Source of the DNA: [Synechococcus] sp. NIES-970
GTDB taxonomy: Bacteria > Cyanobacteriota > Cyanobacteriia > Cyanobacteriales > MRBY01
Direction of reading: 5' to 3'
Length of the DNA stretch: 64,000 bases
Assembly: GCA_002356215.1 (NCBI GenBank)
Contig: AP017959.1
Span: 2,744,195-2,808,194 of the forward strand
The position numbers and the translations under genes are program-made. The notes beneath the pieces are model-generated. The model was not told where the DNA came from and did no database searches. It saw only the letters and a list, made by a program, of their open reading frames with translations. This document shows positions 1-64,000 of the stretch, piece by piece (position 1 is the stretch's first letter; each line of letters starts with the position of its first letter).

Positions 1-221
1 GGAAAAGTGCGCTTCCAGAGGCCAATGATGGGGATATTGGGTAACTTTGCCCGCACGGCACGGATGTGGTCAGGGCTGTCGATGCGCACCGCAACAGCCC
101 CCTGATTGACAGAGGCTTGGGCGATCGCCGCGATGATTTCAGGCGCATGGAGCGGGGAATCAGCCGGAGCTTGGCAGGAGATAATGAGGCGATTTTTAAA
201 CTGGGCAATCAGATCAGACAT
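1..221 (-). CDS. nanE: Putative N-acetylmannosamine-6-phosphate 2-epimerase, N-terminal part (cut by window edge)
   Basis: The reverse strand reads from an ATG at 221 off the left edge of the window and gives about 73 residues starting MSDLIAQFKNRLIISCQA. The pattern ISCQAPADSPLHAP, followed by IAQASVNQGAVAVRID and PIIGLWKR, is the N-terminal barrel signature of the NanE family. That family converts N-acetylmannosamine-6-P to N-acetylglucosamine-6-P in amino-sugar metabolism. It lies 18 bases downstream of purN on the same strand, so the two may be co-transcribed. The catalytic C-terminal part is outside the window, so integrity cannot be judged. Confidence 0.85.
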   Translation of the reverse strand, partial: MSDLIAQFKNRLIISCQAPADSPLHAPEIIAAIAQASVNQGAVAVRIDSPDHIRAVRAKLPNIPIIGLWKRTF

Positions 222-239
222 GGGCTTGCTAAAAAAATT

Positions 240-884
240 CTAAGAATATTGGGTAACGGCGAGGGCGATCGCCGCTGGAAAAATACGATGTTCCTGTACC
301 TGAATCCGGGCATGGAGGGTTTCGGGGGTATCACCGGGCAAAATTGGCACCGCTGCCTGCATGATAATGTCGCCGCTATCGACTTCCAGGCTGGCAAAAT
401 GCACCGAGCAACCCGTTACTTTTACTCCTGCGTCTAAAGCCTGCTCCACGGCACGAATCCCTTTAAAGCTGGGCAGTAAACTGGGGTGAATATTCAAAAT
501 CCGGCTTTCGTAGCCCCTGAGTAAAACCTCAGTGACGATGCGCATCCAACCCGCCATGATCACCCACTCCACCCCGTGCGATCGCAAGCAATCTAAAATC
601 GCTTGGTCACAGGCTTCGCGGGAGGTGAAATCGCGGTGGTTAATCAGTTGGGTCTTGGTGCCAAATTGGGCCGCCCGTTCTAAAACCTTCGCCTTGGGGT
701 TGTTGTAGATCAAGACCGGAATTTCCGCATTGAGCTGCTGACTGGCAATGGCCTGGGCGATCGCCCCATAGTTGCTGCCACTACCGGAGGCCAAAACTCC
801 CAACTGCACCGGACGGGATAGGGGCACATCCGCCAGGGTCACCGGGGGAGAAATCAAAGCAGAATCTAGCGGAACATTACCCAT
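240..884 (-). CDS. purN: Phosphoribosylglycinamide formyltransferase (GART)
   Basis: PurN transfers the formyl group of 10-formyl-THF to GAR, the third step of purine synthesis, in the cytosol. The protein has the Rossmann start VLASGSGSN, the catalytic stretch NIHPSLLPSF (active-site His) and the folate-site DSGDII motif. I chose the ATG at 884 (MGNVPLDS, 214 residues); a TTG at 896 would add four residues. Either form has about 25 residues before the conserved VLASGSG core, a little longer than E. coli PurN. It sits just upstream of nanE on the same strand, with a 100-base gap to the cupin gene behind it. Confidence 0.95.
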   Translation of the reverse strand: MGNVPLDSALISPPVTLADVPLSRPVQLGVLASGSGSNYGAIAQAIASQQLNAEIPVLIYNNPKAKVLERAAQFGTKTQLINHRDFTSREACDQAILDCLRSHGVEWVIMAGWMRIVTEVLLRGYESRILNIHPSLLPSFKGIRAVEQALDAGVKVTGCSVHFASLEVDSGDIIMQAAVPILPGDTPETLHARIQVQEHRIFPAAIALAVTQYS

Positions 885-986
885 CAATCGTGGCAAGCCT
901 CAAAAGTACAACCACTAAGCATATCGGTTCCCTGGCTGAAAATCAGATATTTTTTGAGGAGCGATCGCCCCCAGAGCCCCGTTCAA

Positions 987-1328
987 TTAGGCTGAGTCTT
1001 GATCCTCAAAGCGAATAATATCTTCATCCCCTAAAAATTCACCGTTTTGAATTTCGATCATCACCAGATCAATCACGCCCGGATTTTCGACCCGGTGCCT
1101 GGTATTCATCGGTACATAGGTCGATTGGCGCGCTGTGAGGATTGTTTCTTGGTCGTTGCAGATCACCTTCGCTGTGCCCGAAACCACGACCCAATGTTCG
1201 CTACGGTGATAGTGCATCTGGGTGCTGATGTGATGACCCGGTTTGAGTTCGATGCGATTAATTCGATAGCGATCGCCTTCTTCGAGGAGAGTGACTTTTC
1301 CCCAGGGAGGTGTACGAATTTCGGTCAT
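987..1328 (-). CDS. Cupin protein resembling the C-terminal domain of mannose-6-phosphate isomerase
   Basis: This is a stand-alone single-domain cupin of 113 residues. Cupin motif 1 is HISTQMHYHRSEHWVVVSG (metal-ligand His residues), and motif 2 lies around YVPMNTRHRVENPG. The sequence matches the isomerase domain found at the C-terminus of bifunctional ManC/AlgA proteins (GDP-mannose pyrophosphorylase/phosphomannose isomerase). In cyanobacteria this domain is often encoded alone. The ATG at 1328 (MTEIRTPPWG) is preferred over an upstream TTG at 1343. A role in mannose-6-P/fructose-6-P interconversion is inferred from the family; another sugar-phosphate role is possible. Confidence 0.8.
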   Translation of the reverse strand: MTEIRTPPWGKVTLLEEGDRYRINRIELKPGHHISTQMHYHRSEHWVVVSGTAKVICNDQETILTARQSTYVPMNTRHRVENPGVIDLVMIEIQNGEFLGDEDIIRFEDQDSA

Positions 1329-1368
1329 AGTTACAAGGTTCAAGGGGTGCTAATGTCATTTTAAGGGT

Positions 1369-1728
1369 TTAACTACCGCCGAGGCGATCGCGCAGTTCCG
1401 TTTCACTGGCCCGGAAGCCCACCAATACTGCTTGACCATCCCGCACAAATAAAGGCCGTTTTAACAACATGGCATCTTGGGCAAACGCTTCAATCCACTG
1501 GTCATCGCTCCAGGATTTCTTTTCTTCCCCCAAGGCCCGGTAAGATTGGCCGGAGGTATTGCGCATCGGTTTACTGCCGAGGGTATTTACCCATTGGGCG
1601 ATCGTCTCTCTGCTAGGGGGCTGTTCTTTGGTGTTGATGAATGTGTAAGGAATTTCTTCTGCTTCGAGCCATTGCAAGGCTTTTTTACAGGTGTTGCAGG
1701 TGGGAATGCCGTAAACTTGCAGGGCCAT
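1369..1728 (-). CDS. Spx/ArsC-family thioredoxin-fold protein (arsenate-reductase-like)
   Basis: 119 residues with the N-terminal motif YGIPTCNTCKKALQWLE, a CxxC redox pair in a thioredoxin fold, and the family-typical MLLKRPLFVRDGQAVLVGF near the C-terminus. It belongs to the ArsC/Spx/YffB superfamily. Length and the RP-[LI] signature fit, but the sequence alone does not separate a glutaredoxin-dependent reductase from an Spx/MgsR-type regulator. The start is the ATG at 1728. It is divergent from the aldolase gene; the 114-base gap between them must hold both promoters. Confidence 0.8.
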   Translation of the reverse strand: MALQVYGIPTCNTCKKALQWLEAEEIPYTFINTKEQPPSRETIAQWVNTLGSKPMRNTSGQSYRALGEEKKSWSDDQWIEAFAQDAMLLKRPLFVRDGQAVLVGFRASETELRDRLGGS

Positions 1729-1842
1729 TTTGTAATCGGTTAGACAAAAGATAACTTCATTTATTATCCATGATTCTAAGGACAGTCAACTTTGGCAGAA
1801 GTGTTACAACGGGAACTGTAGCAAGTCCCAATATTTTTCACC

Positions 1843-2924
1843 ATGACGACGACAATTTCTGTCGAAAAATCAATTGCAGCTTGGCTCGGTGATGAAGCAG
1901 AAAGCCTCTTGGGTCATCGCGCAAAAATTACTCAAAATCTACTGACCCTCCCCGGTGCGGATATCGTAGAGCGAGTCTATAGCCAGAGCGATCGCCCCAC
2001 CCCGGTTTTACGTTCCTTGCAACAACTGTTTGGCACAGGACGCTTAGCAAATACGGGCTATCTTTCAATTTTGCCAGTCGATCAGGGGATTGAACATTCC
2101 GGTGCGGCTTCCTTTGCCCCAAATCCGATTTATTTTGACCCCGAAATATTATTCGTCTTGCGATTGAAGGGGGCTGTAACGGCGTGGCGACCACCCTCGG
2201 TGTGTTGGGGATGATGTCCCGCAAATATGCCCACCGCATTCCCTTTATTCTCAAGCTGAACCACAATGAACTGTTGACCTATCCCAACTATGCCGATCAA
2301 ATCATGTTTGCGACGGTAGAACAGGCTTGGAATTTGGGGGCGATCGCCGTCGGCGCAACGATTTACTTTGGCTCACCAGAATCCAGCCGACAAATTCAAG
2401 AGGTTAGTCGGGCCTTTGCCCGCGCCCACGAACTGGGAATGGCCACAATTCTCTGGTGTTATCTGCGCAACGATGCGTTTCAACAGGGCAAGGATTACCA
2501 TCTGGCGGCGGATTTGACGGGGCAGGCGAACCACATGGGTGTGACCATTGAGGCGGACATTATCAAACAAAAATTACCGGAAACGAATAACGGCTACGGG
2601 GCGATCGCCAAAGCGACGGGCAAAAAATACGGCGGAACCCACCCCAAAGTTTACGACGAACTCACCAGCGATCACCCCATCGATCTCACCCGTTATCAAG
2701 TGTTGAATTGTTATGGCGGACGGGCCGGTCTCATCAATTCCGGTGGCTCTTCTGGGGAAAACGATTTTGCCCAGGCGATTCGCACTGCTGTGATCAATAA
2801 ACGGGCTGGCGGTTACGGTTTAATTTCTGGTCGTAAAACCTTCCAACGTCCCATGGCAGAAGGGGTTAAACTCTTTCACCTCATCCAGGATGTCTACCTC
2901 AATCCAGACATTACTATTGCCTAA
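1843..2924 (+). pseudogene. fda: Class I fructose-bisphosphate aldolase, interrupted by a one-base frameshift
   Basis: Two overlapping reading frames together encode one aldolase of the DhnA-like class I type found in cyanobacteria. The first part (1843-2145) runs from MTTTISVEKSIAAWLG to ILPVDQGIEHSGA and NPIYFDPE. The second part (about 2147-2924) continues [22 protein letters not shown] through [23 protein letters not shown] and the C-terminus [20 protein letters not shown]. Exactly one A is missing at the GAAATATT of 2143-2150; adding it restores a continuous protein of about 360 residues. Nothing else looks degraded, so this is a very recent mutation, a strain-specific lesion or a sequencing error. 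The enzyme cleaves and forms fructose-1,6-bisphosphate; many cyanobacteria also have a class II aldolase, which would compensate for loss. Confidence 0.85.
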
Positions 2925-2957
2925 AATAATCCCGAACTCTTTCCTAATATTGAATTT

Positions 2958-3013
2958 GGCAGATTATCTTTGTTATTAAACTTTTGATATCTGCCTCTTC
3001 TCTTTAAGAGAAG
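2958..3013 (+). terminator. Possible terminator hairpins downstream of the aldolase
   Basis: GGCAGAT (2958-2964) can pair with ATCTGCC (2989-2995). Immediately after it CTTCTC (2997-3002) can pair with GAGAAG (3008-3013). Both lie just downstream of the aldolase stop. The U-rich tail is weak, so this is only a possible transcription end. Confidence 0.3.
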
Positions 3014-3120
3014 ACTGCCCCAAAAATCAACCTTTTATAATCTTAAAAAGATCTTTTGAGTATACTTAACAATACAAAAATACTTAACTAAAACAGCTTG
3101 TATGTATTGTGTCAAGAGGT

Positions 3121-3375
3121 ATGTCCAATATGGATTCTCAGATTACATCCAAATATTTTGTGTCTTCAGATAGAATCAAAAGCGAATTGGCTTTAGTAGA
3201 AACTCCTGTTGACTGGCAAGGACTTGTTGATAAAAAAATCCTAGAACAAAAAGAAAAAAATAAATTCCTCGTGACTGGACAATTGCCAGAAGAAATCAAA
3301 AAATGTATCAAAGGAATTGACATTGATCAAAAAACGGGGAAAACCACAGTCTCTTTCTCTCGACTTGCTCAGTGA
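3121..3375 (+). CDS. Small hypothetical protein
   Basis: A short lysine-rich, apparently soluble protein of up to 84 residues with no signal peptide or membrane segment. No domain is recognised. It has an alternating charged pattern (DKKILEQKEKNKFLVTGQLPEEIKK) and ends SFSRLAQ. Starts at GTG 3109, ATG 3121 or ATG 3130 are all possible. AGAGG at 3115-3119 lies about 10 bases before the ATG at 3130, making MDSQITSKYF a credible start too. Codon use is AT-rich compared with neighbours. It stands alone between the aldolase and the DUF1995 gene. Confidence 0.55.
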   Translation: MSNMDSQITSKYFVSSDRIKSELALVETPVDWQGLVDKKILEQKEKNKFLVTGQLPEEIKKCIKGIDIDQKTGKTTVSFSRLAQ

Positions 3376-3431
3376 GTGTCTTTTCCATCAATCTCAACCT
3401 GATTATTTCATCAAATAAAAATTGATTCTTG

Positions 3432-3466
3432 AACTTCGGTAGCTTTCTTGCTATGTCGACGAAGTT
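3432..3466. other. Inverted repeat / RNA hairpin between two genes
   Basis: AACTTCG (3432-3438) pairs with CGAAGTT (3460-3466), and inside it TAGC (3440-3443) pairs with GCTA (3450-3453). It lies 57 bases after the small ORF and 87 bases before the DUF1995 gene. It may end the first transcript or fold in the leader of the second; there is no clear U-run. Confidence 0.35.
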
Positions 3467-3552
3467 GAGAGAGAAGTCTGAAGATATGGCTTTGACGAAG
3501 CGATGGGGAACATTTGATAATAAGTCGATGTTCTGTTGTGCGTCGGTGAACC

Positions 3553-4308
3553 ATGTCCAATCTGCCCCAGTCCTTTGAAGAAACCCTCAAACAAGCGAAA
3601 GCTGCGACCCTAAGCAGTTTAGAAGCGGGCTGTGGGCGAATCTTGATCGAGCTTTGTTTCCCAGAAATTGCCCTAAAAGCGCAGGCCCTCGCTTGGGATT
3701 GGGCACAACTGTTTGTGGAAGAGTACGGTTCGGGGTTGAAAATTTTCTTCCCGGATACCGGGGCGGCGGCCCTCGCACGGCGAGATTGGGGGGAAATTCC
3801 CTTTAAGGTGACGGACATCGGCACTTCGCGATCGCCTATCGAAAACAAAATCGGTGACGATGACCAAATTTTTATTATTGTCTGCCCCTCGGCGGTGGAA
3901 GTGGGCCAGGTAGAAAAGCTCTGTAATTTGGCGGGCGATCGCCCGGTGATTATGCTGATTCCCCAACTAGAAGACGTGGCGGTTGTGGGCATTGGCTACG
4001 CGGCGCGGCAGCTGCGGGAGCGGTTTATCAGCACCCTCGAAACTGCTTACTACATCCGGCCCTACGAAGGGGCGATGGTTTGGCGGGCTTATCCCTCTGC
4101 CTGGGAAGTGTATTTAGAAAAAGCAGAAGACCAGTACGAGCTGATCGCCAGTGAAACCAGTAAACCCCTCGGTGAATATCTAGAACGGCTCCTGTTGGCG
4201 GCGGTGGAACCGGAAGCAGGACAAGGGGACAATCCCAATGCCCCAAAAATCAAGAAAACGGGTATTCTCGGCGGCTTGCAAAATTTTCTGAAGGCGCTGA
4301 GCAATTAG
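3553..4308 (+). CDS. DUF1995 family protein (LPA3-like)
   Basis: 251 residues matching the DUF1995 family of cyanobacteria and plastids. Recognisable stretches are QSFEETLKQAKAAT at the N-terminus, GRILIELCFPE, LKIFFPDTGAAALARRDW, VCPSAVEVGQVEKL and YYIRPYEGAMVWRAYPSAWEVYLE. The plant homologue LPA3 is linked to photosystem II assembly, but the biochemical role of the bacterial protein is unknown. The stop overlaps a GTG start of the metallophosphatase gene by one base (ATG three bases further), so the two are probably translated in a coupled way. Confidence 0.8.
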   Translation: MSNLPQSFEETLKQAKAATLSSLEAGCGRILIELCFPEIALKAQALAWDWAQLFVEEYGSGLKIFFPDTGAAALARRDWGEIPFKVTDIGTSRSPIENKIGDDDQIFIIVCPSAVEVGQVEKLCNLAGDRPVIMLIPQLEDVAVVGIGYAARQLRERFISTLETAYYIRPYEGAMVWRAYPSAWEVYLEKAEDQYELIASETSKPLGEYLERLLLAAVEPEAGQGDNPNAPKIKKTGILGGLQNFLKALSN

Positions 4309-4310
4309 TG

Positions 4311-5228
4311 ATGATGGGGATAAATAAAACAGAAATAACTATTGCTGTGGTGGGGGATGTCCATGACCAGTGGGATCCCCTGGGCGATCGCCTGTCCCTC
4401 GAGATACTTGGGGTAGATCTGGTGCTGTTTGTGGGGGACTTTGGCAATGAGGCAGTGGGTCTGGTGCAACATATTGCCGCATTGCCCCTACCGAAAGCGG
4501 TGATCTTTGGGAACCATGACGCTTGGTACACCGCCTCCGATTGGGGCCGAAAAAAAGCCCCCTATGACCACAATCGAGAAGACCGGGTGCAGGCACAATT
4601 AGACATGCTTGGGGGAACCCACGTGGGCTATGGTCATCTCGATTTACCCGAATTTCAGTTATCCATTGTGGGGGCGCGGCCCTTTAGCTGGGGCGGCGAG
4701 AAGTGGAAAAATGAAAAATTCTATGGCGATCGCTATGGTGTCCATGACTTCGCCGAATCTACTGCTTTGATCGAGAAAAATATTGCCGCCTGTCAGCACG
4801 AAACGCTGATTTTTCTTGGTCACAACGGCCCCACGGGTTTAGGCAGCGAACCGGAGGATATCTGTGGCCGCGATTGGAATCCCATTGGCGGTGACTACGG
4901 GGATCCAGATTTCGGGCAGGCGATCGCCACCGCAAAAACCCAAGGCAAAACCGTCGCCCTCGCCACCTTTGGTCACATGCACCACAGCCTCCGCCACCGT
5001 AAGGATCGTCTGCGCACCCAGCATCGATTTGTGGACGAAACCCTCTATTTCAACGCCGCCCGGGTCCCCCGCATCCAGCGCTATAGCAACGGCGATTGCC
5101 AGCACAGTTTTTCTGTGATTACCCTCAGCCAGAACCAAGCGACGAAAGCCGAACTGGTGTGGGTGAATCCGGTAAAGCATGAGCAAACGCGGGAAATGCT
5201 CTGGTCACGCCCTAACCCACCTCTGTAA
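4311..5228 (+). CDS. Metallophosphoesterase of the cyanobacterial TIGR04168-like type
   Basis: 305 residues with the calcineurin-like phosphoesterase motifs in order: GDVHDQW (residues about 14-20), VLFVGDFGN, IFGNHDAW, FLGHNGPTGLG and FGHMHHSLR. These supply the His, Asp and Asn ligands of the di-metal site. The substrate is unknown. Three starts are stacked (GTG 4308, ATG 4311, ATG 4314); overlap with the DUF1995 stop suggests translational coupling. The last 17 bases overlap the convergent VOC gene. Confidence 0.85.
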   Translation: MMGINKTEITIAVVGDVHDQWDPLGDRLSLEILGVDLVLFVGDFGNEAVGLVQHIAALPLPKAVIFGNHDAWYTASDWGRKKAPYDHNREDRVQAQLDMLGGTHVGYGHLDLPEFQLSIVGARPFSWGGEKWKNEKFYGDRYGVHDFAESTALIEKNIAACQHETLIFLGHNGPTGLGSEPEDICGRDWNPIGGDYGDPDFGQAIATAKTQGKTVALATFGHMHHSLRHRKDRLRTQHRFVDETLYFNAARVPRIQRYSNGDCQHSFSVITLSQNQATKAELVWVNPVKHEQTREMLWSRPNPPL

Positions 5229-5592
5229 TTTCGATCACGTTGCCGTCAGGATCCTGCACAAATAGCGCCCGCCGCCCCGACTGACTCAATTCATAGGGAT
5301 AATTTTCGCGGTCTAAATGCGATCGCACAGCATCAAGGTCTCTCACCCCGAAGGCAATATGCGGATTCCGACCCAATTTTTCTGGATTGGGCAATCTCCC
5401 CTGGAAGGCCGGATCTTCGATGAGATGCAGTTGCATTTGTGGCAACTGGTACCAAACGCCGCCATAGGTAAAAGGCCGCTCCACCTTGGGCAATGCCAAA
5501 AGGCGGTCATAAAAAGCAGCTGCCCGTTGCACATCTGCAACCAAAATTGCCGTGTGTAAACAGCCCGTCACTTGAATCGGAGAAGATGCCAT
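5212..5592 (-). CDS. VOC-superfamily (glyoxalase/dioxygenase fold) protein
   Basis: 126 residues from ATG 5592 (MASSPIQVTG). The glyoxalase/bleomycin-resistance fold is visible: HTAILVADVQRAAAFYDRLLAL, the middle HLIEDP, PHIAFGVRDLDAVRSHL, and the C-terminal LFVQDPDGNVIEITEVG with a metal-ligand Glu. An upstream TTG at 5640 would add 16 non-conserved residues and is less likely. The substrate is not predictable. It converges on, and overlaps by 17 bases, the metallophosphatase gene; no terminator separates them. Confidence 0.8.
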   Translation of the reverse strand: MASSPIQVTGCLHTAILVADVQRAAAFYDRLLALPKVERPFTYGGVWYQLPQMQLHLIEDPAFQGRLPNPEKLGRNPHIAFGVRDLDAVRSHLDRENYPYELSQSGRRALFVQDPDGNVIEITEVG

Positions 5593-5649
5593 CAAAAATT
5601 GATCCGTCTTGGTCACAATGGTTGAAGTCGGTTTGAGCAAGGCGATCGC

Positions 5650-5952
5650 CTAGGATTCTACCGTCCGAAAATTCACCCAGCCTTCAATTTTAGGCCCTAA
5701 GCGGAACAAAATAGACTGGGCGAGACCCAGGTGATCAGCCCCTAAGAGTAGCATCATGGACTGTTCTTTGACGGGAATCAGGTGAGTCGGACAGGCCAAA
5801 AAATCCAGGGTGAGCACGGTTGATTCTCCCCATACCTCCCGGTAGACCTGACAGCGGCGCGGCAAAATCCCCGTCAGGTGACGGAATCGTTCGAGGGCTT
5901 CTTTTTCAAAGGCGGCACTATTACCTTGGGTCGAAAAAGGTTGATGATTCAT
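5650..5952 (-). CDS. Hypothetical protein, 100 residues
   Basis: A small soluble protein with no signal peptide or membrane segment. It begins MNHQPFSTQGNSAAFEKEALERFRHLTG and has a hydrophobic core LLGADHLGLAQSILFRLGPKIEGWV. I do not recognise a named domain. Composition and codon use resemble the neighbours, and it lies 58 bases upstream of the VOC gene on the same strand, so the two probably share a transcript. Function unknown. Confidence 0.6.
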   Translation of the reverse strand: MNHQPFSTQGNSAAFEKEALERFRHLTGILPRRCQVYREVWGESTVLTLDFLACPTHLIPVKEQSMMLLLGADHLGLAQSILFRLGPKIEGWVNFRTVES

Positions 5953-6183
5953 AGTGGGATTGTTGTTGCCAACAAAACGCTGATCGATTCTTTTACCTTA
6001 AGACTTCTTCGGGGAGAAGAGGGCAGACCGTTAGAATTTTTAGCTTTACAGAAAAACCATGACAAGATGTGAAGAAATATATTTAATTCGCAGTAACCAG
6101 GTAGTTTAGATAGACCAGAAAAATAGCGTAAAATCAAAATTATTTCCCATTCGCCACGGCTAATGTCGCTTTTATACACTTAA

Positions 6184-6414
6184 ATGGTTGAGTTTAATCG
6201 ACTGGAAAAAAAAGGAATTGATCGCAGTATCCGCCGCGGCCTTCTGAATCAGATTCGCCATGGCTTAGATATCAAGTTCCCCCAGGAAGCAGAGTCAATT
6301 TTTGCAGATATTCAAAGAATTCCCAGCATCTATGCGCTCAAAATCATTGAAAATCGCCTCTATCATCTCAATACAGTTAGCGAGTTGCGTTTACTCTACC
6401 GAAATCTGCTCTAA
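6184..6414 (+). CDS. Hypothetical small basic protein upstream of ycf46
   Basis: 76 residues, basic and mostly helical (IDRSIRRGLLNQIRHGLDIKFPQEAESIFADIQRI), ending in a Leu/Arg-rich helix. No domain recognised. It ends 27 bases before ycf46 on the same strand, so it is probably the first gene of a ycf46-rsmD operon. The stretch from 5953 to 6183 holds its promoter region and no other gene. Confidence 0.55.
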   Translation: MVEFNRLEKKGIDRSIRRGLLNQIRHGLDIKFPQEAESIFADIQRIPSIYALKIIENRLYHLNTVSELRLLYRNLL

Positions 6415-6441
6415 CTCGAAGAAAATGGGCAGGAGAAGGGC

Positions 6442-7980
6442 ATGGGCTTTTTAGAAAATATCCACAGTTTAAAAACCTTCATTTGTGCATTTCACCCGAT
6501 TATTGTGATCGAAACAGTAGAGGAAGAGCGGGTCGAAACACTACTCCGGGAAGTGGTCAAGGAGTTACAAACGCCACTATTTGAGTGGACGGTAAATTTG
6601 GGTTTGGCCCCAACCCCGGGAACGAAATATGCCCCCCGCACCAATGAATATGCCCGGCCTGGGGCAAATAAGCCGATCGCCTTTGAGAATACAACGGAGC
6701 CCCTCGATGTCCTCAAGTACATGGGGCAAATGGAACGCAACGGCGTCTTTTGGCTCAAGGATTTTATGACCCACCTAGAAGATCCCCGGGTACTGCGGGA
6801 AGTGCGAGAGCTTGCTGATACCTATAGTGTGGTGAATTCGGCCCTGGTGATTACCGGGGAGGCGATCGCCTTACCCAAGGCGATCGCCCACGATGCGGTG
6901 TATTTTGAGCTGACCCTACCCGATGGTGATGAACTCTACCAAACCCTCTCGGCGGTGATGCGAGAGCTGAAGGTCCGCCATCAACTGACGATCAATCTCC
7001 AGGGAAACGAACTAAACCAGTTTGTTCACGCCCTCAGTGGTATGACCCTCAAGCAAGCCCGCCAGGCGATCGCCTATGCCGCGTTGATTGATGGGGAACT
7101 CAATGGCACAGATATCCTCAAAGTGATTCACCGCAAGGCCCAGATCCTCCGGGAAGAGTCTCTCCTTGAACTGTTTCCCGTCGAAGAAAACACCGCCAAG
7201 CTGGGAGGCTTTGTGGGCCTTAAAGAATGGCTCAAGCGGGCTCAGGTGGGGTTTAGTGCAACCGCAAAACAGGTCAATCTCCCGGCGCCGAAGGGAATTT
7301 TAATCGTTGGGGTTCAAGGCTGTGGTAAATCTCTCGCGGCAAAAACGATCGCCAGGGAATGGCAATTGCCTTTGCTCAAGCTCGATGCCGGCCGCCTCTA
7401 CAACAAATTCGTCGGGGAATCGGAGAAAAATTTTCGTCAGGCGATTAAACTGGCCGAATCCATGGCGCCGACGGTGTTGTGGATTGATGAAATCGAAAAA
7501 AGCTTTGGTAATACCAGCGGTGATGGCGATGGGGGCTTAAGTTTGCGTCTATTTGGGTCATTTCTCACCTGGCTCCAAGAAAAATCCCAGGAGGTTTTTG
7601 TGGTGGCAACGGCCAACGATCTGCTAAAACTTCCCCCGGAGTTGTTGCGGAAAGGCCGCTTTGATGAAATCTTTTTCGTGGATCTGCCCAATGCCCAGGA
7701 GCGGGCGGCAATTTTTTCGATTCACCTGACGCGTCATCGACAAAATCTTCAAAACTTTGATCTACGTACCCTCGTCACTACCGCAGCGGGCTATAGCGGT
7801 GCGGAAATCGAACAGGCCATTATCGCCGGACTTTACCAGGCACTTTATGAACAAACGCCCCTGACCACAGAAGCCCTTGTGACCCAGATGAAAAATACCG
7901 TGCCCCTCTCGGTTTCCCGCCGGGAAGATGTGGAAAAATTACGGGCGATCGCCTCAGAACGGTTCGTCTCGGCGCGGTAA
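6442..7980 (+). CDS. ycf46: Ycf46-like AAA+ ATPase
   Basis: 512 residues. The N-terminal half (about 1-250) is the Ycf46-specific region. The C-terminal half is a AAA+ domain with Walker [14 protein letters not shown] (about residues 292-304), Walker [12 protein letters not shown] (about 348-358), sensor-1 VVATAND and the arginine-finger region [16 protein letters not shown]. Ycf46 is found in cyanobacteria and algal plastid genomes; it has been linked to CO2/bicarbonate use in cyanobacteria, but its mechanism is unsettled. It is followed by rsmD after 9 bases. Two HIP1 sites 18 bases apart lie inside it, both encoding Ala-Ile-Ala. Confidence 0.9.
6861..6888. repeat. Close pair of HIP1 palindromes inside ycf46
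   Basis: GGCGATCGCC occurs at 6861-6870 and again at 6879-6888, both in the same reading frame. HIP1 is the highly repeated octamer of many cyanobacterial genomes; this is one of the closest pairs in the window. Confidence 0.9.
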
Positions 7981-7989
7981 AATGCTGCC

Positions 7990-8529
7990 ATGCGAATCTA
8001 TGGCAACCGACAGATCAAGACTCTCCCCGGCGAATTAACGCGGCCGACCCTAGCAAAGGTGCGAGAGGCGATTTTTAACATTTGGCAAGGTCAAGTGTCC
8101 GGTTGCCGCTGGCTTGATCTCTGTGCCGGATCCGGCTCAATGGGAGCAGAAGCATTATGTCGTAATGCCTCAAAAGTTATTGCAATCGAAAAAAATCCCC
8201 AAGCCTGCCGCATTATTCAAGAAAATTGGCAGAAAATTGCAAAAGACCACCAAAAATACCAAATTCTCAAAGGTGATCTCCGCAAACGACTGGAAAATTT
8301 GGGCGGTGAAACCTTTGACCTGATTTACTTTGACCCACCCTACGCCGCAAAACTTTATGACTCGGTTTTAGCGAAGATTGTCGATTTGGCATTGCTGGCC
8401 CCAGGGGGAGAACTGGCCGTGGAGTATGACCCCAAACTCTGGCAACCGATTGAATTGTCCGAGTTAGAGCTATTCAAGGAGAAAAACTACGGCAAAACGG
8501 CGATCGCCTTCTATCGTCCTGCCCAATAA
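7990..8529 (+). CDS. rsmD: 16S rRNA (guanine966-N2)-methyltransferase
   Basis: 179 residues with the SAM-binding motif WLDLCAGSGSMGAEALCR, the acidic strand VIAIEKNPQAC and the catalytic DPPY (FDLIYFDPPYAAKLYD) typical of RsmD. The enzyme methylates G966 of 16S rRNA during 30S assembly. It starts 9 bases after ycf46 and probably shares its transcript. The C-terminus KTAIAFYRPAQ is complete, so the gene looks intact. Confidence 0.93.
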   Translation: MRIYGNRQIKTLPGELTRPTLAKVREAIFNIWQGQVSGCRWLDLCAGSGSMGAEALCRNASKVIAIEKNPQACRIIQENWQKIAKDHQKYQILKGDLRKRLENLGGETFDLIYFDPPYAAKLYDSVLAKIVDLALLAPGGELAVEYDPKLWQPIELSELELFKEKNYGKTAIAFYRPAQ

Positions 8530-8579
8530 TCTTCCCTTGGGGAAGTTAGACGGTTCTACATTAAGCCAGAGGAGCGCAG

Positions 8580-9476
8580 TTATCCTAAGCGTTGTAACCA
8601 ATCGAGGATCAACGCATTTACTAAGCTGGGGTTTTCGTCGTGGGGACAGTGGCCTGCCCCTGGAATTGGGTGAAATTCAACCCCGGCATTTTGGGCCGCT
8701 AGATCCTGATAAATTTGTGAGCCTTTAATCGGTGTCCAAGGATCGCGATCACCCCAGAGCACCAACAAAGGATGTTGCCGTTGGGGTAATAATTCCCGGG
8801 GACTTTCCCCCGGAGGTGCCGTGATCACCGACGCAAAAACCTTTTGGGCACCCGGATCATTGGAAGGTTCATAGAGCATTTCCACCAATTCATCGGTCAC
8901 CGCTTGGCGATCGCCGTAGACTTGGTAAAGCGTATTTTTAATGCGTCTCTTTTGGCGCACTTGGTTAAAAATAAACGGCCCCGTTAAGGATGAGCTCACT
9001 AATTTAGCAAACGTACCCATGACAATACGCAACGGCAGCGCCAATTCGTCGGGGCGATGGTTCAAACCCCCAGCGCAATTGATTAACACCCCTCCGGTGC
9101 AGAGTTCGGGATAATGGGCCAGCATCGCCAAACTCAGAAGGCCACCGATAGAATTACCAATAAACACAGTCGGCTGTTGGATCTGGGCTTGCCAAAAATC
9201 GTGGATCAAATCCTGCCAGAGCTCGAGACTATAATCCCAATCTGGTTTGGCCGAAGCGCCAAAGCCCAACAAATCTAACGCAAACACTTGATAACCCTGG
9301 GCGGCTAAGGGGGGGATATTGTGTTTCCAGTGACCAATGGATGCCCCAAACCCGTGGATCAACAGCAGTGGCTTCCCTTCCCCTTGAACGGTGTAGCGAA
9401 TGTGCTGGTCGCGCCAAGTCCAGTCTAGGGGGGTCAAGGTGGTCAGGGGATTTACGGTTTGGGTCATCGTTGTCAT
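8580..9476 (-). CDS. Alpha/beta hydrolase
   Basis: 298 residues with the complete alpha/beta hydrolase triad: nucleophile elbow GNSIGG, acid GDRDPWTP and His in GAGHCPHDE. The oxyanion motif is LLIHGFGASIGHW. It is close to the cyanobacterial and plastid hydrolases related to haloalkane dehalogenase and pheophytinase, but the substrate cannot be told. The start is ATG 9476 or ATG 9467. It converges on rsmD with 50 bases between stops. Its promoter and that of ftsQ share the 195-base divergent gap 9477-9671. Confidence 0.85.
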   Translation of the reverse strand: MTTMTQTVNPLTTLTPLDWTWRDQHIRYTVQGEGKPLLLIHGFGASIGHWKHNIPPLAAQGYQVFALDLLGFGASAKPDWDYSLELWQDLIHDFWQAQIQQPTVFIGNSIGGLLSLAMLAHYPELCTGGVLINCAGGLNHRPDELALPLRIVMGTFAKLVSSSLTGPFIFNQVRQKRRIKNTLYQVYGDRQAVTDELVEMLYEPSNDPGAQKVFASVITAPPGESPRELLPQRQHPLLVLWGDRDPWTPIKGSQIYQDLAAQNAGVEFHPIPGAGHCPHDENPSLVNALILDWLQRLG

Positions 9477-9671
9477 GCTGGGGCGTACTTTTTAAAATAT
9501 AGCGGCTATTGATTCGGGAGGTCGAGGGGTCTATCGCGTGGGCGATCGCCGGAGGAAATGGATCCTTGATGGCCTTATTCTTCGACAAAATAGGATACGC
9601 GATTCAGACAACTCAACCTAAGATAGTCATACATCGTGTCGATCGCAACGTTACCCCTGACAGAGAGAGCC

Positions 9672-10508
9672 ATGGCAACCCGGGAACAGCTCCGTGCCCA
9701 ACGCAAACAAAAGCAGCGACAACGAACCCTCCGTTGGTTCCAGGGATTGTGGCGATCGCTCATGCTCATTGCCTTAGCCTATGGCACATTTTGGGTTCTC
9801 GACCGGCCGGACTGGATTATCAAAAGTGCCGCCCAAATCACCATCGAAGGTAACCAAACGCTGCCGGAGGACCGGATCCGGAGTCTGATTCCACTCACCT
9901 ACCCCCAACCGATCCTTACCCTCAAGCCCCAGGAGCTTGAGCAGGCCATTGAAACCCAGGGGGCGATTGCTGAAGTGATGGTGTCGCGACGCTTGTTGCC
10001 TCCCAGTCTGGCGATTCAAGTGCAGGAGCGCTATCCAGTGGCCCGCTCCCAAACACCAATTCCCAGGGGCCAGAGAGATCGCCCCCTCGAACCAGGTTAT
10101 CTGGATGCTGCTGGTAATTGGTTTCCTGTGGCAGTGTACGAACCCCTCGGAGAATATATGTCTCTGCCCACCCTAGAAGTAATCGGTCTCCGGGAATTGC
10201 AACTCCCTCTCTGGCCCGGACTGTACCAAACCCTTAGGCGATCGCCCGTTGAAATTTTGAGTCTTAATTGGCAAGATTCCAGCAATCTCATCTTGAATAC
10301 CGAACTGGGGAGCTTCCACTTGGGCGCCGATTTAAGCAAGCTCGAACAACAACTAGAGGCGATCGCTAAATTGCAACAAACCCTCGGCAAGACCATTCCG
10401 GCCCAGGACATTCAATACATCGACCTCCACAATCCCACAGAACCAATTATCCAAGGCACTAAACCCATTGTACCCCCCACCCCTGAAACCCAAGAGCCAC
10501 CAACCTAG
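9672..10508 (+). CDS. ftsQ: Cell division protein FtsQ (POTRA domain)
   Basis: 278 residues from ATG 9672 (MATREQLRAQRKQKQRQR). Order: a basic cytoplasmic N-terminus, one membrane segment (about residues 28-46, SLMLIALAYGTFWVL), a POTRA domain (ITIEGNQTLPEDRIRSL ... VSRRLLPPSLAIQVQERYPVA) and the FtsQ beta domain ending in a Pro-rich tail. FtsQ recruits later divisome proteins at mid-cell. The upstream frame to 9636 adds 12 residues without a better start. Position directly before ftsZ is classical for cyanobacteria. Confidence 0.9.
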   Translation: MATREQLRAQRKQKQRQRTLRWFQGLWRSLMLIALAYGTFWVLDRPDWIIKSAAQITIEGNQTLPEDRIRSLIPLTYPQPILTLKPQELEQAIETQGAIAEVMVSRRLLPPSLAIQVQERYPVARSQTPIPRGQRDRPLEPGYLDAAGNWFPVAVYEPLGEYMSLPTLEVIGLRELQLPLWPGLYQTLRRSPVEILSLNWQDSSNLILNTELGSFHLGADLSKLEQQLEAIAKLQQTLGKTIPAQDIQYIDLHNPTEPIIQGTKPIVPPTPETQEPPT

Positions 10509-10666
10509 AAAAATTGCGCTATCGTAGCAGCAATCTTGATTAAATCTTGACCTCCAAATTAACACTCGAAAAAAGTTAAAATCTCGGAAAATTCTCCCAA
10601 AAGATACTTAAAAAATTCGAGTAACCGACTAAACTTAAATATTCATATCCATCACACTTCTCCTTT

Positions 10667-11911
10667 GTGACCGTGAGCCAAAACCCTCTATTCCAACCCA
10701 ACAACGCGCCCTTCGATGGGACTGGTAACCACGCTGCCCCGGCAGAAGGAGCACCATCGCAGTTCCCCATCATCCCCAGTAGCGTTGCCCAAATTAAAGT
10801 CATTGGCGTTGGCGGTGGTGGCTGTAACGCAGTCAATCGAATGATCGAAGGGGGAATGTCAAATATTGATTTTTGGGCAATTAATACCGATGCCCAGGCC
10901 CTCAGCAGTTCCAAAGCCAAAAAACGACTACAGATTGGCCAAAAAATTACGCGGGGACTCGGTGCCGGAGGTAATGCAGCCATCGGTCGCAAAGCAGCAG
11001 AAGAATCCCGAGATGAAATCGCCCAGGCCCTTGAGGGTGCTGACCTGGTCTTCATCACCGCTGGGATGGGAGGTGGTACAGGCACTGGAGCAGCACCGAT
11101 CGTGGCAGAAGTAGCCAAAGATTTAGGTTGTTTGACAGTGGCAGTGGTAACCCGTCCCTTCAAGTTTGAAGGGCGTCGCCGCTCTACCCAAGCCGAAGAA
11201 GGCATCAAAGAACTCCAAAGCCGGGTTGATACCCTCTTGGTGATTCCTAATACCCGACTTCTAGATATGATCCCCCAGGAAACCTCCGTTCCTGAGGCAC
11301 TCCGGGCTGCCGATGAAGTATTACGTCAAGGGGTTCAAGGAATCTCCGATATCATTACGATTTCTGGTCTGGTTAATGTGGACTTCGCAGATGTGCGGGC
11401 AGTGATGGCTGATGCAGGCTCTGCTCTAATGGGTATTGGCGTCGGCTCTGGTAAATCCCGGGCGCGGGAAGCGGCACTAATGGCTATTTCTTCTCCCTTG
11501 ATGGAGTCTTCTATGGAAGGAGCCCAGGGGGTTGTTCTCAACATTACTGGTGGCCATGACCTGACCCTCCATGAGGTGAATGACGCAGCGGAGGCGGTCT
11601 ATGAAGTGGTTGATCCCAATGCAAACATCATCTTTGGGGCGGTCATCGATGAACATCTCCAGGGGGAAGTCAAAATCACAGTCATTGCCACAGGGTTCGC
11701 AGTGGAGCCTCAAATGACAGAAACACCCCAACCCTTATCACAACAGCGGCGTATGCCAGCCGTGTCCCAGGGCGACATTCCGCCAGTCCCTCCCGCGCCA
11801 GAATCGCCTCGGGCCCGTCCGATCGCCCCGCCCCAAGCGCCACCAGCGCCCCGGAATGGTTTCCCTGATATTCCTGATTTTCTGATGCGCCGTTCTAATC
11901 GTCCGAAATAA
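10667..11911 (+). CDS. ftsZ: Cell division protein FtsZ
   Basis: 414 residues, apparently starting at GTG 10667 (a second GTG is at 10673). The tubulin-like GTPase core begins around residue 42 ([17 protein letters not shown]) and contains the signature [10 protein letters not shown], the T7 loop [11 protein letters not shown] and a Pro-rich linker. The C-terminal peptide [12 protein letters not shown] recruits partner proteins. The N-terminal extension of about 40 residues is usual in cyanobacteria. FtsZ polymerises into the division ring. The 158-base gap after ftsQ probably holds a separate promoter; thiD follows after 23 bases. Confidence 0.98.
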
Positions 11912-11934
11912 TAGGCAGATATATAGATTTAGCA

Positions 11935-12738
11935 ATGGTAGTTTCTCCGGCGATCGCCTTAACCATCGCGGGCTCTGATAGTGGTGGTGGCGCAGGGATT
12001 CAAGCAGATCTGAAAACCTTCGCCTTCCAGGGTGTCCATGGCACTAGTGCAATCACCTGCGTTACGGCCCAGAATACAGTGGGCGTCACAGCGGTGGCGG
12101 CCCTTGACCCGGCGGTGGTGACGGCCCAAATTGAGGCGGTGGTCTCGGATTTGGGTATTCAGGCGGTGAAGACGGGGATGCTCCTGAACCAAGAAATTAT
12201 GGCGGCGGTGTTGACAGCGGCGATTGCCCAACAATTACCTAACTGGGTTTTGGATCCGGTGATGGTGTCCCGCACAGGGATGCAGTTAATTGATGATGGG
12301 GCGATCGCCTTTTTGCAGAAAAAACTGATTCCCTGCGCGCAAATTTTGACCCCCAATCGCTATGAAGCACAAATTCTGAGTGGCTTGAGCATCACTGATC
12401 TGGCCACGATGGAACAGGCGGCCCGCGACATCTATCAACTTGGCTGTGGTGCAGTACTCGTCAAAGGCGGTGGCATGACTGGCGATTTGCACGGTGTTGA
12501 TGTATGGTTTGACGGCGAACGGCTGGAAATTTTAAGAACGGAATGCGTCCAGACCCCCCACACCCATGGCACAGGTTGTACCCTCTCGGCGGCGATCGCT
12601 GCCCGTTTAGCCCTGGGCGATCTGCCCCTCCAGGCCGTGAAAAGAGCAAAGGGATATGTCACAGAAGCCTTAAAATATAGCCTGGCGATCGGTCAAGGGA
12701 CGGGGCCCGTGGGACATTTTTTCCCGATTTTGCCCTAG
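11935..12738 (+). CDS. thiD: Hydroxymethylpyrimidine/phosphomethylpyrimidine kinase
   Basis: 267 residues with the ribokinase-like motifs [18 protein letters not shown] at the N-terminus, [23 protein letters not shown] and the anion-hole motif [14 protein letters not shown]. ThiD phosphorylates HMP and HMP-P for thiamine synthesis. No TPP riboswitch is evident in front of it; it follows ftsZ by 23 bases and may be co-transcribed. Its stop codon overlaps the stop of the convergent GTPase gene in the tetramer CTAG (12735-12738). Confidence 0.93.
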
Positions 12739-14087
12739 ACTGTGGCGATTTCCATTTGCAAACGATAGAGCAATGTTTGGCGATCGCACTGGGCGAGAAT
12801 TTCCTTAATCGTTGTGCTGGCCCCCAGATTTCCCCAACTGCAACCATTTTGGAGGTAGGTTTGGGTCACTTTGCCGATGACATAGCTGCCATAGGCGGCG
12901 ATTCCCCCCTGGGCTAAGGCCGCAGTGCCATAGAGCCCGAGGGTGCTGGGATTGGTTAGAGCGTCTAAACTGAGGGCTGTTTTCCCTAAGCCGAGGAAGA
13001 CGCCACTACTCAACTCGGCGATAAAGAGAATCCCTGCACTGATGAGAATATTGCGCCAGAGCTTGGCGGCCTCGTGGCTGGTCATGGGCAACCCATACAG
13101 GCGAGCAAGGGCGCGGATTAAGGCCAAATCGGCAAAGGTTCCGGCAACAATATCCACAAAACCGATGGGATTGAGGGCGATCGCCGCGCCTTTAGATTTG
13201 GCATAGTTCCAGATCAGGGCCTCGGCTTCTGTCTGGCGATGGGTGAGGGTTTTCTTGGCGATCGCCCGCTGCAGTTGCTGAGCTTGGACAAGGGCATGGA
13301 TCGCCATCAAAGATTTCCCTTCCCGGCTGAGGATCGTAAAAATCTTTTCCCGTAGGGGATCAATCTGGGCATCAGGAGTTTCCCAGGTTTCTTCAACGCG
13401 GCCATCGGGGTGTTCTACGCGGACGGCAATGGGCTGGGGTTCGGCGGCCACCATCACAATTTCTTCAGGGCTGAGGGGGAACTTTGTGCCGGCGGCTTCT
13501 TGGCTCAGTTGTTGTAGCTGCTGGAAAATACTTTGGCGATCGCAATCGGGATAGAGGTCAATTTTGTTAAAGACCACCAGCAGGGGTTTATGCTGCTGGC
13601 GTAACTGGTAGAGAGCATCGTACTCGGTGCGGGTAATGTCCCCGGCAATGATGAACAAAATTAAATCTGAATTGGCCGCGACTTCTGCCGCCATCTTGGT
13701 GCGGGCTTCCCCAGCAATTTCATCGAGTCCTGGGGTATCTACCAGTTCAATTTTGAGCTTTTCTGTAGTCAGGGGCCAACGCACCGCCCGGGGATATTGG
13801 GTGACGCCATGGAGGGGGCCAGTTTCGAGCATTTTTTCGCCGATGAGGGCATTGATCACTGCTGACTTACCGCGACTGACTAGACCAAAGGTGGCAATAC
13901 GCAACAAATTTTGGTCCAGTTTGGCGATCGCCGTTTGCAGTTGATTTAATTCTGGACGAACAGCGGCCTTTAATTCAGGACTCGGGGGATAGTGCCAATG
14001 GCGGCGGGTATTGCCATACCAAGCCAGTGCCTGCTGGAGACTGGCCCGGGCAAGGGAAAAATGTCGTTCCTGTTGTTGACTATCCAT
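12735..14087 (-). CDS. Dynamin/Era-like GTPase with DUF697 membrane domain
   Basis: 450 residues from ATG 14087 (MDSQQQERHFSLAR). G-domain motifs: G1 GLVSRGKSAVINAL, G3 VDTPGLDE, G4 NKIDLY. The C-terminal third holds DUF697-type hydrophobic segments (NPIGFVDIVAGTFADLALIRAL; ILISAGILFIAELSSGVFLGLGKTAL), suggesting membrane association. Cyanobacterial homologues are uncharacterised; a role in membrane or ribosome-related GTP switching is only inferred. A longer start at 14126 (MMKSGFYTFFGPP) is possible. It ends tail-to-tail with thiD, sharing CTAG. Confidence 0.8.
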   Translation of the reverse strand: MDSQQQERHFSLARASLQQALAWYGNTRRHWHYPPSPELKAAVRPELNQLQTAIAKLDQNLLRIATFGLVSRGKSAVINALIGEKMLETGPLHGVTQYPRAVRWPLTTEKLKIELVDTPGLDEIAGEARTKMAAEVAANSDLILFIIAGDITRTEYDALYQLRQQHKPLLVVFNKIDLYPDCDRQSIFQQLQQLSQEAAGTKFPLSPEEIVMVAAEPQPIAVRVEHPDGRVEETWETPDAQIDPLREKIFTILSREGKSLMAIHALVQAQQLQRAIAKKTLTHRQTEAEALIWNYAKSKGAAIALNPIGFVDIVAGTFADLALIRALARLYGLPMTSHEAAKLWRNILISAGILFIAELSSGVFLGLGKTALSLDALTNPSTLGLYGTAALAQGGIAAYGSYVIGKVTQTYLQNGCSWGNLGASTTIKEILAQCDRQTLLYRLQMEIATV

Positions 14088-14240
14088 GGGTGGCCCAAAA
14101 AATGTGTAGAACCCACTTTTCATCATATCGAGTTGCGGTGATGGACTGGAACGAAGCCCGGCAGGAAATTTACTGATCCTGTTCAGAAATATCGGTTTAC
14201 CCTAAAACCATGTGATTGCAAAAAAGGACTGATTGGCGTG

Positions 14241-15302
14241 ATGCAATTGGAGACAGTGCTAAAGGGCTGGGTCGCCGGGCAAGAACCCCAAAAAGCAGAT
14301 TTCACATATCTCCTGGAGCAAGCCCAAGGGGATCTGACGAAGGCGATCGCCCTTGATTATGATCTCAGTCTGTCGGGGATTACCCGGCGCGCTCAAAATT
14401 TTTTGGCGATCGCCCCGGATATTCTCCAACTTTGTGAAGCGCTGAATTTCCAAGACCAAGACGCGATTCTGAAAACCCTCTGGGAACTGTGGTTACCCTT
14501 GACCCAGCAAATTCGCACCGCCCGCCAACAGCAGGATCAACCGCTCATTTATGGCATCCTCGGTGGTCAAGGCACCGGGAAAACAACCCTCTGCCGCGTA
14601 CTGCAAACTATTTTGCGGCGATGGCAATACCCCTGTGTGGCGATTTCCCTTGATGATCTCTACAAAACCTATGGCGATCGCCAAGATTTACTCAAAACCC
14701 AGCCAGAACTGATTTGGCGTGGCCCCCCCGGGACCCATGATGTGGCCTTGGGTTTGGCTGTTTTAACAAACCTGCAACGGGCGAATCTTGGTGATCAGAT
14801 TGCCGTGCCTCGCTTCGATAAGTCTCTACATCATGGTGCGGGCGATCGCCTCGAACCAGAGTGGATTGATCCGGTGGAAATTGTGCTCTTTGAAGGCTGG
14901 TTTGTGGGTTGTCGGCCTGTGGAACCGGAAGTATTTGAGACAGCCCCTGAGCCGATCTGTACCGGAGGCGATCGCCTGTTTGCCCAGAAAATCAACGCAG
15001 CCTTGGCGGAATATCTGCCCCTGTGGGAAAAGTTAGATCGACTACTAGTGCTGTGCCCTGAAGATTATCGCCTGAGTAAACAATGGCGCAAAGATGCTGA
15101 ACATCAGATGATTGCCCAGGGAAAAACGGGGATGAGTGACGCCGAAATTGATCAATTCGTCGATTATTTTTGGCGATCGCTCCACCCGGAACTTTTTATT
15201 CGGCCCCTCAGCCAAGATCCCCGTTGGACAGATCTCGTCATTGAAATTGATGCCGATCACCGTCCCGGTCAAATCTATTGTCCCGCTAACCCGAACAGGT
15301 AA
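14241..15302 (+). CDS. glyk: D-glycerate 3-kinase (plant/cyanobacterial type)
   Basis: 353 residues with a P-loop GGQGTGKTTLCRVLQTIL (about residue 110), SLDDLYKTYGDRQ, WRGPPGTHDVALG, the PRFDKSLHHGAGDR segment and a C-terminal LSKQWRKDAEHQMI block. This arrangement is that of GLYK, which phosphorylates D-glycerate to 3-phosphoglycerate, the last step of photorespiration. Starts at GTG 14238 and ATG 14241 are adjacent; the ATG is preferred. The gene is divergent from the GTPase gene (153-base gap). Confidence 0.88.
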   Translation: MQLETVLKGWVAGQEPQKADFTYLLEQAQGDLTKAIALDYDLSLSGITRRAQNFLAIAPDILQLCEALNFQDQDAILKTLWELWLPLTQQIRTARQQQDQPLIYGILGGQGTGKTTLCRVLQTILRRWQYPCVAISLDDLYKTYGDRQDLLKTQPELIWRGPPGTHDVALGLAVLTNLQRANLGDQIAVPRFDKSLHHGAGDRLEPEWIDPVEIVLFEGWFVGCRPVEPEVFETAPEPICTGGDRLFAQKINAALAEYLPLWEKLDRLLVLCPEDYRLSKQWRKDAEHQMIAQGKTGMSDAEIDQFVDYFWRSLHPELFIRPLSQDPRWTDLVIEIDADHRPGQIYCPANPNR

Positions 15303-15337
15303 GCTGATCTGGCGCTTGCAACAACTCAGGATGAAAA

Positions 15338-15955
15338 TCAATGTTTAAAAATCAGGTAAGTGCCGCCGCAGACCATCGCTGTACCTGCCGCAATCTTGCC
15401 GACTCGTTGGGCTTTTGGGGATTTGACTTTCCTGACTAAGCGTTCTGCAGAGTAAGCATATATTGCTTTGACTCCTCCCACCGTCACAATGGTGGTGAAC
15501 ACAATGGCGATCGCCTCCGATAACCCCAGGGTTTTCATATCAACAATGGCCGGAAAAAAGCTGGCATAGAAGAAAATTGCCTTCAGATCCCCAAGGGTGA
15601 GAGCAAAGCCACTGAGGAAACTTTCTAGAAAATTTGTGCGACGTTGGTTGTGTACTGTGAATTCAAAGGTTTGCTTACTCCGAATCAAGCCGATCCCCAT
15701 CCAGATTAAATACAGTCCCCCAGCGATTTTAATGAGGGTAAAAACGGAGCCGAGTTGTTGTGCCAGGGTGCTCAGTCCCAACAGCGCAAGACCCACAAAC
15801 ACTAAATCTCCGGCGACGATCCCAGAGGCAACGGCTAATCCATTGCGAAAGCCCGCAGTTGCCGCCCGGGTCACAACCAGAGCAACGCTTGTACTGGGCA
15901 AGGCCGCCAAGACGACCATGGTTGTAAAAAGATAAACAAAATTGAGATGGCCCAT
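15338..15955 (-). CDS. LysE/RhtB-family transporter
   Basis: 205 residues from ATG 15955 (MGHLNFVYLFTTMVVLAALPSTSVALVVTRA). About five or six hydrophobic segments, with the family signature GFRNGLAVASGIVAGDLVFVGLALLG and LKAIFFYASFFPAIVD. The family exports amino acids or small metabolites across the inner membrane; the substrate is unknown. The open frame continues to 16243, but that extension has no conserved sequence and overlaps the divergent csaB gene, so I excluded it. Confidence 0.85.
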   Translation of the reverse strand: MGHLNFVYLFTTMVVLAALPSTSVALVVTRAATAGFRNGLAVASGIVAGDLVFVGLALLGLSTLAQQLGSVFTLIKIAGGLYLIWMGIGLIRSKQTFEFTVHNQRRTNFLESFLSGFALTLGDLKAIFFYASFFPAIVDMKTLGLSEAIAIVFTTIVTVGGVKAIYAYSAERLVRKVKSPKAQRVGKIAAGTAMVCGGTYLIFKH

Positions 15956-16078
15956 TGGCAGACTCGATTGTGGTGGGTTGGGGAGATTAGCACTTTTTAT
16001 CAAGCCATTGGGACAATGAAGCGCCAGTAACCTATGGTTAATCTCACCGATATAATAAGTCTTTTGCTTAATGACACA

Positions 16079-17110
16079 ATGCCAAATGTTGTTCTTTGTG
16101 GCTATTACGGTCAGGGCAATGCTGGGGATGAAGCCCTGCTGTTGACTCTGTTGCAGATGTTGCCCCCTGGGGTTAATCCCATTGTTCTGTCCCACAATCC
16201 CACGGCCACGAGCCAAGCCTATGGAGTAACCACTGTGCCGCACAAATCGTGGCAGACCCTGAAGGCGATCGCCCAGGCAGACGGTTTTGTCTTCGGGGGC
16301 GGCAGTCTCTTGCAGGATGTCACCAGTTTAGGGAGTTTGCTCTATTACGCCGCTTTAATGAAATGGGCGCAACTGCTGGGTAAAAAAACCATTGCTTGGG
16401 CCCAGGGCATCGGCCCGCTGCAATCTAGTTGGGCAAATCACATTACCCGGTTTGTGTTGCGCGGTTGTACTGGGATTACGGTGCGGGACCAAGCTTCGGC
16501 AGACTTATTAAAAAGTTGGCAAATGCCCCAGGCGATCGCCCCAGATCCGGTGTGGGTCTTAGAGGCACTGCCTTTTACCGAAATGCCTGATTTGCCTCAC
16601 CCGAGAATTGCCGTCAATTTGCGTACCCATGGGAGTATGACCCTAAAAAAATTGACTGTTTTGCAAGTGGCCCTCAAACAATTTCAGCAGCAAAATAAGG
16701 CCAGCATAATCCTCATCCCTTTCCAAAAAAGTCAGGATGAGGCGATCGCCCAACAACTCTATGACGCTTTGGCCGAACCCAAGGTGATCATTGCCCCATT
16801 GCAGCCCCAGCAGTACAAAAGCCTCTTTGCCCAGGTGGATTTTTTGATCGGGATGCGTCTCCATAGTCTGATCCTTGCCGCCGCTGCTTGTCCCTGTTTC
16901 GCCCTCAATTACGACCCTAAAGTGGCCCAGCTACAGCAGCAGTGCAACCTACCGGGCCTTGATTTAGACCAGCTTCCCCTGGATGCGGAAGCCCTCAGCC
17001 AACAGTGGACAACGGCATTAAAAACGGCCCAACGACTTACCCCAGAACAACAAGAGCAGATTCAGACTCAGGTTCAAGCCCACCAAGAAGTACTTACCCG
17101 ACTCCTTTAA
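16079..17110 (+). CDS. csaB: Polysaccharide pyruvyl transferase CsaB
   Basis: 343 residues from ATG 16079 (MPNVVLCGYYGQGNAGDEALL). The GYYGxGNAGDEAL start, the glycine stretch FVFGGGSLLQDVTS, IGPL and the C-terminal MRLHSLILAAAA are those of CsaB proteins. These add ketal pyruvyl groups to cell-wall polysaccharide that anchors SLH-domain proteins. An upstream in-frame ATG at 16034 adds 15 residues; the family usually begins at VLCGYYG, so the later start is preferred. It is divergent from the LysE-type gene. Confidence 0.88.
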   Translation: MPNVVLCGYYGQGNAGDEALLLTLLQMLPPGVNPIVLSHNPTATSQAYGVTTVPHKSWQTLKAIAQADGFVFGGGSLLQDVTSLGSLLYYAALMKWAQLLGKKTIAWAQGIGPLQSSWANHITRFVLRGCTGITVRDQASADLLKSWQMPQAIAPDPVWVLEALPFTEMPDLPHPRIAVNLRTHGSMTLKKLTVLQVALKQFQQQNKASIILIPFQKSQDEAIAQQLYDALAEPKVIIAPLQPQQYKSLFAQVDFLIGMRLHSLILAAAACPCFALNYDPKVAQLQQQCNLPGLDLDQLPLDAEALSQQWTTALKTAQRLTPEQQEQIQTQVQAHQEVLTRLL

Positions 17111-17202
17111 GAATCCTGTTATTTTGCGGCTTACCAGGCGATCGCCCAGGGAAATTTTTAATAATAGAGACATAATGCACGTAAACCACATCTTTTTGCA
17201 CA

Positions 17203-17745
17203 ATGGCTAGTAAGACCAAATCTAAATCCAAAACCAAATCCAAAGACGAAACGACGATGCCTAACACCACCGAACCCATGGCCATTAATATCGGCATTAG
17301 CGAAAGTGACCGGGAGGCGATCGCCAAAGGATTGAGCCATCTCCTCGCCGACACCTATACCCTCTACCTCAAAACTCACAATTTCCACTGGAACGTCACC
17401 GGGCCAATGTTCCAGACCCTCCATCTTCTTTTTGAAACCCAGTACAACGAACTAGCCCTCGCCGTTGACCTCATTGCCGAACGGATCCGTGCCCTGGGTG
17501 TACCTGCACCCGGCACCTACCAAGAATTTGCCGAACTCTCTGCTATTCCCGAAGCCAAGGGTGTACCCACCGCCGATGAGATGATTCGCCTCCTTGTGGA
17601 AGGCCAGGAAACAGTCGTCCGCACTGCCCGTTCCATTTTCCCCACCGTAGATCAGGCCAACGACGAACCCACCGCTGACCTCCTCACCCAACGGATGCAA
17701 GTCCACGAAAAAAATGCTTGGATGCTCCGGAGTTTATTGGGCTAG
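17203..17745 (+). CDS. dps: Dps-family ferritin-like protein with a Lys-rich N-terminal tail
   Basis: 180 residues. The ferritin-like helix bundle carries the Dps ferroxidase motif [16 protein letters not shown] ... [19 protein letters not shown] (ligand His, His, Asp, Glu), and the C-terminus ends in [13 protein letters not shown]. Dps shells oxidise and store iron and protect DNA from peroxide. The first 18 residues are almost only Ser, Lys and Thr ([14 protein letters not shown]), which may bind DNA electrostatically. Later in-frame Met codons (residues 19 and 26) could give a tail-less form. Ends at a hairpin shared with the convergent cheA-type gene. Confidence 0.93.
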
Positions 17746-17817
17746 AAACCCTGTCTAAGGAAATAGGAGAGGCGATCGCCAAGCAACCCATCTAAACATT
17801 ACTGTTATCCCTAATCA

Positions 17818-17865
17818 AATCCGAGCAGAAGAAGGATAAATTTGTCCTAGACCTCTGCTCGGATT
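17818..17865. terminator. Bidirectional terminator between dps and the cheA-type gene
   Basis: A perfect 12-bp inverted repeat, AATCCGAGCAGA (17818-17829) with TCTGCTCGGATT (17854-17865), plus an inner GGA/TCC pair. It sits in the 139-base gap between two convergent genes. The U-tract is short in both directions, so efficiency may be moderate. Confidence 0.7.
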
Positions 17866-17884
17866 AAAAAATATTGGGGATTTT

Positions 17885-20800
17885 TTAGACTGTTTCAAGG
17901 GCTGGGGAGGGATGATCCGCTTTATCCTGCCCACCTTTAACCCCTTCGATCAACTGGTGTAGGGTTTGGAGCAGCTCCTGTTCGTTATAGGGCTTAGAAA
18001 AATAAGCTGAAGCCCCTAAATTAAACGCTAATTTGCGATGTTTTTCACTCATTCTTGAGGTCAACATTGTGATCGGTAGGCTCTCATACTCAGCACGAGA
18101 ACGTAAATCAGACAGAACACCATAGCCATCGAGGCGGGGCATTTCAATATCACAGATGATTGCTTCAACCTCTAGGCCCCCGAGTAGTTTGTCGATCGCC
18201 TCTTGACCATCCTTAGCCTGTTCCACCTGGTAGCCTGCCTTTTCGAGGGTCAGGGCTAAATAACGCCGCACATTGATCGAATCATCAATGATCAAGATTG
18301 TGGGTAGTTGTTGCTGGGGCTTGATAACTGCCTGGACAGTGGCCTCGGGTTGACTCAGCTCCCGCAGTTTCGCAGAGACAGCATCTTGACGCTCCTGTAA
18401 AATAGCTCCTGTTTGTTGTATGTGGATCCATTCCAGTAATTTGAACGGATCAACCAGAGGAATCACACGACCATCCCCCATAATGCAAGCACTCGTAAAG
18501 CCAGGCGGGAGGGGAATTGGGCTTTGAACCGGCGCAATGGAGATCTCCTGTTCACCCCAAAAGCGATCAATGTGCAAACTGCGGACAGCTTGTCCATGGC
18601 CGACAATGAGAGCCGTGGGTTGACTAATCGTTGCTGTTCCTTCCATCTCAAAAGGCCGACTGTGATGATTAAATTGGAGCCATTTTTCGGCGCGGATTAG
18701 CTCAACGGCCTGGCCCTCCCAAACGAAAAATTCTTGGTCATTCCGATTGGTGAGATCTTCAGGCCGAATGCTGATCATGGCTCGAATACTGTCGATCGGA
18801 ATCGCCATTACCCGGTGGGCCGTTTCCACAATCATGACCCGCAGAATGGATACAGATAGGGGAATCTCAATCGTAAAGGTGGTACCGTGACCCAATTGTG
18901 TGTCGACGCGAATTTCACCCCGCAGATCTTTTAGGTTGGTTTTTACCACATCCATCCCAACGCCACGGCCCGATAACTCACTGACACGCTCAGCGGTACT
19001 AAAGCCTGGTTCGAAGATCATATTGAAGAGATCAACATCACGCATTTGCTGAATATCGTGCTCGGGAATCCCCAGTTTGCGCAGACGAATCCGAATTTTG
19101 TTGGGGTCAATCCCGCCGCCATCGTCTTGGATGGTGATGATGGTTTGATTCCCCCGGTGCATCGCTCTGAGAATAATGTTTCCTTCAATGGGCTTGCCAT
19201 TGATCAAACGTGTTTCTGGGTCTTCGATACCGTGATCGAAAGCATTGCGTAGGAGATGATTAAGCGGATCGGTGAGAGCTTCGAGGGCGACTCGGTCGAT
19301 GAGGGTTGTTTCGCCTTCGATTTTGAGGTTAACTTTTTTGCCATACTGCATGGACAAGTCGCGCATAACCCGGGGGAAGCGGTTCACAATGGTGCTAAAC
19401 GGGCGCATCTGGGTACGGGTCATGCCACTTTGGAGGGCGCGGGTGGTGTAGTTCAGATCGTTCGTGGCGGCGTTAATTTCCCGGAGGCTGAGGTCGATGT
19501 CTGCCGCAACTTCTTGGAGTTGCACGATACTTTCCATCTGCTCTTGGGAGAGGACATGGAGATCGCTGTAGCGGTCCATCTCTAAAGAATCAAACTGGTG
19601 CTGGAGGCGATCGCGTTCCGGGGCATCCCCTAAGTTTGTGGCAAAAGGATTATGACCAGACAGATCTGACCCAGGGTCATGGTTTTTATTTTCCCCTTGT
19701 TCAGTCATCAAACCTTCCATAGAAGCCCGGTCATACCAACGGCGCAGCTGGCTATTTGACTGTTCTAATTGGGCCATCCGGCTATTCATGAGTGCGACAA
19801 AGTTACGCATCTGGGACAATCGCAAGTTAATTGCGTTCCGTTCAACGATGAGCTTGCCAAAGAGAGTATTTAATTTCTGGAGCTGTTGTACCGGCACTCG
19901 CACCGTTGATTTAGAAAGGGCGGAAAATTCCTTAGCAGGGTCGGGTAAATGAACCGTTGTCGAATTAAGATCCAAGGCCGGTAGAGGAGGCGTTTCTACC
20001 TCTCGTGGAGGGGTGGGAGGAATGGTGGCAACGGGCTCTTCTTCCCATTGAGGCACGGTGTCTTTAGCAATAGAGAGGTCTGTCTGCTGTAAATTTGGGT
20101 GATCTTTTTCGGTTGCTGCCTGTTCTGTTGCGAGGAATGGCGATTCAGCAAAGGAAAGTGCCTCAAGGGAAAAATCCTTTAGATCAATATCATCCAAAGA
20201 AATGTCATCGAGGCTCATCACCTCTGGGATTTCTACTGCGGGAGAGACATTTTCTGCGAATATCGGTTCTGGGGAGACATCCTCAGCTTGGCTTTGGGGT
20301 TGCACCTCAGGCAAAGGGGGAACATCCCCTTTAGCAATGACCTCTGGATGAGGGAGAGCGGGAGAATCCTCTTCCTGGATAGTAAAGGAGACGGCAGTAC
20401 GGTTTGGGGATTTGCTAGGTTCTTCTAAGGTTTGATCAGCTTCATGATGGTCTAGGATTGACTGCTGCATGGCGATCGCCACATCCTCAAGGGCGATATT
20501 GTCTAGAAGATCCTGTCCGAGGAAGTCTTCCGTCAACATCAGCTGCTGGTTCACCTGACTGAAAGCCTTTCTGGCCCGTTCCAAGCTGAGACGACCGAGA
20601 TGGTTAGCAATAAAAGCATTGGTGAGTTCTTGATTGGCAATGACCATCGCTTCTCTCACTTGGGCCACATTTGGTGGTCCTGCTTGGATCTCGGGTGGGT
20701 GATCTGGGTCTAGGGACGATTGGATCACCATTTCTTGATTTTGGTCTTGCTCCGGCGACATTTCTAGCGCTTCCACTGGCCCGCTTTCAGGGGGATTTTC

Positions 20801-21925
20801 CGCAACGAAATTACCACTACCAAAGTCCCCTACCAATTCCCGTAGGGATGCTTCATCGGCATTTTCTAGCCAAGCCAAACTTGGATCATCTGGTTCCGGC
20901 CAGTTTATTAGTTCCGTGGCTATTTCTTCTTTCTCTAGGGAAAGTGATGGGGCGATCGCCTCTAACCGATCATCAGCGGCGATTATCCTAGTCATCTCTT
21001 CCTGGCTAACGTCAAATTCCCCTTGCTCAATTTCTAAAGGTGCCGTCTGTTCTGGTGATTCAGATACCTTAATCCTCACCTGCTTTCCTGGCGCTGGCGA
21101 AACCGACTCTGATTTTGGCTTTGATTCTTCCATTGGGTGTGACTTTTGTCGCCAGCCCGGATTGATCGGCACATGGTCCGGCAGGTGGGAAAGACGACCA
21201 ATCGTAACCAGAGCCTGGGTGCGTCGCCAAGTGGAAAGGGCTTCCTCTGCGTAATCTTTAAGATGTTCCGGCGCAATCATAGGTAGATTTTCAATAACCC
21301 CCTGACAGAGGTTCATAAAAATCTCCAATTCACTCATGCGGCCAAAATCAGTCAACTGCTCCGCCATCGCGATGAGTTCTGGCCCGATATCGTCAGGAGC
21401 AAGGCTGGCTAATTGTTGATCAAAATAATCTAAGCTTTCTTCTACTCCACCCGCGAAGATAATCATTGAAATATCAACATCTTCTTCCTGGGCTAATAGA
21501 GCATTTTCATCTTCTTCCCTAAGATCCCCGAGATCTTGACGGAGATAATCAAAGATAGGATCAATCTTCTGGGCCATCCATTCATCAGTAATCTTCTTTC
21601 CCTGCCGATGGAGATTCGTTACCACCCGCAGGGCGTCAACACTTTTCAGCAAAAGTGTTTCAACACGGCTCGTGACCAATTTCGGATCCTGTCGCACCCG
21701 CAAAATTTTGAAATAATCCTCCATGCGGTGGGCGATCTTACTGAGAGGTTTAAAGCCCATCATGGCGGCTCCCCCCTTAACGGAATGGGCCGCCCGCATT
21801 GCTGCATCCATTTTGCCGATATCGAGTCCGGAAGCCGCTAGCTCCAGCAAAATAGCTTCGATGTTATCGAAATACTCTTCTACTTCTTCCAAAAAATTAA
21901 GACGTACCTGTTGCTCTGTATCCAT
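17885..21925 (-). CDS. pilL: CheA-type hybrid histidine kinase with receiver (PilL/PixL type)
   Basis: 1346 residues. Order: Hpt domain with phosphorylatable His47 (AAHSVKGGAAMMG), a second helical region, a long acidic/Pro-rich linker (about 265-650), dimerisation helices (about 670-760), HATPase (from about 890: DPLNHLLRNAFDHGIEDP, DDGGGIDP, GRGVGMDVVKT), CheW-like domain (about 1045-1190) and C-terminal REC (about 1208-1325; DDS, CDIEMPRLDG, Lys in SKPY). It would autophosphorylate from a ternary MCP/CheW complex and pass phosphate to its own REC and the CheY proteins. Last gene of the first chemosensory operon, 267 bases after the MCP gene. Confidence 0.9.
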   Translation of the reverse strand: MDTEQQVRLNFLEEVEEYFDNIEAILLELAASGLDIGKMDAAMRAAHSVKGGAAMMGFKPLSKIAHRMEDYFKILRVRQDPKLVTSRVETLLLKSVDALRVVTNLHRQGKKITDEWMAQKIDPIFDYLRQDLGDLREEDENALLAQEEDVDISMIIFAGGVEESLDYFDQQLASLAPDDIGPELIAMAEQLTDFGRMSELEIFMNLCQGVIENLPMIAPEHLKDYAEEALSTWRRTQALVTIGRLSHLPDHVPINPGWRQKSHPMEESKPKSESVSPAPGKQVRIKVSESPEQTAPLEIEQGEFDVSQEEMTRIIAADDRLEAIAPSLSLEKEEIATELINWPEPDDPSLAWLENADEASLRELVGDFGSGNFVAENPPESGPVEALEMSPEQDQNQEMVIQSSLDPDHPPEIQAGPPNVAQVREAMVIANQELTNAFIANHLGRLSLERARKAFSQVNQQLMLTEDFLGQDLLDNIALEDVAIAMQQSILDHHEADQTLEEPSKSPNRTAVSFTIQEEDSPALPHPEVIAKGDVPPLPEVQPQSQAEDVSPEPIFAENVSPAVEIPEVMSLDDISLDDIDLKDFSLEALSFAESPFLATEQAATEKDHPNLQQTDLSIAKDTVPQWEEEPVATIPPTPPREVETPPLPALDLNSTTVHLPDPAKEFSALSKSTVRVPVQQLQKLNTLFGKLIVERNAINLRLSQMRNFVALMNSRMAQLEQSNSQLRRWYDRASMEGLMTEQGENKNHDPGSDLSGHNPFATNLGDAPERDRLQHQFDSLEMDRYSDLHVLSQEQMESIVQLQEVAADIDLSLREINAATNDLNYTTRALQSGMTRTQMRPFSTIVNRFPRVMRDLSMQYGKKVNLKIEGETTLIDRVALEALTDPLNHLLRNAFDHGIEDPETRLINGKPIEGNIILRAMHRGNQTIITIQDDGGGIDPNKIRIRLRKLGIPEHDIQQMRDVDLFNMIFEPGFSTAERVSELSGRGVGMDVVKTNLKDLRGEIRVDTQLGHGTTFTIEIPLSVSILRVMIVETAHRVMAIPIDSIRAMISIRPEDLTNRNDQEFFVWEGQAVELIRAEKWLQFNHHSRPFEMEGTATISQPTALIVGHGQAVRSLHIDRFWGEQEISIAPVQSPIPLPPGFTSACIMGDGRVIPLVDPFKLLEWIHIQQTGAILQERQDAVSAKLRELSQPEATVQAVIKPQQQLPTILIIDDSINVRRYLALTLEKAGYQVEQAKDGQEAIDKLLGGLEVEAIICDIEMPRLDGYGVLSDLRSRAEYESLPITMLTSRMSEKHRKLAFNLGASAYFSKPYNEQELLQTLHQLIEGVKGGQDKADHPSPALETV

Positions 21926-22192
21926 GGCTCGAAATCTCAGTAGGGCTTTATGATGTCAAAATGATCGGCAAAAGAACTTGGGGTTCAGTCAAGATTGCCG
22001 AATCTCTCCAGACCAGTGAAAAACATTTACATGTTCAAAAATTCTTAAAACAAGATGGCTGGCGGCATAAGCAGGACACTTTCATAGAAACAGAACCTTA
22101 GTTTTATATTTGCTGCCAAACTGCCTAGGGCCATTGCCGCCCATATGTTGAGGAAGAGGGACTTCAAGAAAAAGCCCCCGACTTGCCAGAAT

Positions 22193-24661
22193 TTAGACCT
22201 TGAACTGTTCTACAGATGCTTTTAGTTTTTGAGCAACCTCTGCAGTAGAGTGCATTGCTTCAGCCACTTCACGGGAAGACGAAGAACGCAACTCCGATGC
22301 AAATGCCATTTGGTTCATTACTTTCGTAACGCCCTGGGCGGTTTCTGCCTGGGCCGTTGTACTGGCCGAAATAGACTGCATCAACTGGTCAATTTCTTGA
22401 GAACGCTCTAGTACCTCTGCCAGACGTTCTTTTGTTGTTTCCACAAGGTTGGTACTGTCGACCACCTGGGCTGTACCTGTTTCCATGGCTGCCACAAGTT
22501 CTTGGGTTTCTGATTGAATGCTCGTGACAATCTTGCTGATTTCTTTTGTTGCAGCGGCTGACTGTTCAGCGAGGGCCCCCACCTGTTCTGCAACCGCCGT
22601 GAAGCCTTGACCTAGTTCTCCAGCCCGCGCGGCTTCAACACTGGCATTAATCGAGAGGAGGTTTGTTTTTAGGGCTAATTCATCAATCAAGGCAACCACC
22701 TGGGAAATCTTTTGGGCAGACTCCCCTAAGCGCTTCATTTTTTTCGCGGTATCGCCAATGGTCGCCCGCAGACCTTGAATACTTTCTACCGTCTGGTTCA
22801 TCACTTGGTTACCTGCTTGAACCGTGGTAAATGCAGTGTTTGAGATCGCGGAAGCTTGAATCGCGTTTTTGGCCACCTCTTCGATGGACTGGGACATGGA
22901 TTTGACCGAGTCTAGGGATTTTTGCACCTCAAGGGCTTCATGAATCGCCTCCTCTGCGAGGGAGCGGATCGCCGCTTCATTTTCGGTGAGGGAGCCGGTC
23001 ACTTGTCCCGAAGACTTTTTAACTTCTTTTGCAATGTCATGGAGATTTTCAATAACAGCATTGAATAGGTCAGCAACGATCCCGACTTCCCCAGCCATTA
23101 ACTGAGCACGAACGGTGAGGTCTCCATCAACGGCACCTTCAATGTTCGACATGAGACTTTCAACTTCACTTTCTAGTTCTTCGCGTCGTTGTTGTTGTTC
23201 TTCGGCAATGATTTTTTGTTCTTTAATTAATTGGTTGACCTTCGTCAGGAGGTTGTTAAAGCTATAACCAAGGGTCAAGGTTTCGATGGTGCCCTGTTCT
23301 TCGGCCACAACGTCTAGATTACCGGCTGCCACTTGCTCTGCAGTAACGGATAGGGAAGCGAGCGGCTTGGATAGCTGTCGAGCCAAAAGGATGAGAATGC
23401 CCACTGCAGCTCCACCCAGAACTAGGCCAGTCGCACTAAACACTTTAAGGAGGTCACGACCTGCGGTGTTGATCTCTTCGGCGTTCATGGAGGCGATCGC
23501 CACCCAAGGGACGTTGGGGATGGTAGAAATACTAAAATCTTTATCTCCGAGCTCAAATGTGACTTCAATGAATTTCCCTGTAGTAGACTCAAAACTTTCT
23601 ACTTCCACTCTATGAATCTCGGGATATTTGTTTTCTAATGTTGTCTTGATTGCTTCATCGGACTGGCTACCATCTTCCACCACAGCATTCATATCCCGCG
23701 CCATTTGGAGAATGTTCTCTCCCCCGACCACTGAGTCAAGTTCTGCCGTTAGTTCTGCTTCACTGAGGCCCGAATCCGTCGGCTGAATCGTATCAAGAAC
23801 AGTCCCCGCATCTGGGTCAATGAGCTGAACCCGTTGGCTTTTATATAGATCTTTTTCGATGAAATCCCGCACCCTGTCATGGAGAGTTGCAGAGCTAACT
23901 TTGACTTCGACTATCCCTAGAAACTCTTCCGTGCCTGGTGCAAGAATAGAACGGGCAATCCCTAAGCGTTTCTCACCAGTAGCTTCGTCTAGCACGGTTT
24001 CTTCCACTGCCACCCCATTTGCTTGGGCGTCTTGCCACCAGTCTTCTGCCGAATGGACAAAAGTATCAGGTTGCGTATCAGAGGCAACATTAAACCCATA
24101 GCGATTGGTCACCAGGAGAGATTGAAGACCTGATTGTGCAGAGATGTTTTTGAGGTAATTGTTGAGGTTGGTATTAGGTTGCAAAAATCGAGTCGCACTA
24201 AACTGAGCTTCTAAACGATCCTGTGGTAACTGCGTGAGCTTTTGCTCGGCGACAACGGCCTCACTACTGCGCAAGGCTTGGGTAATCTGGGGATCCACAG
24301 CCAGTAAACCAGGCACTTTCATCAGGTCATTCACAAAGTTTGCTGTTGCCTCAGAAGCCAAGAAAGAATCTTCCTGGAGAAGATTGATCACGTCTGCCTT
24401 TGCTTTGTCTGATACAACTTTGTACCCAATGGCCGATGCCAGGATTAGGGGAGTTAAGACCGTAGGCATAACCGTGACTAGCAGACGCCGACTCAAGGGG
24501 CCTGCCTGACGCCGCTTTTTCGCTGGGCTGCCGCCAGGGCTATGCTTGCCAAAAAATCCTTGGGCAGATTCAGTCTTTTTTGCCGCTGGCCCCTCAGAGG
24601 CTAAGCTTGTATCTTCAAACCGTAGGCCGGCATCATTGGGAAAATTTTCTGCAATAGTCAT
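22193..24661 (-). CDS. pilJ: Membrane methyl-accepting chemotaxis protein, PilJ-like
   Basis: 822 residues. A basic cytoplasmic N-terminus (about 1-59) precedes TM1 (about 60-82), a large periplasmic sensor resembling dCache (about 85-405), TM2 (about 408-430), HAMP (about 430-480), a second HAMP-like stretch and the MCP signalling hairpin (about 560-820) with the conserved tip region LIDELALKTNLLSINASVEAARAGE. The periplasmic domain, not GAF domains, would bind the signal. Same operon as CheW (upstream) and CheA (downstream). PilJ in Synechocystis is needed for pilus assembly and motility; the same role here is inferred. Confidence 0.88.
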   Translation of the reverse strand: MTIAENFPNDAGLRFEDTSLASEGPAAKKTESAQGFFGKHSPGGSPAKKRRQAGPLSRRLLVTVMPTVLTPLILASAIGYKVVSDKAKADVINLLQEDSFLASEATANFVNDLMKVPGLLAVDPQITQALRSSEAVVAEQKLTQLPQDRLEAQFSATRFLQPNTNLNNYLKNISAQSGLQSLLVTNRYGFNVASDTQPDTFVHSAEDWWQDAQANGVAVEETVLDEATGEKRLGIARSILAPGTEEFLGIVEVKVSSATLHDRVRDFIEKDLYKSQRVQLIDPDAGTVLDTIQPTDSGLSEAELTAELDSVVGGENILQMARDMNAVVEDGSQSDEAIKTTLENKYPEIHRVEVESFESTTGKFIEVTFELGDKDFSISTIPNVPWVAIASMNAEEINTAGRDLLKVFSATGLVLGGAAVGILILLARQLSKPLASLSVTAEQVAAGNLDVVAEEQGTIETLTLGYSFNNLLTKVNQLIKEQKIIAEEQQQRREELESEVESLMSNIEGAVDGDLTVRAQLMAGEVGIVADLFNAVIENLHDIAKEVKKSSGQVTGSLTENEAAIRSLAEEAIHEALEVQKSLDSVKSMSQSIEEVAKNAIQASAISNTAFTTVQAGNQVMNQTVESIQGLRATIGDTAKKMKRLGESAQKISQVVALIDELALKTNLLSINASVEAARAGELGQGFTAVAEQVGALAEQSAAATKEISKIVTSIQSETQELVAAMETGTAQVVDSTNLVETTKERLAEVLERSQEIDQLMQSISASTTAQAETAQGVTKVMNQMAFASELRSSSSREVAEAMHSTAEVAQKLKASVEQFKV

Positions 24662-24835
24662 GGTTCTGGCATCCTAATAAAGTTACGGAATGGATCGGCA
24701 AGCGCAAATTAAAAAGACAAATGGCGTCACTGAACCAGTGTTTGTCACACGATTCAGCGATAGGGGTAGCGTCAAAATCGACGCATACCCAGTGAACTTA
24801 TGGGGTTTAAAAAACGATGAAAATATTTAAAGATC

Positions 24836-24865
24836 CCTCATCCTCCTAAATCCGGAGGAATGAGG
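24836..24865 (-). other. RNA hairpin in the cheW-MCP gap
   Basis: CCTCATCCTCC (24836-24846) can pair with GGAGGAATGAGG (24854-24865) with one bulge and a 7-base loop. It begins 7 bases after the cheW stop codon in the direction of transcription and is followed by GATCTTTAAATATTTTC. It could act as a partial terminator or an mRNA stability element that tunes MCP level against CheW. Confidence 0.55.
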
Positions 24866-24871
24866 AACGGA

Positions 24872-25480
24872 TTAACTGCTCACGGCATACCCGGGCATAG
24901 CAAGGATTTTGGCAGTGGCGATCGCCTGGACATCTAATACAGGGATACTCTGCCCATCTTGAACAAAACATCCCTTCAGATAAGGAGTCAATTCCTCACT
25001 AAACTCTTCAATAGGAGAAGCGATCTCCTCAGCATTCAGACGAATGACCCCTTGAATTGCATGCACCACTAATCCCAACAAACTGGTATCTTCATCGGTT
25101 TGGTTCAGATAGACGTCTTGGGCCTGGCTGATGGCAGATTGCCGCACTGTGACCACAGGATAGTATTGCCGGTTAGCCGTTGTGGCCGGCAGTTGCAGCA
25201 TCTGTGCTAGATCAACCACGAAAAAGACTTGATTGCGGGAGTTCATAAAACCAACCACACAGTCTGGCATGTTCGGGATCGGCGTGACGAGGCGCGTCGG
25301 TACCCTGAGGGCTTCATGAACATACTCCAACGAAATCAAACCAGACTGCTGCGGAGAGAATTCAAACTTTAGATAGCGATCGCCCGTTTTCTCTTCCGGC
25401 TGAAAAAGCTGCGGTAAAAGTCGCTGTAGCCTTACTGTCGTCGAAGCAAGATCAGTGGCTATCGGTGTAGTGCCGCCCAT
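24872..25480 (-). CDS. pilI: CheW-like coupling protein (PilI type)
   Basis: 202 residues from ATG 25480 (MGGTTPIATDLASTTVRL), which leaves 4 bases after the preceding cheY stop. A start at 25531 would overlap cheY by 47 bases and is less likely. The CheW fold is visible in LKFEFSPQQSGLISLEYVHEAL, TPIPNMPDCVVGFMNSRNQVFFVVDLAQML and GLVVHAIQGVIRL. It is longer than E. coli CheW (167) because of an N-terminal extension. It would link the MCP to the CheA-type kinase. Confidence 0.85.
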   Translation of the reverse strand: MGGTTPIATDLASTTVRLQRLLPQLFQPEEKTGDRYLKFEFSPQQSGLISLEYVHEALRVPTRLVTPIPNMPDCVVGFMNSRNQVFFVVDLAQMLQLPATTANRQYYPVVTVRQSAISQAQDVYLNQTDEDTSLLGLVVHAIQGVIRLNAEEIASPIEEFSEELTPYLKGCFVQDGQSIPVLDVQAIATAKILAMPGYAVSS

Positions 25481-25484
25481 GGGT

Positions 25485-25847
25485 TTAGCCTGCCACAGAT
25501 TTGATGGCCTCGAGTAAATCGGCTTTCTCACAAGGTTTTGTGAGATAAATATTTACTCCTTGTTTAATTGCCCAATTGCGGTCCATCTTGCCATCTTTTG
25601 TGGTGCAGGCAATGATCGGGATATTGGCCGTAGTATCATCCTTTTTCAACTTGCGGCACATATCCAAACCACTCATGTCCGGCATCACCAGATCAGTGAC
25701 AATCACATCGGGCTTTTGTGTCCCAATCTTTTCTAACGCATCTGCAGCACTAACTGCCGTCATCACCTGGTGACCACCCTGGGAAACATAATTACTGAGC
25801 AACTGCAGCTCAGTGGGCAAATCATCGATTACGAGTACTTTACTCAT
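25485..25847 (-). CDS. CheY-like response regulator, second of a tandem pair (PilH-like)
   Basis: 120 residues from ATG 25847, a single receiver domain: acidic pair DD (VLVIDDLPTELQLL), phospho-acceptor Asp in VIVTDLVMPDMSGLDMC, switch Thr in IIACTTKDG and Lys in YLTKPCEKADLL. No output domain, so it must act by protein contact, probably with pilus motor components as PilH does. It is closely similar to the CheY encoded just upstream (25901-26272), a clear tandem duplication. The 53-base gap shows no obvious terminator. Confidence 0.9.
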   Translation of the reverse strand: MSKVLVIDDLPTELQLLSNYVSQGGHQVMTAVSAADALEKIGTQKPDVIVTDLVMPDMSGLDMCRKLKKDDTTANIPIIACTTKDGKMDRNWAIKQGVNIYLTKPCEKADLLEAIKSVAG

Positions 25848-25900
25848 GGTTTTAATCCTTTGGGTAAAAATCAAACAAGAAGCTTTTAAAAAACAAAAAA

Positions 25901-26272
25901 CTAAGCCATCAGTAGAACAACAGAGGCCACTGCATCCAGTAGCTGCTGTTGATCGCAGGGCTTAACAAGATAGACAGAAATACCCTGACGCTTGGCCCAT
26001 TCCTGATCTACCTGACGACTTTTTGTCGTACAAGCAATCACAGGAATCTTTGCTGTTTCTGGGTTTTTCTTGAGCTTACGACACAATTCCAAACCACTCA
26101 TGTCTGGCATTACTAAATCTGTGACAATCACATCTGGAATTTTCTCGGCAACCTTTTGGAGGGCTTCTTCACCACTGCCTGCACCGATCACCTGATGACC
26201 TCCCTGAATCAGATAAGTGCTGATGAGTTGCAATTCAGACTGAATATCATCGACAACCAATACTGTACTCAT
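25901..26272 (-). CDS. pilH: CheY-like response regulator, first of a tandem pair
   Basis: 123 residues, receiver domain only: VLVVDDIQSELQLI, phospho-acceptor Asp in VIVTDLVMPDMSGLELC, IACTTKSRQ and YLVKPCDQQQLL. The block PDVIVTDLVMPDMSGL is identical in the neighbouring CheY. A short hydrophobic C-terminus (SVVLLMA) distinguishes it. It follows the PATAN-REC gene by 74 bases on the same strand. Confidence 0.9.
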   Translation of the reverse strand: MSTVLVVDDIQSELQLISTYLIQGGHQVIGAGSGEEALQKVAEKIPDVIVTDLVMPDMSGLELCRKLKKNPETAKIPVIACTTKSRQVDQEWAKRQGISVYLVKPCDQQQLLDAVASVVLLMA

Positions 26273-26346
26273 TGCATTAATTCCTTACGACTTATAAACC
26301 GTTTAATTTCATTCAGAAAGAGAAAGAATTGAACTTAACCAGTCAA

Positions 26347-27567
26347 CTATTTCACATATTTTTCAACGATAGACAGCAGACTTCCCCGAGTAAAAGGCTT
26401 AGTCAAATAGTCTGAAGCCCCTACCAATTTAGCCCGTGCTTTATCCACAAACCCAGTTCGTCCGGTGACCATTACAATCGGCGTTTCTCTTAAGGCCACA
26501 CTATTTTTTAGAAGACTACAAAGTTTATAGCCATTGATCTCCGGCATTGTAATATCCATGAGGATTAGATCCGGCTTTAAACGAAATAAAATAGAAGCTG
26601 CTTTAATTGGATCTTCAATTTTTGTAACTTCATATTCATCCGCATCTAAAAAACGGTGCATTTCGTTCAAGATAGTTGGACTATCATCAACACAAGCGAT
26701 TTTGTAAACTTTGGTCGGCCGTACCCGAGTTTGAACGGGTGCTTGCTTGACCACCTGTGGGACAGTCGGCAAGTGGTTGAAGGGTTCTTTTGGTGCCCCT
26801 AAAAACACGTTCCCTTTTTGGACATAGGGATAAAGTAGTTTGGCTACCACCATTTCATCCTGATTGAGTAACAAAGCAATCTCTCGAATGCTAAAGCCAC
26901 GCAGGATTTTTTTGAGCTTTTCTAAAGCAGGTGAGATTGAGGTATTGGCAGATTGCTCATGGGAAAAAAGATAGGGCCTCTCATAGGGAGACTTAATCAG
27001 CTCGTTGACCTCCTGCCAAGCTTCAGTGCGCTGCTTAAAATGTTGAATAATTTGCTCTAGGTTTAAATTGATCTCCAGTTCAGGATCCCAAGGGAGCTGG
27101 AAATCTGCTTGAACCCACTGGTAATGGGCTTCCATTAACCATAAAAAAGATTCGATCGCCTCCTTGGTTAAATTTTCTAAAAGACGGGTCATTTGGATGA
27201 GATTTAAATGACCTTCTTGGCGGTACCAATCCATCGCACGACTCATAACATGGATGGGCTTGAGATTATCAGCGGCTTCAAGTACCACTGTATTCGCTTG
27301 AGGAAGCATCTTTAAGGCTGCAGGAGATGCTTTTAATCCAAGGCAATGAAAATGATAATCAAAGGACTGTAATGATTGAACAGAGCTGTAAGCGTAGGTA
27401 ATACCGCCATTTTTGAAGTATATCTGCCAACCGATACCGTCATGAAAAGCATTGACATAGCCGCTGCCTGAGGTGCTGGCAACCTGTCGTAGGATTTCCT
27501 GTGGATTTCCTACTAACTGATACTCTGCCAAACTATTTTCTGTGTTAATTTTTTGCTTAGTAGACAT
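26347..27567 (-). CDS. pilG: PATAN-REC response regulator (PilG/PatA-like)
   Basis: 406 residues. The N-terminal about 270 residues form the PATAN/DUF4388-type region (LRQVASTSGSGYVNAFHDGIGWQIYFKNGGITYAYSS pattern at the start). A receiver domain begins at about 286 (CVDDSPTILNEMHRFL), with phospho-acceptor Asp in LILMDITMPEINGYKLC and Lys in YLTKPFTRGSLL. PATAN regulators in Synechocystis control the direction and activity of pilus-based motility. First gene of the operon; its leader is the AT-rich gap that starts at 27568. Confidence 0.87.
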   Translation of the reverse strand: MSTKQKINTENSLAEYQLVGNPQEILRQVASTSGSGYVNAFHDGIGWQIYFKNGGITYAYSSVQSLQSFDYHFHCLGLKASPAALKMLPQANTVVLEAADNLKPIHVMSRAMDWYRQEGHLNLIQMTRLLENLTKEAIESFLWLMEAHYQWVQADFQLPWDPELEINLNLEQIIQHFKQRTEAWQEVNELIKSPYERPYLFSHEQSANTSISPALEKLKKILRGFSIREIALLLNQDEMVVAKLLYPYVQKGNVFLGAPKEPFNHLPTVPQVVKQAPVQTRVRPTKVYKIACVDDSPTILNEMHRFLDADEYEVTKIEDPIKAASILFRLKPDLILMDITMPEINGYKLCSLLKNSVALRETPIVMVTGRTGFVDKARAKLVGASDYLTKPFTRGSLLSIVEKYVK

Positions 27568-27978
27568 ATCAGCTTATCCTTGACCTAGAGCTTAGTGTCA
27601 ATCATTTGAGTTTTTCTAGAAGCCAAGATCCACCAAAACTGCTGAAAATATTTTTTAGGTCAATTTTGAGCGTGAATCCGTATTTAGGCCTACGCCATAT
27701 GGCTTATTTGGAATGATTTAAATTTATCATTTTGCTCATAAAATCAGCTTAAATCGTCATTCATCTAAACCCATGATGAGCAGAGACTACTAGATATATC
27801 AAATTAGATAAACATGGGATATATTTGTAACATATTTTGGGTAGCTAAAAAGTATGTTTAAAAGCTGGTTTTAGTTGATTTGGAAGAATCTAATAGACAT
27901 TTCAGCAAAAACAGTCTAGGTTTGGAGACTTGAATAATCAAAAATTTGCTTTTGACACTGTTTTAGTGTTCTTTAACA

Positions 27979-28016
27979 CAACAAAAAACTCCGTATTTTT
28001 ACGGAGTTTTTTGTTG
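27979..28016. terminator. Perfect intrinsic terminator with no obvious gene
   Basis: A 17-bp arm (27979-27995) is followed by a TTTT loop and a perfectly complementary arm (28000-28016). The core is ACTCCGTA/TACGGAGT, flanked by A6/T6, so it works as a terminator in both directions. No protein gene ends here on either strand. Confidence 0.85.
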
Positions 28017-28112
28017 TATGACAGGCACTATTGGTCTTTCTATCTATTTATTTTACTTGGCTAAAACTAACGGAAGAAACGTGGCAAAGATCCCGGCTGA
28101 AAATAGAAATAG

Positions 28113-28132
28113 TTTTAGGCGATCGCCTAAAA
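28113..28132. repeat. 20-bp perfect palindrome centred on HIP1
   Basis: TTTTAGGCGATCGCCTAAAA is a perfect palindrome; the HIP1 core is extended by five matched bases on each side. It lies in non-coding DNA between the orphan terminator and ssrA. Confidence 0.85.
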
Positions 28133-28277
28133 CCCGATTTACTACCCGCTAGTACCGACATCCTACTCTTGGAAGCCGGGGGAAGGCAGGACGACCTAGT
28201 CGTCGGATACGAAACAAGGGAGGGCGATCGCTAACTTTGTATCGGGTTTTCCCCAACTGAGAACCAAGGGGCAGTGT

Positions 28278-28283
28278 TATACT
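28278..28283 (+). promoter_or_regulatory. Probable -10 element of ssrA
   Basis: TATACT at 28278-28283, preceded by TGT, lies 13 bases before the mature tmRNA 5' end. No good -35 hexamer is seen 17 bases upstream, so it may act as an extended -10 promoter. Confidence 0.5.
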
Positions 28284-28296
28284 AAGTACATCGCAC

Positions 28297-28689
28297 GGGG
28301 CCGCAACGGTTTCGACAGGTTGGCGAAAGCTTCCACTGTGATGCAGGTCGAGAGTGGGTCTCCTCTCGCAAATCAAAGATCCAAACAAAATGTAACTGCG
28401 AACAACATCGTTCCTTTCGCTCGCAAAGCTGCTGCTGTAGCTTAATAAGACAACCTTAACTTAGGTTCGAGCATTCATAATTCGACTCCGTTAAGGATTA
28501 TGACTAAACCCCCAACGGATGCTCTTTAGGGATACATCTGGTTTGAACTAAAGCTAAGCAAAGACCAGAGATTCTTGGTGACTCGGAACAAGCAGTCATT
28601 CCCGTTCTGAGGATTAGAAGGACTAAACCTGTGAATGAGCTAGGGGTAAATACCCAATTTGGACAGCAGTTCGACTCTGCTCGGCTCCA
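28297..28689 (+). ncRNA. ssrA: tmRNA (ssrA), tag ANNIVPFARKAAAVA
   Basis: The 5' end GGGGCCG (28297-28303) pairs with CGGCTCC (28682-28688) to form the acceptor stem. The 5' part has the conserved CAACGGTTTCGACAGGTTGGCG and the 3' part a T-arm with TTCGACTC. The discriminator base is A28689 and the CCA end is not encoded, as usual in cyanobacteria. The tag reading frame starts at GCG 28398 (resume codon Ala) and ends with tandem stops TAATAA (28443-28448). Pseudoknot-forming sequence fills 28450-28660. tmRNA rescues stalled ribosomes and tags the unfinished protein for proteolysis. It is the one-piece type. Confidence 0.97.
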
Positions 28690-28712
28690 CTCCCATCCAT
28701 CAGTTACAACCT

Positions 28713-28747
28713 AAAAAAGCTCCTGAGTTTGACCCAGGAGCTTTTTT
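28713..28747. terminator. Bidirectional terminator between ssrA and the cysQ-like gene
   Basis: AAAAAAGCTCCTG (28713-28725) pairs with CAGGAGCTTTTTT (28735-28747) around a 9-base loop. The A-run and T-run on either side make it an intrinsic terminator for both convergent genes. Confidence 0.9.
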
Positions 28748-28767
28748 ATTTAACAATCAGTCGAGTT

Positions 28768-29613
28768 TTAGGCTTGATCGAGCTCTTTTAAAATTTCAAT
28801 AGATTGCTGACAAAGGGCTTCGTGACATGGCCCATTAGAAGCGATAATGCCGCCCCATTTCACCACATCTCCCTGGTTATAGAGCACTTCGTTGCCTTCA
28901 AAATAGCTGAACTTGCCCCCCGCTTCCGTGAGGATTAGTTCTGGGGCAGCAAAATCCCAATCCTTCGCCGCTGATTTACCCGATAGGGAGATATAAACAT
29001 CAGACTTTTGTTCGAGAATATGGGTAATTTTACAGCCGACGCTCCCCACGTAATTGCGGTCTTTAAACGGTAGGCGATCGAGTAGATCTTGGAAGCGCTG
29101 ATCCCGGTGGGTACGGCTGGCAACCAGATACAAATCAGATGGATTCGCACGGTCTGAAACGGTCATTTTGGTAAGTTGACCATCACGGGTTTCACAATAG
29201 CTGCCATGGCCTTTAAGAGCAAAATAGAGCTTTTCTGCTTCGGGAACCACGACTACCGAAATGACCGGGCGGCCTTCATGCACTAAACAAATATGAACCG
29301 CATATTCATCGGTCTGATCGATAAAATCGCGAGTACCATCGAGGGGATCAATAATCCAGACCCAAGGGTGTTCGATTTTGTTACCGTCGTAGGTTTCTTC
29401 ACTGAGGTAGGCAAATTCTTCTGTACCTAATTTTTCTTGAAAAGCCTCAAGAATATAGTGGTTTGCCGCTAAATCTGCCTTGGTGACGGGGCCATCTTTT
29501 TTATCCGAAATATCCTGGATATCGCCTTTGTAATAGCGACGTAGGACATCCCCTGCTCCCCAACCCACTTGACGGGCGATCGCCAAAACTTCTTCTAAAC
29601 GTGTTTGATCCAT
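28768..29613 (-). CDS. cysQ: CysQ/inositol-monophosphatase-family phosphatase
   Basis: 281 residues with the metal-dependent, lithium-sensitive phosphatase motifs: DGPVTKADLAAN, the Glu pair in LSEETYDG, WIIDPLDGTRDFI and the C-terminal AKDWDFAAPELILTEAGG. Best fit is 3'(2'),5'-bisphosphate nucleotidase (CysQ/Hal2), which removes PAP made during sulfate assimilation. Activity on inositol phosphates or fructose bisphosphate cannot be excluded. Starts at ATG 29613, 47 bases downstream of lysS on the same strand. Confidence 0.88.
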   Translation of the reverse strand: MDQTRLEEVLAIARQVGWGAGDVLRRYYKGDIQDISDKKDGPVTKADLAANHYILEAFQEKLGTEEFAYLSEETYDGNKIEHPWVWIIDPLDGTRDFIDQTDEYAVHICLVHEGRPVISVVVVPEAEKLYFALKGHGSYCETRDGQLTKMTVSDRANPSDLYLVASRTHRDQRFQDLLDRLPFKDRNYVGSVGCKITHILEQKSDVYISLSGKSAAKDWDFAAPELILTEAGGKFSYFEGNEVLYNQGDVVKWGGIIASNGPCHEALCQQSIEILKELDQA

Positions 29614-29660
29614 TGTTTTTAGTTTTTATGTAATGGTAACGAGGCTATATCAAGGCCACT

Positions 29661-31214
29661 TTAAACTGAAGCGCTTGCTGCTTGAGGCGTTTCCTCAGCT
29701 TCCTTGCGGTTTTTCAATAGCGGGAAAGCAATTACATCGCGGATACTTTCGGCATTCGTGAGCAACATCACCAGACGGTCAATACCAATTCCCAGACCAA
29801 CAGTGGGAGGCATGCCATATTCCAGCGCTGTGACAAAATCTTCATCTACATCACAAGCTTCGTCATCACCCGCTGCTTTTTTCGCGGCTTGGGCTTCTAA
29901 GCGTTGCCGCTGATCAACTGGATCGGTTAACTCCGAAAAGCCATTGGCAAGTTCTCGGCCCACAATGAACAATTCAAAGCGTTCTGTTAAACCCGGTTTA
30001 TCGCGGTGGGGTTTGGCTAAAGGAGAAACTTCGACGGGATATTCTGTGACAAAGGTGGGCTGAATCAGGGTTGCTTCCACTTTTTGCTCAAAGGCTTCAT
30101 TCAGTAACTGCCCAATGGTTTCACACTTACCAGGAATGTGCATCCCCACCGATTCTGCTGCCTGTTTTGCTGTTGTAAAATCATCAAATGCGAAGAAATC
30201 GATCCCAGTGGCTTCTTGAACCAGATTTTGCATTGTTTCCCTACGCCAAGGGGAGCCCACATCGACGATCGCTTCACCATAAGGTAGTTGCGCCGTGCCG
30301 ACAACATCTTTGGCGAGGGTGCGGATCAGATCCTCGGTGAGATTCATCATGTCGAAATAGTCACCATAGGCTTGGTAGACTTCAATGGAGGTGAATTCTG
30401 GGTTGTGCTTGGTAGAAACGCCCTCGTTGCGGAAGATGCGTCCCAGCTCAAAGACCCGCTCAAAGCCACCGACTACCAAGCGCTTTAGGTGCAATTCCGT
30501 CGCGATTCGCAGATAGAGCGGCATATCGAGGGTGTTGTGGTGGGTGATGAAAGGACGCGCTTCAGCACCGCCCGCTTCCGCCTGAAGGACGGGGGTTTCG
30601 ATTTCGAGGAAGTCTCTATCTTCTAGGTAGCGACGGATGGCGGCGGTAATTTTGGCGCGTTTTCTAAAGGTTTCTTTTACGTCGGGATTGATAATCAGAT
30701 CAACATAACGCTGACGGTAACGCTTTTCGATATCGGTGAGGCCATGCCATTTGTCGGGGAGGGGCAAGAGAGATTTAGTGAGCATGGCAAATTGGCTCAC
30801 TTTGATCGAGAGTTCCCCTTTTTCGGTACGTTTGATAATGCCTTTGACACCGATGATATCGCCCACATCGGTAAGCTTCTTGATGTGATTAAATGCCTCT
30901 TCGAGGTCGGGCATCCCTGCATTGATCAGGGTTTTGTCGAGATAAAGCTGAATGGTTCCGGTTTCGTCCTGGAGGCTAAAGAACGCGAGTTTACCGAAGA
31001 CGCGACGGGCCAGGATTCGACCAGCAATGGATACGCTTTCGTCAACTTCTTCCCCGGCGGCGATGTCTTGATATTTCTCCTGCAATTCGGCGGTGTGGTG
31101 GCTGATCTCCCATTTATAGGCGTAGGGATTCATGGCGATCGCCTTGAGTTGATCAACTTTTTCTAATCGGGTCGCGCGAATGTCATCGAGGGAGGAATGG
31201 CTAGACTCAGACAT
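29661..31214 (-). CDS. lysS: Lysyl-tRNA synthetase, class II
   Basis: 517 residues. N-terminal OB-fold anticodon-binding domain (about 60-160: [23 protein letters not shown]), then the class II catalytic domain with motif 1 ([17 protein letters not shown]), motif 2 ([21 protein letters not shown]) and motif 3 ([16 protein letters not shown]). It charges tRNA-Lys. Complete at both ends; the start is ATG 31214. The C-terminal tail [17 protein letters not shown]-type extension after the core is low-complexity. Confidence 0.97.
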
Positions 31215-31313
31215 GGGAAATTTAAGAACGGTTAAGGCTCGTCGCAGAACTCGGCTATTATAACGGCTTCGTCCCCAAAACAGAACCGTTCTCCTAGTGG
31301 AGACTTCAAGAGT

Positions 31314-32273
31314 CTAGGAATGGTTTGGGACAGTTGTGTGGGTCAAATTCCTTAAAAATCCGAGGAAAAATTGGGTGGCCGTTGCAGCGGCATAGGCTCG
31401 GAAGGGATCCTGGGGCTGGAGCGGATGATAACTTTGTACCGCTCTAATGATCATAAGAGGCTGTTCAACCTGGGCGGCAAGGGCGGCGATCGCATAACTA
31501 CCAACATCTAAACCAAGGATCTGGGGTTGGGCACTGAGTATATCGAAATCACCGAAAGTGAAGGGCTCAACCTGGATGATATCGGCGATCGCTCCCAGAT
31601 GTACTGTTGACGTCACCGGATCATGGGGAAAACCTGTCGCTAAATGCAGTAGCTGGTCTTCCCGAATCAGATCAAGGGCCATGGCAGTTAAACGGAGCGG
31701 ATCAGGGTTGAGGAGTTGTTCGGCGACTAATTGTCCGAAGATCAATGGCCAATCGGGGCAATGGTGCTGCCGTTCAGGGTGTTCCTGGGGCGACAGGCAA
31801 TGATCTGGCTTCAGCTCGTGGTCATAGAGAGTATGCAGTAGCCAGCCCCTCTGGTGGGGTGTGGATTTGGGGCGGGGTATCTGGACCTGCCATTGCCAAT
31901 TGAGCGGCTGCCCAAGCAGACTAGCTTGCCAAGGAGCAGCGCGATCGCCTAGGCGGATAGCCTTCGCTGTCGCAAGGGATAAAACCTGCTGGGCGACAAT
32001 AATATCCCCCAAAGCGACCCTGTCTTGAAGACCTTGGCAGACGCCGACCAGCGTTAAAAGCCGGGGCTGTAGCTTCGTTACCAGGGGGATGAAGTATTGA
32101 AGGTCGGCGATCGCCCGGGGCGAAAGATAAATCAGCGCAAGCTCTAAGCCCGCATATCGAGTGGTGAGATAGGGGGAACCCCAGGGCAAATAGGTTTCTT
32201 GCCAGGGGTGATGGATTGCCCTTTGGAGGGCAAGGAAGGCATCGGGGGAGGTTGTGAAAGAAAGAATATCCAT
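31314..32273 (-). CDS. Divergent nucleoside-phosphorylase-superfamily protein
   Basis: 319 residues. The segments LTLVGVCQGLQDRVALGDIIVAQQVLS and LGLDVGSYAIAALAAQVEQPLMIIRAVQSYH line up with the LxGICAGxxxxxxLGDVVVA and DMExxAvaxxA regions of PNP/UDP phosphorylases and MTA/SAH nucleosidases. The Glu that normally binds the ribose hydroxyls is Gly here (DVGS), so catalysis may be changed or lost. The central part (about residues 100-220) is not recognised. No signal or membrane segment. The real substrate is unknown; an effector-type nucleoside-binding role is possible. Confidence 0.6.
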   Translation of the reverse strand: MDILSFTTSPDAFLALQRAIHHPWQETYLPWGSPYLTTRYAGLELALIYLSPRAIADLQYFIPLVTKLQPRLLTLVGVCQGLQDRVALGDIIVAQQVLSLATAKAIRLGDRAAPWQASLLGQPLNWQWQVQIPRPKSTPHQRGWLLHTLYDHELKPDHCLSPQEHPERQHHCPDWPLIFGQLVAEQLLNPDPLRLTAMALDLIREDQLLHLATGFPHDPVTSTVHLGAIADIIQVEPFTFGDFDILSAQPQILGLDVGSYAIAALAAQVEQPLMIIRAVQSYHPLQPQDPFRAYAAATATQFFLGFLRNLTHTTVPNHS

Positions 32274-32513
32274 GGAACAGGCCGCAAGACAGTACTGGCA
32301 CAGCTCACACCGGCGTTAAAACCTCACTGATTGCCCAATAATGGCACGTGGGGCAATTTGGATTCATCCTACTATCTCTATTTTAAATGAGCTTTTTTGA
32401 TTGGCCAGGGCAACCAGGCATTGATGAGAGAAAATGGCGGCGATCGCCCCAAAACTTTACAGTCCGAAACATTTGGCCGATAATCATTGGGGCATTCCAC
32501 ACCGTAGCGATCC

Positions 32514-33524
32514 ATGGCGAAACAGCGCATTCTCTCTGGGGTACAACCCACCGGAAACCTCCATCTCGGCAACTATCTCGGGGCGATTCAAAATTGGGTA
32601 GAAATCCAGCAGAACTATGACAGTTTCTTCTGTGTGGTGGATTTGCACGCGATCACTGTGCCCCATGACCCCAAAGTGTTGGCGGCAAATACAAAGGCGA
32701 TCGCCGCGCTGTATTTAGCCTGTGGTATTGATTTAGAGCATTCAACGATTTTTGTTCAATCCCATGTCAAAGCCCATAGTGAGCTGGCTTGGTTGCTCAA
32801 TTGCATCACCCCCCTGAACTGGTTAGAGCGGATGATCCAATTTAAAGAAAAAGCCCAGAAACAGGGGGAAAATGTCAGCGTTGGCCTGCTGGACTATCCT
32901 GTACTGATGGCCGCCGATATTCTCCTCTACGATGCGGACAAAGTCCCCGTCGGCGAAGACCAAAAGCAGCATTTAGAATTGGCCCGGGATATCGTCATTC
33001 GCATTAACGATAAATTTGGCACGAAGAAAAATCCCGTACTGAAAATGCCTGATCCGTTGATTCGTACCACGGGTGCTAGGGTGATGAGCCTCAGCGATGG
33101 CACAAAAAAAATGTCTAAATCTGACCCGTCGGAGTTGAGCCGAATTAACCTTTTAGATCCCCCCGATGTGCTGACGAAGAAAATTAAAAAATGTAAAACT
33201 GATCCGGCCCGGGGTTTAGAATTTGACAACCCAGAACGACCAGAATGCAACAATCTTCTGGGGTTATACGCCCTCCTCAGCGGCAAAACGAAAGAAACCG
33301 TGGCGAGTGAATGCGCAGATATGGGTTGGGGCCAATTCAAACCTCTACTCACGGAAACTGTAATCGCGGCCCTCGAGCCGATCCAGGCGAAATATCATGA
33401 GATTATGGCGAACCCCGACTACCTCGATCAGGTGTTGCGAGATGGGCGCGAAAAGGCGGAAACCGTCGCCAATGTCACCCTGAAACAGGTTCAGGATGCC
33501 CTTGGTTTTCTACCACCCCTGTAG
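32514..33524 (+). CDS. trpS: Tryptophanyl-tRNA synthetase
   Basis: 336 residues with the class I signatures GVQPTGNLHLGNYLGA (HIGH-like) near the N-terminus and KKMSKSD (KMSKS) at about residue 195. Also present are VGLLDYPVLMAADILLYDADKVPVGEDQKQH, typical of bacterial TrpRS. It charges tRNA-Trp. The start is ATG 32514. No Trp-leader or T-box-like structure is evident upstream. The metF-like gene follows after 40 bases. Confidence 0.97.
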   Translation: MAKQRILSGVQPTGNLHLGNYLGAIQNWVEIQQNYDSFFCVVDLHAITVPHDPKVLAANTKAIAALYLACGIDLEHSTIFVQSHVKAHSELAWLLNCITPLNWLERMIQFKEKAQKQGENVSVGLLDYPVLMAADILLYDADKVPVGEDQKQHLELARDIVIRINDKFGTKKNPVLKMPDPLIRTTGARVMSLSDGTKKMSKSDPSELSRINLLDPPDVLTKKIKKCKTDPARGLEFDNPERPECNNLLGLYALLSGKTKETVASECADMGWGQFKPLLTETVIAALEPIQAKYHEIMANPDYLDQVLRDGREKAETVANVTLKQVQDALGFLPPL

Positions 33525-33564
33525 AATGGTTCACTACTATTAATTTTTCTGAAAAATTGCCTCC

Positions 33565-34476
33565 ATGACCAGCCGCTTGCGTCGTGCCATCGAAAACCGA
33601 GAATTCGTCGTTACCGCAGAGGTCGCGCCCCCGAAAGGTGGCGATCCGATGAAAATGCTCCAAATGGCAAAAATCTTAGGCGATCGCGTCCATGGGATAA
33701 ATGTCACTGATGGGAGTCGGGCGGTGATGCGGATGTCTTCGATTGCCGCCTCAACCATTCTTTTACAAAATGGCATCGAGCCGATTTTTCAGATGGCCTG
33801 CCGCGATCGCAATGTGATTGGACTCCAGGCAGATCTACTGGGCGCCCAGGCCCTCGGCTTGCGGAATGTGTTGGCCCTCACAGGGGATCCGGTGAAAGCA
33901 GGGGACCACCCAAAAGCAAAGGCCGTTTTCGACCTCGAATCGGTGCGATTGTTAAAGCTGATCAACAAATTAAATGGCGGTCAGGATTTCAACGACAAAA
34001 AATTGCCCGATGGCCCCCTCGCTCTATTCCCTGGGGGGGCTGTCGACCCGCAATTAAAAAGTTGGTATGCGATCGAATCTCGCTTTGCCCGAAAAGTGGA
34101 AGCCGGAGCCAAATTTTTCCAATCGCAAATGATCACAGACTTTAACCGCCTCGAAGAATTTATGACGCGGGTGGCTAGTCAATACGATGCGCCTGTATTT
34201 GCCGGAATTTTTCTGTTGAAGTCGGCAAAAAATGCCCAATTTATTAACCGTTGCGTTCCGGGGGCCCAGATTCCTGATGCCATTATTGAACGACTAGCCC
34301 AGGCAGAAAACCCCCTCGAAGAAGGGATGAAGATTGCCGCCGAACAGGTCAAAATTGCAAAAAATCTTTGCCAGGGTGTGCATATGATGGCGGTGAAAAA
34401 AGAAGATTTAATTCCCCAAATCCTGGATTTAGCAGGTGTTTCAATCCAAAACCAAATAAAACCAATGTTAGTGTGA
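33565..34476 (+). CDS. Methylenetetrahydrofolate reductase-family protein
   Basis: 303 residues of the MetF TIM-barrel family: EFVVTAEVAPPKGGDP at the N-terminus, VTDGSRAVMRMSS, QMACRDRNVIGLQADLLGAQALGLRNVLALTGDPV, GAKFFQSQMITD and FAGIFLL. This form is shorter and divergent from E. coli MetF and resembles the MetF-like proteins of cyanobacteria and acetogens. It may reduce methylene-THF to methyl-THF, but electron donor and role are uncertain. It follows trpS by 40 bases and precedes a small membrane-protein gene by 66. Confidence 0.8.
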   Translation: MTSRLRRAIENREFVVTAEVAPPKGGDPMKMLQMAKILGDRVHGINVTDGSRAVMRMSSIAASTILLQNGIEPIFQMACRDRNVIGLQADLLGAQALGLRNVLALTGDPVKAGDHPKAKAVFDLESVRLLKLINKLNGGQDFNDKKLPDGPLALFPGGAVDPQLKSWYAIESRFARKVEAGAKFFQSQMITDFNRLEEFMTRVASQYDAPVFAGIFLLKSAKNAQFINRCVPGAQIPDAIIERLAQAENPLEEGMKIAAEQVKIAKNLCQGVHMMAVKKEDLIPQILDLAGVSIQNQIKPMLV

Positions 34477-34542
34477 TGCCTTGGATAAAATTGGAGGAGA
34501 TCACCCAAGCTTAGGAAATCTCTGCCCAGGCAGGTCATTGAG

Positions 34543-34857
34543 ATGGAAATATTACTCACTAACTTGATCCTTCTCTGTTTTATCCTGGCGCTGGTGTTCC
34601 TGGTTTGGCTGTTATGGTTTGAAATTCAAAAACAAAGACGCCCGAAACAACGACGTGGCCGGCCATTGGTGCTGCCGTCATCTTCGAGTAAGTCTTCAAA
34701 GGATTCTCAACTGAAGCAAAGGCTGGTGAAATTACTCCATGGCGATCGCCAAGCCGTCGAACGACTGATTCAGTCTGCTCGCCAGAAAAACCCAGGCGAG
34801 TCTCAGAAGTGGTATGAAGAAAAAGTATTGCGTGACTTGGAACGGGACAGAGCCTAA
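34543..34857 (+). CDS. Hypothetical small membrane protein
   Basis: 104 residues: one N-terminal membrane segment (about 4-26, LTNLILLCFILALVFLVWLLWF), a very basic stretch (KQRRPKQRRGRPL), a Ser-rich linker and a helical soluble tail (LKQRLVKLLHGDRQAVERLIQSARQKNPG ... WYEEKVLRDLERD). The tail pattern is common in small cyanobacterial membrane-anchored proteins of unknown function. The start ATG 34543 is followed directly by the membrane helix. The phzF-like gene begins 18 bases later, suggesting one transcript. Confidence 0.7.
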   Translation: MEILLTNLILLCFILALVFLVWLLWFEIQKQRRPKQRRGRPLVLPSSSSKSSKDSQLKQRLVKLLHGDRQAVERLIQSARQKNPGESQKWYEEKVLRDLERDRA

Positions 34858-34875
34858 ATTTCCACAACAAAATCT

Positions 34876-35763
34876 ATGAATAACTACGCTTTTTATACCC
34901 TTGATGTTTTTACGGAGCAAATTTTTGGGGGTAATCCCCTTGCTGTTTTTCCTGACGCCCAGGGCTTAACGGCTTCACAAATGCAGGCGATCGCCAAAGA
35001 ATTTAACCTCTCAGAAACCGTGTTTGTTCTGCCCTCAGAGCAACCCGATTGTGATTTTCAGCTGAGGATCTTTACGCCCCATGCGGAGATTCCGTTCGCC
35101 GGACACCCCACCGTCGGCACAGCCTATCTGCTAGCTCACCTCGGTTTTATCCCCACAACGCAAACGCAGATTTTCTTAGAAGAAGGGGTCGGGACAATTC
35201 CCGTGGCGATCGCCTGGGAAAACAATCGGGTGAAAACCACTGCCCTCAGCGCAGCTCAAATGCCTGTTTTTAGTGAAGTACCCGCTGTGGCGATCGCCGA
35301 ATTATTAAATCTCACCCCGGCAGATTTAGCACCAGATCGCCAGCCAGCGGTAATTTCCTGTGGTCTACCTTTTTTCTATATTCCCCTGGCCAGTGAAGCC
35401 GCTTTACATCGTTGTTCTCTAAATCTTGCACTCTGGGAGAAGGCCATCAAAAATACAGAAGCAGCCAATATTTATCCTTTTTTTGTGGCGGAAAATCAGA
35501 CCATTTATGCACGGATGTTTGCCCCAGCCCTAGGGATTACAGAAGACCCAGCTACGGGTTCAGCGGCCACTGCTCTGGCCGGTTATTTGGCCAAATACTA
35601 CCCTGTTGCCACCCCAGAAAATCATTGGCAAATTTACCAAGGGATTGAGATGGGGCGACCGAGCCAAATCCGTCTCATGTTCCAAAGCGAGGCTGATCAG
35701 GTAATGGCGATTTTCGTGGCGGGGGCTACGGTTTTAGTGAGTGAAGGAACCCTGGGACTTTAA
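34876..35763 (+). CDS. PhzF-family isomerase/epimerase-like protein
   Basis: 295 residues with a duplicated PhzF fold. Signatures: DVFTEQIFGGNPLAVFPDAQGL, the catalytic Glu in FNLSETVFVLP, FTPHAEIPFAGHPTVGTAYLL and the C-terminal ITEDPATGSAATALAGYLAKYY. PhzF relatives are cofactor-free isomerases; outside phenazine clusters their substrate is unknown, and no phenazine genes are nearby. Last gene of the trpS-metF-like block and followed by a strong terminator. Confidence 0.88.
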   Translation: MNNYAFYTLDVFTEQIFGGNPLAVFPDAQGLTASQMQAIAKEFNLSETVFVLPSEQPDCDFQLRIFTPHAEIPFAGHPTVGTAYLLAHLGFIPTTQTQIFLEEGVGTIPVAIAWENNRVKTTALSAAQMPVFSEVPAVAIAELLNLTPADLAPDRQPAVISCGLPFFYIPLASEAALHRCSLNLALWEKAIKNTEAANIYPFFVAENQTIYARMFAPALGITEDPATGSAATALAGYLAKYYPVATPENHWQIYQGIEMGRPSQIRLMFQSEADQVMAIFVAGATVLVSEGTLGL

Positions 35764-35776
35764 AAAATGACCATAA

Positions 35777-35810
35777 AAAAATGATCCCTAGTCATTTAGG
35801 GATCATTTTT
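35777..35810. terminator. Bidirectional terminator between phzF-like gene and ftsH
   Basis: AAAAATGATCCCTA (35777-35790) pairs perfectly with TAGGGATCATTTTT (35797-35810) around a 6-base loop. It serves both convergent genes. Confidence 0.9.
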
Positions 35811-35852
35811 ATTCGATAACTAATTTATTTCGATTGTGAGCCGCCGCAGTAT

Positions 35853-37715
35853 TTAGGCAGAGGCGCTAGAAAAAGCAGCCATTTTCACATCATTTTCCAT
35901 CAGAACAGTTTGAAGTTCTTCGGCATCAACGGTTTCTTTTTCGACGAGCATCGCGGCTAGTTTATCGAGGACAGCACGGTTGTTCACCAGAACATCCTTA
36001 GCCCGCTTGTAGGCTTCTTCCACAAGGCCCCGCACTTCTTCGTCAATCACAGCGGCGGTTTCATCAGAAAAATCCCGGTCTGAAGCGATGTCACGCCCCA
36101 TAAAGACGTTCCCATTTTGGCGACCGAGTGCCACAGGCCCCAGGCGATCGCTCATGCCAAAGCGAGTGATCATCTGGCGGGCGACGTTCGCCACCTGCTG
36201 CAGGTCATTGGAAGCACCGGTGGTGACTTCTTCTTCCCCAAAGATGATTTCTTCGGCGATTCGGCCCCCGAGGGCAACGGCCATCTGGTTCTGCAGATAA
36301 GCACGGGAATACAGACCCGAATCCATGCGGTCTTCACTAGGGGTGAACCAGGTCAAACCACCAGCTCGGCCCCGGGGAATGATGCTGATTTTTTGAACAG
36401 GATCATAGTCCGGCATCAAAGCACCCACAAGGGCGTGACCCGCTTCATGATAAGCAACCAGGGTTTTGCGTTTTTCGCTCATCACCCGGTTTTTCTTCTC
36501 GGGGCCAGCGAGGACGCGGTCGATCGCATCATTCACTTCATCCATGGAGATTTCCGTCAGGTTGCGACGGGCAGCCAGGATTGCCGCTTCGTTGAGGAGG
36601 TTAGAGAGATCAGCACCGGTAAACCCAGGGGTGCGGCGGGCGATTTTCTCCAGGTCCACATCCTTAGAAAGGGTTTTGCCCCGGGCATGGACATTGAGGA
36701 TTTCCAGACGGCCAGAGTAGTCAGGGCGATCAACCACCACTTGGCGATCGAAACGACCGGGACGCATCAGGGCCGCATCAAGGACATCGGGGCGGTTTGT
36801 GGCCGCAATGATGATGATGCCAGTGTTACCTTCAAAGCCATCCATCTCGGTGAGGAGCTGGTTTAGGGTTTGTTCCCGTTCATCGTTACCACCACCAAGG
36901 CCTGCACCACGGGAGCGACCAACAGCGTCGATTTCATCGATAAAGACGATACAGGGAGCGTTTTGCTTGGCCTGTTCGAAGAGGTCACGGACGCGGGAAG
37001 CACCGACCCCAACAAACATTTCGACGAATTCAGAACCAGAGATCGAGAAGAAAGGGACACCGGCTTCCCCAGCAACGGCTTTGGCAAGGAGCGTTTTACC
37101 GGTTCCAGGAGGACCGACAAGAAGTACACCTTTAGGAATTTTTGCCCCGATTGCAGTGAACCGATCAGCATTTTTCAGGAAGTCAACCACCTCAGTCAAT
37201 TCGAGTTTGGCTTGTTCAATCCCCGCCACATCGCCAAAGGTGACTTGGGTTTGGGGTTCCATCTGGACCCGTGCTTTGGATTTACCGAAGTTCATCGCCT
37301 GGGAACCAGGGCCACTCTGGGCACGACGGAGTAAGAAAAATAGGCCCACAAGGAGCAAAATCGGGAAAATCAAGGTGCTGAGGGCACGGAAAATCCAATT
37401 GTCATCGCTCTGGGGGAGCACAGCGATATCAACATTATTTTCGCTGAGAATGTCGATCAGCTCTGTGTCTCCCGGAGGAAGATTCACGAGGATCGGTGTG
37501 CCATCGGGAGCTGGAACAAAGGCTTTTGTGCGATCGCCACTAATTCTGACACTTTCGACATTGCCCTGTTGGACTTCTTGGAGAAACTGACTATAACGCC
37601 AGGTGACTCGACTTTGGGGTTGCTGATCCAGAAAAGACACAGCCAAGGAGATCACAACGATCGCCAAGAGAGCATAAAGCCCGGTGCTGCGCCATTTTTT
37701 GTTGTTTTTGTTCAC
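35853..37715 (-). CDS. ftsH: ATP-dependent zinc metalloprotease FtsH
   Basis: 620 residues. Membrane segment 1 (about 12-27), a lumenal/periplasmic domain, membrane segment 2 (about 110-128), AAA+ domain with Walker [14 protein letters not shown], Walker [14 protein letters not shown] and the [22 protein letters not shown], then the Zn protease site HEAGHALVG (about residue 423). FtsH hexamers degrade damaged membrane proteins such as photosystem II D1 in thylakoids. The start is GTG 37715, supported by a full AGGAGG (37725-37730) nine bases upstream. Cyanobacteria have four FtsH; which one this is cannot be told here. Confidence 0.96.
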
Positions 37716-37856
37716 TACTGAGAGCCTCCTAGGTTTTGAGGATAAGCGGAATATGATGCGGTTCTTAAAAGAGCGTCTTATCCTGTAAGTTCAGGTTGGT
37801 TATTAAATAATGTTAACGTTTCTCAGGAAAGATTGTTTAATTTTCTCATTTCATGT

Positions 37857-40800
37857 CTAAAATCTCACGTCATATTCCACAGAGAAGCGATTATCGTCAT
37901 TGAGGTCCGTCGAGCCCCGTATAAATAATTGGTCGTTTACGCGATACCGCAGACCAAACTGAGTTGATTGATTGCTATTGATAATCTGCAATACAGAGAC
38001 CGATAGATCGGGGCTGATGTTGGCGCTGAGTTCCGCGCCGATCCCCAGGGTCGAGCTACCAGTATTTTCATCGTTAGTGATCACCGTCGGGAAAAGGCGT
38101 AACTCACTTAAGCCCAGGGCGCTGCCTATGACATTCTGGAGGTTACTCAGGAGAGCAGACCCCGCAAGGTTGGCGAGGGCCAGGGTTTCACTAGTACTAC
38201 CCCCCGTAAAGTTTTCCAGAAAAGAGCCACCCAAAAGCGAAATTAATTCCGTCTCACTGCGGGGCGGACTACTAGTTAGCTCGATATTTTCATCAAGGTT
38301 ACTGGCCCGTCCCCGGACTCTTGCTTGGATGCGGATGGTTTCAATGGTACCGAACTGGTTCGGGCCAAAGACGGTGGTGTCGCGAATCTCGGCGGAGAGG
38401 GGGTTCGTGGTTGATAGGAAGAAACGTGAATTTTCAAGGAGGGAGGTTTCAAGGGTTATGTCTAGTTCTGGATCCAGGCCAAAGTTTGGGTTAAAAATGG
38501 CGACGTTCCGATTACCCCCCAAGCGTAATTGGGTGGCAAAGAGATTAACTTGGCCACGATTGAGTTGAATTTCCCCCGCAGGTCTTAGGTTATCAAGGGT
38601 ACCGTTGAGAATTAGATCCCCGGTGGCCAGGAAATTGAGGATCGGTTGTCTTGTGATTTGGATGCGATCGCCCAGGGTGATTCTCAAGTTATCAAATTCA
38701 GTAATTGCCCGGAGGTCGAGGCCACCATTACCATTTTCGTCGGACTCTGGGGTCTGTCCATTACCGTTGCCATTATTGCCATTACCGTTACTGCCTTGGG
38801 TTCCCTCCGTTAGAAAAATACGGCCCGATTGGAGGGTTAAATCGCCCCCAATTGTCGGTTCTAAGCTCGTACCAGCCACAACTAAATTCCCAGCAACCCC
38901 CCCCTGGTAAAGGTCCGTGAGGGAAAAATCCAGATCTTCGAGGCTGACCTGGAGAGTCTGTTCGGGCCCTGTGCGTCTCGCCAAGGGGAGTTGGCCTGTA
39001 ATCGCCACTTGGCCACCACTAAAGTCTCCCGTCAGTTCCCGGACAGTGAGGGTATCAAAGTCAAAATCAATTTGGCCCTGGACATTGGTAAGGGGTGCAT
39101 CGGGCAACACTTGGGCCTGGACTTGGGCCTGGGCGATCGCCACCTGACCATCCGCCACAAGATCGATCGGTCGGCCTGTTTCCAAATCAATCTCACCCCT
39201 AATTTCTAGGTCGGCCTGCCCTTCGCCCCCAAGCCACATCAATTGGCCTCGAGTCAAAATATTGAGGAGAGCAAAACTCTCATCTTCAAGATTAAACGCT
39301 AAATTGAGCTCATTATTTTCAGGGAAGACCGTCGCGTTAGGGAGTCGGTAGGGCATACTCCCTGTAATTTTTAGGGGAGTCGCCTCAGCCACCAGTTCAC
39401 TGTCGACGATAAAATCTAAGCGGGCGTTATTGTAGGTAAAGTTGCCCTTAACACTATTGATTGGCGTGTCGTTAATCTCTGCTGCTGCTAAAGTCATTTC
39501 TCCCCGTGCTGAAGGATTTGCAGGGGTACCAGCGAGGGCAGCCGTCGCATTGACAAAGCCATCGACGGTCACCGCTTCAGGCAGATCAACAAATTTTTCT
39601 AAAAAGGCCATGGGCACTTCGTTGAGGCGCAGCTGTCCAGTCTGGGCCTCGCCCCCAAAACTACCGATAAAGCTGAGATTGCCACCCCCATCTGCCTCAG
39701 AAAGGCGAATTCCCACGGGGCGCAGGGTCAGCACCTGATCCCGCAAAACCCCCCGGGCGATCACTTGGGGAATCGTGATTTCGCCCCACTGCCAGGGAGA
39801 TCCGGCGATCTGTGATTCTCCAGCAACGGTCACTTCTTGGTAGCCACCAGCAAGGTCAAAGTCGGCCTGTAAACCAGATTCAGCATCATAGATAAAGCTC
39901 AAATTGCCGCTAAATTCCCCCTGGAGCTCCGCGAGTTCTGCGGGGAGGAGGGGTTTTGTTTCGGCCACATTCATCTCAAGCTGGGCTTGGACACAGCTGA
40001 GGAGGGCGAGTCTCTCGATAAAAGATTGTTGGCGATCGCCTTGGCGATACAGAATCGGACTTTCCTCTCCATCTGGCTCTGTACCATCATTGAGGAGGGT
40101 ATCGCAGCGATATTGCTCCCGTTCGAGGACTGGAGCATCTGGTAATTCCAGGGCCGGTTTCGAGGGGACAGCCATGGAAATCACCTCAGTGGTCACAGGG
40201 GGAGAAAGGGGGCGGCCTGCATAGAGATCTTCACTGCGGCCAAACCGACTGGAACGACCGAGATAATCTTGTAAAGACAAGCTGCTGAGGTACTGAAAGT
40301 CTTCGTAATCAAAGATTTGGAGGGCGGCTAGCACATCCTCAATGCGTCCTTGCTCAATATTGCTTGTGAGCTGAATGCGGGGACTAGGACGTTGGGCATT
40401 GGGGAGGGCAATGGTGCTATTGGCGATATAACGGCCGCCATTTTGAGTCCATTCGAGGTTCTGGAGTCGTAGGGTTTCATTGGCAAAATAAAAATTCCCC
40501 ATGAGGCGATCGCCACTCAGATAACCGAGCATCGGCTGGGCGATCGCCACCTGACCAGAAGCTGACCGGGCGACTAGGTCAGCACGTAACTCACTAGAAA
40601 TACGTCCTCCCAGGGCAACGGTCTCTAGGGGGAAGTCAAGGCGACGGAGAGCAGGTTGCCCCTGGGCCACCTGTTGCACCAAAGTGAGGGGGAGATTAGC
40701 GCTGCTCAGTTCGAGCCGGGTGGGTTCCAGACCCCTCTGGTCGTAGTCTAGGGCCAACTCTAATGTGGCGCCATCGAGGTTGAATTGTGCTTGTTCTGGG

Positions 40801-43613
40801 CGCAAAAAAGCGTTGAAACGGGCTGAGATTTGATCTTGTTCCCCTTCTAGGACGAGCACAGTGCGGCGATCACTACGAGTCTGAATTTGTCCCTCAAGCA
40901 AGGGGTCGAGGGTAAGTTCAGCCAGTTGGACATTAGCTAAAGCCAATTGGCCATTGATTTGGGGTTGCTGAATTGTGCCTTGAACTGTCCCCCGAAATCC
41001 CCCTTGTCCAGTTAATGCTAGGGCTTGGGCCGCTTCTGGCAAGGGGAGTTGGCGTAGATTTTCTAAATCCAAGTTCTGGGCATCAAGGTTCAGGGCGATT
41101 TGGGTGATGGCCTGGATTGGGTTGCGGCCCAGGCGATCGCTATCGATATCGAAGAGGCCATCGGCGCGGAAATTTTGGGCGATCGCCTCCTGGATTTGCA
41201 GTTGCCGGCCGTTCCAGGCCCAGCGACTCCTGAGGGGTGAATCGATCAAAGCAATCCCTTCGCTGAGGCGTAAATCTCCCTGGGCTTGTAGGTTGCGTAA
41301 ATTTGGCTGGGTGACATCGGCCACCAGTTGCACCGTACCATCCCCTAAACCGGTGAGGGAATCATTCAGGCGATCGAGATTTAAATTTTGGGCGGTAAAG
41401 TCCCCTTGAAATTGACCATTCTGGAGGGTTAACAGCCCCCCTCGCACCGTTCCCCCTGCCAGCTGCGCATTCAAAGACCCCTGGGCCAGGATTCCTTCGA
41501 TCACCAAATTATTAACGTTGCCGCGCACATCAAATTGCCCTTGGCTGGGAATGGTGGCTTCAAGATTAGCCAGTTGGGGGGCAAAGTCCACGAGGTTGAC
41601 GTTATTTACCAGGGTGCGGCTATACCATTCTCCCCCAGCAAGGGTGACCCCTTCCGTGCGGATTTCCCCTTGGCCGACGGTGACACGCCCTGAGCCCTGG
41701 GCGATCGTCGTGTCTAAACCAACATTCTCTAGAGGGCCACTGGTTTGAAATTGGCCAGAATAGCTGGCCACTAAACTCCTGGGTACTGCGGGTAACAGTT
41801 GTTTAAGGTCTAAATTATTCAGGTCTAAATCTGCCCGCCATTGACCCTCTTCGACGACGATATTGCGGGCGATCGCCTGACCACTGGCAAAACTGGTGCG
41901 AGCCTGGCCAGTAATGGCCAGGGAGCCTTCTGGTTGGTTATTTTCGGGCTGGGCGAAGGTGCCCGAAACCTGAAAGTCACCATTGACCAAACTCTGTTGT
42001 AAAAATGGTGGTACTTCCTCTGTGAGCAACTGTGCGAGACGTAGCCCCTCGGCCCGGGCGGGGGTCTGCCACTGGGTTTGGGTAATGCGGAGATTGGGCA
42101 TTGTCACAAAGCCCCCCGCCACTGGTACAACGGCCGTTCCTGAGACCAAAAATTCTGACACTTGATCCAGGGGCGCTTCAAACAGCACATCGGTGCGACC
42201 CAAGCCCGCCTGGACGGGTAATTCGATCTCGTAGAGCTGGGCCAAGGCATTGGTGGGCAGTTCTGTCCCTTGGGCGGTAATGGCGATCGCCCCGGTGGGG
42301 ATGGTGTCACTGGCCAGTTGGATCGTGCCCTGGCCAACAATATTCCCCCCCAGGGTGGGCTGGGCAGTGAACTGCTCGATCACAAAACGGCCATCTTCAA
42401 TGGCCATATCCCCTTGGAAACTGTCAATGGTAAGGCGATCGACCGTTAGGGGCGTGGCGTTTACGGCAGCCACAGTAAGCTCTAAATCATCCAAAAGGCC
42501 ACCAAAGGTAACTGTTGCCGCCAATTCTCCTTCGACAGGAAAGGCTGGTGCTTCGAGTTCAAAAGCATCCAAGATGAGGGCAATTTCAGCGGCAGTCGCT
42601 TCCAGTTGGCCCGTATAACCGCCTTCAAAATCAACGATTAAATCCCCACCAAAATTCAGTTCCCCCAACTGGCCCGTCGCTTGTTTAAAGTGCAGTGCTT
42701 GGTCTTGAAAACCAATGCGACCATTAAATTCTCGAATCGGTTTAGCTAAACCGGGTACATCAAGGGTACTGTCCTGGGCGACCACTTCCCCCGACCAACT
42801 GACCACATCTCCATCTTCTAGCTTGAGGTTAACAAAGCCATCAATAAAGCCGTCGGCAAAGGTGACCGGGGGCACAAGAAGGTGGGAAATCGCCGCAGGA
42901 TTAAGTTTTTTACCCCGGATATCAAGGTCACTCACATCCTGGTCAAAGTCTAAGATCCCCGATACTTCTAATTCGCCGCCTTCATCTAATTTTCCTTTGA
43001 CGTCGAGGTCAATGACTTTATTGTCATTGCTGAGATTACCTTTACCGGAAACGATCGCCAAATTGACTGGGGTACTCAATGCGCCAGACCGTTGGCGGGC
43101 AATCAAAGTCAGTTGACCTCGCCGCAGTTGAATACGGTTGATATTTACCTTGAGATCGTCGTCATCTGAGTCATCGGGAGTGATTTCTAGGTCAAGCCAG
43201 CGACGGGCTTCATTTTGTTCAACGGTGATTTGAGGATTGACCAGGGTGAGATTGAGATCTAACTGGCGGCGAATGAGTAATGTCCAAAGATTAAAATCAA
43301 CGGCGATCGCCTCCACTTGAATCCGATCATTTGACGCTTCCGTGGGAGGCAATTCCGAAGCGCCAAACCGCAGTTCCCTCCAAGACAACCCTTGAACACG
43401 GCCAATTTGAATTGGGCGATTGATTGTTTTGCTGAGTTGCTGTTCGATTTGTGGCGATAAACGCTGAAAGATAAAATAGCGACCATAGCCAATGCTGGCT
43501 CCTGCCGTCACGACCATACCCGCAGCAACGCCGACAATCCACCGTTTTGGCCAACGGGCATTATTTTGTTGTTGCCCTGGAAGTTCGGGGGGAGAAGAAG
43601 GGGTTGGGCTCAT
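37857..43613 (-). CDS. tamB: TamB/TIC236-like translocation and assembly protein (DUF490)
   Basis: 1918 residues. A short cytoplasmic Pro-rich N-terminus, one membrane anchor (about 24-48), then a very long repetitive beta-rich region with many GxxxxxG, LDL and GEI-type strands, and a C-terminal DUF490 domain (about 1500-1918) ending VEYDVRF, like an outer-membrane beta-signal. TamB spans the periplasm and helps lipids or outer-membrane proteins reach the outer membrane; plastid TIC236 is its homologue. An Asn/Gly-rich low-complexity insert lies at about 1605-1630 (38722-38796). It is transcribed toward ftsH with 141 bases between. Confidence 0.9.
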   Translation of the reverse strand: MSPTPSSPPELPGQQQNNARWPKRWIVGVAAGMVVTAGASIGYGRYFIFQRLSPQIEQQLSKTINRPIQIGRVQGLSWRELRFGASELPPTEASNDRIQVEAIAVDFNLWTLLIRRQLDLNLTLVNPQITVEQNEARRWLDLEITPDDSDDDDLKVNINRIQLRRGQLTLIARQRSGALSTPVNLAIVSGKGNLSNDNKVIDLDVKGKLDEGGELEVSGILDFDQDVSDLDIRGKKLNPAAISHLLVPPVTFADGFIDGFVNLKLEDGDVVSWSGEVVAQDSTLDVPGLAKPIREFNGRIGFQDQALHFKQATGQLGELNFGGDLIVDFEGGYTGQLEATAAEIALILDAFELEAPAFPVEGELAATVTFGGLLDDLELTVAAVNATPLTVDRLTIDSFQGDMAIEDGRFVIEQFTAQPTLGGNIVGQGTIQLASDTIPTGAIAITAQGTELPTNALAQLYEIELPVQAGLGRTDVLFEAPLDQVSEFLVSGTAVVPVAGGFVTMPNLRITQTQWQTPARAEGLRLAQLLTEEVPPFLQQSLVNGDFQVSGTFAQPENNQPEGSLAITGQARTSFASGQAIARNIVVEEGQWRADLDLNNLDLKQLLPAVPRSLVASYSGQFQTSGPLENVGLDTTIAQGSGRVTVGQGEIRTEGVTLAGGEWYSRTLVNNVNLVDFAPQLANLEATIPSQGQFDVRGNVNNLVIEGILAQGSLNAQLAGGTVRGGLLTLQNGQFQGDFTAQNLNLDRLNDSLTGLGDGTVQLVADVTQPNLRNLQAQGDLRLSEGIALIDSPLRSRWAWNGRQLQIQEAIAQNFRADGLFDIDSDRLGRNPIQAITQIALNLDAQNLDLENLRQLPLPEAAQALALTGQGGFRGTVQGTIQQPQINGQLALANVQLAELTLDPLLEGQIQTRSDRRTVLVLEGEQDQISARFNAFLRPEQAQFNLDGATLELALDYDQRGLEPTRLELSSANLPLTLVQQVAQGQPALRRLDFPLETVALGGRISSELRADLVARSASGQVAIAQPMLGYLSGDRLMGNFYFANETLRLQNLEWTQNGGRYIANSTIALPNAQRPSPRIQLTSNIEQGRIEDVLAALQIFDYEDFQYLSSLSLQDYLGRSSRFGRSEDLYAGRPLSPPVTTEVISMAVPSKPALELPDAPVLEREQYRCDTLLNDGTEPDGEESPILYRQGDRQQSFIERLALLSCVQAQLEMNVAETKPLLPAELAELQGEFSGNLSFIYDAESGLQADFDLAGGYQEVTVAGESQIAGSPWQWGEITIPQVIARGVLRDQVLTLRPVGIRLSEADGGGNLSFIGSFGGEAQTGQLRLNEVPMAFLEKFVDLPEAVTVDGFVNATAALAGTPANPSARGEMTLAAAEINDTPINSVKGNFTYNNARLDFIVDSELVAEATPLKITGSMPYRLPNATVFPENNELNLAFNLEDESFALLNILTRGQLMWLGGEGQADLEIRGEIDLETGRPIDLVADGQVAIAQAQVQAQVLPDAPLTNVQGQIDFDFDTLTVRELTGDFSGGQVAITGQLPLARRTGPEQTLQVSLEDLDFSLTDLYQGGVAGNLVVAGTSLEPTIGGDLTLQSGRIFLTEGTQGSNGNGNNGNGNGQTPESDENGNGGLDLRAITEFDNLRITLGDRIQITRQPILNFLATGDLILNGTLDNLRPAGEIQLNRGQVNLFATQLRLGGNRNVAIFNPNFGLDPELDITLETSLLENSRFFLSTTNPLSAEIRDTTVFGPNQFGTIETIRIQARVRGRASNLDENIELTSSPPRSETELISLLGGSFLENFTGGSTSETLALANLAGSALLSNLQNVIGSALGLSELRLFPTVITNDENTGSSTLGIGAELSANISPDLSVSVLQIINSNQSTQFGLRYRVNDQLFIRGSTDLNDDNRFSVEYDVRF

Positions 43614-43719
43614 GGCGACAGTGGTCTGCTGGAACTGCGATCATTATAGATAGATTGACCCAAAGGAAAATGTTTTGTGGCCAGCTGATCTACGAAACTT
43701 ACCACCCGCTTGCTCAAAA

Positions 43720-43741
43720 CCATGGGGCGATCGCCCCATGG
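43720..43741. repeat. 22-bp perfect palindrome centred on HIP1
   Basis: GCGATCGC extended by CCATGGG on the left and its complement on the right; the whole 22 bases are self-complementary and include an NcoI-type CCATGG at each end. It lies between the tamB start and the next gene's terminator, and is followed on the minus strand by GTTTTG. Confidence 0.85.
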
Positions 43742-43748
43742 CGGGTTC

Positions 43749-43790
43749 AAAAAAACACAAAAAAGGGAAGTCAGTGCTGTGCTGCTTCCC
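43749..43790 (-). terminator. Intrinsic terminator of the Ala-rich protein gene
   Basis: On the minus strand GGGAAG (43790-43785) pairs with CTTCCC (43770-43765) around a 14-base loop and is followed by T6, GTG, T7. This is a strong terminator for the gene ending at 43853. Confidence 0.85.
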
Positions 43791-43852
43791 TGCTGAGGCT
43801 AGATAATTACGTCGATAGTGAGCGAGAGATCCTCGAAACCTGAGATATAAAC

Positions 43853-44320
43853 CTAGATTTTGACCGTTTGGGCCATGGCTTTAAACGCGGCCATGTTTGC
43901 CCCAGGGCGACGCCGCTGGGAACGGTTGCCGGGGTTGAGGAGATAGCCCGTGGCGAAACCACCGACCATGGCCGTTTGGGCCTGGGCTGCTTCTTGGCTG
44001 GCCGCCTGAACCGCAGCGGCGATGATGCTTTCTGGATCGCTCGCAGTAGGGGCACTCACCACAGGGGCAGGGGCAGCTGCCACAGGCTCACCTGATGCGT
44101 TAGCCTCAGGGGTTTCTACTGCCTCAGAGCGCACTGCTGGGGCCATGGGCGCAGCGGCGGTAGATTCATCGCCCTGGGCGGGCAGTTCCATAAAAAAGTC
44201 GTCTTTTTTCTTTCCTAAAATTTTTCCAAGCACGGGCAAGCTCCTAAGGATTTTTGAAAATACGTTTAAATGGCCTTCAACGTTTTTGTCAGTATCTTTG
44301 TCAATTGAGGGTGAAGGCAC
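43853..44320 (-). CDS. Ala/Pro-rich hypothetical protein
   Basis: Up to 155 residues from a GTG at 44320 (MPSPSIDKDTDK); the first ATG is at 44191 (MELPAQGD), giving 112 residues. Start choice is uncertain because neither has a good ribosome site. A basic-hydrophobic N-terminal stretch (FSKILRSLPVLGKILGKKKDDFF) is followed by a low-complexity Ala/Pro/Glu/Val linker (about 50-115) and a C-terminal block AMVGGFATGYLLNPGNRSQRRRPGANM that looks conserved. No known domain. It has its own terminator (43749-43790), supporting expression. Function unknown. Confidence 0.6.
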   Translation of the reverse strand: MPSPSIDKDTDKNVEGHLNVFSKILRSLPVLGKILGKKKDDFFMELPAQGDESTAAAPMAPAVRSEAVETPEANASGEPVAAAPAPVVSAPTASDPESIIAAAVQAASQEAAQAQTAMVGGFATGYLLNPGNRSQRRRPGANMAAFKAMAQTVKI

Positions 44321-44474
44321 TAGCGGTGTTAAGTTACGCTGATTCTATTGATTAAGTTTTATTAAGTCAAGAAAATCTTGGTAATTCAAGTTTTTTTGAG
44401 TATTTATGACCATTGATCCCTGAGAAAATGATAAAAAGTAGCCACAGCACACGGAAAAATGAGAGGCGATCGCC

Positions 44475-46016
44475 ATGGGTCAGGTAGAAACAATTTTGCG
44501 CGACATGCCTGGGGATCCTTTAACGGGCCTCAAGGCCGCAGACCAGCGCTGGCGGGCCTGGCGACAGGGGGAGATTTCCCACGACCCGATGGTGCAGACT
44601 GGGACGGACGAGTTTCCAGGCTATGACTGTGATGTGCTGGTCTGCGGGGGAACCCTCGGTCTGCTCTTGGGGGCAGCGCTCCAGCGGCGGGGTTGGCAGG
44701 TGATTATTTTAGAGCGGGGCATGTTGCAGGGGCGGGTGCAGGAATGGAATATCTCCCGGGGGGAGTTGGAAATCTTGGTCGATCTAGAGCTACTCAGTGA
44801 GGCGGAACTACGGGAGGCGATCGCCACAGAATTCAACCCCCTGCGCATCCAGTTCCATGGGGGGGATCCCCTCTGGGTCAAAAACATTCTCAACATCGGT
44901 GTCAGTCCCCGCCGCCTGTTGGCTAAGGTCAAGGAAAAATTCCTCACTTGGGGCGGCAAAATTTTTGAAAACCAAAGCTGTACAAAGATCACGATTTCAC
45001 CGGGTGGGGCGATCGCCAAAACGGCAAAATTCACTTTCCGTACCCGTTCAATCCTCGATGCAATGGGGCATTTTTCCCCCATTGCCCAACAGGTGCGCCA
45101 GGGCCAGAAACCAGACGGAGTCTGTCTTGTTGTGGGGAGTTGTGCCCAGGGTTTTGCAGACAACAATAAAGGAGATTTAATCTACTCCTGCACACCGATC
45201 CGGAACCAGTGCCAATATTTCTGGGAAGCTTTTCCGGCCCAAGATGGCCGCACCACCTACCTATTTACTTACCTAGATGCCCATCCCCAGCGCTTTGATT
45301 TGGCCTTTTTGCTGGAAGAATATTTCAAGCTATTGCCGGATTATCAGCAAGTAGATTTAGAGGCCCTGGACTTTCAACGATTTCTCTTTGGTTTTTTCCC
45401 CAGTTATCGCCGCAGTCCCCTCCGTTATCCTTGGGGCCGTATTTTACCGATTGGGGACAGTAGTGGCGCCCAGTCTCCGGTGAGTTTTGGGGGGTTTGGG
45501 TCCATGTTGCGGCATCTGGGGCGATTAACCACTGGTCTGGATGACGCCCTAAAACAAGATTGTTGCGATCGCCAAGGGTTAGCTCTGTTGCAGCCTTACC
45601 AGCCGAATATTTCGGTGACTTGGCTATTCCAGAAGGCCATGAGCGTCGGCATCAATCAAACCTGTCCGCCTAACCAAATTAATGATCTGTTGAATGCTGT
45701 TTTTGGGGTGATGGCCCAGCTCGGTGAAGAGACTCTCAATCCTTTTTTGCAAGATGTGGTGCAGTTTAAGGGGCTGACACGAACATTGCCCCGGGTAGAT
45801 TTTAAAACAGTGCTGCCTTTGCTGCCCCATTTGGGAGTGGGCGCCCTAGCCGACTGGTTGCGTCACTATCTAACCTTGGGACTCTATACCTCTGGCTATG
45901 GCCTCAGCCAGCGCTTACCCCTGGGGGATAGTTATCGCATCAAACGGCAGGTTGAAGCTTGGCAATATGGCTCAGGTCAAGATTTCCACGGCGTGCCAAC
46001 CCAAGCAAACAGTTAA
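44475..46016 (+). CDS. cruP: CruA/CruP-type flavoprotein (lycopene cyclase family)
   Basis: 513 residues. FAD-binding dinucleotide motif VLVCGGTLGLLLGAALQRRGWQVIILERG (about 56-84), the family stretches WNISRGELEILVDLELLSEAEL and RIQFHGGDPLWVKNILNIGVSPRRLL, a middle motif ILDAMGHFSPIAQQVRQGQKPDG, and GRILPIGDSSGAQSPVSFGGFGSMLRHLGRLTTGL near residue 325. These are the hallmarks of CruA/CruP. Length and sequence fit CruP better; plant CruP is linked to limiting carotenoid epoxide/ROS effects, CruA to lycopene cyclisation. The exact activity here is not settled by sequence. Confidence 0.82.
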   Translation: MGQVETILRDMPGDPLTGLKAADQRWRAWRQGEISHDPMVQTGTDEFPGYDCDVLVCGGTLGLLLGAALQRRGWQVIILERGMLQGRVQEWNISRGELEILVDLELLSEAELREAIATEFNPLRIQFHGGDPLWVKNILNIGVSPRRLLAKVKEKFLTWGGKIFENQSCTKITISPGGAIAKTAKFTFRTRSILDAMGHFSPIAQQVRQGQKPDGVCLVVGSCAQGFADNNKGDLIYSCTPIRNQCQYFWEAFPAQDGRTTYLFTYLDAHPQRFDLAFLLEEYFKLLPDYQQVDLEALDFQRFLFGFFPSYRRSPLRYPWGRILPIGDSSGAQSPVSFGGFGSMLRHLGRLTTGLDDALKQDCCDRQGLALLQPYQPNISVTWLFQKAMSVGINQTCPPNQINDLLNAVFGVMAQLGEETLNPFLQDVVQFKGLTRTLPRVDFKTVLPLLPHLGVGALADWLRHYLTLGLYTSGYGLSQRLPLGDSYRIKRQVEAWQYGSGQDFHGVPTQANS

Positions 46017-46034
46017 CCGATAAACCCCACAAGG

Positions 46035-46712
46035 CTAAAAGGCGATCGCCCCCAAACGGTTTTGTAACATCTGCGGAAACTGGGCGTAATAGCGCTGGTT
46101 TAACGGTGAGGGGTGGGGCAGGGGCGCCAGGGTGACGATTTTTTGGTGCTCCATCCCCAGGGCATCCGTTGCCCGCAGGGTCACCGCTAGAGTGTTCTCG
46201 AAGCGATCGCCCCGCCGAAAAAAACCATTCACTTCTCCTGGGCGACCATAGGGCTCGAACCATTTAAACGCCTCCGTGCCCAGGGTAATAATTTGATTGC
46301 CCTCCCAGTGCAACACCAAAAGTCGCTCCACAAAAGGTCGAAACCGTTCTTTTACCGCCACCGCATAGGCTTTATTTCCTGGCGGTTTGTAGGGCACAGT
46401 GTTGGTTAACAGGAGGCGATCGCACACCGTTTCTAACTGCTTTTTATCAGAAACCCGTTGGTGGTGCATGGCGTAATAAAACCCCTGGCGCACCAAAGTG
46501 CCCGCCGCCCCGTAGAGGGGTTGTCGGGCATGGACTTCATCTCGACCCAAGTCCCGCCCAAAAAAGCACAAAGAGGCCTTCAGATTGCCGGCGTACAGTA
46601 CAGGCTGTGTTGGTTCTAGCCGTGCGGCTTGGTAAATCGGCACATCGATGGGAAAAGGCTCCCGCTCCGCCTCTGTCCGCACCTGGGCGATGAGGGTCGC
46701 AATATCCGTCAT
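46035..46712 (-). CDS. Uracil-DNA glycosylase-family protein
   Basis: 225 residues. FFGRDLGRDEVHARQPLYGAAGTLVRQGF matches the family-4/5-like motif GxDPGxxE...G.PF.G.aG (with Arg replacing some residues), followed by LLTNTVPYKPPGNKAY, ITLGTEAFKWF and the C-terminal LPHPSPLNQRYY (the HPSPLN catalytic-loop motif). This is the UDG superfamily, possibly a specialised or inactive member because the first motif reads FGRDLGRD rather than GQDPG. Converges on cruP-like gene with 18 bases between. Confidence 0.75.
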   Translation of the reverse strand: MTDIATLIAQVRTEAEREPFPIDVPIYQAARLEPTQPVLYAGNLKASLCFFGRDLGRDEVHARQPLYGAAGTLVRQGFYYAMHHQRVSDKKQLETVCDRLLLTNTVPYKPPGNKAYAVAVKERFRPFVERLLVLHWEGNQIITLGTEAFKWFEPYGRPGEVNGFFRRGDRFENTLAVTLRATDALGMEHQKIVTLAPLPHPSPLNQRYYAQFPQMLQNRLGAIAF

Positions 46713-47185
46713 GGTCTTTTTTTAGAGAATGCAAAAGATCCTTGCCATTGTTGGCGATCGCTATGGCCCTTTGTCAACCTCACACCGCAAAATTCTTGGC
46801 ATTAACATCCCCAAAATGACAAAAATGAATTAAATCTTCACAAAAAAATTAATATTATTCGTGCAAATATTGCGCCAGGTTCCATGTCCCTGCCAAAAAA
46901 CAATCAACTTGTTTTTAAATGCAATAAAAATCCAAACAAAATCTGCCACTTCAACGCCTAAAAAATACTGCTCGAGAGAAAAAATTAACCTTGTGATTGC
47001 CAAAAAGTGAAAGATCTTTTAGCAAGCGATCAGTTAGACAATGTTTTACCTTTTAAGACTTAAATCGAACTGAAGGGATCAACAAACCGATAACATATTT
47101 GTTTTTGTGTATTGTTGCAAACGTTTTGTTAGTTGCCGAGGAGAATATGGGTATATTAATACCGAGAATGCTCTAGACATAGAAT
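46713..47185. other. 473-base AT-rich control region of the Pix-type operon
   Basis: No protein gene apart from a possible nine-codon leader (47147-47176). The left end holds the promoter of the UDG-family gene. The right end, rich in A and T runs, should hold the operon promoter. GGTAT/ATACC arms (47150-47163) lie inside the leader frame. I saw no clear factor-binding site. Confidence 0.5.
47147..47176 (+). CDS. Possible leader peptide MGILIPRML
   Basis: ATG 47147 is preceded by GAGGAG (47138-47143), the best ribosome site in this region. It opens a nine-codon frame that ends with TAG at 47174-47176, nine bases before the ATG of the PATAN-REC gene (47186). That ATG itself lacks a ribosome site (CATAGAATATG). 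The frame could couple translation into the operon. It is too short to be proven by sequence. Confidence 0.35.
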   Translation: MGILIPRML

Positions 47186-48376
47186 ATGACTGCTGCCGGC
47201 AATACGCTCAATCTCATCGCCGATCAACTCAACCACCTCTGCCAAACTAGGGCAACAGGTGAGCTGATCGTGGGGAATAGTCAATACCAGGGACATATTC
47301 ATCTCCTGTCGGGGCGTCTTCTCCATGCCACCGCAGGGATCCACTCCACCCGCCGTTGGAACCGCATCACCCAGCGACTCGCCCCCCAATGGAGGCCGAA
47401 TCCCCAGGAGCTCAACAGTCCCCACATGTGGGAATACCAACTCCTCTACCAGGGGATTACGACGAAACAATTAACAGTAATGCAGGCGAAGGCGATCATT
47501 CGGGCGATCGCCCAAGAAGTCTTCTTCGATCTCGGTTGTTACCCCGATGCCAAGGTCGAATGGAACGAAAACCAAAAAAACGCCACAGAAATTGCCCTGA
47601 GCTTGTCCCTGTCCTATCTGGAAGTAGAACCCGACCTTAACCGCGTCACACAGCTCCAACAACAATGGCAGGCCGCTGGATTAGGGAACCTAAGCCCCAC
47701 CCTAGCACCAGTGCTCAAGCCCGGCATTGACCCCAGTGCCCTCGGCGTTTTGGGTCAATATCTCAACGGCGAATTTTCCATGTGGGATATTTCCATGCGC
47801 CTGGGTAAATCCGTTAATAGCGTTGCCAATGCCCTGATCCCTCTCCTTAAAAAACGCATTGTTCAACTCAAAAAAATTGCGGATCTCCCCCATCCCCTCG
47901 CCAGCACCGACAGTTCTGCTGGTAACAATAACCAAGCCAATGGCAGCGTGAGTCCGAAAAAACGAGATGCCCTCATTGCCTGCATCGATGACAGCCCCGT
48001 TATCCTCCAGACCCTCCGAAAAATTCTTGAAAGTGCAGGTTATCGGACCATTGGCATCAGTGAACCCATGCGGGGGGTTGCCAAACTTATCGAAAGCCAA
48101 CCAGATATCATCATCCTCGATCTGGTCATGCCCAACGCCAGTGGCTACAGCGTTTGCAAATTCCTGCGGCAAACCTCTGTCTTTGAGAAAACTCCCATTA
48201 TCGTGCTGACCAGTCGCGACACCCTAATCGATCGCAACCGAGCGAAGTTGGTGGGCGCTTCTGACTTTCTGGGGAAACCTCCAGATCCAGAAAAAACCAT
48301 TGCCCTGATCGAAAGATACCTCGATGAAGTGGGCGAACAAGGTAGTGATTCTGCCAAGCTTCAAACAAAAACCTAA
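47186..48376 (+). CDS. pixG: PATAN-REC response regulator (PixG-like), first gene of the Pix-type operon
   Basis: 396 residues. N-terminal PATAN/DUF4388-like region (about 1-240), starting ADQLNHLCQTRATGELIVGNSQYQGHIHLLSGRLLHA. A linker rich in Asn/Ser (about 240-258) leads to a receiver domain (about 262-380): CIDDSPVILQTL, phospho-acceptor Asp in IIILDLVMPNASGYSVC, TSRDTLIDRNRAKLVGASDFLGKP. The C-terminal tail is hydrophilic. By analogy with Synechocystis PixG it would act on the type IV pilus machinery. It lacks a visible ribosome site of its own. Confidence 0.87.
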   Translation: MTAAGNTLNLIADQLNHLCQTRATGELIVGNSQYQGHIHLLSGRLLHATAGIHSTRRWNRITQRLAPQWRPNPQELNSPHMWEYQLLYQGITTKQLTVMQAKAIIRAIAQEVFFDLGCYPDAKVEWNENQKNATEIALSLSLSYLEVEPDLNRVTQLQQQWQAAGLGNLSPTLAPVLKPGIDPSALGVLGQYLNGEFSMWDISMRLGKSVNSVANALIPLLKKRIVQLKKIADLPHPLASTDSSAGNNNQANGSVSPKKRDALIACIDDSPVILQTLRKILESAGYRTIGISEPMRGVAKLIESQPDIIILDLVMPNASGYSVCKFLRQTSVFEKTPIIVLTSRDTLIDRNRAKLVGASDFLGKPPDPEKTIALIERYLDEVGEQGSDSAKLQTKT

Positions 48377-48484
48377 AACTCTTCTTGAGAAATTCTCATT
48401 CTGCCCCCTGTTTTTCTAGGTTTTCCCCTTTAGAATAAAGATTGCTACTTTACTTTAATTTCTAAATTTTCTCAGAGGTTTACG

Positions 48485-48847
48485 ATGGCAACGCTATTAC
48501 TTGTTGAAGACAGTCCGACTGAAGCACAAATCATTACGAGTTGTTTAGAAAATGCCGGATTTAGCCTTTTAAAGGTCACTACTGCTGAGGCGGCGAAAGC
48601 AATTTTAGATCAAAAAATGATTGATGGAATTGTGTTAGATGTTGTGTTGCCGGGTCAAAGTGGATTTGGTTTTTGCCGGGAGGTTAAAAATGATCCAAAA
48701 ACTAAAGATATTCCTGTGATTATGTGTTCCAGTAAGTCTGAAAAAATGGATAAAAAATGGGCTAGTAAACAAGGTGCAAATGATTATGTTACCAAACCTA
48801 TTGACCAAAACGAACTGTTAAATGCCGTTCGACGTTGGGTTCATTAG
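48485..48847 (+). CDS. pixH: CheY-like response regulator (PixH-like)
   Basis: 120 residues, receiver only: LLLVEDSPTEAQII (acidic pair Glu-Asp), phospho-acceptor Asp in GIVLDVVLPGQSGFGFC, switch Ser in IMCSSKSEKMDKKWASKQGANDYVTKP. Codon use is AT-rich relative to its neighbours. The operon junction downstream holds a hairpin (48858-48893). It has 108 bases of leader after the PATAN-REC gene, with AGAGG six bases before the ATG. Confidence 0.9.
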   Translation: MATLLLVEDSPTEAQIITSCLENAGFSLLKVTTAEAAKAILDQKMIDGIVLDVVLPGQSGFGFCREVKNDPKTKDIPVIMCSSKSEKMDKKWASKQGANDYVTKPIDQNELLNAVRRWVH

Positions 48848-48857
48848 GGAAGCCTGT

Positions 48858-48893
48858 GACTGACCTGAGTTTGATTTTTGATTGTGGTCAGTC
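48858..48893 (+). other. Terminator-like hairpin between pixH-like and cheW genes
   Basis: GACTGACC (48858-48865) pairs with GGTCAGTC (48886-48893) around a 20-base loop, then TTTAAACTTTC. It is inside the operon, so it may reduce, rather than stop, transcription of the downstream genes. Confidence 0.55.
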
Positions 48894-48932
48894 TTTAAAC
48901 TTTCTTCTGCCCCATTACCTGAAGGATTTTCT

Positions 48933-49424
48933 ATGACCGCCAATTCCCCCGCCATCGAAGGAACCACAACTCAGTATATTAGCTTCCTGCTATCCAATGG
49001 TTTAAGGGGCATGCTTCCTACCAGTCAATTGGTAGAAACCATCAATCTGGACTTGGGCAATATTGTCCAAATTCCTGATTTACCTCCTGTGGTGGTGGGG
49101 GTCTGCGGTTGGCGGGGTGAGGTGCTGTGGTTGCTGGATTTGGCCTATGCCCTGCGATCGCCACCGCTCCTTTCGGGGGACTATGCCGATGCAAAATGTA
49201 GTGTTCTCAGGGTCAATGTCAACAAACAAACCTTCGGTATTGTGGTCACAGAAGTGCAACAGCTGATCCGTTGCGATCGCCAAAATATTTCCCCAGAACT
49301 TCCTCCACAAATTGACCCAGATGTTGCCCCATTGGTAGCAGGAAAATTTCGACAACCCTCCGGTGAAATCATCCTCAACATCAACCTTGAAGCCCTTCTT
49401 GAGAGTATTAAACAGCCTGCTTAA
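48933..49424 (+). CDS. pixI: CheW-like coupling protein (PixI-like)
   Basis: 163 residues from ATG 48933 (MTANSPAIEGTTTQYISFLL); the frame opens at 48882 but the extra 17 residues include the hairpin downstream and look non-coding. CheW core: GMLPTSQLVETINLDLGNIVQIPDLPPVVVGVCGWRGEVLWLLDLAYAL and FGIVVTEVQQLIRCDRQNI. It would link the GAF-MCP to the CheA-type kinase. Confidence 0.85.
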   Translation: MTANSPAIEGTTTQYISFLLSNGLRGMLPTSQLVETINLDLGNIVQIPDLPPVVVGVCGWRGEVLWLLDLAYALRSPPLLSGDYADAKCSVLRVNVNKQTFGIVVTEVQQLIRCDRQNISPELPPQIDPDVAPLVAGKFRQPSGEIILNINLEALLESIKQPA

Positions 49425-49520
49425 ACAGCGTCACACTACCGGAAATTCCCAGTTCCAGTGTAGATAAAGAGCCCCTGATTTTTTGTTCCCCTCTGAATTT
49501 TAAATTCTCCTAAAACTGCC

Positions 49521-52500
49521 ATGACTCAAGCGCCTATCCGACCCAACAATCCCCAGAATAACAACCTCGATACCCAGACCTTCAGACATGACCGCAAAGA
49601 GCGGCCCATCGAAGAAACAGTCACCATTGTGCCCGTCCAATCGACCAATGCCAATCATTCCACATTGACCTCAAAAGCGGGGACCTTGGTCAATGAACTG
49701 AGTAGCCTCCGGTCAAACATCGACATGATGACAGAGGAACTCCAGTCCCTCTTGGCGACAGAGCGGGCAGCGGTAGAGCGGGCCGAACTCTTGAACGCGA
49801 TGACTTCCCACATTCGCGAATCTTTGAGTTTCGAATATATCCTCAACGCCACAGTTTCAGATGCCCGCAATGCCCTGGATGTAGATCGGGTTGTGATCTA
49901 TGTTTTTGATGACCCAGACTGGCTTGGGAAAGTTGCGTATGAATCGGTGGAACGCCGTTGGCCCAGTGCCCTGGGGACGGCTTATTCTCTGATCGGCTTA
50001 TCAGATCATGCCATTAAGCTTTTTCAGCAGGGCCGGGTAGAAACGATTGATCACATTGACCATGCAGCGACTGCCGATGGCACTCAACTCGATCAACTAC
50101 GCCAACTGGAAGTACAGGCCAGCCTAACTGCGCCCCTCCTCCTCGAAGGCAACTTATATGGTCTATTGGTGGCACATCAGTGTTCGATGGCCCGCCAGTG
50201 GTCGGAGTCGGAGGTGGAATTTTTCCGGCAATTGGCTGTGCAGGTAGGCTATGCCCTCGACCAAGCCCAATTGTTAGACCAGCAACGAACAGCGGCAGAA
50301 CAGGCCCAGTGGCTTAATCAGATCAGTGCCCAAATTCGAGAAGCAGGGAGCCCCGAGGATATTTTTGCGGCGGTAGTGCAAGAGCTCCATAATGCCCTCA
50401 AAGCAGATCGGGTGGTGGTTTACCGTCTCGGGGAAGGGACTGAGGGGGGCCAGGTCATTGCTGAGTCCATTGAACGACAGCTCCCCAGTATCATGGGCAT
50501 GGGCTTAAACGCTCCTTGGTTGGATGCCAGCCACCAAGAGGCTTACTTACGGGGCCAATTAAATGCTGTCGAAGATATTTATGATGCCAACCTCGATGAA
50601 ACAGTCCTCAATCATCTAAAGGGAAAGGGTATTCGGGCCAGTGCGATCGCCCCGATTATCAGTCGTCAAAAACTCATGGGCTTTTTGATGGTGCACCAAT
50701 GTTCCCTGCCCCGGCGGTGGTCAGACAGTGATCTCGAAATTTTACGCCAGGCAGCGACCCAGGTCGGCACATCCTTAGATCAAGTTTTTGCCCTCCAGCA
50801 ACAGGAAACTGCCGCTCTCCAAGCCCAGATTCTCAATGAATTGTCTTCCCGGTTAGGGAGCTTTAGTGACGTTGAAGAAATCATTGAAACCGTGGTTGAC
50901 GACGCCCGAGAAGCCCTTAATGCCGATCGCGTTTTGATTTTCCGGATCAGCTCCCAGGATAAAGTGATGGCGATCGCCGAATCCGCCGATCCCCGCTGGA
51001 AAAGCCTCACAGGCAAGAGCCTCCAAGACTGCGGTTTAGACGAGCGCTATCTGAAACAAGCCCAAAGGGGAAAACTCACCACCATCAATCGCCTCGGGGA
51101 TGCAGGTTTTAGTAACACCCAACTCGAAGCCCTCGAATCTGCCCAAGTGCGTTCTCTCATGATTGCCCCAATCACCATTGAGCGGAATCTTTTTGGGCTG
51201 ATGGTGGTACATAGCTGTCAGGGGTCACGACTGTGGCAAGACATTGACAGCAACCTCCTGCGGCAGATTACGAACCAAGTCAACTTTGCCCTAGAACGCA
51301 TCAGCCTCATTGAACAGCGGCAAATGACTGCGGAACGAGCCCAGCGCCTCAGTGATATTAGTGCCCGTCTTCAGGAATCCTTAGAGGTAAAAGAAATTTT
51401 GGGGGCGGCCGTAGAAGAAACCAGAGAAATTCTTGCTGCTGACCGGGCCATTGTTTACCGCCTCGACCAAAACTGGCGCGGTCTAATCAACGCCGAATCC
51501 GTTGTGCCCGGATTTGAATCAATCCTCGGCCTCAAGACCAATGAACCCCGGGTTACTGAAAAATTTGCCAAGTCCTACATCCGCGGTAAGGTGACGGCCT
51601 TCGCCAATATCTACGAAGCAGACTTTATCGATTGTCATATCAAAGAGTTTGAATCCCATGCTGTCAAAGGCTACATGGCGGTAGGCATCGTCGCCAACCA
51701 AAAGCTCTACGGAATGTTGATCGTCCATCAATGTTCTGGGCCGCGCCAGTGGAGTGACACCGAAATTAATACCCTCAAGCAGATTGCCCAACAGATTGGT
51801 TATGTCCTTGAGCAGGCTTTCCTTAAAGAAGAACAGGAACGGGCCAAACGGTTGAATGAAACTCGGCTCCGTCTCCAGGAAGCGTCTGAGGTGGAAGCAA
51901 TTCTCAACGTGGCCGTGGAGGAAGCCCGTACTCTACTGGGCACAGACCGGGCAATTGTCTATGAATTTGACTCCTCCTGGAAAGGAGTAATCACAGCAGA
52001 ATCTTTGGCCCAGGGTTATCCAGCTACCCTCGGAATCCGCACCAATGAGCCCCACGTCACTGAAAAATTATCCAAGGGTTATCAAAAGGGCAAAATTTTG
52101 GCGATCGCCGATATTTTTAACTCCGATTTTGCTGATTGCCACGTGAATGAATTCTCCCCCTATGGCGTCAAGGGCTATATGGCAGCAGGCATCAATGCCA
52201 ACCAACGGCTTTATGGCCTTTTGATTGTCCATCAATGCTCCAGTACCCGCCCTTGGACAGACGTCGAAATCGACACCCTGCGTCAACTGTCAGAACAGGT
52301 CGGTTATGCCCTAGACCAAGCCCTCCTCCGTAAGGAACAAGAACAGGCGATCACCCGGACACGGCAGGTGAACTTGATCAGTTTCCGGATCCGCGAATCC
52401 CTTGACCTAGAAAGGATTTTCCGGACTGGGGTGGAAGAAGCCCTGAAACTCATGGCCTGCGATCGCGTCGTGGTTTATCGCTTTGACGACAACTGGGATG

Positions 52501-53909
52501 GCCGCATTAAATATGAAGCGGTTAAATCCGGTTGGCGCAAACTCAGTGAAGACATGCTCACTTCTGGAGATACCCCTTGTTTCCCCGAAGACTATGTGGA
52601 GCCCTACCGCCAAGGCCGGGTTCAGGTGACCCCCGATGTTTCCCAAGCAGGCCTCACCGCTTGCCACGAAGAACAGCTCGGAAAATGGCAGGTAAAGGCT
52701 AACGTGGTTGTACCGATTTTGGTGAACCAGAAACTCTATGGTCTGCTGGGGGCGCACCAATGTGCCTCGACCCGGGAATGGGAAGCCCCCCTAGTAGAAT
52801 CCTTCCGTCAGGTGGCGATCCAGTTGGGTTATGCCCTAGACCAAGCCCTCCTCCTAGAAGAGGTAGAAGCCTCCCGTCGCCAGGCAGAAGCTGTTTCCGA
52901 AGAGCAGCGCCAACAACGGGAACAGCTCCAAGGGCAAATTGAAAACTTCCTCGAAGAAATTGAAGACTCCTTTGAAGGAGATTTAACGGTCCGGGCCGAT
53001 GTCACCCAGGGAGAAATGGGAACCGTTGCTGACTTTTTCAACGCCACCCTAGAAAATCTCCAGATTCTGGTGCAACGGGTTCAGGAATCCTCGACCATTG
53101 TGTCGGATACAGCCCAGGAAAGCGAATCTTTGATTCAAAACCTCTCGGCTGAGGCCCTCCGCCAAGCAGAAAGTGTAAATGCAGCCCTTGGTAAGCTTTC
53201 GAGTATGACCGCTTCGATTCAGGAAGTGGCCAGCAATGCCCAGGAAGCCCAGGCGAAGGTGCAGCTAGCAAACCAAACACTCCAGTCCGGCGATGTGGCC
53301 ATGAACCGCACTGTACAAGGGATTGTCGCTATTCAGCAAACCGTAGAAGCCACAGCCCGAAAAGTGAAAAACCTGGCTGATTCTTCCCAGAAAATTTCAC
53401 GGGTGCTCAACCTCATTCGGGAACTGGCCAATCAAACCAACTTACTTGCCTTGAATGCTTCGGTAGAAGCAACCCGGGCTGGGGAAGAGGAACAGGGCTT
53501 TGCGGTGGCGAACGAAGTCCGGACCCTTGCGGAGCAGTCCGCAAACGCCACCAAGGAAATTGAAGAGATCATCGAAGAAATTCAAGCAGAAACGAACGAG
53601 GTGATCAAAGCAATGGACATTGGCCGGAAGCGGGTATTGATTGGAACGAAATTAGTGAAAGGGACGCGTCAAGCACTGACGGATCTAGCCAAGGTTAGTA
53701 TGAGTATTAACCGCACAGTTGAACAGATTGCGAATTCAGCATCTAGCCAAGTGGCTATCTCCAATGAGCTAAACCAAACGATGCAGGATGTGGCGAGTAT
53801 TTCAAGCCAGACTTCTTCCCAATCGGTCAAAGTGGCGGAATCTTTCACTAAACTGCTTGGAGTTGCGGGAGAACTGCAACAGAGTGTGTCCCGGTTTAAG
53901 GTGAAATAA
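49521..53909 (+). CDS. pixJ: Soluble MCP with six GAF domains, three of them cyanobacteriochrome-like (PixJ type)
   Basis: 1462 residues, no membrane segment. Order: hydrophilic N-terminus, coiled coil (about 50-95), six GAF domains (roughly 95-250, 270-425, 440-600, 620-785, 790-945, 965-1125), a HAMP-like stretch (about 1140-1190) and an MCP signalling hairpin (about 1200-1460) with [25 protein letters not shown] at the tip. GAF4, GAF5 and GAF6 carry the bilin-binding Cys-His pair: Cys705-His706, Cys873-His874 and Cys1048-His1049. GAF6 also has Cys1020 in TPCF, 28 residues before Cys1048, as in DXCF-type PixJ photoreceptors. GAF1-3 lack the Cys. It should sense light and drive the adjacent CheA. 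Confidence 0.88.
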
Positions 53910-53925
53910 CCTTCACTCTTATGGC

Positions 53926-53959
53926 TAAGGAAGAAAAGGCGATCGCCTTTTCCTCCTTA
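53926..53959 (+). repeat. 34-base near-perfect palindrome centred on HIP1
   Basis: Arms of 17 bases (53926-53942 and 53943-53959) match with a single mismatch; the centre is GGCGATCGCC and the flanks are AAAA/TTTT and AAGG/CCTT. It begins 16 bases after the MCP stop and 66 bases before the cheA start. In RNA it would form a strong hairpin inside the operon. Confidence 0.75.
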
Positions 53960-54024
53960 CCGGACATACACAATAAGAACACTATCTTTTTACACATCGG
54001 TTGATTAGGGGACCACATCAGATA

Positions 54025-57000
54025 ATGGCTAGGGAAACTGTTGATACCAACGATCAAGCCTACGAATTCTTTGTGCAGGAAGCACAGGAGCTCTTACAGC
54101 ACCTCGAATCTGGTTTGATGACCCTTTCCCAGGATCATGAGACCCCAAAAATCCACGGCTTGATGCGGGCAGCCCATTCCATTAAGGGAGGGGCTGCCTG
54201 TGTAGGGTTGATGGCAATCCAGTCCATTGCCCACGACCTAGAAAATGGTATTCGTGCCCTCTATAAAGAAGATACGGTGTTCGATGTGGAACTGGAAAAT
54301 CTCCTGCTTCAGGCCTATGATGCGCTTCAGGAGCCGATTAATCAACAAATTCACCAGGGAGTCTATGACCCCGACCATGCCATTGAGCGGGCCAAGCCAA
54401 TCTTTGGTCAATTAGAACAAAAGCTAGGTCATGCCCTTGACGAGGCAGCAGAATTACCCGAGATGCAGATGGAGGGAGACATCACGGAATTTATTTTCAA
54501 AGAAGAAGTCCCCCAGGCCCTCGGCCGCCTCGAAAACTATGTCAAAAATCCTCCCAGTAAAAACCCGAAGGGGGAGCTTGCCTCACAAATTGAAGTGTTA
54601 GCGACCCTCGGCGATATGTTGAACTTAGAAGGTTTTGCGGCAATTGCTCAAGCTGCTAACGAAGCCCTCAAGGTCAATGAAGCGCAATACGTGCAAATTG
54701 CACGGTTGGCCCTCGCTGATTTTAAGGCAGGTCAAGCCGCGGTGCTCGATGGCGATCGCAGCCAGGGAGGGGAGCCCAGCGAAGCCCTTCTCCAACTAAC
54801 CCAGGCGGGGGATCCCAGTGCTGTGCTTTCGATGCCAGCACAGGAAGAACCATTCCTCAATGAAGCCGAAATTGCCTCCCTGGTTACCTTTGGAGAGTCT
54901 GATAATGACACTGGTGATTTTGATAATAGTTTGTCTCTAGATCCAGATGAATTGGCCGCCCTAGAATTTTTGACCCAAGACGCGACCACAGAAACGCCCA
55001 TTTTGAGTGAAGCGGATTTGGCGGGATTAATCATCGAAGATGAAGCAAGTGACGATGCTGAAGCTGCCCCGGTAGATCTCGCCAGCTTTGTGATGATGGC
55101 AGAAGAAGAGCCCATTGCGGCGATCGCCGCCACTCCCAGTCCCCCAGCACCTAGCCCCGTCGCACCACCGTCCTCTGCCCCTGCGTCTATTCCGGCCCCG
55201 GAACCAGCTAAAAAAATAGCGGCCCCCGCAGAAACTGTCGTGCCGATGCCTGCCACGGCTGCCGCCAGTCCGGCCCTGCCCACCATCGATACCAGTACCT
55301 TGAGTGTCCGCTTAGAAATGGGCCGCCTCAACCACCTCAATAACCTGGTAGGAGAACTGGTCACCCAAGATAACAGTGCCTTACTCCGCAACAAGCAAAG
55401 CAGTGATGCTTTGAGTTCTCTCAAGCGATGGTATAACCGTTTCAACAAAATTACAGGCCAATTTCAGCAATATGCAAAGGAATTGATCATTAAAAATCCC
55501 CAGGCTCGGGTTCAACTGGCCCAGTTTGTTATTTTTGCCTCCACCATGACGGAGGAAATGGCCCAACTCAGTGAGACCATCGAAGATACGACTCTCATTG
55601 CCCAGCAGGATCAGCAAGCCCTCAAGCAGCGTCAACAAACCCTCAAGCAACTCGAAAATAACCTCCTCCAGGCCCGCATGCTGCCCATTGGGGATTTGTT
55701 AAATCGCTTTCCCCGGACAGTCCGAGACCTCTCGATCAAGGGTAACAAGCCTGTGACTCTCAATCTGGAGGGGACCAATACATTAGTTGACCGGGCGGTG
55801 CTCTCTAAGCTCTACGATCCCTTAGTACATTTAGTCCGTAACGCCTTTGACCATGGTATTGACTCCCCGGAAGAGCGTCTCGCCAGCAACAAATCTGAAG
55901 AAGGAACCATTACGATTAAGGCCTATAACCGGGGGAACTCCACCTACGTAGAAATCAAAGATAATGGTCGGGGCATCAATATTGACAAGGTGCGAGAAAA
56001 AGCGGTGCGCCGCGGTTTAGTCAGTCCCTCGGAAGCAGCAGCCCTGACCGATGCCCAAATTTATGAGCTGTTATTTGTGCCGGGCTTTTCGACGGCGGAT
56101 AAGGTGAGCCATTTGTCTGGCCGCGGGGTAGGCCTCGATGCGGTACGCCTGCAAATTCGCGCCCTGAAGGGAAATATTTCCCTCACTTCAACACCGAATA
56201 AGGGGACGACTTTTACCCTCCGGTTGCCCTGGAGCATGACGATCACAAAATTATTAATCTTCCGGTGGCAGGAAAGTTTCTTTGCGATTCCGGTCAATAG
56301 TTTGTCGGCGATCGCCGCTGCCAGCAAACAGGATCTCCTCATGAAGGACAATCAAGAACAGTTCCGCTGGCAGGGCCAGAGCGTTCCCCTCGTCCAAACT
56401 CTCCTGAATCGATTTAACTATCCTGCCTCGATTATTGCTAGTCGCCAACAGATGGGAGCCCTCGCCCAAAGTAGTGCCAGTAATGTTTGGAATCAGGCGG
56501 GTCAGCAAATGATTCTCGTGATTACCCAGGGAACCGAAGCGGTTGGGCTGCGGGTAGACCAAATTTTGTTGGAACAGGATCTCGTGATCAAACCTTTCAG
56601 CACGGCGATCGCCCCACCAACTTATATGTCTGGTTGCACAATTTTGGGAGATGGCCGCCTTGTCCCTGTTCTAGATGGAGCCGCTTTGATAGAACGAGTT
56701 CTCCAAAAAGACAGCCAAAATGTGGCAATTATCGACACCCAATTGCAAAATCTCCAGCCGAAATTAGCTCTACCCACGGTGCTCGCCATCGATGATTCCC
56801 TGACCACAAGGCAAACCCTCTCGACGACTCTCCAAAAGGCAGGCTACCGTGTCATCCAAGCCCAAGATGGTGCCGATGGCCTCAATCAACTGGAGTTGCA
56901 CCCAGAGGTAGAAGGGGTTATTTGTGATGTGGAAATGCCCCAGATGAATGGTTTTGAATTTCTTGGGCGCTGTCGGAAAAAACATCCGAAAACAGACCTG

Positions 57001-57171
57001 CCAGTGTTGATGTTGACGTCTCGCGGCAGCAAGCGTTACCGACAGTTGGCACAACAATTAGGGGCTAATGGCTACTTGACGAAGCCTTATTTGGATCAAG
57101 AACTCATTGAAACCCTGCAACAGGCTGTGGCCGAAACAAAAGCCCAACAAAAGGCGATCGCCAGCCCTTAG
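54025..57171 (+). CDS. pixL: CheA-type hybrid histidine kinase with receiver (PixL-like)
   Basis: 1048 residues from ATG 54025 (MARETVDTN); a TTG at 54001 would add eight. Order: Hpt with His51 (AAHSIKGGAACVG), second helical domain (about 150-235), acidic and Ala/Pro-rich linker (about 235-430), dimerisation helices (about 430-590), HATPase (from about 599: DPLVHLVRNAFDHGIDSP, DNGRGIN, GRGVGLDAV), CheW-like domain (about 740-880) and REC (about 919-1035, phospho-acceptor in VICDVEMPQMNGFEF, TKPY). It is shorter than the first operon's kinase mainly in the linker. It ends 2 bases from the convergent DUF3318 gene. Confidence 0.9.
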   Translation: MARETVDTNDQAYEFFVQEAQELLQHLESGLMTLSQDHETPKIHGLMRAAHSIKGGAACVGLMAIQSIAHDLENGIRALYKEDTVFDVELENLLLQAYDALQEPINQQIHQGVYDPDHAIERAKPIFGQLEQKLGHALDEAAELPEMQMEGDITEFIFKEEVPQALGRLENYVKNPPSKNPKGELASQIEVLATLGDMLNLEGFAAIAQAANEALKVNEAQYVQIARLALADFKAGQAAVLDGDRSQGGEPSEALLQLTQAGDPSAVLSMPAQEEPFLNEAEIASLVTFGESDNDTGDFDNSLSLDPDELAALEFLTQDATTETPILSEADLAGLIIEDEASDDAEAAPVDLASFVMMAEEEPIAAIAATPSPPAPSPVAPPSSAPASIPAPEPAKKIAAPAETVVPMPATAAASPALPTIDTSTLSVRLEMGRLNHLNNLVGELVTQDNSALLRNKQSSDALSSLKRWYNRFNKITGQFQQYAKELIIKNPQARVQLAQFVIFASTMTEEMAQLSETIEDTTLIAQQDQQALKQRQQTLKQLENNLLQARMLPIGDLLNRFPRTVRDLSIKGNKPVTLNLEGTNTLVDRAVLSKLYDPLVHLVRNAFDHGIDSPEERLASNKSEEGTITIKAYNRGNSTYVEIKDNGRGINIDKVREKAVRRGLVSPSEAAALTDAQIYELLFVPGFSTADKVSHLSGRGVGLDAVRLQIRALKGNISLTSTPNKGTTFTLRLPWSMTITKLLIFRWQESFFAIPVNSLSAIAAASKQDLLMKDNQEQFRWQGQSVPLVQTLLNRFNYPASIIASRQQMGALAQSSASNVWNQAGQQMILVITQGTEAVGLRVDQILLEQDLVIKPFSTAIAPPTYMSGCTILGDGRLVPVLDGAALIERVLQKDSQNVAIIDTQLQNLQPKLALPTVLAIDDSLTTRQTLSTTLQKAGYRVIQAQDGADGLNQLELHPEVEGVICDVEMPQMNGFEFLGRCRKKHPKTDLPVLMLTSRGSKRYRQLAQQLGANGYLTKPYLDQELIETLQQAVAETKAQQKAIASP

Positions 57172-57173
57172 AA

Positions 57174-57827
57174 TTAGCCCATTTTTGGGCGGCGCACCTG
57201 CTGGTCTTCCATCTGGGTTTTCGCTTTAGCCGCACTTTTGCGCAAAAATTGGAGACGCGTTTCATAGTCCTTCCGTCTGCGGCGATTGGGAGTCTGCTCA
57301 ATCAATGTTTTTAGGGCACTACCTAAACTCTTGTAAGCGTTAGGGAGAGTGTAACCGAAACGGGTGGCTAGCCGGATGGCCTGTTCGTCTGCTTCAATGG
57401 CCACAGTCATCCGTTTTTCGCCACTATTTTTTTGCCATAATCGATAGCCGGAAAAGCTACAAAGGGCGATCGCCAAGACCAGTAAAAGACCATCTTGTAC
57501 CCAAAGTTCCCCTACCGCGCCCCCTAAGCCGATGGCCAAGGCCGCCATTTCCCAGCCTTCCCGGGGAATCGTATCATTTTGCACCTTAGCAACTTCATGC
57601 CAAAAAAGCAGATTACGCTGGTCCAGGGCGAGGTTTTCCCATTTAGCCAAATCAATCTGAATTTCTACTTCATCTTTCCCCAGTTCTTCGCAGCGAATGA
57701 GCGGAGGATTCACCTCCGTGGTCCCTTCAACCATGACCCAACTCTGTAATTCAGGAGGGAGGAGCGTCTTAAGGCGACGAAGTTCACTCATTTCGGCTCT
57801 GGCAGAAAAAGTGGAATAGGAAGTCAT
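57174..57827 (-). CDS. DUF3318 family membrane-associated protein
   Basis: 217 residues matching DUF3318, a family limited to cyanobacteria and relatives. Features: LLPPELQSWVMVEGTTEVNPPLIR near the N-terminus, NLLFWHEVAKVQNDTIPREGWEMAALAIGLGGAVGELW, a hydrophobic segment LLLVLAIALCSFSGYRLW (about 130-148) and a basic tail (RRRRKDYETRLQFLRKSAAKAK). Function unknown. Only two bases separate its stop from the stop of the convergent CheA-type gene, with no terminator visible. Confidence 0.8.
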   Translation of the reverse strand: MTSYSTFSARAEMSELRRLKTLLPPELQSWVMVEGTTEVNPPLIRCEELGKDEVEIQIDLAKWENLALDQRNLLFWHEVAKVQNDTIPREGWEMAALAIGLGGAVGELWVQDGLLLVLAIALCSFSGYRLWQKNSGEKRMTVAIEADEQAIRLATRFGYTLPNAYKSLGSALKTLIEQTPNRRRRKDYETRLQFLRKSAAKAKTQMEDQQVRRPKMG

Positions 57828-57953
57828 AGGATCCGCTATCTGTAGATGGGCTAGGAAATCAATACTGGGTCAGTTAAATTTCATTGTAAACTTTTATGAT
57901 CTAATCCTTACTATTAACTTGATGGAGTATCAAAAAAGACTTTCGCCTCAAGG

Positions 57954-58301
57954 TCAAAGCACAAGAGAAGTATTCCGAAATTTCTTGGCCTGTTCTTCAA
58001 TGCGCTCCGCCAGACGATTGCAAACGAGGTTGCATAAATCGTAGATGAGTTCGTCACTTACCCGGTAATAAGCAGAAGTACCTGCACTACGACGTTGTAA
58101 GATACCAGCCTGGAGCATAATCTTGAGATGTTTAGATACATTCGCTTGACTGGTGTCGGTTGCGATCACTAGATCTTGGACACAATGCTCACCATCCCGC
58201 AAGATGCTGAGAATCCTGAGACGCATCGGTTCTCCCAGAACACTAAAGTATGAAGCTACCTGTTGAAGGACTTCTGGGGAGATCGAAGGGTCGTCGGGCA
58301 T
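57954..58301 (-). CDS. ArsR-family transcriptional regulator
   Basis: 115 residues from ATG 58301 (MPDDPSISPEVLQQVASYF). Winged-helix ArsR signature: FSVLGEPMRLRILSILRDGEHCVQDLVIATDTSQANVSKHLKIMLQAGILQRRSAGTSAYYRV. Cysteines lie at 40 (in the recognition-proximal helix), 90 and 94, which may sense metal or thiol stress. The ORF frame extends to 58322, but the ATG at 58301 matches the family start. The target is unknown; no metal-transport gene is adjacent. It lies 36 bases upstream of the accB start on the same strand's opposite side of the gap. Confidence 0.82.
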   Translation of the reverse strand: MPDDPSISPEVLQQVASYFSVLGEPMRLRILSILRDGEHCVQDLVIATDTSQANVSKHLKIMLQAGILQRRSAGTSAYYRVSDELIYDLCNLVCNRLAERIEEQAKKFRNTSLVL

Positions 58302-58358
58302 TGATTTTCTCTGCAAAAACACGTTTAAGCTTATTGTATCAACTGCACACCAAACTGG

Positions 58359-58853
58359 TTATGCAGGGTTGATCCACATCAGAGTTTGTCCAAACTCAAT
58401 GGGTTCACCATCTTCAACGACAATTTTTACCACTTCGCCACTAATTTCCGCTTCAATTTCATTCATTAATTTCATCGCTTCGATGATGCAAACGGTTTGT
58501 CCGTTGCCCACGCGATCGCCAATGGCCACAAAGGGTGATTCCCCTGGCGCTGGAGAGCGATAGAAAGTACCAACCATGGGGGAAGTAATGGGAACCCACT
58601 TATCATCAATGGTGGCGCCAGTTGTCGGTGCTTCAACGGGGGTTACCTCTGGGGTCGTCGTTGTTTGAGCAACAACGGCTGCTGGGTTAGCTTGAACAAT
58701 TACCTCGGGGGAAGCGACCAGCGGGGCAGCGGTAACAACTGTTCCTTTACTCACCCGGAGCTCAAAATCATCGGTTTTGAGCTCGAACTCGGTGACATTG
58801 GTCTGACCAATGGTAGATAGTAACTCTTGGATCTCTTGTAAATTGATAGCCAC
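58359..58853 (-). CDS. accB: Acetyl-CoA carboxylase biotin carboxyl carrier protein
   Basis: 164 residues from GTG 58853. N-terminal helical region (INLQEIQELLSTIGQTNVTEFELKTDDFELRVSKG), an Ala/Pro/Thr-rich hinge (about 40-80) and the C-terminal biotinyl domain with VCIIEAMKLMNEIEAEISG, where the Lys of EAMK is biotinylated. It carries CO2 between the biotin carboxylase and carboxyltransferase halves in fatty-acid synthesis. The efp gene lies directly upstream (84-base gap), the usual cyanobacterial pairing. accD is also in this window. Confidence 0.96.
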   Translation of the reverse strand: MAINLQEIQELLSTIGQTNVTEFELKTDDFELRVSKGTVVTAAPLVASPEVIVQANPAAVVAQTTTTPEVTPVEAPTTGATIDDKWVPITSPMVGTFYRSPAPGESPFVAIGDRVGNGQTVCIIEAMKLMNEIEAEISGEVVKIVVEDGEPIEFGQTLMWINPA

Positions 58854-58937
58854 AGAACAAGTTATTCCTCACAACTGCATGGGTAGGGGGAGATCCAAAA
58901 ACTTTAAATCTGGATCTCCAGAAAAGTTCGTCTTTCG

Positions 58938-59495
58938 TTATTCGCGTCCGAGATAGGTATCGCTGCGGGTGTCGATTTTGATCCGCTCACCGATGGAGAT
59001 AAAGAGGGGGACATTTACCTGGGCACCGGTAGAGACGATCGCCGGTTTTGTCCCACCTGTGGCAGTGTCGCCTTTAACGCCAGGGTCAGTTTCAGTGACT
59101 TCGAGGACGACGGTATTTGGTAATTCTACGTCAATAACCTGGGTATTCCAGAACAAAACGTTTACTTCCATTTCTTCCATGAGGTACTTCACGCGATCGC
59201 CGATTTGATTTTCGGTTAAGCGGACTTCCTCATAGGTTTCCATATCCATAAAGACAAAATCGTCACCTTCTTTATAGGTATGTTGCATGGTGCGTTTGTC
59301 TAAAACAGCCTGGGGCACGGTTTCGCCGGCGCGGAAAGTTTTTTCAACCACACTGCCAGTCTGGGCATTTTTGAGTTTGGTGCGTACAAAGGCAGAACCT
59401 TTACCAGGTTTTACGTGGAGAAATTCGACGACGCGCCATACAGAGCCGTCTAATTCAATGGAGGTACCAGTACGGAAGTCATTACTTGAAATCAT
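58938..59495 (-). CDS. efp: Translation elongation factor P
   Basis: 185 residues, three beta-barrel domains. The tip loop [14 protein letters not shown] places Lys32 where other bacteria have the modified residue. The C-terminal [17 protein letters not shown] is the usual EF-P ending. EF-P rescues ribosomes stalled at poly-Pro. Start ATG 59495. It precedes accB on the same strand and the two are probably co-transcribed. Confidence 0.97.
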
Positions 59496-59580
59496 GGAGC
59501 TTTAGCAACATTATGGGCTTGCATAATCAAACCATATTCTACCGTTGATAGGGAATTTTCCAGCCAAATTCCTTCTGCAC

Positions 59581-60258
59581 TCACCGTCGGCTTGTTTCTT
59601 TTTTTGGGGTGGCGATCGCCCCAATGCCATAAACTTTCAGCCCTGCTTTGGTCAAGGTGCGCTGCACTTCGGCGGCGGTTGTCCCGGTGGTGTAAATGTC
59701 ATCGATCAATAAAATCGGTTGTTTTGGTAATTTTTGAGCCCCTTGAAGATCGAGGGAAAAAGCCTGTTGCAGTTCCTGCCGTCGTTGTGGCACAGTCAGC
59801 TCAAAGAGAGCCTGGGTGGCTTTGGTCCGCCGTAGGATTTGGGGGCGGTAATGCAACTTACTAACTCGGGCAAATTGACGGGCAATCAGTTCTGCCTGGT
59901 TAAAACCCCGCTGTTTTTGTTTTTCGGGGTGCATCGGAATGGGAACGACGGTTAAGGTTGACAAATGCGGAAAAGATTGGCGCCACTGCAAACCCAGTTG
60001 CGTGCCGAGCCATTGCCCCAGTTGGGGGTGATTGTTATATTTCATCGCGGCGATCGCCCGTTTGAGAATGCCATCATATTGGCCCCAAGCAAATAGCGGT
60101 AGATCCCCGCGCCAGTAGCGTTTTGGATTAACTAACTTTGTTTGGTGCAGTTGGCGATCGCAGTCGTTACAAACCACGTTGACCCCAGGGCGATCGCATA
60201 GAGGACATTTATCCTGAAGGAAAAGAGAAAGAAAATCCTGAAAAAGCTTCATGCCCAT
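59581..60258 (-). CDS. ComF-family phosphoribosyltransferase-like protein
   Basis: 225 residues. N-terminal zinc-finger-like CPLCDRPGVNVVCNDC (about residues 18-33), YWRGDLPLFAWGQYDGILKRAIAAMKYNNHPQLG, and the PRPP-binding motif ILLIDDIYTTGTTAAEV near the C-terminus. ComF/GntX proteins support DNA uptake in naturally competent bacteria; competence is known in related cyanobacteria. Two in-frame ATGs (60258, 60252) are close together. It is downstream of the DUF2283 gene by 13 bases. Confidence 0.85.
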   Translation of the reverse strand: MGMKLFQDFLSLFLQDKCPLCDRPGVNVVCNDCDRQLHQTKLVNPKRYWRGDLPLFAWGQYDGILKRAIAAMKYNNHPQLGQWLGTQLGLQWRQSFPHLSTLTVVPIPMHPEKQKQRGFNQAELIARQFARVSKLHYRPQILRRTKATQALFELTVPQRRQELQQAFSLDLQGAQKLPKQPILLIDDIYTTGTTAAEVQRTLTKAGLKVYGIGAIATPKKETSRR

Positions 60259-60271
60259 GGGCGCAATCTAT

Positions 60272-60523
60272 CTAGACGTGACTTGCATTTGCAAAAAAGA
60301 CTTGTAACTGTTCATAAGCACTCACTGGCATTTGAGACTTTAAGCTTTGCCATTGGCTCGGTTGAAGCGATTTAACCCCTAACAATTCCAAAGCAATAAC
60401 GTTTTCGTTCTGGTCATAATCTAAAATTACACCTGCACTAATTTCTTCAGACTCAAGATAATTCCCCTCCTGAATCTTAAGATAGGCGGTATCCGTTTCT
60501 GGGTCGTATTCGATCATGTTCAT
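60272..60523 (-). CDS. DUF2283 family small protein, possible antitoxin
   Basis: 83 residues of the DUF2283 type: YDPETDTAYLKIQEGNYLESEEISAGVILDYDQNENVIALELLGV. The start overlaps the upstream DUF4258 stop by four bases (ATGA at 60520-60523), so translation is coupled. DUF2283 genes often sit next to DUF4258 genes in bacterial genomes and are proposed toxin-antitoxin partners; that role here is inference. Followed by comF-like after 13 bases. Confidence 0.75.
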   Translation of the reverse strand: MNMIEYDPETDTAYLKIQEGNYLESEEISAGVILDYDQNENVIALELLGVKSLQPSQWQSLKSQMPVSAYEQLQVFFANASHV

Positions 60524-60786
60524 CCCTTAAAGCCCCTGTCAAAAAATACAGTGATAATTACAGGAGGTTGTTTTTCTGGATTGTAAACAACCCTCAAAGC
60601 ACGATTTCCATATTCTGGAATGCGCTTCCAAACCCTTAGAGCATTCGTCCTCTCATCCCGATCAACATAATCAGGTTCTGCTAAAGCTCGTTGTATCCAC
60701 GCTGGATCAATACAATTGCGATCACTTCGTTGTAAAACTTCATGGGCGTGATGGGAAAGAATATCCCCATCAAGAGGATCAGCCAT
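60520..60786 (-). CDS. DUF4258 family small protein, possible toxin
   Basis: 88 residues from ATG 60786 (MADPLDGDILSHHAHEVLQRSDRNC). The DUF4258 pattern is visible in SHHAHEVLQRSD, WIQRALAEPDYVDRDERTNALRVWKRIPEYGNRALRVVYNP and VITVFFDRGFKG. The upstream frame to 60975 has no conserved sequence and runs into the convergent terminator, so it was not used. It overlaps the DUF2283 gene by four bases. A ribonuclease-like toxin role is proposed for related families and not proven. Confidence 0.72.
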   Translation of the reverse strand: MADPLDGDILSHHAHEVLQRSDRNCIDPAWIQRALAEPDYVDRDERTNALRVWKRIPEYGNRALRVVYNPEKQPPVIITVFFDRGFKG

Positions 60787-60823
60787 AGATATTACCGATA
60801 TTCTAGCTCCACTGATTTTAAGT

Positions 60824-60861
60824 CGTTTGAGAAAAACAAAAACTCTCCTCAATTGGGAGAG
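60824..60861 (-). terminator. Intrinsic terminator of the bicupin gene
   Basis: On the minus strand CTCTCC (60861-60856) pairs with GGAGAG (60848-60843) around a 7-base loop and is followed by TTTTTGTTTTT. It ends transcription from the gene that stops at 60893. Confidence 0.88.
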
Positions 60862-60892
60862 CCTCAAAGAATTAGCGGCTGATAGTGCCGAT

Positions 60893-61804
60893 TTACTTGG
60901 CAAATTGAATATCAAGGGTGCGCATATAAATCTGCATCCCTGCGTCTTGCACTGGGAAAACAAACGCATCGGCATCGGATTCGTTGTGGTGGGAGTGCCA
61001 CAGGCTCGGCGGCGTCACAAAAACGCTGTTGGGCTGCCACATGACTTTTACGGGGTTAATGATATTACCGTCGTTGTCTAAGGATTTCCCGATCAAAGTG
61101 TAGGTATTTTCCTTGGCAGAGACCGCGAGATCTAAGGCGATGGAATTATGACGGTGTGGCTTTTGGGAAGAATGGGGTGGTACGAGATTGTATAAAGACC
61201 ACATGGTATGGGTGGCGGTGCGGGTGGCTTCACTTTCAGGGTTGCCTAAAATCACACCATTGCGATTGAGGTTGCGACGGATGCCCTCTTCACGGATTCG
61301 CTCGATTTCACCATTGAGATATTCACCTGCATAAAAAGCCGGTTCAAAGCGGGGAGCTGTGGGCCGGACCCCTAAATAGGCCAACATCGGCGCGTCATGG
61401 ACCCAGTACAGGGCACTATCTTCGTCGGCATAGTGGGTGACACCAGCATTCATCGGCAGGGTAAAGGAATCACCTTTTTTCCACTCGAGTACGCCATATT
61501 CTGTTTCTGTGCGTCCAGCGCCGCGCATCACATAAAAAACTTCGGAACTAGAAGCAGCGATCGCCTGAATTTTTTCCCCGGGCTTGATGCGGATGTAGTT
61601 AGCGAGGAGATTGGGAGTTGTGGCAGGATATTTCGTGCCCAATTCTGGAGCCAGATCTAGGGCAATAATGCGCGTTTCTCCGGTTTCATGGAGTCTGGCA
61701 GGAAAAGCACGAATCGGCACTTCTGCAAGGCGTGGGTTTGCGGCCTTGTGATATTCCCAGCTCAGGGCTGTTTTTTGCCAAGTTTGATTGATCACATTTC
61801 CCAT
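60893..61804 (-). CDS. Two-domain cupin protein (gentisate-dioxygenase-like fold)
   Basis: 303 residues with two cupin domains. The first has EVFYVMRGAGRTETEYGVLEWKKGDSFTLPMNAGVTHY (about 85-125), the second PPHSSQKPHRHNSIALDLAVSA and NSVFVTPPSLWHSHHNESDADAFVFPVQD (about 205-285), with many His residues for a metal. The arrangement is that of gentisate 1,2-dioxygenase and related bicupins, but no aromatic-degradation genes are nearby, so the reaction is not predicted. Monocistronic, with its own terminator. Confidence 0.8.
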   Translation of the reverse strand: MGNVINQTWQKTALSWEYHKAANPRLAEVPIRAFPARLHETGETRIIALDLAPELGTKYPATTPNLLANYIRIKPGEKIQAIAASSSEVFYVMRGAGRTETEYGVLEWKKGDSFTLPMNAGVTHYADEDSALYWVHDAPMLAYLGVRPTAPRFEPAFYAGEYLNGEIERIREEGIRRNLNRNGVILGNPESEATRTATHTMWSLYNLVPPHSSQKPHRHNSIALDLAVSAKENTYTLIGKSLDNDGNIINPVKVMWQPNSVFVTPPSLWHSHHNESDADAFVFPVQDAGMQIYMRTLDIQFAK

Positions 61805-62054
61805 ATCCCTACTCCCGTTTGACCTGAATCAATAACTTCAAGAAAAAAAATGTCCCTCTGCGCGGCGCTCGAAAATGAGTTATTGGCCTGCGGCAAAGAG
61901 ATCTTTAACTAAAGTTAACATGAATGCCTGCAAGAACAGTACATTTGGCAACAAAATCCCTGAAGCATGGCATTTATTCACTTAATCATTGGGAGATCTT
62001 GACAGTAAAGTCTCCGATAAACTGGGAGGCGATCGCCAAAATCAGGGTCTAACT

Positions 62055-63014
62055 TTATTTATAAAAATCATTAGTAGAAGTAGAAGCAACTGGCTCATAG
62101 ACCTTTTCTTTTTCCACCTGGGGAGCCAACTGTAATTCCGGCAAAATGGGATGAAAAGGCTGATGCAAGCTGATCATCTGCGCCAAGGTTTTCTTGAGGG
62201 CTGTACGGGGGACGATCGCATCGACAAAACCATGTTGCAGTAGATATTCTGAAGTCTGGAAATCATCGGGGAGCTTTTCCCGTAGGGTCTGTTCAATCAC
62301 ACGGCGTCCGGCAAAACCAATGGTCGCTTTGGGTTCAGCAATAATGAGATCGCCTAGCATCGCAAAACTGGCAGTGACTCCCCCGGTAGTAGGATTCGTT
62401 AACACAGGGATATACAGTAATTTTTTTGCCCGATGCCGTTCAAGGGCTCCGGAAATTTTCGCCATCTGCATCAGGCTGAGCATCCCTTCCTGCATTCTTG
62501 CACCGCCGGAAGCGCAAATTACCACCACAGGCAAATCTTCGGCAGTACCATGTTCAATGAGACGGCAAATTTTTTCCCCGACCACAGAACCCATGCTGCC
62601 CCCCATAAAGGCAAAATCCATCACAGCTAGCGCCATGGGTAAGCCATCAATCAACCCTATACCTGTCATGACTGCATCGGTTAGGCCTGTTTTTTCTTGG
62701 TAATCTTTCAGGCGATCGCCATAGGCTTTTTTATCACGAAATTCTAGGGGATCCGTGGGAGCAATGGTCTGCCCAATCTCTGTCCAAGTGCCTTCATCAA
62801 TAAGCTGGCGGATGCGTTCCCGGCTCCCGACTCGATTATGAAAACCACACTCTTTGCAGACCATTTGGTTGTTGCGCAGATCCTTGGTGTAAGTCAGAGC
62901 ATCGCAAGATTTGCACTTTGTCCAGAGGCCATCGGCGATCTCTCGCTCCTGTTGGGGTTGGAGCTGGGTTTCGGAATTTTGGCGATTTGCGGCAAACCAA
63001 TCAAAGAGAGACAT
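62055..63014 (-). CDS. accD: Acetyl-CoA carboxylase carboxyltransferase beta subunit
   Basis: 319 residues from ATG 63014 ([15 protein letters not shown]). N-terminal zinc ribbon [25 protein letters not shown]-type (four Cys) precedes the carboxyltransferase domain: [94 protein letters not shown]. It moves CO2 from biotin to acetyl-CoA in fatty acid synthesis. The open frame to 63164 has no conserved sequence and runs into the DUF2007 gene; it was excluded. accB is elsewhere in this window. Confidence 0.96.
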
Positions 63015-63042
63015 AGGCGGTTGGGGCGAAACACAAATGGTT

Positions 63043-63252
63043 TTAAGGGGCATCTTCTGGGGGACTGAGCAAAAGCAACGCTGTCCATTGATCTTGCGAT
63101 CGCACTTGGAGGGCGGCTTGGCTACCTTGGCCAAAATAAATTCCCAGTCCAATATCAAGGACACGGTTGGGGATGCTGTGGGCAGAGAGGATTTCTCCCA
63201 TCATCTCAGCTTCCCAACGGGCTTTGGTGGTCTTAATTGTAATCCAAGTCAC
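63043..63252 (-). CDS. DUF2007-like small protein
   Basis: 69 residues from GTG 63252. The pattern [53 protein letters not shown] matches small proteins of the DUF2007 type, proposed to bind signalling ligands. No membrane segment. It lies 28 bases upstream of accD on the same strand and may share its transcript. Function unknown. Confidence 0.65.
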
Positions 63253-63370
63253 AGTTTAGAAAAAGTCGCAAGGCATATCCCTACCGAATCATCGGCACAA
63301 TCCCTAAGGAGGTCAGGCTTTGGGGAATCTCCTATAATAGTTGGGTTTTGCGTCATGGGAGAGATTAGGC

Positions 63371-63766
63371 ATGGCTTTGCCCCATAAACATATTGGTGTG
63401 GCAGTGATTCATAATGGCCAGGGGGAAATTTTAATCGATCGCCGCCTGAATACCGGGGAAATGGCAGGACTATGGGAGTTTCCTGGGGGAAAAATCGAGC
63501 CTGGAGAAACGGTGGAAGCTTGTATTGCTCGGGAAATTAAAGAAGAAATCAACCTGGACGTTCAGGTGGGCGATCGCCTGATTTTAATCGAACATAATTA
63601 TCCTAAATTTAGGGTTTCCCTCCATGTCCATTGGTGTCGGCCCACCGGGGGAGAAGCTCTGGCGATCGAGTGCCAAGAGATCCGTTGGGTTAAGCCAGCA
63701 GAATTAGGGCAATATCAATTTCCGGAGGCCAATCAAGCCATCATCGATGCCATCCAAAGAAGTTAG
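63371..63766 (+). CDS. mutT: NUDIX hydrolase, MutT-type (8-oxo-dGTP diphosphatase)
   Basis: 131 residues from ATG 63371. The Nudix box GGKIEPGETVEACIAREIKEEINL fits GX5EX7REUXEEXGU, and the N-terminal VAVIHNGQGEILIDRRLN and MAGLWEFPGGK are MutT-like. MutT removes oxidised dGTP and prevents A-to-C mutations. An in-frame ATG at 63341 exists but its extra ten residues are not conserved. Divergent from the DUF2007 gene. Confidence 0.85.
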   Translation: MALPHKHIGVAVIHNGQGEILIDRRLNTGEMAGLWEFPGGKIEPGETVEACIAREIKEEINLDVQVGDRLILIEHNYPKFRVSLHVHWCRPTGGEALAIECQEIRWVKPAELGQYQFPEANQAIIDAIQRS

Positions 63767-63820
63767 CGGAACTAAGGGAACGAAAACTTCATCTTAGGCA
63801 GCATATGATGGTGTGAGGCC

Positions 63821-63872
63821 AAAAAAAAGCGTCGGCGGATCGTAACTAGGACAGATCCCTCGGCGCTTTTTT
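63821..63872. terminator. Bidirectional terminator between mutT and rnc
   Basis: A long imperfect stem: A8-GCG-T-CGGCGGATC on the left (63821-63841) against GATCCCTCGGCGCTTTTTT on the right (63854-63872). The U-run suits mutT; the A-run, read on the other strand, suits rnc, whose stop codon overlaps the T-run. Confidence 0.8.
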
Positions 63873-64000
63873 ACGGTTGGGGGCGGCAGTCATCGAGGGG
63901 GGCGATCGCCTCGAACGCCATGCGAGCAGCGGCCTGTTCTGCGGCTTTTTTGGAGCGACCAACCCCCTGACCCAAAAGATTATCGCCGAGCCAGACTTTC
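63871..64000 (-). CDS. rnc: Ribonuclease III, C-terminal dsRNA-binding part (cut by window edge)
   Basis: The reverse strand from the right edge reads KVWLGDNLLGQGVGRSKKAAEQAAARMAFEAIAPLDD and stops at TAA (63873-63871). GxGxGRSKKxAEQxAA is the conserved dsRBD of RNase III, which processes rRNA precursors and double-stranded RNA. Only about 43 residues are in the window, so the catalytic domain is outside. Two or more RNase III-like enzymes occur in some cyanobacteria; which one this is cannot be told. Confidence 0.85.
   Translation of the reverse strand, partial: KVWLGDNLLGQGVGRSKKAAEQAAARMAFEAIAPLDDCRPQP

What the first reader, a model, noticed from the sequence alone, without database searches (positions are those of the whole stretch)
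51633..52142. GAF4 and GAF5 of the PixJ-like MCP carry the bilin-binding Cys-His but not the DXCF cysteine
Cys705-His706 and Cys873-His874 sit in (D)CHxxxF at the canonical chromophore position. At the position of the second DXCF cysteine, GAF4 has EPRV and GAF5 EPHV. This NEPxV pair looks like one duplicated module and might define a distinct spectral class.
Basis: partly seen in the sequence, partly recalled or inferred. Interest (0 to 1): 0.7.

Follow-up and report, generated by a model that had tools for sequence, protein, structure and literature searches.

The report
PixJ GAF pair missing its second cysteine
Two neighbouring light-sensing (GAF) domains in a cyanobacterial phototaxis-type receptor kept the cysteine that normally holds the pigment but lost, early in this genus, the second cysteine and the usual pigment-facing aspartate, so they probably see a different colour from their ancestors; this is a new local variant of a known photoreceptor family, not a new kind.

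Summary
In the 1462-aa PixJ-like MCP (49521-53909 +), GAF4 and GAF5 carry Cys705-His706 and Cys873-His874, and EPRV/EPHV where DXCF cyanobacteriochromes (CBCRs) have DPCF. The window is from a Picosynechococcus-type cyanobacterium. All six genomes of its family carry the pair; the NEPxVTEK DNA pattern found no other coding match in 391 genomes of the order. GAF4 and GAF5 are sister domains (56% identical; 100/100 support) nested among dual-Cys DXCF GAFs of orthologous PixJ proteins in another family. Grouping them with red/green (XRG) CBCRs is rejected (AU p = 0.0008). So this is an independent, lineage-specific loss of the second Cys. Cys-His survives in 11 of 12 domains. Most likely: covalent bilin binding by one thioether and a colour response without the dual-Cys blue state. 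Binding, bilin type and colour are untested, and a partly decayed domain is a live rival: one relative's GAF4 has already lost the His and the EPxV motif.

The parts
49521..53909 (+). PixJ-like MCP, 1462 aa: six GAF domains and an MCP signalling domain, no predicted transmembrane helix
   Evidence: ORF; Pfam GAF x6 and MCPsignal; highest 19-residue hydropathy 1.4
51336..51848 (+). GAF4 (aa 606-776): canonical Cys-His, no DXCF Cys
   Evidence: AF2 model mean pLDDT 89.5, pTM 0.86; TePixJ fold Z 24.0
51540..51563 (+). GAF4 NEPRVTEK: Glu675 at the TePixJ Asp492 position, Arg677 at the Cys494 position, Val678 at Phe495
   Evidence: alignment columns; codons vary synonymously across species
51633..51638 (+). 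GAF4 Cys705-His706, predicted bilin attachment site in the helix equivalent to TePixJ alpha-4
51645..51647 (+). GAF4 Glu709 (TePixJ Gln526 position)
51672..51674 (+). GAF4 Tyr718 (TePixJ Asn535 position)
51840..52352 (+). GAF5 (aa 774-944): tandem sister of GAF4
   Evidence: 56% identity to GAF4; tree support 100/100
52044..52067 (+). GAF5 NEPHVTEK: Glu843, His845, Val846 at the Asp492, Cys494, Phe495 positions
52137..52142 (+). GAF5 Cys873-His874, predicted bilin attachment site
52149..52151 (+). GAF5 Glu877 (TePixJ Gln526 position)
52176..52178 (+). GAF5 Tyr886 (TePixJ Asn535 position)
52329..52866 (+). GAF6: dual-Cys domain (DTPCF, Cys1020; ACH, Cys1048), the conserved photosensor of the array
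   Evidence: 138 bits to TePixJ; 94% mean identity between species; 35 of 36 core DXCF positions kept
49785..51320 (+). GAF1-GAF3 (approximate): lost both cysteines
47186..48376 (+). pixG-like response regulator (DUF4388/PATAN plus receiver)
   Evidence: Pfam; synteny
48485..48847 (+). pixH-like CheY response regulator
   Evidence: Pfam
48882..49424 (+). pixI-like CheW
   Evidence: Pfam
54001..57171 (+). pixL-like CheA hybrid kinase (Hpt, HATPase, CheW, receiver)
   Evidence: Pfam

Best explanation
GAF4 and GAF5 are single-Cys cyanobacteriochrome domains derived from dual-Cys DXCF domains of an ancestral PixJ array. Shown by sequence: the DXCF Cys was lost and the facing Asp became Glu on the stem of this lineage; the domain was duplicated in tandem; the Cys-His attachment site is kept under purifying selection. 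Inferred: each binds a bilin (PCB, perhaps isomerised to PVB) by one thioether at Cys705 or Cys873. Light flips the 15,16 double bond. With no second Cys there is no reversible C10 thioether, so neither photostate is the blue dual-Cys form. I expect absorption in the green to orange-red range, with the Glu and the Tyr and Glu replacements resetting the hydrogen bonds to the pyrrole nitrogens and ring D. The domain motion passes through the helical linkers to GAF6 (still dual-Cys, expected to see violet or blue) and the MCP tip, which controls the PixL kinase and the PixG/PixH regulators of type IV pili. The array would thus compare two or more colours.
For: Cys-His at the canonical place in 11 of 12 domains from six species while synonymous sites are near saturation and omega is about 0.01-0.11 where computable. 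GAF1-3 of the same protein lost both Cys, so keeping them is not automatic. In the exception (G434 GAF4) the His after Cys, the HQC His, and the EPxV motif changed together, as expected if they serve one pocket. Nesting in DXCF: 97/92 with the PixJ GAFs g1-g4 of family f7, and the same placement with the motif columns masked, SH-aLRT 91. XRG grouping rejected, AU p 0.00076. The f7 orthologues, in the same pixGHIJL-type gene order, have mostly DPCF plus CH in g1-g4. The GAF4 model matches TePixJ at Z 24.0, rmsd 2.0, 149 residues. D492, Q526 and N535 are bilin neighbours in TePixJ (PMC6955287). The single-Cys PPHK, the nearest solved sequence, has a green state at 562 nm (PMC11480761). PcyA is present in the genome, as are type II/IV secretion ATPases of the PilB/PilT kind.
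Against: No biochemical data. 11 of 36 core DXCF positions are lost, most of them around the pocket, and many of the same positions are also lost in the Cys-less GAF1-3 (overlap 5-8 positions; for GAF2 7 of 12, P 0.016), so the changes are also what partial decay would look like. In one species GAF4 looks degenerate. The Asp that contacts pyrrole nitrogens is near-universal in bilin-binding CBCR GAFs, and its loss could cost binding or photochemistry.
Confidence: 0.62

Rival explanations
1. GAF4 and GAF5 no longer bind bilin. They are remnants of photosensory domains that, like GAF1-3, now serve as spacer, dimerisation or signal-transmission modules; Cys-His is a leftover or has another role.
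For: Overlap of lost core positions with the Cys-less GAF1-3; loss of the conserved Asp and of Asn535 and Pro539; G434 GAF4 has already lost the His and EPxV.
Against: Cys-His is retained in 11 of 12 domains, and four or five of the five signature residues in all 12, despite saturated synonymous change; GAF4 and GAF5 are more conserved (84% and 82% mean identity) than GAF1-3 (69-77%) in the same proteins; no other GAF in 312 has even three of the five signature residues, which random decay would not fix so uniformly in two paralogues.
Confidence: 0.25
2. They are ordinary red/green (XRG-type) CBCRs that merely look unusual at the DXCF site.
For: Same Cys pattern; Tyr at the Asn535 position, as in many XRG domains.
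Against: Tree 100/99 for XRG apart and AU p 0.00076 against joining; no WXDXXL motif; HQC instead of the XRG YQN; overlap of changed positions with XRG is no more than chance (P 0.08-0.13).
Confidence: 0.04
3. Covalent bilin is bound but the domains are photochemically silent or fluorescent, working as light collectors or locked domains rather than switches.
For: Non-photoconverting fluorescent CBCRs are known (PMC11284453); the residues that contact the bilin during photoconversion in TePixJ (D492, Q526, N535; PMC6955287) are all replaced.
Against: No direct evidence; two conserved copies would be odd for a passive role.
Confidence: 0.09

Closest known systems
TePixJ GAF and DXCF dual-Cys CBCRs (Thermosynechococcus PixJ; PDB 3vv4, 4glq)
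   Same: Same fold (Z 24.0), canonical Cys-His, HQC motif, MCP output; the pair descends from the DXCF lineage
   Different: No second Cys (Arg/His), Asp492 to Glu, Phe495 to Val, Gln526 to Glu, Asn535 to Tyr, Pro539 to Gly
PPHK GAF2 (dual sensor histidine kinase, PDB 6oap)
   Same: Nearest solved sequence for GAF4 (E 1.1e-29); single-Cys, CH, no DXCF Cys (EDQYF)
   Different: Keeps the conserved Asp and Asn535; different lineage in the tree; histidine kinase output
XRG red/green CBCRs (NpR6012g4, AnPixJg2, Slr1393g3)
   Same: Single canonical Cys-His; XRG also arose by losing the DXCF Cys (PMC11284453); NpR6012g4 and AnPixJg2 have Tyr at the Asn535 position
   Different: Separate loss; keep Asp, WXDXXL and Tyr in YQN; joining rejected
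RcaE-type green/red CBCR (PDB 8k9o, 7ckv)
   Same: A Glu, not Asp, lies next to the pyrrole nitrogen in RcaE (PMC11480761)
   Different: In the ungapped alignment to 8k9o the only nearby RcaE Glu (PQEVF) falls one residue later than the NEPxV Glu; the Cys region was not aligned here
CXDXXL XRG domains and AM1_6305g1 (PMC11284453)
   Same: Precedent for PVB formation, and for green/teal photocycles, without a working second Cys
   Different: CXDXXL domains keep the Asp and belong to XRG; AM1_6305g1 is a DXCF domain whose Cys is present but dispensable

Membership tests
Cyanobacteriochrome (CBCR) GAF | GAF fold of the phytochrome/CBCR type | tested here: met
   AF2 pLDDT 89.5; TePixJ Z 24.0, AnPixJg2 Z 23.7
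Cyanobacteriochrome (CBCR) GAF | Canonical Cys (with His) on helix alpha-4 | tested here: met
   Cys705-His706, Cys873-His874; 11 of 12 homologous domains
Cyanobacteriochrome (CBCR) GAF | Covalent bilin and photoconversion | not testable with these tools
   needs expression with PCB
Cyanobacteriochrome (CBCR) GAF | Conserved acidic residue facing the pyrrole nitrogens (Asp492 in TePixJ) | tested here: inconclusive
   Glu instead of Asp in all 12 domains; acidic but not Asp
DXCF dual-Cys CBCR | Second Cys in Asp-Xaa-Cys-Phe | tested here: not met
   EPRV / EPHV; no other candidate Cys
DXCF dual-Cys CBCR | Descent from the DXCF lineage | tested here: met
   97/92 with PixJ DXCF GAFs; same placement with motif columns masked
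XRG (red/green) CBCR | WXDXXL motif | tested here: not met
   TNEPxV
XRG (red/green) CBCR | Groups with XRG in a tree | tested here: not met
   AU p 0.00076
RcaE/CcaS green/red protochromic CBCR | Glu at the same column as the pyrrole-contacting Glu of RcaE | tested here: inconclusive
   Nearby RcaE Glu falls one column later in the ungapped alignment
pixGHIJL (tax1-type) phototaxis operon | Gene order PATAN response regulator, CheY, CheW, MCP with GAFs, CheA | tested here: met
   Pfam and synteny in relatives
pixGHIJL (tax1-type) phototaxis operon | Controls phototaxis through type IV pili | not testable with these tools
   only PilB/PilT-type ATPases detected

The most novel reading that the evidence does not exclude
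NEPxV GAFs are a separate, Picosynechococcus-group-restricted CBCR class in which Glu replaces the near-universal bilin-contacting Asp and the pocket is rebuilt around a single thioether, giving a photocycle (wavelengths or protonation behaviour) not seen in DXCF, XRG or green/red CBCRs.
Probability: 0.25. Interest if true: 0.65.

Novelty: new variant of a known kind. Interest (0 to 1): 0.4.

Why it matters
It is a phylogenetically placed, natural loss of the DXCF cysteine inside one orthologous receptor: DPCF relatives and EPxV descendants can be compared position by position. That makes testable how a dual-Cys blue/green-type sensor turns into a single-Cys sensor, whether Glu can replace the Asp that contacts the pyrrole nitrogens, and whether a tandem copy serves colour comparison. 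If bilin is bound it would also give small photoswitches from a tractable marine cyanobacterial group.

Tried and rejected
XRG membership: rejected by tree and AU test. Displaced second Cys elsewhere in the domain: none. A wider spread of NEPxV: the NEPxVTEK DNA pattern gave only genus hits plus three family-f4 hits that contain an in-frame TAG; a profile of the pair over 390 genomes of the class drops from 311-335 bits (own genus) to 179 bits and below, and none of the GAFs in the fetched top loci carries the signature. Exact one-to-one mapping of GAF4/5 to f7 g3 or g4: not resolved (AU p 0.40 for g4), although six GAFs against five fits one tandem duplication. Convergence with XRG pocket changes: no better than chance, dropped. 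Equating the NEPxV Glu with the RcaE Glu: off by one column in the only alignment obtained, so kept only as a loose parallel. No paper on a PixJ of this genus was found in the held library; one paper on protein-chromophore contacts in red/green CBCRs that might hold Asp mutants was not held. The genome-contig scan with the pair as query returned only two loci, both from the same group.

Full report
What is there. The ORF 49521-53909 (+) encodes a 1462-aa protein with six GAF domains and an MCP domain and no transmembrane segment by hydropathy. It sits in a pixG-H-I-J-L type cluster (PATAN/receiver, CheY, CheW, MCP, CheA). The genome is 3.12 Mb; the nearest named records are Picosynechococcus sp. 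PCC 7117 (87% in GAF4-5) and a Limnothrix sp. MAG.

Position of the motif. Aligned to TePixJ, whose two cysteines (494 and 522) are 28 residues apart, GAF4 and GAF5 have Cys705/Cys873 at the canonical position followed by His, and Arg677/His845 at the second-Cys position. DPCF has become EPRV/EPHV: the Pro is retained, the Asp is Glu, the Cys is Arg or His, and the Phe is Val. The only other cysteines are the common HQC ones.

Duplicated module. GAF4 and GAF5 are 56% identical; each is 30-36% identical to the other four GAFs. They are sister clades in the tree, 100/100. All six genomes of the family have the receptor. In five, both domains carry [ND]EPxVTEK and CH; in G434, GAF5 does but GAF4 has NEQLVGDK and CQ. 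Mean identity between species is 84% (GAF4) and 82% (GAF5), against 77, 69 and 76% for GAF1-3 and 94% for GAF6. Synonymous sites are near saturation, omega is about 0.01-0.11 where it can be computed, and the motif codons differ synonymously. So the motif and the Cys-His are under purifying selection.

Origin. GAF6-like domains identified orthologous five-GAF PixJ proteins in another family of the order, with the same neighbouring genes. Their upstream GAFs mostly read DPCF plus CH. A 91-row maximum-likelihood tree puts the NEPxV clade among g1-g4 of those proteins, 97/92, far from XRG domains, 100/99. The placement among g1-g4 holds with 63 alignment columns around the motifs masked (SH-aLRT 91), and joining NEPxV with XRG is rejected, p 0.00076. 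Hence the second Cys was lost within this lineage, on a long stem branch (0.81), independently of XRG. Six GAFs against five fits one tandem duplication; the exact source domain is unresolved.

A rebuilt pocket. In the first set of 249 domains, Glu at the Asp492 position occurs in all 22 NEPxV rows (near-duplicates included), in 2 of 142 dual-Cys rows and in none of 27 other canonical-Cys rows. NEPxV rows also have Val for Phe495, Glu for Gln526, Tyr for Asn535 and Gly (once Ala) for Pro539. In an enlarged set of 312 distinct GAFs, only the 12 NEPxV-clade domains have three or more of these five. Asp492, Gln526 and Asn535 are bilin neighbours in TePixJ crystals (PMC6955287), and the acidic residue at this place hydrogen-bonds a pyrrole nitrogen in AnPixJg2 (Asp92 of the construct; PMC11480761; by counting residues it is the Asp of WEDT in the alignment). 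Four related dual-Cys GAFs read SEPCF, so Asp-to-Glu occurs with both cysteines present.

Structure. An AlphaFold2 model of GAF4 (alignment of 61 window and locus domains) has pLDDT 89.5 and pTM 0.86, with Cys705 in helix 99-107 of the model. Best structural matches are CBCRs: TePixJ Z 24.0, AnPixJg2 Z 23.7, PPHK Z 23.4. This shows the fold, not bilin binding.

What it probably does. Shown: descent, loss of the second Cys, Asp-to-Glu, retention of Cys-His, operon context. Inferred: a bilin bound by one thioether, 15,16 photoisomerisation, no C10 adduct and so no blue dual-Cys state, and output through the MCP to PixL, PixG and PixH. The genome has a PcyA-type reductase and PilB/PilT-type ATPases. 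The nearest solved single-Cys domain, PPHK, has a green state at 562 nm, and domains without a working second Cys can still form PVB (PMC11284453), so I expect green to orange-red absorption, at low confidence for the exact colour.

Doubts. Eleven of 36 positions conserved in dual-Cys GAFs are lost in GAF4 and in GAF5, against 1 in GAF6 and 8-18 in GAF1-3. The lost positions overlap those of the Cys-less GAF1-3 as much as those of XRG, so partial decay remains plausible. G434 GAF4 shows that decay can happen. The reference set lacks many characterised CBCRs, so closeness to a lineage not sampled here (for example NpR3784) was not tested.

Comparison with the known. By fold and Cys-His the pair look like CBCR GAFs; by the Cys test they are not dual-Cys DXCF CBCRs although they descend from them; by motif and tree they are not XRG. 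The Glu recalls RcaE, but in the alignment obtained the nearby RcaE Glu is one column later. I file them as a new single-Cys variant inside the DXCF lineage. 'Spectral class' stays untested.

Noticed in passing
52563-52590 (GAF6): GAF6 reads SGDTPCF: its Asp is one residue further from the Cys than in DXCF, and the f7 orthologues have TEV(T/P)CF or similar. It is a very conserved dual-Cys domain (94% between species) with a displaced acidic residue.
   Followed up: partly
L091 complement 5491-6003 (G434 GAF4): The GAF4 orthologue in one same-genus genome has NEQLV, CQ instead of CH, and QQC instead of HQC, while its GAF5 is intact: a natural loss in progress.
   Followed up: partly
L137, L138, L144, L146, L147, L148, L150-L154, L156, L098: Another set of GAFs without DXCF Cys but with CH in other cyanobacterial families: DP-L, a one-residue gap where the Cys should be (for example INDPLG).
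   Followed up: no
L018-L021, L023-L026, L028, L080: GAFs with the second Cys (DPCI or DRCI) but Asp/Glu-His instead of the canonical Cys-His, resembling CBCRs without the canonical Cys.
   Followed up: no
L112, L114, L124, L128 (g3): Dual-Cys PixJ GAFs that read SEPCF, with Glu in place of the DXCF Asp.
   Followed up: partly
17885-27567 (-): A second taxis-type gene set on the other strand, named from sequence by eye: CheA-like hybrid (1346 aa), MCP with two hydrophobic stretches (822 aa), CheW-like (219 aa), response regulator (406 aa).
   Followed up: no
L072 g2, L118 g3 and other f7 PixJ loci: In f7 PixJ arrays single GAFs have lost both cysteines in some species (DVYF with PSY in L072 g2, DDSSF with ESD in L118 g3), so in those arrays loss tends to take both Cys, unlike GAF4/5.
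   Followed up: partly
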